37,664 nucleotides of DNA. Source: Planctomycetota bacterium. Its GTDB lineage: Bacteria; Planctomycetota; UBA8108; SXIK01. The stretch lies in contig JACQVW010000259.1 of NCBI GenBank assembly GCA_016209535.1, positions 1 through 37,664 on the forward strand, given 5' to 3'. Shown piece after piece: positions 1-37,664 of the stretch. The number at the start of each line of letters is the position of its first letter. Position 1 is the stretch's first letter. A program made the position numbers and the translations under genes. The notes under the pieces are model-generated. The model was not told the DNA's origin. It made no database searches and worked only from the letters and a program-made list of their open reading frames with translations.

Positions 1-1047
1 CGCCTCGAGGTCTTCTACTCGCGGCTCAAGACCGAGCAGACCCTCCACGCCGTGCGCCCCGATGGCACGCAGGACGCCGTCCTCTACGGGCCGGAGCGCC
101 GGGGCTTCTGGAGCGGCCTCGACGTCGGCATCCGCACGCCGGCGCACGTCGAGGAGGTGCCCCTGACCCACCGCGTGCTGCGCATGAGCCAGCCGCAGCC
201 CATGCCTGACGGCGGGAGCGTGGTCGTGTCGACCCAGGGGGGGCTCGCCATCGTCGGCGGCGACCGCCGCCGCGAGCGGATCGTGCCCCACGACGTGGGG
301 CGCGCCTTCACCACGCCGTTCCCCCTGCCCGACGGCCGGCTCCTCTGCGCCTCGACGCTGCGAGCCGCCGAGAAGCGGGACGTGAACCTGGGGATCTTCC
401 TCGTCGAGCCCGAGACGGGGGCGCTGACCCTGATCCACGACGACCCGAGGACGGCCGACTACGAGCCGCGGCCCCTCGAGCCGCGGCCGCGGCCGCCGGC
501 GCTGGCGGAGGCCCCGCGCTCGGAGAGCTTCACGGGCTGGCTGGCGTGCCTCTCGGCCTTCCGGAGCCAGGAGCCGGCCGCCGCGCGGCGCGGCAGGCTC
601 CTGCGGGTCGTCGAGGGCGTGCCCGTTGTCTCGCGCCACAGCACGCAGACGGGCCGCTGGCCGGTCTGGAAGAACCACCACGGCACGCTGGCGCGGGTCC
701 TGGGGACGGTCCCGCTCGCCGCCGACGGATCGTTCCTCGTGGAGGTCCCCGCCGACCGCCTCCTCCAGCTCCAGATCCTCGACTCGGACCGCCGCGTGGT
801 GGGGAACCAGATCACGTGGATCTACGTGCGCCCCGGCGAGACGAAGTCCTGCGCCGGCTGCCACGAGGACCCGCACGTGGCGCCGCCGGCCGCCGGCCCA
901 GGGGCGCTCTCGATGCCGCCCCTGGCCTGCCTGCCGGCGGGCGACGAGCTGCGGTATCGCGCGAAGGCCTGGTTCAAGGGCCACCTGCCCGAGAAGATCG
1001 AGGAGCGCACCCGCACGGTGCGCGCGGTGAGCCTGCTGGCGCGGTGA
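1..1047 (+). CDS. HzsA-like heme protein, 3' part only
   Basis: The reading frame is open at the left edge of the window, so the true start lies outside it. The visible part looks like a secreted beta-propeller-type protein with a C-terminal c-type heme site: CAGCH is encoded at 850-864, after a stretch ending in W-I-Y-V-R-P-G-E-T-K-S. The same pattern (Q-x-L-D, then W-x-x-x-x-P-G-E-x-x-S-C-x-G-C-H-E) occurs in the large gene at 22915-26997, so the two are probably related. This architecture is known from hydrazine-synthase-alpha-like proteins that are widespread in Planctomycetota outside anammox bacteria; no hydrazine chemistry is implied. The stop codon lies inside a 17-bp tandem repeat. 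Substrate and partners are unknown. Confidence 0.7.
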   Translation, partial: RLEVFYSRLKTEQTLHAVRPDGTQDAVLYGPERRGFWSGLDVGIRTPAHVEEVPLTHRVLRMSQPQPMPDGGSVVVSTQGGLAIVGGDRRRERIVPHDVGRAFTTPFPLPDGRLLCASTLRAAEKRDVNLGIFLVEPETGALTLIHDDPRTADYEPRPLEPRPRPPALAEAPRSESFTGWLACLSAFRSQEPAAARRGRLLRVVEGVPVVSRHSTQTGRWPVWKNHHGTLARVLGTVPLAADGSFLVEVPADRLLQLQILDSDRRVVGNQITWIYVRPGETKSCAGCHEDPHVAPPAAGPGALSMPPLACLPAGDELRYRAKAWFKGHLPEKIEERTRTVRAVSLLAR

Positions 1048-1124
1048 GCTCGGTCGCACGGTGAGGCCGTTGGGGCTGTGAGCCCGGCGGCGCGGTGAGC
1101 CCGACGGCGTTGTGAGCGAGCGGG
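1023..1124. repeat. 17-bp tandem repeat, six units, over the end of the first gene
   Basis: The core TGAG recurs with exact 17-bp spacing at 1028, 1045, 1062, 1079, 1096 and 1113. The unit is close to CGCGGTGAGCCCGNCGG, with divergence between units. The array starts inside the coding end of the first gene, contains its stop codon (1045-1047), and fills most of the gap to the next, convergent gene. Because 17 is not a multiple of 3, a change in copy number would move the stop codon. Confidence 0.85.
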
Positions 1125-1132
1125 CGTCCCCC

Positions 1133-1987
1133 TCACGCCGCGGGGCGCAGGAGGCCTTTCAAGTACGCCACGCTCTCGGCCACGATCCGGTCCTCGTCGC
1201 GGCCGTCCTTGTGGTGGTCCGACTCGACGGCCAGGAGGCCCTCGTAGCCTCCCTCGGCGAGCGCCCGGACCACCCCGGCCATGTCGACGAGCCCTGTCCC
1301 CGCGGCGACCGACGAGAAGAAGTACCAGGCGTCGGGAGGGACCCCGCGGCAGACGTCGACGTCCTTGATGTGGGTCGCCGCTATGTGGGGCGCGAGGCAC
1401 CGCGCCGCCTTGGCGGGGTCCTCGAGCATGCGGAGCGCGTTCCCCGTGTCGAAGTTGACCTTGAGCGAATCCGAGCCCACCTCCTCGAGGATCCGCAGGA
1501 TCTCCGCCGAGGTGTAGTCGAGGTGGTTTTCGATGGCCAGGACGACGCCGCAGCCGGCGGCGATCCGGACGCTCTCGCGGAGCATCTTGACGACCGCCCG
1601 GATCTGCGGCTCGTGGGGCTCGTGGAGGAACCGGAGGCTCGACGCGACGATCCTCAGCACCGTGGCGCCCGAGCGGCGCACCTTGGGGATGAGCGCGTTC
1701 AAGTCCCTCCAGGCCGCCTCACTCCGTCCGGCCTCGAGGCCGTCCGGGTGGCCCCAGGCGAGCGCGCGATCGAAGCCCTGCTCGTCGAGGAGAGCCTTGA
1801 CCTGCGAGAGGTAGTCCTCATCGAGGCTCTCCAGGAAGCAGGTCTCGAGCGACACGCCGCCGACCCCCAGCTCGCGGGCGCGGCGGAGGAAGTCGGCGAG
1901 CCTCCAGCGCACGCCCGGGTCCTGCTGGTCCGGGTACACCTCCCCGAAGTACCGGTGGTACGAGTAGCTGTCGATGGCGATCTTCAT
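1133..1987 (-). CDS. Sugar phosphate isomerase/epimerase (xylose-isomerase-like TIM barrel)
   Basis: A 284-residue protein of the AP-endonuclease-2/xylose-isomerase-like TIM barrel superfamily. The strand signatures are visible: MKIAIDSYSY at the N-terminus, AIENH near the middle, NFDTGN, then THIKD and a late AVESDHH. In this family such acidic and histidine residues bind a divalent metal that helps isomerise or epimerise a keto-sugar. No signal peptide is seen, so it is probably cytoplasmic. The start at 1987 is chosen because GGGGAGG lies about nine bases upstream; a longer frame reaching 2023 lacks such support. It is divergent from the polyferredoxin gene, with a CRP-like site in the shared upstream region. 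The substrate is not predictable. Confidence 0.88.
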   Translation of the reverse strand: MKIAIDSYSYHRYFGEVYPDQQDPGVRWRLADFLRRARELGVGGVSLETCFLESLDEDYLSQVKALLDEQGFDRALAWGHPDGLEAGRSEAAWRDLNALIPKVRRSGATVLRIVASSLRFLHEPHEPQIRAVVKMLRESVRIAAGCGVVLAIENHLDYTSAEILRILEEVGSDSLKVNFDTGNALRMLEDPAKAARCLAPHIAATHIKDVDVCRGVPPDAWYFFSSVAAGTGLVDMAGVVRALAEGGYEGLLAVESDHHKDGRDEDRIVAESVAYLKGLLRPAA

Positions 1988-2050
1988 GACGGTGCGACCT
2001 CCCCTGGACTCAAGCCCGCCCAAGGGTGTACCGCGCGTAGCCCTCGGCGT

Positions 2051-2068
2051 TTGTGCCTCCGGTCACGG
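2051..2068. promoter_or_regulatory. CRP/FNR-like palindrome, site A (one mismatch)
   Basis: TTGTGCCTCCGGTCACGG fits GTGA-N6-TCAC with one mismatch in the left half. It lies 43 bp before the ATG at 2110 and 65 bp before the divergent epimerase start at 1987. It shares the inner GG and outer GG with five other sites in the window. Confidence 0.5.
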
Positions 2069-2109
2069 AGACGGGACGCGACGGGGTCCACCCTGGAGCC
2101 CGGACGGCC

Positions 2110-4821
2110 ATGAGGATACCACGGACCCTGCTCGCGTCGATCGCGATCGCGGCTTGCGCCGCCGGGCCGCGGCTCGAGGCGATCTCCTGCTACAGCCAGC
2201 TCTCCATCGTGCGGGACGTGGACCCGCGGCACCTCGCCGAATCGGCGGGGCGCGTGCTCCGGCGGCTCGAGGAGCTGGGCGCTCCCCTCGAGCCCTGGGA
2301 GAAGGAGACGCTCGAGCTTTCGATCGCGGCCCCGGCGGCTCCCGTGTCGGTGGGCGCGATCCAGCAGGTCCTCGACGCGCACTGCCTCGTGAGTCTCTCG
2401 GTGAGCGCCGAGGCCGAGATCAAGGCGGACCGCGGCCCCGCGAGGGCCCACGTGCCCCTGGAAGGGCGGGGAGCCTTCCTCGTGAAGGTGGACAACCTCT
2501 CCCGCCAGGCCGCGAGCCTCAAGGTCGAGAGCCCGAACGCCGTGGCCGCCGGGGAGGCGCCCTCGCGGGACCGCTGGATGCGGCTCGAGGTCTGGCCCGA
2601 GGAGCTGGCGCTCGGCGGCGAGCGCGTGGACTACTTCCTCCTGAGCGTCGCCGGCGTCGCGGGTGTCGCCGGTGTCGCCGGTGTCGGGGGCATCGGAGGC
2701 GGCGGAGGCGGCATCGCGGGCGCGGCGAGTGGCAAGGGTGGCATGGCCGAGGGGCGCCGCGAGGCGCTCTTCGCCTTCTCCACGGCCCTGAGGCCGCTCC
2801 AGGCGCCCGGACCGCTCTCGTACAACCGCGTCTCGGTGCTCTTCTCGTTCCTCGGCGAGGCGGCCCTGGCGCGGGAGAAGCTCGCGCACCTCCTGCGCCA
2901 CCAGCACGGGGCGAGCTACCTCGCCGCCGAGCGTCGCGGGCCTCCGCTGGCCGTCACGCGCGAGCCGCGGTGCCTCAGCTGCCACGACCTGGACCCCGCC
3001 GCGCCGCGGACGTCGGCCCAGCTCGAGCGCGAGGAGTCCTGCGTGGCCTGCCACCGCGAGCTCGCGGCGCGAGCCGGCGGGGCCGGTGCGGCCGGCGTCG
3101 CCGGCGAGACCGGGGCGCCGGCTCCCGCCGGTCCGCACGCTGCGGCCGCGGCTCGAGACGCCGCCGCGCGCTGCTCCGTCTGCGGCATGGAGGGCTGCCG
3201 CATGGGCTGCATCGGCCGCGCCCGCACCCAGACGGGCGGCGAGGCGGTCCTCATGGCCGGCGTGCCGCGCTGGCTCTTCCTCGGCGGTGCGGGCGCGGTG
3301 CTCGTCGTCTCCTTCGTCCTCGTCGAGGCCCTCGCACGGCGCTCCCGGGGGGCGGGAGGGGAGGCGGGGCCGCGGCTGCGGCCGCGCCGGTGGAACCTCT
3401 TCGCCCTTCCGGGCGTCCTCGGGTGCTTCCGCGGTCGCTGGTTGCGGCCGCTCCTCCAGGTCCCGTTCTTCGCGCTCTTCTTGGGTATCATCGCCGCGGG
3501 CTTCCTCGGCGACCCGACCGTGAACATCGGGCCCGCGCTCACCTGGACCCTCTGGTGGGGGGGGCTCATCTTCCTCGTGCTCTTTCTGGGCAAGGCCTGG
3601 TGCTTCGTCTGCCCGTGGGACTGCGCGGCGACCCTTATCCAGGGCATCCCCAGGCTCTGGGGCTCGCGGCGGCGGCTCACCCTCGGCCTCCGGTGGCCGC
3701 GGTCGCTCCGGAACATCCACCTCGCGACGGGGCTCTTCGTCCTCCTCACCTGGCTCGAGCTCGGCTTCGGCGTGACCTCGTCGCCGCGGGCCACGGCGTG
3801 GCTCGGGATCCTCATGGCCGCCCTGACGGTGGCGCCCGCGCTCCTCTTCGAGCGGCGGCCCTTCTGCCGCTACGGCTGCCTCGTGGGGAGGATCTCGGGC
3901 CTCTACGCGCTCTTTGCGCCCGTGGAGCTGCGTGCCGCGGACCCGGAGGCCTGCAGGGGCTGCCGGACGCGGGAGTGCTACCGCGGCGACGCGCGCACGC
4001 CGGGCTGCCCGACCTCGCTCCTCCTCCCGAGCGTGCGGGACAGCGAGTTCTGCACGCTCTGCGGCTACTGCGTGCGGAGCTGCCCGTCGGCCAACGTGGC
4101 CTTCAACGCCAGGCCCTTCGCGGCGGACCTCGAGGGCTTCGAGCGGCCGCGGGCCGACGAGGCGCTCCTCGCCGTGGTCCTCCTCGCCCTCACATCGTTC
4201 CACGGCCTCAGCATGACGCCCCTCTGGGATGCGGCGGACGGGCCGTCCGTCGTGGGGTGGATCCGCTCGGCCCTCGGCGCGGGGCCGCTCGGAGCTTTCA
4301 CGGCCGGCATGGTCGCGGTGATGGCCCTGCCCGCCGCGGCCTTCTGGCTCCTCTGCGCGCTGACGCGGTGCGTGGCGGGGCCGGGGACGGGGACGGTGCC
4401 GGGGCCCGGGGGAGCCGTGACGACCGGAGCGATCTTCGTCCGGTTCGCCTACTCCCTCCTCCCCGTCGCGCTCTTCTACCACCTCGCCCACAACAGCATG
4501 CACCTCTTCATGGAGGGGCAGTACGTCCTGCCCCTCCTCTCGGACCCGCTCGGGTGGGGCTGGGACCTCCTCGGCACGGCGCGGTGGCGGCCCGGGCCGG
4601 TCCTCTCGGGCCAGGCGCTCTGGCTCCTCCAGGTCGGCTTCGTGGTCACGGGGCACATCGCGGGGATCGTCATCGCCCACCGCGCCGCCCGGAAGCTCTA
4701 CCCCGCGCCGCGCCGCGCGACGCTCTCCCTCGTGCCCATGCTCGCGGGGATGGTGCTCCTCTCGTGGTACTCGCTCTGGATCCTGCACCTCGACATGAAG
4801 ATGCGGGGGAGCTTGATGTGA
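2110..4821 (+). CDS. Diheme cytochrome / membrane 4Fe-4S polyferredoxin (NapH/CcoG/NosR-like)
   Basis: A 903-residue protein. It has an N-terminal signal-like segment, an extracytoplasmic domain with two heme motifs (CLSCH near residue 288, CVACH near 311), a Cys-rich CSVCGMEGCRMGC near 355, then several hydrophobic segments with ferredoxin-type clusters: CFVCPWDC near 498, CRYGC near 586, CRGC near 615 and CTLCGYCVRSC near 648. The C-terminal third is mostly membrane-spanning. Such proteins pass electrons across the membrane between cytoplasmic iron-sulfur clusters and periplasmic acceptors; combining hemes and a NapH-type module in one chain is less usual. A Val-Gly-Ala repeat encoded at about 2643-2742 forms a low-complexity linker. 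The start at 2110 begins a good signal peptide; the extra upstream frame covers the palindrome. The last 81 bp before the tail are duplicated at 5618-5698. Confidence 0.82.
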   Translation: MRIPRTLLASIAIAACAAGPRLEAISCYSQLSIVRDVDPRHLAESAGRVLRRLEELGAPLEPWEKETLELSIAAPAAPVSVGAIQQVLDAHCLVSLSVSAEAEIKADRGPARAHVPLEGRGAFLVKVDNLSRQAASLKVESPNAVAAGEAPSRDRWMRLEVWPEELALGGERVDYFLLSVAGVAGVAGVAGVGGIGGGGGGIAGAASGKGGMAEGRREALFAFSTALRPLQAPGPLSYNRVSVLFSFLGEAALAREKLAHLLRHQHGASYLAAERRGPPLAVTREPRCLSCHDLDPAAPRTSAQLEREESCVACHRELAARAGGAGAAGVAGETGAPAPAGPHAAAAARDAAARCSVCGMEGCRMGCIGRARTQTGGEAVLMAGVPRWLFLGGAGAVLVVSFVLVEALARRSRGAGGEAGPRLRPRRWNLFALPGVLGCFRGRWLRPLLQVPFFALFLGIIAAGFLGDPTVNIGPALTWTLWWGGLIFLVLFLGKAWCFVCPWDCAATLIQGIPRLWGSRRRLTLGLRWPRSLRNIHLATGLFVLLTWLELGFGVTSSPRATAWLGILMAALTVAPALLFERRPFCRYGCLVGRISGLYALFAPVELRAADPEACRGCRTRECYRGDARTPGCPTSLLLPSVRDSEFCTLCGYCVRSCPSANVAFNARPFAADLEGFERPRADEALLAVVLLALTSFHGLSMTPLWDAADGPSVVGWIRSALGAGPLGAFTAGMVAVMALPAAAFWLLCALTRCVAGPGTGTVPGPGGAVTTGAIFVRFAYSLLPVALFYHLAHNSMHLFMEGQYVLPLLSDPLGWGWDLLGTARWRPGPVLSGQALWLLQVGFVVTGHIAGIVIAHRAARKLYPAPRRATLSLVPMLAGMVLLSWYSLWILHLDMKMRGSLM
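4715..4795 (+). repeat. 81-bp direct repeat, copy 1 (polyferredoxin 3' end)
   Basis: Matches 5618-5698 at 79 of 81 positions in the same orientation. It encodes the last membrane helix of the polyferredoxin (around SLVPMLAGMVLLSWYS). After this copy the frame continues to a short tail and stop at 4821. Confidence 0.95.
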
Positions 4822-4849
4822 GCTCCGTGGTTCTGCGAGGCACGGGGAG

Positions 4850-5263
4850 TCAAGCGGTCCTGAACGCTCCTTCCGCGATCAACTGCCTCCTCACGGCAAC
4901 GCGCTGGGGGAGATTGATCTGCAGGACAGCGATGGTGGCTCTCCCGGAAGGCGTCCGTCCAACGAGCAGAGCCCCATGCCATTCGAAGTGGTCGCCCCAG
5001 TGGTCTCTGCGGGGGTGGAAGAGTTGGACCACCTGCTTCGACACTGGGTCGATGCCTGCGATGTTCGGTCCCTTGAAAGCGTTGCAGGCATAGCACGCCA
5101 ACGCGGTGTTCGATGGCTCGGTGCTCCCTCCGTGCTTGCGTGCGACGATGTGGTCGACCTGGAACCGCAGAACGTCGCAGGCCTGGGGCATGCGGCAGTA
5201 CTCGCAAGTGCCGTTGGCGCGAGCCCAAACCTCGCGCTCCAGGGCGGGGTCCACGGACGCCAT
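4850..5263 (-). CDS. HNH endonuclease family protein
   Basis: A 137-residue stand-alone HNH nuclease. The zinc and catalytic pattern is complete: CEYC at residues 20-23, VDHIV with Asp37-His38, SNTAL with Asn52, then CYAC at 57-60 followed by Asn61. The rest is a short beta-rich tail without another known domain. Its ATG shares a base with the stop of the preceding ORF (TGATG), so the two are translationally coupled. Base composition is lower in GC than neighbouring genes, and the pair sits between two copies of an 81-bp sequence, which suggests arrival by transfer. HNH proteins of this size coupled to a small acidic ORF are, to my knowledge, common in Planctomycetota and Cyanobacteria; the role (mobility, defence or toxin) is not established. 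Confidence 0.9.
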   Translation of the reverse strand: MASVDPALEREVWARANGTCEYCRMPQACDVLRFQVDHIVARKHGGSTEPSNTALACYACNAFKGPNIAGIDPVSKQVVQLFHPRRDHWGDHFEWHGALLVGRTPSGRATIAVLQINLPQRVAVRRQLIAEGAFRTA

Positions 5264-5547
5264 CAGGCCGTCGGAGCGACGCCCTTCAGTGTGACGCGCG
5301 CCTTCGACTTGAGGAGGCTCAGGAAATGGCCCACTCGCATGTAGTTCTCCATCTCGACGCGTTCCTCGGTCGTGAGGATGCCATCCCTGGCCTTCGCGGC
5401 GAGCTCCTCCATGCGCGATCTGTCATCTCCTCCGAAATCGAGCGAGAGGATCTGCGCGGCGAGGCTCGCCGGGAACCCCGGCGCCTCCGGGGCGATGATC
5501 CTGGAGAGGATATCGACCTCGCTTGGCGGGGCCTTGGTTGCGGACAT
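5263..5547 (-). CDS. Small hypothetical protein coupled to HNH nuclease
   Basis: A 94-residue protein with no domain I can name. It is rich in Glu, Asp and Ala and mostly helical by inspection, including the stretch EERVEMENYMRVGHFLSLLKS. The start at 5547 has GAGGTG six bases upstream. The gene precedes and overlaps the HNH gene by one base. An antitoxin, an immunity partner or an accessory for the nuclease are all possible; the sequence does not decide. Confidence 0.8.
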   Translation of the reverse strand: MSATKAPPSEVDILSRIIAPEAPGFPASLAAQILSLDFGGDDRSRMEELAAKARDGILTTEERVEMENYMRVGHFLSLLKSKARVTLKGVAPTA

Positions 5548-5617
5548 GGTTCACCTCAGGAACGTACAGGACCCACCCATTATGCGCTGTCCTTCCTGCG
5601 GTGACAATGGTGACGGC

Positions 5618-5698
5618 GCGCGACCCTCTCCCTCGTCCCCATGCTCGCGGGGATGGTGCTCCTCTCGTGGTACTCGCTCTGGATCCTGCACCTCGACA
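5618..5698 (+). repeat. 81-bp direct repeat, copy 2
   Basis: Second copy of 4715-4795, with two mismatches, both near the left end. It keeps the same peptide frame for the membrane helix, but upstream and downstream sequence is unrelated, so it is a 3' fragment of the polyferredoxin gene. It ends ten bases before the start of the ribbon-helix-helix gene and marks the right boundary of the HNH cassette. Confidence 0.95.
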
Positions 5699-5708
5699 CA
5701 ATGATCTC

Positions 5709-5972
5709 ATGTCCAGCCGACAGAGGATCAGGACGCACCGACAGAGCGTCTCGCTGCCGCCGCACCTGGCACAGCGGGTCCGCACTCTCGCCAAGACCAA
5801 GCGCACGAGCGCGAGCAAGGTCATCCTTGACCTCATCGAGCGCGGGGTGGCGGCCCAAGAGGAGGAGAAGGACAGGTTCTTCGCGCTGACGGAGAGGCTC
5901 GTGGCCTCGAAGGATGCCGCGGAGCAGCGGCTCCTCAAGGCGGAGCTGGCCGAGCTCGTCTTTGGGACCTAG
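5709..5972 (+). CDS. Ribbon-helix-helix (CopG/MetJ-type) DNA-binding protein
   Basis: An 87-residue protein. The N-terminal half fits the ribbon-helix-helix fold: a basic beta strand (RQSVSLPPHLAQRV) followed by two helices, with SASKVILDLIERGV as helix 2. The C-terminal half is a charged helix rich in Glu, Lys and Ala, likely for oligomerisation or partner binding. Such proteins are often antitoxin-like or autoregulatory repressors. No toxin gene lies immediately downstream. The ATG at 5709 comes ten bases after the duplicated 81-bp segment, and no clear Shine-Dalgarno sequence precedes it, so its expression signal may have been replaced by the rearrangement. Confidence 0.75.
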   Translation: MSSRQRIRTHRQSVSLPPHLAQRVRTLAKTKRTSASKVILDLIERGVAAQEEEKDRFFALTERLVASKDAAEQRLLKAELAELVFGT

Positions 5973-6013
5973 TTGTAACCCGGATCCAGTGAGACGATCC
6001 AGCACTCAGCGGC

Positions 6014-6862
6014 TCACCTTCCAATCCTCTTCCTCAGCCACTCCAGGCTCTTCTCGACGTTCCCCGGCACGGCCTCGCACTCGATCGAGAGGACGCCGCT
6101 CCAGCGGATCTCCTTCAGGAGCTCGATGCAGCGGGCGATGTTGTCGGCGTTGACGCCCTCGCCGATGGAGACGACCGACGTGGCGATCCCGGTCTCGCCG
6201 CCGCGCACGGCCCGCGCCAGGGACTCGCTCACGTCCTTCACGTGGCAGTGGGAGACCTTGTGGCGGAACCGGCGCAGGAACTCCACCGGGTCGTTCCCCG
6301 CGATGAACGCGTTCCCCGTGTCGAAGTTCATCTTGAGGTACGGCGAGTCGACGCAGCTCAAGATCTGCTCCATGCAGTCGGGGTTCGTCGTGTAGGGGCC
6401 GTGGGGCTCGACGTTGATGATCATCCCGTAGCGCTCCGCCCACTCGAGGACCACGCGGTAGTACTGCTTGATCAGGACCATGACCTCGGCGTCCGTGTAG
6501 CCCTCGGGCTTCCTCGCCCCGTCCGTCGTGTCCACGCAGGGGCAGCCCACGGCCTTCGCGAACTTGATCGCTTTCACCGTGTAATTGACCCCGCGGTACT
6601 GCCCCTCGGGCGTCGACATGGGGTACGCCGCGTCGAGCTGGGACATCTTGAGCCCCATCGAGTCGAGGTACCGCTTGAGCTTGAGCGGGTCCGAGTCGAG
6701 CGGGATGTGTGGGTTGTACCCCAGCGCCTGGATGAAGTACTCCCCGTCGATGGTCCCGAACTCGACGTACTTGAGGCCGTGGTCCCTGGCGAACTTGCAG
6801 GGGACCTCGTACGGCGCATCGGCGTGCCTCCAGTTGTCCACGTGCATCCCGAGCTCGATCAT
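6014..6862 (-). CDS. Sugar phosphate isomerase/epimerase (TIM barrel)
   Basis: A 282-residue member of the xylose-isomerase-like TIM barrel family. Visible landmarks are MIELGMHVDNW, VEFGTIDGEYF, INVEPHG, MNFDTGNAF, HCHVKDV and a final SIECEAVPGN, matching the metal and substrate positions of the family. The start is fixed by the strong GGAGGGAGG about ten bases upstream. Its ATG overlaps the stop of the upstream PVC-type cytochrome gene (ATGA at 6859-6862), so both are made from one mRNA. In Planctomycetota, such pairs of secreted heme propeller proteins and epimerases are thought to act in oxidative sugar or polyol breakdown; that link is inferred from proximity. It is distinct in sequence from the epimerase at 1133-1987. 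Confidence 0.9.
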   Translation of the reverse strand: MIELGMHVDNWRHADAPYEVPCKFARDHGLKYVEFGTIDGEYFIQALGYNPHIPLDSDPLKLKRYLDSMGLKMSQLDAAYPMSTPEGQYRGVNYTVKAIKFAKAVGCPCVDTTDGARKPEGYTDAEVMVLIKQYYRVVLEWAERYGMIINVEPHGPYTTNPDCMEQILSCVDSPYLKMNFDTGNAFIAGNDPVEFLRRFRHKVSHCHVKDVSESLARAVRGGETGIATSVVSIGEGVNADNIARCIELLKEIRWSGVLSIECEAVPGNVEKSLEWLRKRIGR

Positions 6863-9657
6863 GGCTGTCCTCCCTCCTGGGTTTCGGCTTCCCTGGATCC
6901 GGGGCCGCGCTCCGCAGCCTGCGGCCCCACGAGCGACGCGAGGTAAGCGACCAGGTCCGCGATCTCCGCCTCGGTCATGGTCTGCTCGAGGCCCTCGGGC
7001 ATCAGCGACGAATCCTGCCGCTCCCGCCGGGCCACGTCCCCGAGGGGCACCCTGGCCGACGTCCCCTGGGCGGTGATGATCGCGAGCGCGTCGCCGTCCT
7101 TCGCCACCTTGCCCTGGTGCACCTCGCCCGAGCGAGTGACCACGATCTCGCACTCGTGGCCCGTCTTGATCGTCTTCGATGGGTCGAGGACGCTGTCGAC
7201 GAGGTACTCCGGCGGCTGGACCGACGCGATACCGTCGAGGGCCGGGCCGAGGGGCGCGGCGCGTCCGCGAGGCAAGTGGCACCCGCCGCAGGCGAGGGCC
7301 CGGAAAGCGAGGCGGCCCAGGAGCGGATCGCCGCGGCGGAAGCCCTCGAGGACGCGCCCGCGAAGGGCCGCCTTGTCCGGGGCCGCCGGCGCCGCGCCCG
7401 CGAGGAGCGCCCTCGCAAAGGCGAGCTCCGAGGCGAAGGGCTCGCCGCGCGCCGCCAGGGCGGGCCCCGCCTCCTCGAGGAGACGGACCGCGCCGGCGCG
7501 GTCGGCGTGGACCCGGAGCGCGCGCAGGGCGCCGAGGGCCGCTTCGCGCGAGGGCGAGGCGAGGAGCCTCGACCAGAGATCCGGATCGGCCTCGCGCTCG
7601 AGGGCGGCGAGGGTGGCGAGGGCGTCGAGCCGCGCGGCCGCGGGCGCGGTCTCATCGGCCGCGAGGGCCTTGACGACGGCGGCGCGGTCGCCTCCCGCGG
7701 GGCCCGCGGACGCGAGGAGGTCGCAGGCGGCGGACCGGAGGCCCGGGTCGGGGTCCCTCGCGAGGCGGGCGAGCACGGCGATCGCGGCCCGCGAGGCGGG
7801 CGCGGCCGCGAGCGCCTCGAGCGCGTTCCGCTTCTCGCCGGGAGTCTCGAGCGGGGCCGCGCCCGCCGCGACGGCCTCGAGGAAGCGCCCGAGCGCGCCC
7901 TCGAGGCCCTCGGCCGCGCCCGACGCTCGCCAGCGCTCGGCGATGGCGAGGATCTCGAGGACCTGTACCTTGTCCGGCCGCTCGAGGGCGCCGCGCAGGG
8001 CCGCGAGCGCCTCGGCGGCGGCCGTCTTCTCGTGGAAGGCCTCGTCGAGGGCCATGAGGCCCGCGAGCCGCACGTCCGGGTCGCCGTCGGCGAGGAGGGC
8101 CTCGAAGTCCTCGCGCCGGCCGCGGCGTGCCGTCTCGAGGGCCGCGGCCCAGCGCAGCCTCGGCAGATGCGCCGCCCCCAAGCGCAGGGCATCGCGCATC
8201 GCGGCGAGCCGCTCCTCGGGGCGCTGGAGGCAGAAGGCGGCCTCGAGCCGGACCTCGGGGTCCGCGTCGCGGGCGAGGGCCTCGGGCCGCGACGGGGCGG
8301 TGCCGAGGTCGCGGAGGAGCCGCAGGGCGAGCCGCCGGAGCCGCGCGTCGGGGCTCGCGAGCGCGTCCTCGATGCGCGCCGTCGCGCCGGGCTCGCGGGA
8401 CCGGCGGAGCTCCCAGAGGCCGCGGGCGGCCTCGAGGGCGGCGGCGTCGCGGCGAGGCCCGGAATGACTACGTTTGTAATCGATCTTGTAGAGCCTCCCC
8501 GTGAGGTCGTTCTCGTCGTCGCGGCCGTGCCAGTCGAGGACGTAGATGCCGCCGCCGGGGGCCGGGAGGAGCTGGGTCGGCCGGAACCGCGGGTCCGCGG
8601 AGCTCAGGAAGGGCTCCGACGATGCGACCTCTCCCGTCGCGTCGAGCCGGAGCCGGAGGACGGCGTGGTTCGCCGAGGGGAACCCGTGGGCTCCCCAGTT
8701 CGAGACGAGGAGGTCGCCTTCGTAGTCCTCCGGCAGCTCGAGCCCGTGGCAGGCGACGACGGCCGTGTGCGCCCCCGGGGGGTTCTCCCAGACCGGCGGC
8801 GCGAGCGGGTGGCGCCCCGCGAGCCACGCCCAGTCGGCGGGCCGCGTCTGGAAGTGGTAGTCGGCGCCGCGCTCGGCGTGGATGAGCCGGTTCGGGTTCC
8901 CCTCGCCGTTCGAGAGGACCCAGAGGTCGCCGAAGGGCCCGATGTCGAGGGAGAAGGGGGCGCGCATGCCCTGGAGGAGGACCTCGATCGAGGATCCGTC
9001 CGGCTCCAGGCGGAAGACGGCGCCCGTGCTGCCCCGCACGGCGGCGGTGTTCGTCGGCCCCGTGAGCTTCGCCGGGTGGTCGCCGACCGTCAGGTAGAGG
9101 AGCCCGTCGGGCCCGAAGCGCACGCGGTACATGCCGAAGGGGTTCCACGGCGACTCGGCGTCGCGGACGATGGCTCGAGGCTCGATGGCGCGCCCCTCCG
9201 CGTCGAGGACGGCGACCAGCAGGCGGTCGGCGTTCGTGAGCCAGATCCTCCCGCCGCGCACCGCGATGCCCATGACGGGGTTCGCGAAGCCCGCCGCGAC
9301 GACCGAGTGGCGCGCGAGGCGGCCGTCGGGCCCCAGCTCGAGCCGCACGACGGGGTTCGAGGGCGGGCTCACGGGCGAGCCCTCGGGGCCGTAGCGGTAG
9401 CTGTGGGCGAGGCTGACGTAGATCCGGCCCTCCTCGTCGAGGGCCATCGTCATGGGGTTCGCGAGCACGGGCTCAGCCGCGACGAGGCGCGCCTCGAAGC
9501 CCTCGGGCAGCCGCAGCGCCGCCGCGGACTCCTCGGGTGCGAGGGGCGGAGGGTCGTCCGCCCGCGCGCCGCGGGTCAGGGAGAGGCTCGCGGCGATGGC
9601 GGCGCCTCCCAGGACGGCGGCGGTGGCGGTGAGGGCGGCGGCGGCAGGTCGCACCAT
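6859..9657 (-). CDS. PVC-type propeller / HEAT / heme-binding cytochrome
   Basis: A 932-residue secreted protein typical of Planctomycetota and Verrucomicrobia (membrane-bound dehydrogenase-like propeller followed by the Pirellula/Verrucomicrobium-type heme-binding domain). Order: signal peptide ending near residue 33; a six-bladed-propeller-like part (LPEGFEARLVAAEP onwards) to about residue 400; Ala/Leu/Glu-rich HEAT-like helical repeats to about 740; a C-terminal cytochrome domain with CGGCH near residue 790, then DPSKTIKTGHE and a distal Met region (SLMPEGLEQTM). The family is presumed to oxidise sugars or related alcohols, but few members are tested. The ATG at 9657 is preferred because GGAGGAG lies about nine bases before it; an upstream ATG at 9675 would put that signal inside the gene. 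A palindromic regulatory site lies 35 bp upstream. Confidence 0.92.
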   Translation of the reverse strand: MVRPAAAALTATAAVLGGAAIAASLSLTRGARADDPPPLAPEESAAALRLPEGFEARLVAAEPVLANPMTMALDEEGRIYVSLAHSYRYGPEGSPVSPPSNPVVRLELGPDGRLARHSVVAAGFANPVMGIAVRGGRIWLTNADRLLVAVLDAEGRAIEPRAIVRDAESPWNPFGMYRVRFGPDGLLYLTVGDHPAKLTGPTNTAAVRGSTGAVFRLEPDGSSIEVLLQGMRAPFSLDIGPFGDLWVLSNGEGNPNRLIHAERGADYHFQTRPADWAWLAGRHPLAPPVWENPPGAHTAVVACHGLELPEDYEGDLLVSNWGAHGFPSANHAVLRLRLDATGEVASSEPFLSSADPRFRPTQLLPAPGGGIYVLDWHGRDDENDLTGRLYKIDYKRSHSGPRRDAAALEAARGLWELRRSREPGATARIEDALASPDARLRRLALRLLRDLGTAPSRPEALARDADPEVRLEAAFCLQRPEERLAAMRDALRLGAAHLPRLRWAAALETARRGRREDFEALLADGDPDVRLAGLMALDEAFHEKTAAAEALAALRGALERPDKVQVLEILAIAERWRASGAAEGLEGALGRFLEAVAAGAAPLETPGEKRNALEALAAAPASRAAIAVLARLARDPDPGLRSAACDLLASAGPAGGDRAAVVKALAADETAPAAARLDALATLAALEREADPDLWSRLLASPSREAALGALRALRVHADRAGAVRLLEEAGPALAARGEPFASELAFARALLAGAAPAAPDKAALRGRVLEGFRRGDPLLGRLAFRALACGGCHLPRGRAAPLGPALDGIASVQPPEYLVDSVLDPSKTIKTGHECEIVVTRSGEVHQGKVAKDGDALAIITAQGTSARVPLGDVARRERQDSSLMPEGLEQTMTEAEIADLVAYLASLVGPQAAERGPGSREAETQEGGQP

Positions 9658-9680
9658 GACCGCACTCTCCTCCATGCCAC

Positions 9681-9718
9681 CCGGCCCCGGCCGTGACGCG
9701 GGTCACGGGCGGGGCCGG
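9681..9718. promoter_or_regulatory. CRP/FNR-like palindrome, site B, inside a 17-bp hairpin
   Basis: The core CCGTGACGCGGGTCACGG (9691-9708) is an exact GTGA-N6-TCAC, 35 bp before the cytochrome start at 9657. It sits in a longer inverted repeat with 17-bp arms (9681-9697 and 9702-9718), one mismatch and a 4-base loop. The hairpin follows the DUF4058 stop, so part of its role could be transcription end or mRNA protection. There is no T tract. Confidence 0.55.
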
Positions 9719-9728
9719 CGGGGGCGCC

Positions 9729-10517
9729 TCAGCGCGCCCCACGGGCCCGCAGGTGCTCGTCGAGCCAGGCGGCGTCCTCGGGCGGTATCTCCGGTGGTGG
9801 TGGTGGCCGGCGGTAGTCGATCTGCGCGGCGTACGCCCCGCGCTCGTAGACGGCGGCCACCACGGCGCCAAGGTCGAGCGATGCGTCAGGATCGGGCGCG
9901 AGGAGGGGCACCGGCAGGGACGGCAGTGGGTCCCGGAGCTGGATGGGCCACACGTGCGCCTTCGGCCGCTCGCCGGCGCGGCTCAGGACGGCGTAGTAAG
10001 GAGCCGGCGGAACGGGCCTGGCGAGCGGGGGGCGCTCCCCGGCTCGCAGGAGGTCGATCTCCAGCAGGTGCACCTCCGCTCGCAAGAGCCTCTGCCGCTT
10101 GCGGCGGTAGGCCAGGAAAGTCTCGTGTCCTCGGCGCTTGTTCACGGGGGACAGGATCTCGATCGCCGCGACGAGGACCATCGTCTCGACCTCGTGGACC
10201 TCGACCGTGTAGAGCCTGATCGGCAGCTCGAGCGGCACGGCGCTCTCGACCGGCGCCGGACGGGCGAGCGCCACCGCCTGGGGCGCCGGCCGCGCGGCCG
10301 GTCGCGGCTGCCAGACGCCGACGTCGGGCCGCGCCCCTCCTGGCTGCGCGAACTCGACCTCCTCGTAGGTCACGCGGGGCGTGAGCCTCGCCACGTACCG
10401 CGGCTGGATCGCCCGGTTCAAATGCGCCCGGACTTCCGCTGCGAGGTCCCCATGGAAGTCGCTCCAGATCTCGGGGTCCTCGATGCACGGATCCATGCCC
10501 GGGAAGGGAGAAGGCAT
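9729..10517 (-). CDS. DUF4058 family protein
   Basis: A 262-residue protein that starts MPSPFPGMDPCIEDPE, the hallmark opening of DUF4058. The family's other conserved parts follow: WSDFH, TYEEVEF, a central IEILSPVNKRRG (close to the PD-(D/E)xK-like core pattern E-[IL]-[LV]-S-P-x-N-K), and PPPPPEIPPEDAAWLDEHL near the end. DUF4058 genes occur in many copies in Planctomycetota and Cyanobacteria; the function is unknown, and a nuclease-related fold has been suggested from the motif. No signal peptide. It precedes the hairpin containing site B on the same strand as the cytochrome gene. Confidence 0.9.
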   Translation of the reverse strand: MPSPFPGMDPCIEDPEIWSDFHGDLAAEVRAHLNRAIQPRYVARLTPRVTYEEVEFAQPGGARPDVGVWQPRPAARPAPQAVALARPAPVESAVPLELPIRLYTVEVHEVETMVLVAAIEILSPVNKRRGHETFLAYRRKRQRLLRAEVHLLEIDLLRAGERPPLARPVPPAPYYAVLSRAGERPKAHVWPIQLRDPLPSLPVPLLAPDPDASLDLGAVVAAVYERGAYAAQIDYRRPPPPPEIPPEDAAWLDEHLRARGAR

Positions 10518-10601
10518 CGGCGGCGCCTCGGTGCAAGGTCGGAGGGTGACTGAACCTCTCCGCGATTGTCGCTGGCGGCGGGGATCGGGTCAACGCGGGT
10601 T

Positions 10602-11594
10602 CTACCCCCGCCCCTGCCCGCTCCGGTGGTGCAACTGCCGGCGGATCGCGGCGGCCCGGCCGGCGCCGGCGGAGCCGCCCGCCTCGAGGCTCAGGGAGGC
10701 GGTCAGGTGGCGCGCCAGGGAGCGGACGGTCGGGAAGCGGAAGATGTCGGTGACGGCGAGGTCGGCGTAGAGGCCCTCGCGGACCCGCGCGCAGACCCTG
10801 AGGGCCGCCAGCGAGTCGCCGCCGAGGTCGAAGAAGTTGACCTCGGCGCCGGCGTCCGCGACCCCGAGCGTCTCCTGCCAGATCCTCGAGACTTGGCGCT
10901 CGACCTCCGCGTCGACCGGGCCGCCGGCCCCGGGACCTTCCTCGCAGGCCGCCGCCGCGAGGACCTGGGCGGGGACGCCGAAGACCGTGGCGCCCTCGGG
11001 CACGTCCTGGACCACGACGGAGCCGGCGCCGACGGTCGCCCAGCTCCCGACCTTGATCTCGGGGAGGATCGTCGCGTTCGAGCCGACGTAGACGCCGTCC
11101 CCGAGCTCGACCCGGGCGTTGAGGACGGCCCCCGGCCCGATCACGCAGCCGCGCCCGACGCGGCTCCCGTGGCCCGCGATGGCCCGCATGAAGACCACGG
11201 TCGCGTCGCCGAGCGCGACGCCCGGGCACACCGTCGAGTCCTCGTACACCGTGAGCTCGGCCCCGAGCTCGGCCCCGGCAATGTCGACCCTCGGGTCGAC
11301 GAGGGAGGCGAAGGGGTGCCCGAAGCCCGCGATCCTCGAGCGGGCCGCGGCGCGCTTCCGGGTCGTCCTCGCGACCATGTTGACGGCCTCGGCGCCGCCT
11401 CGAGCCGCCCCTCGCAGCGCCTCGAAGGGCCCGGCGACCCTCACGCCGAGGACGGACCTCCCGTGCTTCGCGGGGTCATCGTCGAGCAGGACGAGCTCGT
11501 CCCAGCGGCCCTCCATGCGGTTGACCGCCAGCGCGAGCCGCACCCCCTCGGGGTTCCCGGCCCCGCAGAGGTAGAGCGTGCGGAGGCCCGTCAT
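10602..11594 (-). CDS. PglD-like sugar acyltransferase fused to an acyl/peptidyl carrier domain
   Basis: A 330-residue fusion. Residues 1 to about 75 form a Rossmann-like N-terminal domain (LYLCGAGNPEGVRLA) as in PglD/NeuD-type acetyltransferases. About 85-225 is a left-handed beta-helix of hexapeptide repeats (for example GVALGDATVVF, ARVELGDGVYVGSNATI), the acyl-CoA-binding trimer fold. From about 235 to 310 is a carrier protein domain whose NFFDLGGDSLAALRV carries the phosphopantetheine serine near residue 261. The carrier would present a thioester-bound group for transfer or modification. The ATG overlaps the stop of the radical SAM gene by four bases (ATGA), so the two form an operon. 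No adenylation or condensation enzyme is in the window, so a partner must act in trans. Confidence 0.88.
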   Translation of the reverse strand: MTGLRTLYLCGAGNPEGVRLALAVNRMEGRWDELVLLDDDPAKHGRSVLGVRVAGPFEALRGAARGGAEAVNMVARTTRKRAAARSRIAGFGHPFASLVDPRVDIAGAELGAELTVYEDSTVCPGVALGDATVVFMRAIAGHGSRVGRGCVIGPGAVLNARVELGDGVYVGSNATILPEIKVGSWATVGAGSVVVQDVPEGATVFGVPAQVLAAAACEEGPGAGGPVDAEVERQVSRIWQETLGVADAGAEVNFFDLGGDSLAALRVCARVREGLYADLAVTDIFRFPTVRSLARHLTASLSLEAGGSAGAGRAAAIRRQLHHRSGQGRG

Positions 11595-12514
11595 CCCGCG
11601 ACCTCGTGCGCCGGGCGGATCCTCGCCGCCGAGCCCACCATCCAGTCCTTGCAGCCCTGGCAGCGCTCGGGGAGGAGGTGGAAGCGGCGCGAGAGGTGGT
11701 GGTCGCGGTACTCGCCGAGGCGCGCCCAGAGGGCCGTGAGGGTCTCGTCCCAGGCGTTGCCGGCGCTCTCCTCGCCCTCGGTGTCGCCCGGGCAGCGGGG
11801 CACGCGCCCGTCCCAGAAGACGTGCATCATCGTCATGGCCCAGGGGCAGGGGATGCGGTCCTCGGGCGCGACGCACAGGAGCGTCTGGAACGTGCCACCC
11901 CAGCTCAGCTTGTTCCGCACCTTGACCGTGGCGCCCCGCTCGAGCCAGTAGGCCTTGAACTCCTCGAGCTCGTGGCAGTTCTCGTCCATCTCGATGAACT
12001 GGACCTGCACCTCGGGGCCCGCGCCGCGCGAGCGCCGCGCCTCGAGAAAGTCCTCGATGTTCCCGTAGAGCACGTCGCGGACGCCGTTGACGCGGATCTT
12101 CTCGTAGGTCTCGGCGGAGAAGCCATCGATGCCGAAGACGACGAGGTCCACTCCCGAGTCGAGGACTCGCTCGCCGAGCTCGGAGGTGAGGAGCATCCCG
12201 TTCGTGTTGATGTTGAGCGACCGGAGGCCGACGGACTTGCCGTAGGCGATTGCGCTCAAGAGCAGCTCGGGCTCGAGGAGCGGCTCGCCGCAGAAGGAGA
12301 ACCAGACCTCGGTGTCGGGCGAGACCGCGGCGACCTCGTCGGCGCAGCGCCGGAAGAGCTCGAAGGGCAGCCGGCCCTTGGGCCTGCGCATGAAGGGGTG
12401 GTGGCACATGGTGCAGGCGAGGTTGCAGGCCGCGCAGAGCTCGACGGCGAGCTTCCTCGGGAAGCTCGACGGCTCGAGGGTCCGGGCGATGCGGGCGAGG
12501 TCAGGGTGGGGCAA
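11591..12514 (-). CDS. Radical SAM / SPASM protein
   Basis: A 307-residue radical SAM enzyme. The cluster motif CNLACTMC (Cys30, Cys34, Cys37 from the chosen start) and the FSFCGEPLL glycine-rich segment are clear. C-terminal cysteines (CPWAMTMM, RCPGD and CQGCKDW) fit a SPASM or twitch auxiliary-cluster region. These enzymes use S-adenosylmethionine to modify peptides, nucleosides or sugars. I chose the TTG start at 12514 because GGAGG stands six bases before it; the frame also runs upstream to a GTG at 12661, but that stretch is Arg/Pro-rich and looks non-coding. The gene overlaps the acyltransferase-carrier gene downstream. A CRP-like site lies about 150 bp upstream. The substrate may be the group carried by its operon partner (inference). 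Confidence 0.87.
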   Translation of the reverse strand: MPHPDLARIARTLEPSSFPRKLAVELCAACNLACTMCHHPFMRRPKGRLPFELFRRCADEVAAVSPDTEVWFSFCGEPLLEPELLLSAIAYGKSVGLRSLNINTNGMLLTSELGERVLDSGVDLVVFGIDGFSAETYEKIRVNGVRDVLYGNIEDFLEARRSRGAGPEVQVQFIEMDENCHELEEFKAYWLERGATVKVRNKLSWGGTFQTLLCVAPEDRIPCPWAMTMMHVFWDGRVPRCPGDTEGEESAGNAWDETLTALWARLGEYRDHHLSRRFHLLPERCQGCKDWMVGSAARIRPAHEVAG

Positions 12515-12664
12515 GGGCTTCCTCCAGGGTGGGGGAGAACACAGGCGTGGTTCTAAACCGCGTAAGCCGTGGTTTTTGAACCACGCCCCTCGTTCGATGC
12601 GATCCGGCCGGAATCGCCCCCTGCCTGTTCTCGGAACAAAGCTACGATGTGGCTGCGGCACGGA
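12515..12664. other. Leader region of the radical SAM operon
   Basis: About 150 bp without a convincing gene. It runs from the CRP-like site C to the TTG start at 12514. GGAGG at 12521-12525 (minus strand) is the ribosome site. No clear sigma-70 boxes or terminator seen. Confidence 0.4.
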
Positions 12665-12682
12665 CCGTGATCCAGGTCACGG
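12665..12682. promoter_or_regulatory. CRP/FNR-like palindrome, site C
   Basis: CCGTGATCCAGGTCACGG is an exact GTGA-N6-TCAC with matching outer CC/GG. It lies 152 bp upstream of the radical SAM start on the minus strand and just overlaps the end of a small sigma-like fragment. Confidence 0.55.
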
Positions 12683-12871
12683 CTGGCCAACCCTGCGCGC
12701 GCGATCCGTCCTCACGGGCAAGACTCGTAGCCGCACGGGCCGCTTGCGGCCGACGAGCTTCCGTATGCACGGCACGAGCATGGGGGCGAGCCGGTCGTGA
12801 ACCTCGCGAGAGGCGCTCTGGTCACCCGCTTGCAGCCTCGCGGCAAGCTCGGCGAGCTTCTCCCGATCCAT
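12677..12871 (-). pseudogene. Short fragment resembling the N-terminus of a planctomycete sigma/kinase-system protein
   Basis: A 64-codon frame with an ATG and GGAG six bases upstream. Its first 40 residues (MDREKLAELAARLQAGDQSA, then a VHDRLAPMLVPCIRKLV helix) look like the start of the sigma-70-like regulators common in this phylum, in which a GD dipeptide precedes the first helix. After about residue 42 the sequence turns into a short basic tail and stops at the palindrome, so any DNA-binding part is missing. It may instead be a real small protein of unknown role. Confidence 0.35.
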
Positions 12872-13063
12872 GATCTCTCCGGGGAAACCGGTGGAGGGTC
12901 ATGGGATCATTGTGCCTCGGCTCCCTGTGTGGAGACAAGTCCTGGGCGTCGGTCTAACGGATGAGTCGATGGTCGCTGTCAAAACCCGACATGACCGCGC
13001 GTTCCTCGGCAGGCGCTCAAGGGCACAGCGTCGAGCCATAGGGGCAGTCCGCCGGAGACATCC
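12872..13063. other. Region without a clear gene
   Basis: About 190 bp between the sigma-like fragment and the kinase-tail remnant. The minus-strand frame that runs through it is the out-of-frame tail of the broken PD40 gene. GC is lower than in neighbouring genes and nothing else is recognisable. Confidence 0.4.
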
Positions 13064-13111
13064 CGGCGGCGGCTCGAAGACCTCGGGGGTCCGCCTGTCC
13101 GGACCTACTGA
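13064..13111 (+). pseudogene. Remnant of a WD40-kinase C-terminus
   Basis: On the plus strand this reads RRRLEDLGGPPVRTY and a stop. The intact kinase at 15005-17647 ends RRRLEDLGGPAVR. At DNA level 13071-13102 matches 17613-17644 at 29 of 32 positions. Nothing upstream in the same frame resembles a kinase, so only the last codons remain. It overlaps the 3' end of the PD40 gene on the other strand. Confidence 0.55.
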
Positions 13112-14488
13112 CAGCCCGGCGTTGAAGTCTCGCACCCTAGTCGTTCGTCTGCCTCGAGATGCCCGACTCCGCAGCCGGGAAACGGCTCGATGGGTGCCGG
13201 CCCGCCGAGGAAGAGGAAGCCGAGCAAGGCGACGGGATCGGAGATGTCTACGGCTGGATCGCCGTTCGAGTTCAAGGCGGCGGCGCAGCCGGAAGCTTCC
13301 CCAGTCCGTCGTCACCTTCTCGACCGCGCGGTCCGTGTTCCCGGCGTCGTTGGTCAAGGTCAAACTGATTTCGTAGAGCCCAGGCACGCGCAAGGTAGTG
13401 CAAACCTTCGCGGCGTCGGCACCCTCCAGCGTCTCTCCGTTGCCCAGGTCCCAGGCATAGGAGCTGACGCTCGTGCCGTCCGTGGTCGAGGATGGCGCCG
13501 CGTCGACACAAATATCCAGGGGCGCGGGACCTCTCTCTGGAAGCACCGTGAACCTCGCGTGGGGGAAGCGCATGTTGACGGGCACTTGCCAGATGTCGAA
13601 GTCGCCCGAGCCGCTGGCGTGCGAAGCGAAGAAGAGCGTCCCTCCGTCGACTGAGAGGTCCTGCGTGATGACCGGGGACAGCCGGTTGACCTCGGGGCCG
13701 AGATCCCTCGCCGGCCCGAAGGGTTCCTCCCGGCTCCCTCGCGTCGCCACCCAGAGGCCGAAGTTGCTCGAGCCCCCGGGTGGCGTCGAGGAGAAGATGA
13801 GCGTCAGCCCATCCGAGGCAATCGCGAGCTCACCTTCGAAGGACGTCGTGTTGACCACTGGCCCGAGGTTTTCCGGCGTGCCCCAGGGCTCTACCCGACT
13901 GGCCCTCCTGGTCACCCAGAGGTCTCCGTCACCCAGCGAGCCGGGCCGCGGGGCTTCGCCGAGGAAGCTGGCTCCGCTGGCGAAGTAGAGCTCGATGCCG
14001 TCGGCGGTGACGCTGGGGAAGACTTCCGCGGCGGCCGAGTTGATGTCGGTGCCGAGGTTCATCGGCTCTCCGAAGTCCTCTTCGACAGCCGTCCGCCTCG
14101 CGACCCAGAGGTCCCAGCCTCCAGAGCCGCCAGGGCGCTTGGAGGCGAGGTAGAACTCGAGGCCATCCGCCGAGATCTCTGGGGTCGTGTCGTCGGACGA
14201 GCTGTTGAGCGGGGCCGCAAGCAGGACCGGCTCCGTAAAAGGGGCATCCGCGGTGGGACGGGTGGACGCCCATATTTCCTCGCCACCGAGGCCACCCGCG
14301 CGGCTGGAGGCGAAGTAGAGCGCCAGGCCATCGGCGGAGACACGAGCGGCGCAGTCGTGGAAAGCACTGTTGACCGGCGGCCCGAGATTGGTAGGGGCGC
14401 CGACGACCGGCTGGGCGTCGAGGGCTGAAGTCCGGGCGATGCGGAAAGCCACGGTGGCCGAGAAGCAGACTCTATCGGTCGCAAACAC
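13105..14488 (-). CDS. Secreted PD40 propeller - PKD - dockerin protein, frameshifted near the end
   Basis: From a GTG at 14488 (AAAGGAGG five bases upstream) the frame encodes at least five repeats of the type ADGLxLYFxSxRxGGxGGxDLW, a PD40 beta-propeller typical of TolB-like and OmpA-linked planctomycete proteins. A PKD domain follows (APLDICVDAAPSS to LTLTNDAGNTD). After VTTDWGSF, near 13270-13295, the open frame turns into Arg-rich nonsense and continues to 12899. In another frame the expected C-terminus is present: ALNSNGDPAVDISDPVALLG followed by a Phe/Leu/Gly stretch, ending in CETSTPGCQ and a stop at 13105-13107. That is a dockerin-like calcium-binding half-repeat as in other genes here. 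A single indel, or a sequencing error, separates the two parts. The signal peptide is weak and may be shortened. Confidence 0.75.
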
Positions 14489-14670
14489 TTGATCCTCCTT
14501 TCACTGGGATTGCCCATGGCCTTGCCGCAGTGGTCTCGGTATCCTGCGTGGGGTCTGGGGTCCGCCGCTCCCACAGGGGAGCGTGGCGGCCGCGCCTTGC
14601 AACTGGGAGGGCGTCATCCCGGCGCGGGCGACCTCAGAGAATCCGGCCTTTTTTTTGGCGAGCTGCGTGC
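14489..14670. other. Divergent intergenic region
   Basis: Separates the PD40 gene (minus) from the sigma factor gene (plus). It holds the AAAGGAGG ribosome site of the PD40 gene and a run of eight T at 14650-14657. No match to the CRP-like motif and no clear promoter boxes. Confidence 0.4.
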
Positions 14671-15004
14671 ATGGAATCCTCGGCCCACCTGGTCACGCAA
14701 CTTCTTGAACGTGCGCGGGACGGGGACCTCGCCGCGCGCGACGAGCTCTTCCGGCTCACCTACGACGAGCTGCACCGGCTCGCCGAGGCCCGCCTGCGCG
14801 ACGAGCGGCCGGGCCGGGCGCCGGACGCCTCGAGCCTCGTCAACGAGGTGTCCCTGAGGCTGCTGGAGGGGGAGAGGCTGCCTGGTGAGAACCGCGCCCA
14901 GTTCCTCGCCTGCGTCTCCCGGGCCATGCGCAACATCCTCGTCGACCGGGACTGGGAGGTCGCGAGGATGTGGCTCCTCCGGGAAATGCGTAAGGGGGAA
15001 TCGC

Positions 15005-15015
<11 letters not shown>
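14671..15015 (+). CDS. ECF-type sigma factor with most of region 4 missing
   Basis: A 114-residue protein, much shorter than the usual 180-200 of planctomycete ECF factors. Residues 1-80 match region 2 of the family: HLVTQLLERARDGDLAARDE, LRDERPGRAPDASSLVNEV and AQFLACVSRAMRNILVDR. The sequence then passes at once to DWEVARMWLLREM, which in relatives is the last helix after the region 4 helix-turn-helix (usually preceded by V-x-R-DW). The linker and HTH, about 70 residues, are therefore absent, apparently by in-frame deletion across a repeated DR dipeptide. Such a protein should bind core polymerase but not the -35 element. It overlaps the kinase gene by 11 bases, the normal sigma-kinase operon order. 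A true short variant is possible. Confidence 0.75.
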
Positions 15016-17647
<2,632 letters not shown>

Positions 17648-17703
17648 GGTCCCCCGAGGAGCCCATCTTGGGGTCGTGAACCGAGCTCCAGCTCCTCTTC
17701 TTG

Positions 17704-18687
17704 TCAACCCTTCCCCGCCCCGCGCACCGTCCCGGCGTTCGTGCCCACCTGGTCCCCGAGCTCCTGGAACATGCCCACGATCATGGCGTCCGAGGGCTTG
17801 ATCGCGGCCAGGGTGGACTCGAGCGTGCGCCGCACGCCGGCCTCGGAGAGGTCGACGCGCCCCGCGGCGAGGACCTTGTAGACGAGGCAGGGCCTCCGCG
17901 CCGCGCGCACCACCTTCAGCATGCGCTCGCGGTCGCTCGGCAGGTACACCTCGCCGAGGGGGACCTCGCCGAGGATCTTCGCCGTCTCCTCCCTGGGCCG
18001 CGTGAGGTAGTAGAGGCAGCCCATGTGGTAGTCCACGTCCCAGCCCTCCTCCTCGGCCAGCTCCACGAGGGCGGGGTTGTGCGAGGATAGGCCGACGAGC
18101 ACGCCCGCGTCCCGGATGCGCTTCAGGAGGTCCTTGAGCGCGCCGGTCTTGCCCGCGCGGTGCAGGCGCTCGGCGAGCGATCCGTGGGGCGCGATGCCGA
18201 TCGGCTTCAACTTCGCGGCCTCCTCGATCACGGCGGGACGATCGGCCCAGTCGGGCTTCCCGAGGAGGAGCCAGTGGAAGCGGAGGCCCGCGGCACGGCA
18301 GCGCTCGAAGTCCTCGACGGTCCGAGGCGCGAAGCTGTTCTGCCACGCGTTGATCCCCGCAGCCACGGCGGCGCGGACGAGCTCCACGACGCGCTCCGGC
18401 GTGTGGTAGTCGCGCAGGTGGCGGTCGTAGAGCGCGTTGAAGTGCGAGTAGCCGTAGATCGGGTTCCCGCCGAGGATGAGCCGGCTCACGCGGTGCGGGC
18501 CGAGCGCAATCGTGGGGAGGGAGCTCGAGCTCGCCACGGGGTCCTCGCCGCCACGGAGCGGCGCCCCGAGGCCCAGGGCCGCCGCCGTCGCCGCGCCCGC
18601 GGCGACGCGCTCCAGCGCCTCGAGGAACTCGCGGCGCGTCGGGCCGCATGCGTCTTTCTGCCTCGCGTCTCTCCCGGGCAGGATCAT
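17704..18687 (-). CDS. Tat-exported aldo/keto-reductase-like TIM barrel protein
   Basis: A 327-residue protein. The N-terminus has a twin-arginine pattern (TRREFLEALERVA, then an Ala/Gly-rich hydrophobic stretch), so export in a folded state is likely. The body resembles aldo/keto-reductase-like barrels of Planctomycetota: RVSRLILGGNPIYGYSHFN, AGINAWQNSFA, VGLSSHNPALVE and a late IVGMFQELGDQVGTNA. The typical AKR Asp-Tyr-Lys-His set is not clear, so catalysis as an NADPH reductase is unproven. The start at 18687 has GAGGAGG seven bases upstream. It lies convergent to the kinase and directly downstream of the giant cytochrome gene, about 95 bp away on the same strand. Confidence 0.8.
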   Translation of the reverse strand: MILPGRDARQKDACGPTRREFLEALERVAAGAATAAALGLGAPLRGGEDPVASSSSLPTIALGPHRVSRLILGGNPIYGYSHFNALYDRHLRDYHTPERVVELVRAAVAAGINAWQNSFAPRTVEDFERCRAAGLRFHWLLLGKPDWADRPAVIEEAAKLKPIGIAPHGSLAERLHRAGKTGALKDLLKRIRDAGVLVGLSSHNPALVELAEEEGWDVDYHMGCLYYLTRPREETAKILGEVPLGEVYLPSDRERMLKVVRAARRPCLVYKVLAAGRVDLSEAGVRRTLESTLAAIKPSDAMIVGMFQELGDQVGTNAGTVRGAGKG

Positions 18688-18781
18688 GGCTCGCCTCCTC
18701 GCATTCCAGGGCCGCGGGCCCCTCGCCGCGGACACGCGGAATCTCGCCCGGGAGGGCGGGCGTGTCAAGAGGGTGGGCCGG

Positions 18782-21700
18782 TCACTGCTGCCCTCTCGAC
18801 AGCGCGCCCAGGTCGAGCCCACCCTCGCGACGGCAGGGCGCGGGCTCCGCCGTGCAGGGGAGGCCCTCGCCGAAGGTGGGATCGAGACCGCAGGCGGGGA
18901 AGGGCTGCGCCGGGGGACCGGCGCCCGTCGCGAGGAAGGCCGCGAGCTGGACGGCGTCCGCGGGGGTCACGGCGCCGCCGTCGTCGACGTCCGCCGCGTC
19001 CTCGCAGGGGAGCGGCCCGCCGGACTCGAGGCCCCGCGCCAGGACGAGGAGGTCGCCCCAGCCCACGGCCCCGTCCCCGTCGGCGTCGCCCCGCACGAAG
19101 CCCCGGAGCGGCTGCTCGTGGAAGAGCGCTCCGAGATCGGCCCTCGTGTCGTCGGCGTCCGCCGGGACCGCCGGGTCGCCCGCGTCGATGGCGGGCGAGC
19201 CCGGCAGGAGCGCGTAGTCCCCGCCGATCCAGCCCATGGGCCCGCGCCACCAGGGCGGCCAGAGCTCGGGCGGGAAGGGGCTCCGCACGCCGCCGCGGCC
19301 GCTCGACGGCTCGGGGTCCCAGAGACCCGTGGGGTCGACGAAGAGGGGGAAGGCGTCCCGGCACGTGGGGGAGCGGACCGCGCGCTCCTGGGCGAGGCAC
19401 CACTCGACTCGGGCTCCGGAGAGCTCGGGCTCGTTGGACCAGAGGATCGAGCCCTCGACGGACGCGCCGCCCCCCTCGGCGCAGAGCGCGCCGCCCGAGC
19501 GCCCGGCCCGGTTGTGGACCAGCGTGCCCCGGCGGACCTCGAGGCGCGCGCCCCCGGCCGCGAAGGCGCCGCCGCCGTCCTCGAGCGCGATGTTCCCGGC
19601 GAGGACGCACCGCTCGACGCGGAGGCCGAGGCCGCGATCGACGTGGAGGCCGCCGCCGAGCCGCGCGAGGCAGCCCTGCACGTCGTTCCCGGCGAGCGAC
19701 GGGACCGCGTCCCCCGCACCGAGGACCGCGATGCCGCCGCCGCGCTCGGCCCAGCACTCGCGGACCTCGTTCCCGGCGATGACCGGCGCCCCGTCCTCGC
19801 AGGCGATCCCCCCCCCCGCGCCGGCGGCCGCGCCGCAGCGCGCGATGCGGTTCCCGGTCACGGTCGGTCCGGACCCCAGGATCGCGATCCCGCCGCCGCG
19901 GCGCACGCCGTTCGCGACGGTCCCGCGGCCCCCCTCGAGGGTGAACCCCTCGAGCTCGGCCCCGCGCCCTTCGCCCCCGTGGAACACGACGACGCTCCCG
20001 CGCTCCTCGTCCGGGACGCGGTCCGCGTACCGGATGACCGTCCTCTGGGGTCCGCCGGCGCTCCGGACGCGCACGGACTTCCCGCGGAAGTCGATGGCCC
20101 GCTCGACCTCGTAGGTCCCGTGCGCCACGATCACGTCGTCGCCGTCCCGGAGAGCGTCGAGGGCCTCCTGGATCGACGCGAAGTCCCCGGGGACCCGGTA
20201 GCGCGTCGGGCGTGGCAGCTCCGCAACGACCGGCAGAGGCCCCGAGTCCTCCGCGGCCAGCTCCCAGACGGGAAGGCTCGCCGCGAGGTTCCCGAGGCCG
20301 AGCTTCCGGAGGTGGTGCGGCGCGAGGGAGCGGAAGAGGAGCCGCACGCGCGCATGTACCGTGCCGCCCTCGAGCTCCCGGGGCACGCGGAAGCGATAGA
20401 GCGCCCGGCGCTCCTCGAGGGGCGCGAGCGAGCGCTCCACGGTCCGCTCCGAGAGCCAGTACGGGACGGGCTTCCCCTCGGCGTCGACGAAGTAGTCCGA
20501 GAACTGGACGAGCCAGGGGTCCGCGGCCGGTTCGAGCTCGCTGCGTCCGTCCTTGAGGTCTCCGGCCGCGTCGAGCTGCCCCGAGAGGAGGAGCGGCTCC
20601 CCGTTGCCGCCGACGACGGTCACCTCGAGCCAGAGCTGGCGCAGGCTCGCGGCCGGGAAGTTGTGCCCGACGCCCGAGCTCTTCACGTAGGCCGCGAGGA
20701 CGGCCTCGGAGCCGGCCGCGAAGGCCTCGGGGAGCTCGACCGAGAGCCGCGCCGCCGTGCGGAGGAACCTTCGCTGCTCCTCCTCCTGGTACCCGCCGTT
20801 CGGGAAGGGCACGAGGGGCGTGAAGACGCCGGGGAAGTGGTGCCGCCGGAGGGTCTCCCGGAAGGGACCACCCACGGCTGCCTGCCCGCTGTAAACGGGC
20901 ATGTGGCAGTCCTGGCACTCGGATTCCCTCGCCGGGTAGGGCGAGGCCTCCCACTCGGCGAAGGTCTTCTCGATCCTGCGCCCGCGGTGGATCACGTCGT
21001 GGCAGCTCCCGCAGGCGTCGCTCGAGCCGATGAGCTCGCTGCGGGCCGACTCGTGGGCCTCCGTCGGCGCCGGCTCGTGCAGGCGCCCGAGGAAGACCGT
21101 GCCCTCGCTCAGCTCGAAGCTCGCGTTCGCCACGGGGACCACCTCCCGGGGCGGCTCCATGCGGTGGCAGGTCTCGCAGGAGACGCCGTCGCGCACGGCG
21201 GGCGAGAGGTCCTCGACCTGGAAGTCGCCGCGCAGCTCGCCGCTCCGCACGCCGACGGGGCTGTGGCACTCGAGGCAGGCGGTGCCGATCTCCCCGCAGG
21301 TGTCCTCGAGGGCCATGCGGTTCGAGGCCCGGAAGACCGGGTCCACCATGGCGTAGGCGTGCGCCGATCCGCGCCACTCGAGGTACTGGCGCGGATGGCA
21401 CTCCTGGCAGGCCGCGGATCCCGCGGATCCCGCGGAGCCGGCAGATCCCGCGGATCCTGTGGAGCTTGCGTGGTGGTGCTTCCGAGCTCCTGCGTCCTTC
21501 GCGGCGGTCGGGGCGGTCGACGCCTCCTCCCGTCCCGGGGAGACCACGGTGCGGAGCGTCGTGAACCCGTCCGCGAAGCTGTCACCGATGAGGAACTCGA
21601 AGAACCAGTTGTAGCGCAGCGCGATCGGCGTCGGGCGCTCGACCGTCGGCGCGAGGCTCCGGCGCATGGTGGGGAAGCCGCGGATGGAGTGGGCGCGTCC

Positions 21701-22813
21701 CCAGAAGGGGCCCTCGGGGTTCCTGAAGGGCGAGGCATCGAGCGAGGCGGGGAGCTGGTCCGGGTAGTAGTCGCGGTCGAACCAGTCGGCGGTCCACTCG
21801 GCGCAGGCGCTGACCGCATCGGCGATGCCGTGGGGGCTGTCGCCCCGGGGGCTGTAGGCCCCCACGGGCCGGAGCTCGTCCGTGAGGCTCAAGTGGTAGG
21901 AGCTCGGCATCTCCCAGCCCCAGGGGTAGCGGCGCCCGTCGGTGCCCCTCGCCGCCTTCTCCCACTGGGCATCGGTGGGGAGCGTCTTCCCGTGGAACCG
22001 CGCGTAGGCCTCGGCCCCGAACCACGAGACGTCGACCACGGGGAGGCGCTCGAACCCCGGCTTGACGCGGAAGCGCTGGCCGTCCCAGGCGATCGCGTGC
22101 AGGCTCCGCGGCTTGCGGCGGCTGCGCGTCTCGTAGTGCTCGCGGAGGAAGCGCGTGTAGTGCTGGAAGTAGTAGAAGGGGACCCAGGTCCCGTCGATCT
22201 CGCCCACCACGGCCAGCTCGCCTGGCCGCGCGATCCCCTGCTCGACAGCCTCCTGGAGGAAGGCCGCGTACTGCTCGTGCGTCACCTGGTGGCGGTCGAT
22301 CCAGTAGGCGTCGAGCCACGCTGCGTGGGACGGCTCGTCGTTCGAGTTCTGCGCCGTCTTCACCTCGAGCAGGTCCCTCGTCCCCTCGACGTCGCCTCGG
22401 AGGAATCGGCCCTCCGGGACGAGGACCATGCCCTCGAGCGAGGGCGCGCCCACCTCGACCGAGACCTCGGCACTGGACGTGCGGCCGCCGCAGGTGACCT
22501 CGACCGCGAGCGTGCACTCGCCGGTCCTCGCCGGCGCCCTCCAGGCGACCTCGCTCAGGTCGTCGAAGTGGAGGACGCCCGCGCTCGCGCTCCACCGGAC
22601 GTCGTGCTCCTCGCCGCAGGCCGGCTCGGGCTTCGCCCGGAGCAGGATGAGGCTCCCGCGGTGGACGCGGCGGGGCCGCATCTCGATCCGGACCCGGCGG
22701 GCTGCGGGGCCGTCCTCGCCCAGGGCGGGACCCGCCCCTGCGGCGGGCAGGCAGGCGGCGGCGGCAAGTGCGAGCGCCGTGAGGGAGCGCCCGCGTTGGG
22801 CTGGAGACCGCAT
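18782..22813 (-). CDS. FGE-like / pentaheme cytochrome / beta-helix / dockerin multidomain secreted protein
   Basis: A 1343-residue secreted protein with four modules. After a signal peptide (about 1-33) and an Ig-like segment comes an FGE/SUMF1-type domain at about 125-400 (GMVLVPEGRFLRGD, LPTDAQWEKAARGTDGR). Five c-type heme motifs follow: CQECH near 469, CLECH 513, CETCH 546, CGSCH 601 and CQDCH 633, in the spacing of multiheme c554/NrfA-like proteins; other His residues could be second ligands. At about 880-1180 is a right-handed beta-helix (FASIQEALDALRDGDDVIVA, GGGIA repeats). The end has two dockerin-like loops (DADGDGAVGWGDLLVL, DVDDGGAVTPADAVQL). A (Gly-Ser-Ala)n linker precedes the first heme. 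It is likely an extracellular electron-transfer or oxidising protein tethered to a partner. The start at 22813 gives the best signal peptide. It is divergent from the next gene, with a perfect palindrome between. Confidence 0.9.
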   Translation of the reverse strand: MRSPAQRGRSLTALALAAAACLPAAGAGPALGEDGPAARRVRIEMRPRRVHRGSLILLRAKPEPACGEEHDVRWSASAGVLHFDDLSEVAWRAPARTGECTLAVEVTCGGRTSSAEVSVEVGAPSLEGMVLVPEGRFLRGDVEGTRDLLEVKTAQNSNDEPSHAAWLDAYWIDRHQVTHEQYAAFLQEAVEQGIARPGELAVVGEIDGTWVPFYYFQHYTRFLREHYETRSRRKPRSLHAIAWDGQRFRVKPGFERLPVVDVSWFGAEAYARFHGKTLPTDAQWEKAARGTDGRRYPWGWEMPSSYHLSLTDELRPVGAYSPRGDSPHGIADAVSACAEWTADWFDRDYYPDQLPASLDASPFRNPEGPFWGRAHSIRGFPTMRRSLAPTVERPTPIALRYNWFFEFLIGDSFADGFTTLRTVVSPGREEASTAPTAAKDAGARKHHHASSTGSAGSAGSAGSAGSAACQECHPRQYLEWRGSAHAYAMVDPVFRASNRMALEDTCGEIGTACLECHSPVGVRSGELRGDFQVEDLSPAVRDGVSCETCHRMEPPREVVPVANASFELSEGTVFLGRLHEPAPTEAHESARSELIGSSDACGSCHDVIHRGRRIEKTFAEWEASPYPARESECQDCHMPVYSGQAAVGGPFRETLRRHHFPGVFTPLVPFPNGGYQEEEQRRFLRTAARLSVELPEAFAAGSEAVLAAYVKSSGVGHNFPAASLRQLWLEVTVVGGNGEPLLLSGQLDAAGDLKDGRSELEPAADPWLVQFSDYFVDAEGKPVPYWLSERTVERSLAPLEERRALYRFRVPRELEGGTVHARVRLLFRSLAPHHLRKLGLGNLAASLPVWELAAEDSGPLPVVAELPRPTRYRVPGDFASIQEALDALRDGDDVIVAHGTYEVERAIDFRGKSVRVRSAGGPQRTVIRYADRVPDEERGSVVVFHGGEGRGAELEGFTLEGGRGTVANGVRRGGGIAILGSGPTVTGNRIARCGAAAGAGGGIACEDGAPVIAGNEVRECWAERGGGIAVLGAGDAVPSLAGNDVQGCLARLGGGLHVDRGLGLRVERCVLAGNIALEDGGGAFAAGGARLEVRRGTLVHNRAGRSGGALCAEGGGASVEGSILWSNEPELSGARVEWCLAQERAVRSPTCRDAFPLFVDPTGLWDPEPSSGRGGVRSPFPPELWPPWWRGPMGWIGGDYALLPGSPAIDAGDPAVPADADDTRADLGALFHEQPLRGFVRGDADGDGAVGWGDLLVLARGLESGGPLPCEDAADVDDGGAVTPADAVQLAAFLATGAGPPAQPFPACGLDPTFGEGLPCTAEPAPCRREGGLDLGALSRGQQ
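21411..21465. repeat. 9-bp repeat coding a Gly-Ser-Ala linker
   Basis: About five copies of a 9-bp unit close to CGCGGATCC, coding repeated Gly-Ser-Ala just before the first heme motif of the pentaheme region. Likely a flexible hinge between the FGE-like and cytochrome modules. Confidence 0.8.
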
Positions 22814-22863
22814 GTTGGACCGACTTCCCGTTGGGCGAAGGTACACCCGCCCCCGGAGAGGTG

Positions 22864-22881
22864 AAGTGACCTAGGTCACAG
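22864..22881. promoter_or_regulatory. CRP/FNR-like palindrome, site D (perfect), shared by divergent giant cytochrome genes
   Basis: AAGTGACCTAGGTCACAG contains the perfect 14-bp palindrome GTGACCTAGGTCAC. It lies 35 bp before the ATG at 22915 and 52 bp before the start at 22813, so one site could control both genes. Confidence 0.65.
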
Positions 22882-22914
22882 ACGCGGCGCCAGGGGGCGA
22901 GCGACACCGTTACC

Positions 22915-25900
22915 ATGACGACCAAGCTCGCTGGGATCTTGCTCGGCTTCCTCCTGGTCTCGGGCCCGGCCGCGGCCCCGGCCCAGGCGACTGCGGCCGC
23001 GGGCTTCCTCCTTCCCGCTCCCGGAGCCGCCGGCCCCGAGGCCCTCGCGGCGCGGGCCCTCGCGGCGAGGCTCGCCGGGGGGGCGAGGACGCTCGCCCCG
23101 CTCGAGGGCGGCGGCTTCGCCGAGGAGACGGGCGAGCGCGCCGACCTCGACGGCCTCCGCGTCCTCTGGCTGCACCAGGGGGACTCGGCCGAGGATCTCG
23201 GGCCCGCGCAAGAGCCGTGCAATCTTGAGTCTCTGCGCGCCTTCGTCCGCGCCGGCGGCGGCCTCTTCCTCTCGGGCGCCGCCCTCGCGCTCGTGGAGCC
23301 CCTCGGCGTCGAGCCGGTGCGGCCGCGCCGCGGCGGCCCCGGCGCCGACCGCGGCCAGGCGGCGCTCGTCCCCGTCGTGGCGGACCACCCGGCCTTCGAG
23401 GGGCTCTCGCGGGAGGGCCGCCTCGTCCCCGTGAGCGACGCGGGCTACCCCGCCTTCGCCGACTTCCACGGGACCGGAGGGCCGGCCGGGGGCATGCTCC
23501 TCGCCCGCGCGCCGGGCGGCTCCGAGAGCCCGCTCGTCGAGTACTCGCTCGGGGAGGGCCGCATCGTCGCAATGGGCTGGAGGCTGCCGCACTACGCGCA
23601 CGCGGCGAACGCCCACCGCGCGAACCTCGAGCGCCTCACGGCCAACGTCCTCGGCTACCTCGCGGACCGGCGCTCCTGGCGCGAGGTCAAGGTCCCGCCG
23701 GCTCCGGTCCTCGCGGCGAGCGGAGCGCCGGCGCCGGTGGGCCCCGAGGAGTGGCGGTCGCTCGAGCTCGCCGTGCGGGACCTCCTCGAGACCTCCGGCG
23801 AGCGGTACCCCGGAGGCGCCGCGTACCTCGAGCGCCTCGGCGCCTTGAGATCGGCCCACGACGCCGTCCTCTCCGGCGAGAGGACCGCCGGCGGGCCGAC
23901 CCTCGCGCGGCTGCGGGACGACTTCGAGGCGCTCCGCCGCGAGGCCCTCCTCGCGAACCCCCTCCTCGACTTCGAGGAGCTCCTCGTGGTGCGGCGCGGC
24001 GCGGGGAACCTGGGCCTCCCCATGAACTGGGAGGGGAACTCGAGCCTGCCCAGGACGGGCTTCGAGAACGAGATCGCCGTCGTGTCGCCGAGGCGACCGG
24101 AGGCGGCTCCGAGGACGGTCTTCCGGCCCGGGGGCGGGAGGTTCGTGGGGGACCTGGACCTCCACTTCGACGGCGACCGCATGCTCTTCAGCATGCCCGG
24201 CCCGAGCGGCCGCTGGGGCGTCTTCGAGGTCCGCGCCGATGGCTCGGGCCTGCGCGAGCTCGAGCTCGTCCGGGAGCCCGACGTCGACAACTACGACGCT
24301 TGCTACCTGCCCGACGGGGCGGTGATCTTCTGCTCCACGGCCACCTTCACCGGCGTCCCTTGCGTGCGCGGCTCCTCGCACGTCGCGAACCTCTACCGCC
24401 TCGAGCCCTCGGGCGCGATCCGCCGCCTCACGGTGGAGCAAGACCACGACTGGTGCCCGGCGGTGCTCCCGGACGGGCGCGTCCTCTACCTCCGCTGGGA
24501 GTACACGGACATCCCGCACGCCTTCAGCCGCATCCTGTTCTCGATGAACCCCGACGGCACGGGCCAGGGGGAGCACTACGGGAGCAACTCCTACTGGCCG
24601 AACTCGCTCTTCTACGCGCGGCCAGTGCCGGGGCACCCATCGAAGCTCGTCGCGGTCGTCGGCGGCCACCACGACAACCCGCGCATGGGAGAGCTCGTGG
24701 TCCTCGACCCGGCGCTGGGGCGCCGCGAGGCCAGCGGTGCCGTGCAGCGGGTCCCCGGGCGCGGGAGGCGGGTGGAGCCCGTGCTCCTCGACGGCCTCAC
24801 GGCCGAGAGCTGGCCCAAGTTCCTCCATCCCTGGCCCCTCTCCGAGAAGCACTTCCTCGTGGCGGCGAAGCCGGACCCGCAGGCGCTCTGGGGGATCTAC
24901 CTCGCCGACGTCTTCGACAACCTGGTGCTCCTCCGCGAGGAGCGGGGCCAGGCGCTCCTCGAGCCGGTGCCCCTGCGCCCCCTGCCGCGGCCGCCCGTGA
25001 TCCCGCCGAGGGTGGACCTCGCGCGGTCCGACGCCACGGTGTACCTCGCCGACGTCTACGCCGGCGAGGCGATGCGGGGCGTGCCGCGCGGGACCGTGAA
25101 GGCCTTGCGCCTCGTGAGCTACGCCTTCGCGTACCACGGCATGGGCGGCCAGTACGACCGCGTGGGCCTCGACGGTCCCTGGGACGTCCGGAGGATCCTC
25201 GGCACCGTGCCGGTCCGCGACGACGGCTCGGCGAAGTTCCTCGTCCCGGCCCTGACGCCCATCGCGGTCCAGCCCCTCGACGCCTCGGGGGGGGCCGTGC
25301 AGCTCATGCGGAGCTGGTTCACCGCCATGCCGGGTGAGGTCCTCTCGTGCTCCGGCTGCCACGAGCGGAGGAACGACGCGCCGGCCCCGGAGGCCACCTT
25401 GGCCTCCCGGGAGCCGCCGAGCGCGATCGCGCCCTGGCGCGGGCCGCCGCGGGGCTTCAGCTTCGAGCGCGAGGTGCAGCCGGTCCTCGATCGCCTCTGC
25501 GCCGGCTGCCACGACGCCGGCGCGCCGCCGGAGCGCAGGGCGGCTCCGGACCTCACGCGGCGCGAGCCCGTGCACCTCCGGGCCGCGAGCCCCGACTACA
25601 ACGCCGGCTCGCGGTTCCCGCCGGCCTACACCGAGCTCCGGAAGCACGTGCGCGGGCACACGATCGAGAGCGACATCCGCGGCCTCCCGCCCTGGGAGTT
25701 CCACGCCGAGACGACGCGGCTCGTCCAGATGCTCGGGAAGGGCCACGCCGGCGTGCGGCTCGACGCGGAGGCCCTGGACCGCATCGTCACGTGGATCGAC
25801 CTCAACACGCCGGCCCACGGGACGTGGACGGAGGTCTGCGGCGGCGCACGCGTGCGGCGCCTCGCGGAGCGCCGGCGGGAGATGCGCCGGCGCTACGACG

Positions 25901-26997
25901 GGGTCGACGAGGACCTCGAGGCCGCCCCCTCGGCGGAGGCGCCGCCGGCGAGCGGGCCCGCGGCGCAGGCAGCCCTCGCGGCGGCCCCCGCCCCCGCCGC
26001 CACCCCCCCCGGGGCGCCGGGGCCAGCGGAGGAGCCTCCCGGCGCCCAAGGCTGGCCCTTCGGCGCCGAGGAGGCACGCCGCAGGCAGGAGTCCTCCGGA
26101 GAGGGGCCGAGCTCCGTCTCGATCGAGCTCGGCGAGGGCGTCTCCCTGGAGCTCGTGCGGATCCCCGCCGGCGAGTCGGTCGTGGGCGACCCGGCGGGCG
26201 AGCCCGACGAGCGGCCCGCGGCGCGCGTCCGGATCGAGCGGCCCTTCTGGATGGGCCGCTTCGAGGTGACGAACGAGCAGTACGCGCTCTTCGACCCGTC
26301 GCACTCGAGCGGCATCGAGCACGGGGACTTCCTGCAGTTCGACGAGCGCGAGCGCGGGTACCGCCTCGACGGCCCGAGGCAGCCCGTCGTGCGCGTCTCG
26401 TGGCTCGACGCCATGGCCTTCTGCGAGCACCTCTCGGCGCGGACCGGGCTCAAGGTCACGCTGCCCACCGAGGCCCAGTGGGAGCACGCTTGCCGCGCCG
26501 GGACGCCGACGCCTTTCTGGTACGGCGGCCTCGACGACGACTTCTCGAGCTTCGCCAACGTCTCCGACGCCACGCACCATTCGGTGGACACCTTCGGGTG
26601 GGGGCTCCCGTCGGGCGCGATCCCGCCCTGGCGGCCGGCGGACGCGCGGTTCGACGACCGCTCGAGGGTCTCGGCGCCCGTCGGGAGCTACAAGCCGAAC
26701 GCCTGGGGCCTCCACGACATGCACGGCAACGTCGCCGAGTGGACGCGGACGGCCTACGAGCCCTACCCCTACGACGGCGCCGGCGGCCGCGACGCCGCGC
26801 ATCCCGGAGCGCCCGGGAGATCCGGTTCGCCCGATCTGCCGGGGTTGCGGGTCGCCCGCGGCGGCTCGTGGTACGACGTGCCCTGGCGGTGCCGCTCGGC
26901 CTTCCGCCAGGTCTACCCGGCCTACCGGCCGGTGTACGATGTGGGCTTCCGCGTGGTCTGCGAGGGCGACCTCGGCGCGCGGACCCCCGCCCGCTGA
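22915..26997 (+). CDS. ThuA-like / HzsA-like diheme / FGE-like multidomain secreted protein
   Basis: A 1360-residue protein. It starts with a signal peptide (LLGFLLVSGPAAAPAQA), then a ThuA/glutamine-amidotransferase-like region to about 250 (LRAFVRAGGGLFLSGAALAL, GEGRIVAMGWRLPHYAH). A large HzsA-like propeller follows at about 340-830 (NYDACYLPDGAVIFCS, DHDWCPAVLPDGRVLYLRW, HPWPLSEKHFLVA), with heme motif CSGCH near 812 and a second, CAGCH, near 862 in a PSD1/DUF1588-like C-terminal cytochrome part. A Pro/Ala linker leads to an FGE/SUMF1 domain at about 1065-1350 (IPAGESVVGD, TLPTEAQWEHACRAGTP, NAWGLHDMHGNVAEW, RGGSWYD). The first active-site Cys of true FGE is absent in RGGSWYDVPWRC, so formylglycine formation is unlikely. 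The gene has the same FGE-plus-heme logic as its divergent neighbour. Confidence 0.9.
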   Translation: MTTKLAGILLGFLLVSGPAAAPAQATAAAGFLLPAPGAAGPEALAARALAARLAGGARTLAPLEGGGFAEETGERADLDGLRVLWLHQGDSAEDLGPAQEPCNLESLRAFVRAGGGLFLSGAALALVEPLGVEPVRPRRGGPGADRGQAALVPVVADHPAFEGLSREGRLVPVSDAGYPAFADFHGTGGPAGGMLLARAPGGSESPLVEYSLGEGRIVAMGWRLPHYAHAANAHRANLERLTANVLGYLADRRSWREVKVPPAPVLAASGAPAPVGPEEWRSLELAVRDLLETSGERYPGGAAYLERLGALRSAHDAVLSGERTAGGPTLARLRDDFEALRREALLANPLLDFEELLVVRRGAGNLGLPMNWEGNSSLPRTGFENEIAVVSPRRPEAAPRTVFRPGGGRFVGDLDLHFDGDRMLFSMPGPSGRWGVFEVRADGSGLRELELVREPDVDNYDACYLPDGAVIFCSTATFTGVPCVRGSSHVANLYRLEPSGAIRRLTVEQDHDWCPAVLPDGRVLYLRWEYTDIPHAFSRILFSMNPDGTGQGEHYGSNSYWPNSLFYARPVPGHPSKLVAVVGGHHDNPRMGELVVLDPALGRREASGAVQRVPGRGRRVEPVLLDGLTAESWPKFLHPWPLSEKHFLVAAKPDPQALWGIYLADVFDNLVLLREERGQALLEPVPLRPLPRPPVIPPRVDLARSDATVYLADVYAGEAMRGVPRGTVKALRLVSYAFAYHGMGGQYDRVGLDGPWDVRRILGTVPVRDDGSAKFLVPALTPIAVQPLDASGGAVQLMRSWFTAMPGEVLSCSGCHERRNDAPAPEATLASREPPSAIAPWRGPPRGFSFEREVQPVLDRLCAGCHDAGAPPERRAAPDLTRREPVHLRAASPDYNAGSRFPPAYTELRKHVRGHTIESDIRGLPPWEFHAETTRLVQMLGKGHAGVRLDAEALDRIVTWIDLNTPAHGTWTEVCGGARVRRLAERRREMRRRYDGVDEDLEAAPSAEAPPASGPAAQAALAAAPAPAATPPGAPGPAEEPPGAQGWPFGAEEARRRQESSGEGPSSVSIELGEGVSLELVRIPAGESVVGDPAGEPDERPAARVRIERPFWMGRFEVTNEQYALFDPSHSSGIEHGDFLQFDERERGYRLDGPRQPVVRVSWLDAMAFCEHLSARTGLKVTLPTEAQWEHACRAGTPTPFWYGGLDDDFSSFANVSDATHHSVDTFGWGLPSGAIPPWRPADARFDDRSRVSAPVGSYKPNAWGLHDMHGNVAEWTRTAYEPYPYDGAGGRDAAHPGAPGRSGSPDLPGLRVARGGSWYDVPWRCRSAFRQVYPAYRPVYDVGFRVVCEGDLGARTPAR

Positions 26998-27054
26998 CCT
27001 GCGCGCGGGCCGAGACAGAGACGCAAGAGACCCCCGAGAGCCCTCAGGAGAACC

Positions 27055-28228
27055 ATGAGCTCCGCGCCATCCCTGTCCGTCCTCGCCGTCGCCCTCGCCA
27101 CGAGCGCCCTCTCCGCCGCCCCCTTCCGCCCGCCGGCCGTGCCCCTCGTGACCCACGACCCATACTTCAGCGTCTGGTCCCCGGCGACCGCCTCACCGAC
27201 GCCCCGACGGTCCACTGGACGGGGAGGCGGCACCCTCTCGCGAGCCTCGTACGGATCGACGGCGCAGCGCACGGCCTCATGCTGTACGCGGCAGCGCCGG
27301 CCGCCCCGGGCACGAGCGCCGCGGTCGCGCCCGGTCCCGCGGCCCGCGAGGCCTTCGCGTCGGGCCGCGCCCCGGCCAGCGACCCCGCCGCCTCGGGGCC
27401 TCGCGCCGCCGGCGACGGCCCGCCGGTCCTCGCCCTCGCCTTCGACCTCGGCGCCGTGGGCGCCGAGCCCGCCTCACGCTGGGCGATGCTCGCCTACGAC
27501 GACCTCGGATCGATCGACTACATGGGCCGCCGCCTCCGGCCCTACTGGCGCAGGCGGGGCGCCGGACCGGAGGACCTCCTGAGGGCGGCGTACTTGAAGG
27601 AGAAGGGCCGGGACCCCGAGAACCAGCTCTGCACCGACGACTTCGCCGGCCACCTCGCCCACAACGTGAACCTCTCGGCGAAGGCCACGCTGGCCCTTGG
27701 AGTCCACGCCATGCTCTGCCGCATGCTCGGGAAGGCGGCCGAGGCCGCGGCGTACCGCCGCACGGCCGAGGAGCTCGCGGCGGCGTGGGTCCGTGAGGCC
27801 CGCGACGGCGACGGCGACGGCGACGGAGATCACTACCGCCTCGCCTTCGACAGGCCCGGCACCTGGAGCCAGAAGTACAACCTCCTCTGGGACCGCGTCC
27901 TCGGCCTGGGCCTCTTCCCGCCCGAGGTCGCGCGGGACGAGATGGCGCACTACAAGAAGGTCCAGAACCGCTACGGCCTGCCCCTCGACGGCCGCAAGGA
28001 CCACACGAAGCTCGACTGGGTTCTGTGGACCGCGTGCCTCACGGGCTCGCGCGAGGACTTCGACGCGCTCGTGGAGCCCGTGCACGCGTTCCTCCAGGAC
28101 TCGCCCGACCGCGTGCCCATGTCGGACTGGTACGGGACGCGCGACGCGCGGGTCGTCGGCTTTCGGGCGAGGCCCGTCGTGGGCGGGGTCTTCGCGAGGC
28201 TCCTCTGCGACCCGAAGGCCTGTGCCGC
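27055..28228 (+). pseudogene. Glutaminase A family (GutA/DUF4965) gene, frameshifted and internally deleted
   Basis: The ATG at 27055 begins a signal peptide and the family's opening (FRPPAVPLVTHDPYFSVWSP). Near 27182 the frame is lost: restoring one G gives GDRLTDAPTVHWTGRRHPLA in the next frame. The rest shows family blocks in that frame: AFDLGAVGAEPASRWAMLAY, RRLRPYW, DPENQLCTDDFAGHLAHNVN, GTWSQKYNLLWDR, TKLDWVLWTA and VVGGVFARLLCDP. Two large pieces usual for the family are absent: most of the N-terminal DUF5127 region after LMLYAAAP, and the DUF4965 core between LLRAA and YLKEKG. At 28225-28230 the frame runs off into an unrelated sequence. No full-length product can be made. The family is annotated as secreted glutaminases, but activities in Planctomycetota are mostly untested. 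Confidence 0.75.
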
Positions 28229-30103
28229 CAGACGGGCGGCGGGCAGTACATCGACCTGGGCATCGCGGCGATCGAGCGCGAGCGCTGGAGCGCCGAGCGG
28301 GCCTGGGAGTGGCACCGCTCGAGGCTCTGGCTTTGCAGCGTGAACTTCGTCCCCAGCACGGCCGCGAACACGACCGAACTCTGGCAGGCGGAGACCTTCG
28401 ACGAGGCGGCGATCGAGCGGGAGCTCGGCTGGGCCAGCGACCTCGGCTTCAACGCCTGCCGCGTCTTCGTCCAGCACCTCGTCTGGAGGCACGACCCCGG
28501 CGGGCTCCGGCGGCGCGTCGAGCGGTTCCTCGCGATCGCCTCGGGCCAGGGTCTCTCGACGGTCCTCGTCCTCTTCGACGATTGCAGCTTCGGGGATCCC
28601 CCCGTCACCGAGCCTTACCTCGGGAGGCAGCGGAACCCCATCCCCGGCATGATCTGCCCGAGCTGGACGCCGAGCCCGGGCCTCAAGGCGGTGACGGACC
28701 GCGCCGCGTGGCCGGACCTCGAGCGGTACGTGTTGGACATGGTGAGCGCCTTCGGCGGCGACGAGCGCGTGGTCCTCTGGGACCTCTACAACGAGCCCGG
28801 CAACTCGGGCATGGGTTCGAAGAGCCTGCCCCTGGTCGAGGCGGCCTTCGCGTGGGCCCGCGAGGCCGACCCCGTGCAGCCCTTGACCGTCGGCGTCTGG
28901 ACCGGCGCGCTGGAGGAGCTCAACCGGCGCCAGCTCGAGCTCTCGGACATCGTGAGCTTCCACGCCTACACGGACCACGACGGGATGCGGAAGGCCATCG
29001 CGGCCCACGGGGCCCACGGCCGGCCCGTGGTCTGCACGGAGTGGATGGCGCGGCACCTCGGGAGCCGCTTCGGCGCCGAGCTGCCGCTCTTCCGGGCCGA
29101 GGGCGTGGGGTGCTTGAGCTGGGGCCTCGTCAACGGCCGGACCCAGTGCCAGTTCTCCTGGGGGTCGAAGCGCGGGGCGCCGGAGCCCGAGGTGTGGTTC
29201 CACGACATCCTGCGGCGCGACGGGACCCCCTTCGACCCGGGCGAGGTCGCGGCGATCCGGCGCTGGACCGGGGCCTCGCCGCGCGTCGCGGCGCAGCTCT
29301 ACGTCTGGACGCAGCACTTCGGCGCGAAGGGCCAGAGGCTCGAGGACCGCCTCGACGAGGCCCTCGCGGCCACGCGCCGTGCGGGCTACGGCGCCGTGCA
29401 GGGCTGGCTCGACGCCTGCGCGACCCCGGAGAAGGCGCGGGCTACCCTGGAGGCCCTGCGGAAGAACGGCCTCGTCATGCGCGCCGCCTACACGGACGGC
29501 CGGCTGCACGAGGAGGACGCCGCGGCGAAGGCGTCCGAGGAGATCCTGCGCAAGGCCCGGATCGCCCGCGACCACGGGCTCGAGCTCGTCGTCATGAACC
29601 CGGACCCCATCGGCCGCGAGAAGACGGACCAGGAGCTCGCGGTGCAGGCCCGGAGCCTCGAGGCCCTGGGCTCGAGGCTCCGCGATCTGGGCCTGCGCCT
29701 CGCGGTCCACTCGCACGACCCCGAGATGCGCTCGGGGGCGCGGGAGTGGCGGCACGTGTTGCGCAGCACCACCGCGAGGAACGTCTCCTTCTGCCTCGAC
29801 CTCCACTGGGTCCTCCGGGGCGGCCAGGACCCGATCGCGCTCCTCGAGGAGGCGGGCCCGCGCGTCGCGGACCTGCACTTGAGGAACTCGCGGGACGGGG
29901 TCTGGCTCGAGGACCTCGGGCCGGGCGACATCGACCACGGAAGGGTCGCCGATGCGCTCCGCAAGATCGGCTACGGGGGCACCTACACGGTGGAGCTCGC
30001 CCATGAGCCGAGGACGGAGCTCACCCGCCCGCTCGAGGAGAGCTTGCGGAGGAGCCTCGCCTTCGTGCGCGAGACGCTTCTCCCCCGTGACCTGGGTCAT
30101 TGA
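28229..30103 (+). CDS. GH5-like glycoside hydrolase fused to a sugar-isomerase-like TIM barrel, 5' end lost
   Basis: About 624 codons with no start of their own; the sequence joins the glutaminase remnant in a different frame at 28229. Codons 1 to about 350 resemble cellulase/GH5-type barrels of Planctomycetota: NFVPSTAANTTELWQAETFD, ELGWASDLGFNACRVF, acid/base Glu in LYNEPGN (28793-28795), and nucleophile Glu in CTEWMARH (29039-29041). From about 350 to the end is an epimerase-like barrel (VWTQHFGAKG, LAVHSHDPEM, FCLDLHW, DLHLRNSRDG, TVELAHEP). A hydrolase and an epimerase in one chain suggests release and conversion of one sugar. Both catalytic Glu survive, so the coding part looks recently active. 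The stop at 30101 follows CRP-like site E. Expression would require an in-frame start that I cannot find. Confidence 0.75.
   Translation, partial: QTGGGQYIDLGIAAIERERWSAERAWEWHRSRLWLCSVNFVPSTAANTTELWQAETFDEAAIERELGWASDLGFNACRVFVQHLVWRHDPGGLRRRVERFLAIASGQGLSTVLVLFDDCSFGDPPVTEPYLGRQRNPIPGMICPSWTPSPGLKAVTDRAAWPDLERYVLDMVSAFGGDERVVLWDLYNEPGNSGMGSKSLPLVEAAFAWAREADPVQPLTVGVWTGALEELNRRQLELSDIVSFHAYTDHDGMRKAIAAHGAHGRPVVCTEWMARHLGSRFGAELPLFRAEGVGCLSWGLVNGRTQCQFSWGSKRGAPEPEVWFHDILRRDGTPFDPGEVAAIRRWTGASPRVAAQLYVWTQHFGAKGQRLEDRLDEALAATRRAGYGAVQGWLDACATPEKARATLEALRKNGLVMRAAYTDGRLHEEDAAAKASEEILRKARIARDHGLELVVMNPDPIGREKTDQELAVQARSLEALGSRLRDLGLRLAVHSHDPEMRSGAREWRHVLRSTTARNVSFCLDLHWVLRGGQDPIALLEEAGPRVADLHLRNSRDGVWLEDLGPGDIDHGRVADALRKIGYGGTYTVELAHEPRTELTRPLEESLRRSLAFVRETLLPRDLGH
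30085..30102. promoter_or_regulatory. CRP/FNR-like palindrome, site E (one mismatch)
   Basis: CCGTGACCTGGGTCATTG has one mismatch at the right end. It overlaps the last codons of the GH/epimerase gene and lies 118 bp before the ATG at 30219. Confidence 0.5.
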
Positions 30104-30218
30104 TTGCGCCGGAAGGCCCTGCGAGACTCACGCCCGGACGACGGGCGGGCGCGGCCTCGCCGAGACCGGGCCCGGGGCGCAGCCTGCGACGAGAGGCCCG
30201 GAAGAAGGAGAACCGCGT

Positions 30219-30974
30219 ATGGATCGGCACCTGAGCGGGGGTCTGCGGGGCGGGATGTTCGTGGCGTATGCGCTCTTCACCGGGGCCCTCTGGGCGCAGG
30301 GGGAGGGCGCGTTCCTCCGCGGCGACTCCGACGGGAGTGGGGCCGTGGACATCTCGGATGGGGTCTACACCCTCGACTTCCTCTTCCTCGGCGGTGAGGC
30401 CCCGCGCGTGCCCGATGCGGCCGACGTGAACGATGACGGCCGGATCGACATCGCCGACCCCGTGGCGACCCTGGGCTACCTGTTCCTCGGGGAGAGGGCG
30501 CTCCCGGCCCCCGGCGCGGTCAGCCCCGGTCCCGATCCCACGCCCGACGCGCTCGGGCAGGGCGCGGCGGACGAGCCGGCTCCGCCGGAGGACGAGCCCG
30601 GGATGGACGGCGAAGGCATGGACGGCATGGGCGACATGGGCGACATGGACGGCATGGACGGCATGGACGGCATGCACGTCGGGCCCGGCGAGATGGGAGA
30701 CATGGGCGAGATGGACGACTGCGACGAGGAGATGCACGAGGCTCACTCGGAAGGCGACGGCGAGGCCTGCGGCGAGGGCATGGAGCACGACCCCATGGGC
30801 GGAGGCGATGGCGACAGTCCCGGCGACGGCATGCACGGCGACGACGCGGGCATGCACGGGGACGACGGAGGCATGCACGGCGACGACGGGGGCATGCACG
30901 GCGACGACGGGGGCATGCACGGCGACCAGGGAGGCGGCGACCATGGAGGCATGGGGCCCGGCGGGATGCGCTGA
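30219..30974 (+). CDS. Secreted dockerin-like protein with Met/His/Asp/Gly-rich metal-binding tail
   Basis: A 251-residue protein. The signal peptide (about 1-27) is followed by two dockerin-like EF loops, GDSDGSGAVDISDGVYTLDF and DVNDDGRIDIADPVATLGYL, each with calcium-type Asp/Asn spacing and an LFLGG tail. After a Pro-rich hinge the C-terminal half is low complexity: Met-Asp-Gly repeats, a Met/Glu/His part with two Cys, then five GMHGDDG-type units. Met and His at this density fit binding of copper or other soft metals outside the cell, as in CopK/PcoE-type proteins, but the fold is different. AAGGAG lies nine bases before the ATG. CRP-like site E is upstream and a likely terminator follows. 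No partner is known; a cytochrome c' gene lies 730 bp downstream on the other strand. Confidence 0.85.
   Translation: MDRHLSGGLRGGMFVAYALFTGALWAQGEGAFLRGDSDGSGAVDISDGVYTLDFLFLGGEAPRVPDAADVNDDGRIDIADPVATLGYLFLGERALPAPGAVSPGPDPTPDALGQGAADEPAPPEDEPGMDGEGMDGMGDMGDMDGMDGMDGMHVGPGEMGDMGEMDDCDEEMHEAHSEGDGEACGEGMEHDPMGGGDGDSPGDGMHGDDAGMHGDDGGMHGDDGGMHGDDGGMHGDQGGGDHGGMGPGGMR
30828..30932 (+). repeat. 21-bp coding tandem repeat (GMHGDDG)x5
   Basis: Five consecutive 21-bp units beginning GGCATGCACGGCGACGACGG, coding GMHGDDA, three times GMHGDDG, and GMHGDQG. The length is a multiple of three, so copy number can vary without frameshift. Confidence 0.95.
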
Positions 30975-31034
30975 GCGCTGACCAGCTCACGTCGGCCGGT
31001 GCGCCTCGCTCCAGGAGCGCGCCGGCCCGGTCGC

Positions 31035-31088
31035 CGCGCGCGCCCGGCGAACGGTCCTCTGGATCGCCGCGCGCGCGTTTTTTTTTTC
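31035..31088 (+). terminator. Likely intrinsic terminator
   Basis: Two GC-only CGCGCGCG runs, able to pair with each other, separated by about 30 bases and followed directly by a run of about 11 T. It lies about 60-110 bp after the stop of the dockerin/Met-rich gene. Confidence 0.55.
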
Positions 31089-31705
31089 GGGCGGTGCCGG
31101 CGGCACGTGGCCCGAGGGGCGGTGCAGATCTGCCGTCCTGCTGACCTTCTGAGCCGGCGGCTCGCGTCCTACACGCTGCTCGTCCTTGGGACAAGCACCA
31201 GGGTGCGCTCCCCACAACGGCAGGCGTTCAACTCGTAGTGAGCGCCCCTGGCCGCGACTGCCCCGATTGAATAAGATTGCCCGCCATGCGCGAGTTTGCA
31301 GTCAGGTCCACGAAAAGGTGTCGTGAGTGGTACGGGTTGGGTTCGTTGCCGCCAGCGCATGGCGGGCTGGGTTGAACGGGCGCGATTGTGCCACACCCTC
31401 CTCCTGCTGACTGCGACCGTTGTCACATCTCCCTATTTTTTTTCTTTTTCGGTCGCTAGGGTCCTCCGCTGCGGCGCTTACGGCGCCGGCTGGGTCTGTC
31501 CGCTGGGTGGTTGGGCCTCTTGCGGGGTACGGCCCGGGGGCCGCCAGGGACTCCGGCCAGTGGGCGCGCGGTTCCCCGGCCGCGGCCAGGAACCGGCGCC
31601 CGACGACCTCGGCTGCGCGGGCCCCGCGGGCTGTCCGTGAGACCATCCCTGACCGCGCTTGGCTTTGAGGCCTTGAGGCCTTCGATGGCTCCTGCGCGAG
31701 CCGCG
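31089..31705. other. Long intergenic region with nested inverted repeats
   Basis: About 620 bp between convergent genes with no convincing coding sequence; open frames here are short and without family features. GC is lower than average around 31160-31450. It holds the nested inverted repeats at 31225-31378, a T-rich run at 31436-31450, and a weak relative of the CRP-like motif at 31412-31427 (TGCGA-N6-TCACA). The short TTGAGGCC is repeated at about 31663-31680. Confidence 0.45.
31225..31378. repeat. Nested inverted repeats in a non-coding region
   Basis: A perfect 13-bp inverted pair, GCCCGCCATGCGC (31279-31291) and GCGCATGGCGGGC (31355-31367), is enclosed by an 8-bp pair, CGTTCAAC (31225-31232) and GTTGAACG (31371-31378). 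It could be a folded RNA, a small non-autonomous element, or the remains of an insertion. No coding frame inside is convincing. Confidence 0.6.
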
Positions 31706-32146
31706 TTACTTCGAGCGGTGCGCCTTGTGGCAGCTCGCGCAGGCCCCGGTGACGGTCTTGAAGGCCGTGTTGGCCGCGGTGAGGTCCTTCTTCTCGACGG
31801 CCGCGAGCACGGCGGCGCTGCCTTCCCGGAGGCTCTTCGCCGCTCCGGCCCAATCGCCGTCGGGGCAGCGGCCGTCGTCCATGAGCAGGTGGCCCATCTC
31901 GTTGAGGACCGACGCGTGGCAGGCGGCCGTGTCCCAGGCCTTGTCGTCGGCGGGACCCGAGTCCTTGAGGAGGTCGCCGAGCCCCTTGCAGTTGGGCTGG
32001 TTGATCCCCCGCATGAGGTACTTCGTGGCCGCCGCCCGGGTCTTCCCCTTGGCCTTCTGGGCGAGGAGGCTCCCGCCGGCAAACACGAAGCCGATCCCGA
32101 CCGCCGCCAACAAAGCCACCGTCACCGCGCAGCGTCTCCCGTACAT
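31706..32146 (-). CDS. Cytochrome c'-like secreted monoheme cytochrome
   Basis: A 146-residue protein with a signal peptide (about 1-29, VALLAAVGIGFVFAGG) and a C-terminal heme motif CASCH at 136-140, eleven residues from the end. The rest is helical, with AACHASVLNEMGHLL and AAVEKKDLTAANTAFKTVTG, in keeping with the four-helix cytochrome c'/c-556 fold, where heme attaches near the C-terminus. Roles in the family include small-molecule (NO) binding and electron transfer. The ATG at 32146 has GAGGTG about six bases upstream. CRP-like site F lies 118 bp before the start, the same distance as site E from its gene. It is convergent with the Met/His-rich gene. Confidence 0.85.
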   Translation of the reverse strand: MYGRRCAVTVALLAAVGIGFVFAGGSLLAQKAKGKTRAAATKYLMRGINQPNCKGLGDLLKDSGPADDKAWDTAACHASVLNEMGHLLMDDGRCPDGDWAGAAKSLREGSAAVLAAVEKKDLTAANTAFKTVTGACASCHKAHRSK

Positions 32147-32262
32147 GTCTCACCTCGACAGAGTTGGAACCCGTTGTGAGCCTGACACGACACCTAACCT
32201 ACCCGCGCCGCCGAGCCGGCGCGAGAGGCGGATCGATGGATAGTCGCGCGAGGCTGAGGGGT

Positions 32263-32280
32263 CTGTGACTCAGGTCACGG
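32263..32280. promoter_or_regulatory. CRP/FNR-like palindrome, site F
   Basis: TCTGTGACTCAGGTCACG is within the site; GTGA at 32265-32268 and TCAC at 32275-32278 are exact, and the right flank is GG. It lies 118 bp before the cytochrome c' start on the minus strand. Confidence 0.55.
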
Positions 32281-32616
32281 TGGTACCACCGACTTGCAGA
32301 GGCGGCATGCTCCATGGGGTTGTGAGCTGGTCGGCCTGCTGTGATCTCAGGTATCTCGGGGTCGCCGAGCTCGAGAGATGTCGAAGGTCCTCCGCGCCAC
32401 CGGCACGGACGGGCCCGGGGCTGTTCCTATTCCGCACGCGCCCCAGCGCCCCGTTCCGCATGCAGGCTAGCACGCAGGAAACCTCGACAATTGGAGTCCA
32501 TCGGGGTCAACCGCTGGCAGAGTGCGCGGCTCCGCCCCCCTCGGGCCGATCGATGCGCAAGCTCTGGCCCGGTCAAGCCTTGGCAACGCCTGTCAGGACC
32601 TGGCGCGCGCAGACAG
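32281..32616. other. Region without a gene
   Basis: About 335 bp between site F and the tRNA fragment. Frames that cross it end in peptides such as RHDSNVRP and DTIRTCDLRFRN, which are known artefacts of translating the wrong strand of tRNA genes. No promoter, terminator or repeat is evident. Confidence 0.5.
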
Positions 32617-32668
32617 TGGTATCCCCGACACGATTCGAACGTGCGACCTGCGGTTTAGGAATCCGCAA
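32617..32668 (-). tRNA. 3' half of a tRNA, probably tRNA-Arg(CCU); likely integration site remnant
   Basis: Read on the minus strand, the segment gives an anticodon arm (TGCGG, a loop containing TTCCTAA, then CCGCA), a T arm (GCACG-TTCGAAT-CGTGT) and an acceptor end CGGGGATACCA. The loop suggests anticodon CCU, with an irregular stem base. The D arm and the 5' acceptor strand are missing: upstream sequence on that strand does not pair with CGGGGAT. Such 3' halves with encoded CCA next to an integrase are what attL/attR sites of integrative elements leave. It is not expected to make a working tRNA. Confidence 0.6.
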
Positions 32669-32769
32669 GAGACGGTTTTTCCAAAACGCAATCTCATTGC
32701 CTATTACGCAGTAGCTTCACAACTTACAGTTAATCCTTCGTGCTCCTTCATCCACGCTTTTACGCCTTC

Positions 32770-32791
32770 GATGTGTGGCTGATGTGTGGCT
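32770..32791. repeat. 11-bp perfect tandem repeat near integrase
   Basis: GATGTGTGGCT occurs twice in direct contact (32770-32780 and 32781-32791), between the tRNA fragment and the integrase start. Direct repeats of this size at this place are typical of integrase arm-type sites; this is inference. Confidence 0.6.
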
Positions 32792-32853
32792 ATTTTCCTT
32801 GCGGAAATACGGCGCCGAGGGTAGACTCGCCGTTCAAGGAGGTGAACTTCAAG

Positions 32854-33315
32854 GTGAAGCAGCACAAGATCGTCAACGGCCGCTGGGTGATTCGCGGGCT
32901 TTTCCGCCGCTTTGGCCTGTGGCGGGGCCGGGTCCGCGACCTCAAGACCGGCCGCGTCCGCGAACTCAGCACGCGGGAGCGCGACCGCCGCCGGGCGGAG
33001 CAGAAAATCTTCGACTGGCTCCGGCAGTGCGAGCGGCGCGAGGAGGCCCGGACCCAGGGCGAGCGCTTCGATCGCGCCTACGAGGAGCGGCTGAACCTCA
33101 AGGACAAGGACGTCCGACCGTCCACGCTCGCGGACAACTGGCGGAGCTTCCGCGCCGTGTACATGCCGATCTTCGGCGACAAGCTCGTCGAGGAGATTGA
33201 GGTCAAGGACGTCGAGCACTTCCTCAAGCATCTCCGATCGGAGCGGAAGGTCTCCGTCCGCACGCAGCGCAAGTACTTGGGAGAGCTGCGGTCGTTAGGA
33301 TGCCGGCGTGGTTAG
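32854..33315 (+). pseudogene. Phage-type integrase, truncated after the core-binding domain
   Basis: 153 codons from a GTG preceded by an excellent AAGGAGGTGA eight bases upstream. Residues 1 to about 85 form a basic N-terminal arm-binding-like part (WVIRGLFRRFGLWRGRVRDL). From about 85 to 145 is a SAM-like core-binding domain (TLADNWRSFRAVYMPIFGDK, VEHFLKHLRSERKVSVRTQR). It stops after KYLGELRSL, where the catalytic domain with Arg-His-Arg-Tyr should begin, so it cannot recombine DNA. The break coincides with a 9-bp repeat and the start of a lower-GC gene. Together with the tRNA fragment it marks an old integration event. Confidence 0.8.
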
Positions 33316-33319
33316 GATG
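33294..33319. repeat. 9-bp direct repeat at the integrase breakpoint
   Basis: GTTAGGATG at 33294-33302 and 33311-33319 flank 8 bp. They sit exactly where integrase similarity ends and before the next gene's ribosome site. This may be a trace of the joining event or chance. Confidence 0.5.
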
Positions 33320-33330
33320 GGAGGAGAGCG

Positions 33331-35901
33331 ATGGCGAGCGAACGACGAAGCTGGACGTGGTGGAACAGGGCTGCGGCCCGGTGGGTTGTGTTGGGGGTTC
33401 TGCTTGCGATAAGTACGGGCGCCTTCGGGCAGGCCGACTTCCGCCGCGCCGACTCTAACGCCGACGGCGCTGTGGATATCTCCGACGCCATCAACACGCT
33501 CGCGTACCTTTTCACGGGCGGTGGGCAGGTCGAGTGCTTGGATGCCGTCGACGCCAACGACGACGGCGACGTTGACGTTTCCGATCCCATTTACACTCTC
33601 TTATTTCTCTTCGCGGATGGCCTTGCCCCGCCAGAACCTTTCACTGCGTGCGGCCTCGATTCGTCGCCAGATGGGTTTGGTTGTGAAAGTTTCACTCTCT
33701 GTGCTGTCGAGGTGACCGTCCGTTCGGACAAGCCATGGTACCTGGCCAATGAGACCGCGCTCATTTCCGTGGAGGTGTTGCCACTCGTGCCCAGTGCGCG
33801 GCACGTGCACTTCTCCGTGTTCGAAGTGACGGCCGAGAATGTGTGGACGCTACTCGTGGAGGAAAACCGACCCCTTGGCCAACTGGGAAAGCATGAGTTT
33901 CCTGTCGTTTTGCCTCGGGAGGGCCTCTATGTCGTGGCGGTTCGTCTGATCGGCAACCAGAACGTCGAGCTGGACAGGCAAGACCTCACCGTGGGGGTGA
34001 GACCGGATCTCCCAGAGGCACCGCCCGAGATCCTGACGTTTGAGGTGGCCGCAATCGACGTGCCGGTTGTGCATGATACTGTCCAGACTGCCGCAGCGTC
34101 TCAGGACGCAACCATGCTGCAGCTTGGAAACCAGACCTTGACCGTTATCCTCGAGGATCACACAGATGATCTCCTGAGTCCTGAGGTGCGAGCGCAAGAC
34201 CCGTCGGTGAAACTCTTTCGGGGAGAGCTCGAGGGGAGACCTGGGTCCGAGGTCCGGTTGTCGTTCACCGGCGACTCATTGTCTGACGTGCTTCGGGCCG
34301 CCGTGGATCCCGGTGGAGACGAAGCCAGTATCTACCTCGAGCCAGTTAGCGGAGAGACATCACCAGGGCCGTACATTTGCTATTCTGCGGACGCGGTGGT
34401 GTTTCAGGATGTGCACCCGGGCGGGGAAGGACAGCAGGCTGCCGGGGCTGGCGAGGCGGCAGCGGCGGGAGCAGGCGCGGGTAATCAAATGTCCTGTAGG
34501 GAAATGAGGCTCAATGTCTATTACGACAATGATCCGAAGAAGACTCGGTTTGGCCATATCAACAGGATGGATGCGGTTTTCTCCTCGGAGTTGAATATCA
34601 AGCTCAAGGTAGTGGGCGACCGGCAAATCAACACCGATTGCTATGGTGGTGCGATCTTGGATAGGTTCGCGGCCGATGTGAGCACTAGCTGCGCGGACAT
34701 CGCCCTGCTTTTTACGAACAATACGCGGATTGACTACGGCGGCTTCTTAGGACAAGGCTATTGGGCACGGGGACGATATGCGCAGCCGCCTGTCTGCTGG
34801 GTGCGGGTTCGCGGGTCGGATCATCAAATAGCCGTTACTGCTTGCCAGGAGATCTCCCACGTGCTTGGGGCGAGCGACATGGGGTGCAACACACCAGTGG
34901 GCGCGTGCTCGCATCGCGGGAGGGCGGTTCACGAGCATTGTCTTGGCTTCCTTTGCTGGAATCACTACTCAATCATGTACTCTGAGGCTGGGTTTGGAGT
35001 GACTGTCCACCTTAACTGGCTCGAGGAAGACCGGACTACTATTCGAGCCACGGTCAACTCTGCGGACAACTCCGCTACTGGCCACTTTCCCGTGTGCGGG
35101 AGTGGCCCATCACCGGACGAACCATCCACAATAACTAACTCCATTGGCATGCGGTTCGTCAGGATCGCGCCGGGCAGCTTCCTCATGGGCTCACCGGAGA
35201 GCGAGCGCGGAAGAGTTTGCTGCCCGGCGGAGACATCCCACAGAGTGCGCATCAGTCGCAGTTTTTACATTGGAGTCACGGAAGTTACTCAAGGACAGTA
35301 TCAGACCATCATGGGTACCAATCCGAGCTTTTTCTTTGGTGTTCGAGATGGAGTTGATTACGGCACGAATCCGAACCGACCCGTCGACAGCGTCCGGTGG
35401 AATGACGCCGTGGAGTTTTGTCGTCGCCTCTCGGTGCGCTCCGAGGAGCTCGCCGCTATCCGCTCCTACCGCTTGCCAACTGAGGCGGAATGGGAGTACT
35501 GCTGCCGAGCGGGCACTACGACGCGGTTTTCATTCGGCGATGTTTTCGAATGCAACGACTTCCAGGACCCTTGCGCTTCAGCCAATGAGCACCTGTGGTG
35601 GGTTGGAAACAATGCCCAATTCCCCGACCCACGGTGGGGGACGAAGCCGGTCGGACAGAAAACCCCAAACGCTTGGGGCCTCTATGATATGCATGGAAAC
35701 GTTTACGAATGGTGCCAAGACCGGCTTGTCACCTATCCGGAAGGAGAGGTATCAGATCCGCAAGGTACTTGTGGGAGTGATCGGGTGTGGCGCAGCGGTA
35801 GTTGGAGGGAATACCTAAGGAACTGTCGAGCGGCCTCAAGAACAGGGAGCGCCCAAGGTAGCAACGAAACAGGGTTCAGGGTTGTGCTTTGTGTACAATA
35901 G
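33331..35901 (+). CDS. Secreted dockerin / degenerate zincin / FGE-like protein
   Basis: An 856-residue protein with a signal peptide (about 1-34, VVLGVLLAISTGAFGQ). Two dockerin-like loops come first: DSNADGAVDISDAINTLAYL and DANDDGDVDVSDPIYTLLFL. The middle (about 130-590) looks like a secreted metzincin: the region TACQEISHVLGASDMGC fits HExxHxxGxxD, but the first His is Gln506, so zinc binding and peptidase action are doubtful. The end (about 605-850) is an FGE/SUMF1-type domain: FVRIAPGSFLMGSPESE, YRLPTEAEWEYCCRAGTTTR and NAWGLYDMHGNVYEWCQDR. GGGAGGAG six bases before the ATG supports the start. GC is much lower (near 55 percent) than in the neighbours and codon use is mixed, so this gene was probably acquired from another genome. 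It lies between the broken integrase and a full recombinase. Confidence 0.88.
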   Translation: MASERRSWTWWNRAAARWVVLGVLLAISTGAFGQADFRRADSNADGAVDISDAINTLAYLFTGGGQVECLDAVDANDDGDVDVSDPIYTLLFLFADGLAPPEPFTACGLDSSPDGFGCESFTLCAVEVTVRSDKPWYLANETALISVEVLPLVPSARHVHFSVFEVTAENVWTLLVEENRPLGQLGKHEFPVVLPREGLYVVAVRLIGNQNVELDRQDLTVGVRPDLPEAPPEILTFEVAAIDVPVVHDTVQTAAASQDATMLQLGNQTLTVILEDHTDDLLSPEVRAQDPSVKLFRGELEGRPGSEVRLSFTGDSLSDVLRAAVDPGGDEASIYLEPVSGETSPGPYICYSADAVVFQDVHPGGEGQQAAGAGEAAAAGAGAGNQMSCREMRLNVYYDNDPKKTRFGHINRMDAVFSSELNIKLKVVGDRQINTDCYGGAILDRFAADVSTSCADIALLFTNNTRIDYGGFLGQGYWARGRYAQPPVCWVRVRGSDHQIAVTACQEISHVLGASDMGCNTPVGACSHRGRAVHEHCLGFLCWNHYSIMYSEAGFGVTVHLNWLEEDRTTIRATVNSADNSATGHFPVCGSGPSPDEPSTITNSIGMRFVRIAPGSFLMGSPESERGRVCCPAETSHRVRISRSFYIGVTEVTQGQYQTIMGTNPSFFFGVRDGVDYGTNPNRPVDSVRWNDAVEFCRRLSVRSEELAAIRSYRLPTEAEWEYCCRAGTTTRFSFGDVFECNDFQDPCASANEHLWWVGNNAQFPDPRWGTKPVGQKTPNAWGLYDMHGNVYEWCQDRLVTYPEGEVSDPQGTCGSDRVWRSGSWREYLRNCRAASRTGSAQGSNETGFRVVLCVQ

Positions 35902-35940
35902 CAACCCTCCGGATGCTCTGGGATTGGGAATCTGATAGTC

Positions 35941-37035
35941 TCAAATCGGCACGTCGTGGCTGGCGGACTCCTTGGTCGTCCGCCGGCGCTTGTCGTAGAT
36001 CTGGGTCGTCGTGACGTGGCGGTGGCCGAGGAGCTCCTGGACCTTGCGGATGTCGACGCCAGCGTCGAGGAGCAAGGTCGCGGTCGTTGCGCGAATGGAG
36101 TGGGGGTTGTAGACGCACTCGCGGACGGGGGTACCGTCCGCGCTTTTTAAGGGCTGCCCAGGATTCTCGGGGTCCGGCCGGTCGCGCATGGCCCCGGGAA
36201 GTTTCTCCAAGTAGTCCAGGAGCAGGTAGTACATGGCGGTGGGGGTGAAGGCCCGGTCGGAGAGGGCTTGCGAGCGCGACCCCCGCCGCGGCCGAAAGAG
36301 GGGCCCGGCGGTGAGGCCGGAGTGCGCGAGGTACTCGCGGATGGCGTCGCGGCAGGCGGGGTGAATGCCGACGGCACGGCGGCGGCCACCCTTCTCCGAG
36401 AGCGTGAGCTTGGCGTCCTCCTCGTCGTCGTGGAAGTCCGAGACCTTCAAGCGGCAGACCGAGGCGAGCCTGGCGCCCGTGTAGAGGTAGGTTTTTAAGA
36501 TCGCGCGGTCGCGGAAGTCCACGAGCGTGTCGCCGGCGGGCATGGCCATGAGCTGCCGGGCACGGGTGGCGGTGAGGTGCCGCGTCTCCTCGCGGGCGTC
36601 GGTTGCCTCCCGGCCGACAAACTGCGCGTGCGCGGGGTTTGGCACGGTGATCGGGAGGCGGAGCTCGGCCGCCGCCGCGGCGAGGTACTTATAGAAGGAA
36701 GAGAGGGAGGAGATCCGGCGGTTCAAGGTCTTGGGCGCCGCGCCTTTGGCTTTCAGTTCCTCGCGCCAGGCGTGCACCTCACCCACGCTGACGGTGACGA
36801 GCTGGTGGGCGTCGCCAGGCCAGGGAATGCCGAGGTACCTGACGAACGCCATGACGTCTTGGCGGTAGGCGCGCTCCGTGTGCGGCGAGGACCTCCGCGT
36901 CACCCACGTCTCGAAGATCTCGGCGACCGACGAGTAAAAACGCTCGACCTTCTCGGTGACGGCAGGTGTCACCCGGCCGGCAAGGATCGGCGGCAAGCCG
37001 GCGGGCTTCCGGACGACCAGCTCGCGTGCGGTCAT
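35941..37035 (-). CDS. Tyrosine recombinase (XerC/D-like integrase)
   Basis: A 364-residue site-specific recombinase. The N-terminal SAM-like domain (about 35-130) is followed by a catalytic domain with the full set: Arg189 in YTGARLAS, Lys215 in SEKGGRR, His312 and Arg315 in NPHSIRAT, His338 in LLGHRHVTTTQ, and nucleophile Tyr347 in QIYDK. An extra loop between about 283 and 308 (DRPDPENPGQPLKSADGTP) is longer than in XerC/D. GGGAGGA lies about eight bases before the ATG. It is the last gene of a three-gene minus-strand operon with two small ORFs, and a 12-6-12 palindrome lies upstream. It could mobilise an element, resolve dimers or act on that palindrome. Confidence 0.93.
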   Translation of the reverse strand: MTARELVVRKPAGLPPILAGRVTPAVTEKVERFYSSVAEIFETWVTRRSSPHTERAYRQDVMAFVRYLGIPWPGDAHQLVTVSVGEVHAWREELKAKGAAPKTLNRRISSLSSFYKYLAAAAAELRLPITVPNPAHAQFVGREATDAREETRHLTATRARQLMAMPAGDTLVDFRDRAILKTYLYTGARLASVCRLKVSDFHDDEEDAKLTLSEKGGRRRAVGIHPACRDAIREYLAHSGLTAGPLFRPRRGSRSQALSDRAFTPTAMYYLLLDYLEKLPGAMRDRPDPENPGQPLKSADGTPVRECVYNPHSIRATTATLLLDAGVDIRKVQELLGHRHVTTTQIYDKRRRTTKESASHDVPI

Positions 37036-37038
37036 GAT

Positions 37039-37203
37039 TCAGTCCTCCCGAGTGATCTCGCCGGGGAGGTCGGGGAAGAGCCGCGCGGCGAGGCGCTCGC
37101 CCTCGTCGAGGTCCTCGGCGAAGCCGAGCTCCAAGAGGACCTCGCCGACCGAGCGGCGGGTCGGCTCCGGGTAAGGGAGGGGAGTGAAGGTGAGCTCGTC
37201 CAT
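37039..37203 (-). CDS. Small acidic hypothetical protein, recombinase operon
   Basis: A 54-residue protein, MDELTFTPLPYPEPTRRSVG followed by a helical Leu/Glu part, ending GEITRED. No domain is recognised. GGAG lies nine bases before the ATG, and the stop is three bases before the recombinase start, so translation is likely coupled. It could be a recombination accessory factor; the sequence does not show more. Confidence 0.6.
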   Translation of the reverse strand: MDELTFTPLPYPEPTRRSVGEVLLELGFAEDLDEGERLAARLFPDLPGEITRED

Positions 37204-37207
37204 GGGG

Positions 37208-37561
37208 TCAGGCTCCAGTCGACGGGACGGCGTGCTTGAGGATCTCGCGTGCCACACGGTCGAAGTGGGCCTCGACGCGAGGCTCAAGGCGGTCGTTGAC
37301 CAAACCTTTCGTCCCGTACTCCACGCCGAGGCGGAAGGCTTTGAGGGCGACGAGCATGGCAAGGGGCGGGGGTGTGAAGCGCTCGAGCTCGGGCGCCTTC
37401 GTGATGGCGTAGAGTCGCCGCCGCTCTTCGCTCACCAAGACCTCGAGTTCTTTCACCAGGTTCGCGGCCCGGGAACGGGACTTGGACATGTCCATACGGG
37501 TTTCGTGTTCTTCGGGGGCCGAAGCCGGCCCCCCGGGGAGGTCGGGGCCCCCTGTGGACAA
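37208..37561 (-). CDS. Hypothetical protein, first gene of recombinase operon
   Basis: A 117-residue protein from a TTG with GGAAGGA just before it; an ATG at 37495 is an alternative start without a good ribosome site. From about residue 25 it is mostly helical: SRAANLVKELEVLVSEERRR, LAMLVALKAFRLGVEYGTKG, VEAHFDRVAREILKHA. No known domain. It ends four bases before the next small gene, so the three genes form one transcript. The leader is about 30 bases from the proposed promoter. Confidence 0.6.
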   Translation of the reverse strand: MSTGGPDLPGGPASAPEEHETRMDMSKSRSRAANLVKELEVLVSEERRRLYAITKAPELERFTPPPLAMLVALKAFRLGVEYGTKGLVNDRLEPRVEAHFDRVAREILKHAVPSTGA

Positions 37562-37594
37562 GTGTCCTTCCGGGGCCTCTTATCTCTCCCTTTT

Positions 37595-37624
37595 CACTTA
37601 CGATAACGGCTTTTATCGTAAGTG
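37595..37624. promoter_or_regulatory. 12-6-12 perfect palindrome: Xer/dif-like site or operator
   Basis: CACTTACGATAA (37595-37606), spacer CGGCTT, and TTATCGTAAGTG (37613-37624) form perfect arms. Trimmed to 11-6-11 the shape is that of dif sites; the inner ATAA/TTAT ends match and TTATCGTAAGT agrees with the E. coli XerD half-site TTATGTTAAAT at 8 of 11 positions. It also covers the spacer of a possible promoter for the recombinase operon, so it could be a repressor operator instead. Confidence 0.6.
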
Positions 37625-37629
37625 GTCAA
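37600..37629 (-). promoter_or_regulatory. Possible sigma-70 promoter of the recombinase operon
   Basis: On the minus strand TTGACC (37629-37624) and TATCGT (37605-37600) are separated by 18 bases. The -35 box is 5 of 6 and the -10 is 4 of 6. The palindrome fills the spacer and the -10 box. The inferred start gives a leader of about 30 bases to the TTG at 37561. Confidence 0.4.
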
Positions 37630-37664
37630 GAGGGGAGGAGGGGGAGGAAAAAAGTCCCCCATCA

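Follow-up and report, generated by a model that had tools for sequence, protein, structure and literature searches.

A divergent pair of giant, predicted secreted heme proteins in a planctomycete, one of them hydrazine synthase alpha-like, shares a putative CRP/FNR-type operator

In the stretch of planctomycete DNA analysed here (37,664 nucleotides, referred to as the window), two very large genes with FGE-like and heme domains diverge around a palindrome, which raises the question of whether their products work together or only share control. Gene A (18782..22813, minus strand, 1343 aa; the open reading frame itself spans 18782-22846) likely starts at the ATG at 22813, directly ahead of its signal peptide, and gene B (22915..26997, plus strand) encodes 1360 aa. 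The two ATGs are separated by 101 bp, and the gap contains the palindrome GTGACCTAGGTCAC (22866..22879, not assigned to a strand), a CRP/FNR-type operator-like site that is perfect over 7+7 bp without a spacer and whose centre is 59.5 bp away from the A start codon and 42.5 bp away from the B start codon. The ORF coordinates and the position of the palindrome bear out the layout described in a sequence-only reading of this DNA, namely a divergent giant pair around a perfect 14-bp palindrome in a 101-bp gap. The best overall explanation, to which we assign a probability of about 0.5, is that A and B belong to a CRP/FNR-type regulon in which B would be a diheme redox protein and A its electron partner.

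From its N terminus, A consists of a signal peptide, an Ig-like domain, an FGE-like domain (Pfam FGE-sulfatase at residues 126-353, 2e-31), a linker of GSA repeats, a pentaheme cytochrome, another Ig-like domain, a beta-helix, and a dockerin. The cytochrome, a C554-like region at residues 468-640 (Pfam Cytochrome_C554, 4e-10), carries five CXXCH motifs, at 469, 513, 546, 601, and 633. The Beta_helix match (3e-5) is slightly under the Pfam cut-off and that of the dockerin (PF00404) is weak on its own (0.002); a profile built from nine A relatives matches solved dockerins, such as 2y3n at 6e-7, and the dockerin type I repeat is present. An AlphaFold model of residues 1-880 of A had a mean pLDDT of 55, too poor for a fold search or for modelling a complex. 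B has a signal peptide, a Rossmann-like N-terminal domain (DUF4960-like), a propeller like that of hydrazine synthase (HZS) alpha, an HZS_alpha middle domain with two c-type hemes, and a C-terminal FGE-like domain. Its middle domain (PF18582, 9e-29) contains the heme alpha-I motif CSGCH at 812, the second CXXCH lies at 862, and the C-terminal FGE-sulfatase match reaches 4e-46. A profile built from 14 HZS-alpha-like cores matches 5c2v_A at 3e-40, and the top PDB match of an AlphaFold model of residues 1-1050 of B (mean pLDDT 75) is 5c2v hydrazine synthase alpha (E 6e-26, TM 0.56-0.57 by target). Pfam, motif counts, and profile searches thus confirm the modules first read from the letters, FGE-like, five hemes, beta-helix, and dockerin in A, and HzsA-like propeller, two hemes, and FGE-like in B. 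A ThuA-like label for the N terminus of B was not confirmed; its first 280 aa gave no ThuA match and hit DUF4960 alone, at a sub-threshold score both in B and in four relatives.

Both genes carry a domain of the FGE/SUMF1 superfamily (PF03781), and unlike FGE, neither has the catalytic cysteine pair. The pair corresponding to Cys336/Cys341 of SUMF1 was looked for in the FGE region of A and not found, that region having a single Cys (337), and the FGE-like domain of B, with Cys at 1170, 1193, 1326, and 1349, has no cysteine pair spaced by five near its C-terminal GGSW motif. Formylglycine generation by either domain is rejected because the catalytic cysteines are missing, and the closest solved structures are CalU17 for A and PvdO/PorK for B. 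The unusual pairing of FGE-like and heme modules had been taken as a sign that the two products belong together. Both modules are indeed present in A and B, but the argument is weaker than it seemed, given that the genome carries 46 FGE-like domains, that the parts of A are separate in its relatives, and that the FGE domains of B and of A relatives share only about 25% identity.

Mapping the palindrome across the genome, we found that it is not a private switch of A and B, since the site recurs genome-wide. GTGAC-N4-GTCAC has 45 exact occurrences in the 9.1-Mb genome, a count that took in exact sites only, with about 8 expected from base composition and 0 occurrences of the reversed pattern. 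Because this reversed-pattern control is not matched for codon content and varies widely in other genomes (21 vs 3 in G035), we relied on a coding/intergenic test instead, in which a site was called coding if a stop-free, codon-biased frame ran through it. By this test, 2/45 sites are inside coding sequence compared to 64.5% of random positions from two contigs of the same genome (P about 2e-17), and the sites lie roughly 20-300 bp 5' of gene starts. Within the window, the full GTGACCTAGGTCAC palindrome occurs once, eight matches with <=3 mismatches are found where 1.0 is expected, and three exact and two one-mismatch sites lie upstream of genes, mostly genes unrelated to A and B. The other exact copies are at 9693..9706, about 18 bp 5' of a DUF7133/cytochrome c gene (6859-9675, minus strand), and at 32265..32278, 119 bp 5' of a cytochrome c'-like gene (31706-32146, minus strand); the one-mismatch copies are GTGATCCAGGTCAC at 12667..12680, about 150 bp 5' of a radical SAM gene (11591-12514, minus strand), and GTGACCTGGGTCAT at 30087..30100, 5' of a dockerin-like gene ending at 30974 (plus strand). 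The regulon also holds ECF-like sigma factors, DUF1501/DUF1800 genes, and glycosidase-like genes, so membership does not imply partnership. Signal peptides (31/53 vs 32/87) and hemes (12/53 vs 14/87) are modestly enriched against a biased background, and we therefore claim enrichment for HZS-alpha-like genes alone. As the palindrome appears to be a genome-wide control site, A and B are probably co-regulated; the shared control proposed for the pair is supported by the intergenic operator-like site but is not specific to it.

The genome contains about 20 HZS-alpha-like loci, five of which have an exact site upstream: B (C102), C318, C574, C768, and C837. By simple counting, assuming that the genome has 5,000-8,000 genes, the association has a P below about 5e-6, and near-sites lie upstream of two further HZS-alpha-like genes (C100 and C42). 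Moreover, four of the five exact-site genes have a divergent neighbour on the other side of the site. Besides B, these are C837, whose partner is an HZS beta-gamma homologue (5c2v beta 3e-26, gamma 5e-26), C768, which is paired with an FG-GAP protein, and C318, which is paired with a GH5-like protein. The neighbours at C837 and C768 are of the same kinds as those beside non-anammox HZS-alpha homologues (PMC12758564, PMC10732223), for which FG-GAP and beta-gamma neighbours are known (PMC12758564). A wider scheme, which we offer tentatively and consider rather doubtful, is that non-anammox HZS-alpha-like proteins may belong to extracytoplasmic redox systems of modular build, combining with one of several exchangeable partners (beta-gamma-like, FG-GAP, or FGE-like/pentaheme), each pair divergent from one CRP/FNR-type operator; A and B would be one such system, with a small molecule as substrate and the FGE-like/pentaheme unit as its conserved electron module. 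We know of no function for HZS-alpha-like proteins outside anammox bacteria, and the shared regulon, together with a recurrent partner opposite the site, offers a testable route to their partners and to the inducing signal.

For A and B themselves, the explanation that we favour is as follows. A CRP/FNR-family regulator would bind GTGAC-N4-GTCAC, one intergenic site serving the promoters of both genes. A would be a secreted electron-transfer protein in which a pentaheme c-type cytochrome is fused to an FGE-fold domain, the latter being no FGE enzyme and more likely binding or positioning a partner, and the beta-helix and dockerin would hold A outside the cytoplasm. B, which belongs to the wider HZS-alpha-like family and lacks the zinc/tyrosine active site found in hydrazine synthase, would be a secreted redox protein with two hemes. 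We infer a contact between the two proteins, through which B, acting on a small substrate at heme alpha-I, would swap electrons with A; by this exchange, A would take the place of the beta-gamma-like or other partner of the genome's other HZS-alpha-like genes.

That A and B function jointly is suggested by these comparisons and plausible, with the chances about evenly balanced. A serious contender, though the less probable one, is that they are merely co-regulated neighbours, two secreted proteins that answer to one global regulator of CRP/FNR type and whose adjacency is local to this lineage. The regulon is broad enough for this, most sites in the window preceding genes unrelated to A and B, and the species distribution points the same way. 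A orthologues occur in G001-G009 and B orthologues in G010 and G012, and the two are side by side in the source genome only. The search for B orthologues covered 28 genomes and found none in G001-G009, except possible contig-edge fragments in G007, while G010 and G012 have no A orthologue. In relatives, the surroundings of the A pair (the two adjacent genes that correspond to A) do not contain the palindrome. The expectation that homologues of both genes would be found together therefore largely fails. In G001, the only genome of the source's family, the A pair is present with zero HZS_alpha genes, suggesting that A can work without B. However, in G003 and G005 an HZS-alpha-like gene of a different subfamily lies directly 5' of the A pair and in the same orientation, and since these genomes have only two and eleven HZS_alpha genes, respectively, chance adjacency is below about 0.5% in each, although both are of one family. 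The four HZS-alpha-like genes with a divergent partner across this kind of site also speak against mere neighbourhood. The proposal that the two products work together thus survives in a weaker form, in which the gene next to the A pair in G003 and G005 is HZS-alpha-like but not an orthologue of B.

The palindrome has the form of a CRP/FNR operator, and we infer the identity of its regulator from the genes that the genome encodes. As in CRP/FNR regulons, the GTGA-N6-TCAC sites are palindromic and intergenic, and a PAS-cNMP-HTH_Crp protein is the candidate regulator; unlike such regulons, many of the targets here are secreted planctomycete proteins, and both regulator and binding are putative. 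HTH_Crp_2 scores above cut-off in only two genes, the PAS-cNMP-HTH_Crp paralogues C173 and C116. The gene at C173 comes after NuoE/F-like and Fe-S redox genes and has a one-mismatch site, GTGACCTTTTTCAC, 25 bp 5' of its ATG. It is unlikely that the palindrome is bound instead by a factor outside the CRP/FNR family, such as the redox repressor Rex. Rex sites have the common core GTGA-N6-TCAC, and the genome has one gene with a Rex-type N-terminal domain, but no site lies near that gene, whereas a near-site precedes the CRP/FNR-type gene. Moreover, the sites are flanked by CC/GG rather than having the Rex-type TTGTGAA, and in the 164 kb checked, each of the six sites whose fifth bases are complementary has C/G at that position. 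The copy of the regulator gene at C116 is apparently split over two reading frames.

Judged by its relatives, A fuses two genes that are normally separate. Full-length relatives from the same order are encoded by two adjacent genes, an FGE-like gene followed by a pentaheme/beta-helix/dockerin gene, and the paralogue at C514 in the same genome likewise consists of two separate genes. Where A has its linker of GSA tandem repeats (21421..21546, minus strand, about residues 423-464), the first gene of the relatives ends in a stop codon and the second begins with its own start and signal peptide. All five heme motifs line up throughout the aligned relatives, save for undetermined bases in one, and extra histidines are invariant among them. 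A sequencing or assembly artefact that merged two genes is an improbable source of the fusion. It would fit the two-gene state of the relatives, the disturbed codon-position GC at the linker, whose short tandem repeat is an error-prone type of sequence, and a second apparent frame break in the window (27055-28343), but the frame of A is open through 1343 codons, and the linker is plausible as a GSA linker and retains no trace of a second signal peptide.

A scan of public genomes found the complete architecture of A in Planctomycetota only, and its heme-plus-Ig part is widespread. Outside Planctomycetota, an FGE-like gene lies immediately 5' of a pentaheme cytochrome gene in HR21, a Bacteroidetes MAG, an unplaced MAG, and a Kapabacteria MAG, with the genes overlapping by a few bases in both of the two checked among these four genomes. 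Since A is fused where other genomes have a tandem, joint function of its FGE-like and pentaheme halves is supported. The tandem would represent an electron-transfer unit of two genes, conserved across phyla, for which we found neither a named system nor, in the literature, a paper describing an operon of FGE-sulfatase and c-type cytochrome genes. In its heme region, A matches the cytochrome c554 family and MccSep (PF13435; 1bvb, 9wt8), but it differs from them in its five hemes, FGE-like N terminus, beta-helix, and dockerin, and the match spans only about 180 residues.

B shares with HzsA (5c2v/5c2w; PF18582) the propeller, the HZS_alpha middle domain, the C-terminal heme domain, and two c-type heme motifs. 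Unlike HzsA, it carries an additional domain at the N terminus as well as an FGE-like tail, and its neighbour is A rather than a beta-gamma gene; the closest beta-gamma homologue in the genome, at C837, adjoins a different HZS-alpha-like gene. The two proteins also differ in their ligands. At heme alpha-I, CSGCHERRN in B aligns with CSGCHYGSY in 5c2v_A, placing Asn at the position of the heme ligand Tyr591, and in the profile alignment, the Asn of GSNSY in B is opposite the Cys of GNCDG, the position of the zinc ligand Cys303. Lacking Tyr591 and Cys303, B is not a hydrazine synthase alpha subunit, and this identity is rejected. Non-anammox Planctomycetota HZS-alpha homologues lack Tyr591/Ser590 and Cys303 and are often near beta-gamma or FG-GAP genes (PMC12758564, PMC10732223), and Cys303 is missing in some anammox bacteria too (PMC12758564); PMC12758564 makes no mention of an FGE-like domain, of regulation, or of an FGE/pentaheme partner. 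It is very improbable that A and B form a hydrazine-making enzyme with B as alpha and A replacing beta-gamma, because for all the resemblance of B to HZS alpha by sequence and fold, and the cytochrome c554 domains that clade I beta-gamma homologues have in common with A (PMC12758564), B has Asn at both ligand positions, and neither a propeller nor a match to the HZS beta or gamma chain was seen in A. The B orthologues, two of them in its own genome (C100 and C569) and the others in G010 and G012, are 56-61% identical.

Secreted FGE-like genes directly followed by a pentaheme cytochrome gene are found at four loci of non-planctomycete genomes (L153, L155, L158, and L163), and an unfused paralogue of the fusion gene A, lacking the palindrome GTGAC-N4-GTCAC, is encoded in the window's own genome (G000; locus L075 on contig C514, positions 5677-9661). 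A third FGE-like domain in the window belongs to a protein encoded at 33331-35901, which has a dockerin-like segment at its N-terminus and resembles a metalloprotease in its middle part.

Besides gene B, another HZS-alpha-like gene (PF18582, 4.5e-20) lies at window positions 1-1047, incomplete at the window edge. A further one, at locus L126 of the same genome (contig C837, 457-4549), is arranged divergently with a homologue of the HZS beta-gamma fusion, with two exact copies of the palindrome, spaced 18 bp, between the two genes. Downstream of B, in window positions 27055-30103, a glycoside-related ORF appears to be broken across two or three reading frames and continues into a GH5/xylose-isomerase-like ORF; the break appears to be a frameshift, from either assembly error or decay.

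The genome's second PAS/cNMP/HTH_Crp regulator gene (locus L134 on contig C116, 2261-3523), apparently split over two reading frames, adjoins a hemN-like gene. At window 14671-17647, an ECF-like sigma gene neighbours one for a WD40-repeat protein kinase; ECF-like genes also lie downstream of several operator sites outside the window (loci L056, L062, L063, and L068).

Follow-up and report, generated by a model that had tools for sequence, protein, structure and literature searches.

A palindrome before a Planctomycetota tyrosine recombinase operon as the probable core crossover site of a plasmid-type module

A 12-6-12 palindrome stands directly before a three-gene operon at the right end of a Planctomycetota contig, and probably (roughly four chances in five) serves that operon's own tyrosine recombinase as its core crossover site, the two forming a plasmid-type module for the resolution of multimers and cointegrates and for module exchange. 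The window, by which we mean the whole stretch of DNA analysed, is 37,664 nucleotides long (assembly GCA_016209535.1, contig JACQVW010000259.1). This reading draws on what is seen in the sequence, namely the site itself, its conservation with the recombinase, the covariation of its arms, and breakpoints in relatives.

The palindrome and its operon

The arms of the palindrome are perfect, with 12 of 12 positions complementary, and both the 6-bp spacer and the inner ends ATAA and TTAT are as the initial annotation described them (Table 1). A search for further copies, proposed in the same annotation, found the palindrome to be unique in its own assembly (G000; 9,100,469 bases in 906 contigs, 80% complete) with up to 3 mismatches allowed; at this threshold it is the sole match in the window, and none occurred in 100 shuffles. 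The contig ends 40 bp past the palindrome, and in an attempt at rightward extension the last 19 bases of the window had no other occurrence in the assembly.

Arm symmetry alone is only mildly unusual. Whatever their sequence, 3 perfect 12-6-12 palindromes arose in 60 dinucleotide shuffles of the window, a rate of about 0.05 for each, and a GC-rich 12-8-12 palindrome is present in the window itself. The stronger argument against chance is the AT-rich core in a window of 71% GC. The ATAA-N6-TTAT pattern was absent from 60 dinucleotide shuffles of the window, and occurs at 4 distinct places in the whole assembly (counting the ends of contigs C101 and C274 as one), two of which, in the window and at the joined C101/C274 ends, lie upstream of tyrosine recombinases. 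Separately, a perfect palindrome was found on contig C354, which carries no recombinase and ends approximately 150 bp further on.

Table 1. Positions of features in the window and of sites and genes at other loci
Feature	Position	Strand	Description
Putative core recombination site (12-6-12 palindrome)	37595..37624	.	arms CACTTACGATAA / TTATCGTAAGTG, spacer CGGCTT (AAGCCG on the gene strand)
Sigma-70-like promoter match	37600..37629	-	TTGACC-18-TATCGT, 9/12; overlaps palindrome
ORF A	37208..37495	-	95 aa from ATG; 117 aa from in-frame TTG 37561; orphan
ORF B	37039..37203	-	54 aa; orphan
Tyrosine recombinase (P0001)	35941..37035	-	364 aa; Phage_integrase and N-terminal SAM-like domain
FGE-sulfatase-domain gene	33331-35901		58.6% GC
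Site of plasmid pK2D_1			ACTTATGATAA-AATCTG-TTATCGTAAGT
Site of G264			GAACACTGATAA-AATCGG-TTATCTTCGTTC
Half-site in own assembly (L055)	G000:C893:2490-2518		CCTCTTGACCAGTTACGATAA
Core at contig ends (L062, L063)	G000:C101:18905 / C274:15378		ATAA-N6-TTAT
Second palindrome in own assembly (L065)	G000:C354:23605-23636		TAGCGGGTGATAA-CACCCT-TTATCACCCGCTA
Tautonia contig (L179)	2199-3239; 15620		recombinase; like-armed site
Hybrid-like site (L155)	10120-10135		spacer AATCTG
Candidate RecHS recombinase of pR55 (L186)	2881-3891		WP_000543934

The operon was confirmed as three genes, separated by gaps of 4 and 3 bp and ending in a complete tyrosine recombinase, P0001. The distance of 33 bp first given between palindrome and operon holds for the TTG start of ORF A, but becomes 99 bp if translation begins at the ATG at 37495. 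P0001 is assigned as a tyrosine recombinase by its Phage_integrase catalytic domain, the R-K-H-R-H-Y signature, and a SAM-like N-terminal domain; R189, K215, H312, R315, H338, and Y347, which we take to be the catalytic set, are invariant among three homologues. Neither ORF A nor ORF B matched a known family or had a relative on plasmids or in the compared recombinase loci. Both sit where relatives of the recombinase often have toxin-antitoxin-like pairs, and ORF A is possibly one half of an exchangeable small-gene pair; since relatives were detected for neither, a toxin-antitoxin label would be a guess only. No plasmid backbone gene was found among the nine window ORFs scanned. The FGE-sulfatase-domain gene differs in composition from the first 33.3 kb of the window, which have 72.5% GC. 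We infer that the sequenced piece represents a present or former plasmid or mobile element, and the DNA at the contig's right end may have been acquired.

Conservation and covariation of the site among relatives

In the nearest relatives of P0001, on plasmid pK2D_1 (61% identical) and in G264 (54%), the same core lies upstream of the gene (Table 1). Scanning genome contigs with P0001 returned 53 loci, from which we defined a near-full set of 25 (at least 45% identity, alignment from query residue 62 or earlier to residue 349 or later, and at least 100 bp of upstream sequence present). An exact GATAA-N6-TTATC occurs within 700 bp before the match in 17 of these 25 homologues (45-64% identical), among them records titled Planctomycetes, Acidobacteria, Verrucomicrobiia, and Binatia; one of the 17 (L081) is the G264 contig again. 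As the background of this motif is 0.1 to 1.3 per Mb across the 17 genomes searched, the chance of a fortuitous core within 700 bp is less than one in a thousand. The remaining eight had no site in the searched stretch (L068, L072, L082, L086, L088, L089, L090, and L097), L086 having a two-mismatch version of the core with the spacer AATCTG intact. A recombinase on a Tautonia contig is 62% identical to P0001 and stands 12 kb downstream of its like-armed site, a distance that gives the impression of DNA inserted between the two.

No common partner gene emerged from a scan of 82 of the 112 neighbouring ORFs at 18 loci, in which single plasmid-type matches (RepA_C, ArdC, and ParA-like) were mixed with chromosomal-type ones; no relative was confirmed in the viral contigs searched. 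In a recombinase tree, from which L090 (4 stops) was excluded, the window groups with Planctomycete and Acidobacteria rows, and the assembly's other recombinases (C101, C537, and C775) fall elsewhere on long branches. The deep forks of this tree were not used, because the frameshift-misread site_L075 sits on a very long branch.

The recombinase is also homologous to a plasmid group which likewise has an inverted-arm site upstream. P0001 matches 894 plasmid records at 1e-5; tblastn at 1e-30 gave 19, and we examined pK2D_1 and the 18 others. In 14 of these 18 distant relatives (30-35% identical), a palindrome of the ATAA-N6-TTAT type precedes the recombinase by 10 to 1084 bp and pairs at 10 or more of its 12 arm positions, the core being GATAA in 13 and CTATAA/TTATAG in L173; the other four have no such site in the upstream stretch searched (L161, L171, L172, and L178). 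Downstream of the recombinase, none of the 18 had a site with at least 10 of 12 complementary arm positions, the three cores found there having 5-6 of 12 pairs only. A small gene or toxin-antitoxin-like pair often lies between site and recombinase, as with a nucleotidyltransferase and a small gene in pSCD, DUF4160 and DUF2442 in pPNAP05, and CopG and RelE/ParE in Methylomonas; in other plasmid relatives such a pair lies across the site, in divergent orientation.

We aligned 33 sites, from the window, pK2D_1, 17 genome loci, and 14 plasmid loci. These were picked by the ATAA-N6-TTAT pattern, with homologues lacking a site outside the count; conservation at positions 1-4 is therefore built in, and the evidence starts at position 5 and runs outward. 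At loci with two cores the better-armed one was taken, save that the AATCAG core of L077 was chosen by hand. Arm positions 6-11 are complementary in 25, 28, 29, 30, 28, and 27 of the 33 sites, against expectations of 38, 33, 27, 32, 35, and 60% if the two sides were independent, each position showing between two and four kinds of pair. The outer arms thus vary among elements yet remain inverted. G-T wobble pairs were not in excess (8 of 44 mismatches), which indicates symmetry of the DNA and not an RNA hairpin. Likeness of the outer arms tracks likeness of the recombinases (Mantel r 0.46, reached in 0 of 2000 permutations) more closely than that of equally long flanks does (r 0.11, p 0.015); shared descent contributes to both correlations.

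The spacer is asymmetric and conserved, mostly as AAT..G (AAGCCG in the window), and the AAT... form lies only on the opposite strand in four of the 33 sites (L078, L162, L169, and L173). An asymmetric and sometimes reversed spacer fits a crossover region with polarity better than it fits a promoter. A second spacer type, AGGACG or AGGACA, was observed within GATAA-N6-TTATC sites at L138, L139, L142, L150, L151, and L154, mostly near another recombinase clade that is approximately 25% identical to P0001 and occurs in the same kinds of genome; in L138 and L142 such a site adjoins one of the AAT..G type, once at 31 bp and once at 89 bp. In L155, the arms of one site apparently derive from two arm families.

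Breakpoints at the palindrome and alternative readings

Related Pseudomonas plasmids offer a view of how DNA is arranged around such sites. The site of Pseudomonas cerasi p58T1 (query 978-1007), taken with its surroundings as a 2.1-kb query, matches 74 plasmid records, of which 40 were listed. Among the matches listed, 11 span the site (the query's own record included), 14 begin at 974-989, the left edge of the palindrome, and that of pPSR1 ends at 1007, its right edge; independent events will be fewer than these rows, since the listing contains many nearly identical plasmids. Identity between pPSR1 and p58T1 is 84-100% per 25 bp through the palindrome and approximately 20% directly beyond it. 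To the right of the palindrome L182, L183, and L184 are 84-93% identical to p58T1, and to the left of it they are unrelated; a fifth plasmid compared, L185, is alike on both sides. Similarity that ends at the palindrome from either side looks like the outcome of natural crossing-over there, while exchange of homologous modules or divergence of the flanks could in part have produced the same breakpoints.

The palindrome might instead be the internal resolution site of a Tn3-family transposon, of the TnpI/IRS type, which we consider unlikely. The G264 relative is such a transposon, with TnpA (DDE_Tnp_Tn3) beside the recombinase and, beyond the site, a Tn3-like end as read by eye. In the assembly itself, contigs C101 and C274 end, overlapping by 28 bp, exactly at the ATAA-N6-TTAT core, and the 295-aa recombinase of C101 starts 93 bp past this core and is followed by a truncated Tn3-type DUF4158 gene. 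The family also resembles the TnpI/IRS of Tn4430 and Tn5401, as these are described in an excerpt of PMC7157771, in its inverted-repeat core directly upstream of a tyrosine recombinase and in toxin-antitoxin pairs near the site. Unlike the transposons in that excerpt, the window has no tnpA (no relative of the G264 TnpA was found in it, its contig ending 40 bp past the site), and the other P0001-type loci tested had none save for a 72-aa match in L088. DR1/DR2-like accessory half-sites showed no excess in the family, with 13 found against 14.5 expected over 31 loci, the upstream side being missing for the window.

Slightly more doubtful is an attachment site, in which case the recombinase would be the integrase of an integrative element and the palindrome attP- or attL-like. 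The recombinase does adjoin the palindrome, and on contig C893 the left half-site recurs together with part of its outer flank and breaks off inside the spacer, much as a junction would. A 458-aa ORF has its stop codon at this half-site, which might record a past crossover with another genomic location or else an old duplication. Against an integrase, most relatives retain two complete, symmetric arms, several of them reside on circular plasmids, and no att pair or target gene was found, the C893 sequence being the one half-site.

The initial annotation had placed the palindrome inside a promoter and proposed that recombination could switch the operon's own expression. The palindrome does overlap the spacer between the -35 and -10 elements of the promoter match, but it reaches beyond that spacer, the -10 element too lying inside it. 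The TTGAC of the -35 element, at the arm edge, recurs in 2 of the 33 related sites, and the promoter is not conserved in the family. Since the assembly holds no partner site and this motif is so seldom present, a self-switching promoter is unlikely, and the four reversed spacers argue in the same direction. It is improbable, too, that the palindrome is solely an operator, bound by the recombinase or by the product of ORF A or B as repressor and never recombined. An operator would suit the overlap with the promoter match and the place directly before the operon, and in several relatives the palindrome lies 10-22 bp ahead of the annotated start. It would not explain why the palindrome is kept with the recombinase though intervening genes vary or are missing, why an asymmetric spacer is conserved but at times reversed, why the -35 motif is not conserved across sites, or why natural DNA breakpoints fall at the palindrome.

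The site had also been called dif-like. This stands for its geometry and for its character as a recombination-type site tied to the recombinase of the operon, but we think it highly improbable that it is the chromosomal dif of the host organism. Geometry and the ATAA/TTAT ends do match, a search elsewhere in the assembly with the dif-like pattern TTATGTNAANT gave no match, and according to an excerpt of PMC3025954 the prediction of dif was unsuccessful in Planctomycetes. In the E. coli dif shown in that excerpt the inner motif is CATAA/TTATG, in place of which the window has GATAA/TTATC. P0001, moreover, scores 131.5 and 127.9 bits against NCBIfam XerC and XerD cut-offs of 335.15 and 329.6, and the assembly contains other, better-scoring tyrosine recombinases. 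In the one same-family genome examined, the best homologue was 31% identical and none was close, and the nearest relatives of P0001 include plasmids in a family that is largely plasmid-borne. Finally, a chance palindrome, at the low rate expected for any perfect 12-6-12 arrangement, is scarcely credible, given that position and sequence are conserved alongside the recombinase.

Proposed mechanism and significance

With the palindrome read as the core crossover site in a plasmid-type module, two recombinase protomers would bind its two half-sites of 11-13 bp, recognizing the GATAA by the spacer that is common to nearly the whole family, and outer bases that are particular to the individual element. 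Strand exchange would take place inside the 6-bp spacer, carried out by four protomers bound to a pair of sites. A plasmid or mobile element with such a module would ordinarily use it to resolve its own multimers and cointegrates, and such site-plus-enzyme modules in the relatives probably maintain plasmids or elements as single copies. Where different replicons have matching sites, the module could also fuse them or exchange the DNA that flanks the site; in the present assembly, which contains no second copy of the palindrome, a recombination partner is not in evidence. Binding, strand exchange, and a role in resolution are what we infer from these patterns, as are autoregulation and a role for ORFs A and B. 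Repression of the operon by recombinase bound at the palindrome is plausible: because the site is directly ahead of the operon, bound enzyme would probably lower its own transcription, much as TnpI binding modulates expression in Tn5401, according to the excerpt of PMC7157771.

Other known systems offer partial parallels. An experimentally measured precedent is the RecHS of IncA/C plasmids, where recombination proceeds independently of RecA, depends on a recombinase encoded by the plasmid, and runs both ways, forming cointegrates as well as resolving them; the recombinase is not named in that study (PMC5587640). In pR55, RecHS is followed by two small genes and, 1156 bp downstream, a tyrosine recombinase, so that both geometry and layout (site, two small genes, tyrosine recombinase) are as in the window. 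Unlike the window site, RecHS has the inner core TTAAAA/TTTGAA in place of GATAA/TTATC, and the pR55 enzyme is 24.5% identical to P0001 over 261 aa (approximately 30% to four plasmid relatives), so RecHS appears to be a relative in kind and not a close one. This pR55 enzyme, WP_000543934, is a candidate for the RecHS recombinase. ResD/rfsF of the F plasmid and Cre/loxP of P1, with which RecHS was compared (PMC5587640), are plasmid dimer-resolution sites that resemble the window site in geometry, having inverted repeats of 10-14 bp around a spacer of 6-8 bp. XerS/difSL, as excerpted from PMC5357621, likewise links a single recombinase genetically to a dif-like site; the latter is unlike the window in being a 31-bp chromosomal site with an 11-bp centre and a link to FtsK, whereas the window site has a 6-bp spacer, perfect arms, and a plasmid-type character.

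More tentatively, these loci might represent an unnamed, cross-phylum family of cassettes in which an element-specific dif-like site, an exchangeable small-gene pair (ORFs A and B being a new toxin-antitoxin type), and a recombinase travel together, and whose shared GATAA-N6-TTATC core lets plasmids swap flanking DNA and so reshuffle stability modules between replicons; this is a possibility that we would rate below even odds by some distance. Among the papers listed by searches of the open-access literature, none was seen to describe a plasmid recombinase family with an upstream GATAA-N6-TTATC.

Tyrosine recombinases are plentiful on plasmids, and many in the records examined have no annotated target site. 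The pattern described here would allow that target to be read from sequence, as an upstream 12-6-12 palindrome with a near-fixed inner core and enzyme-specific outer arms, which spans Planctomycetes to Pseudomonas. It provides enzyme-site pairs that can be tested, together with a candidate for the recombinase of IncA/C RecHS, and recombination at the palindrome would account for the sharp boundaries of modules in plasmids.
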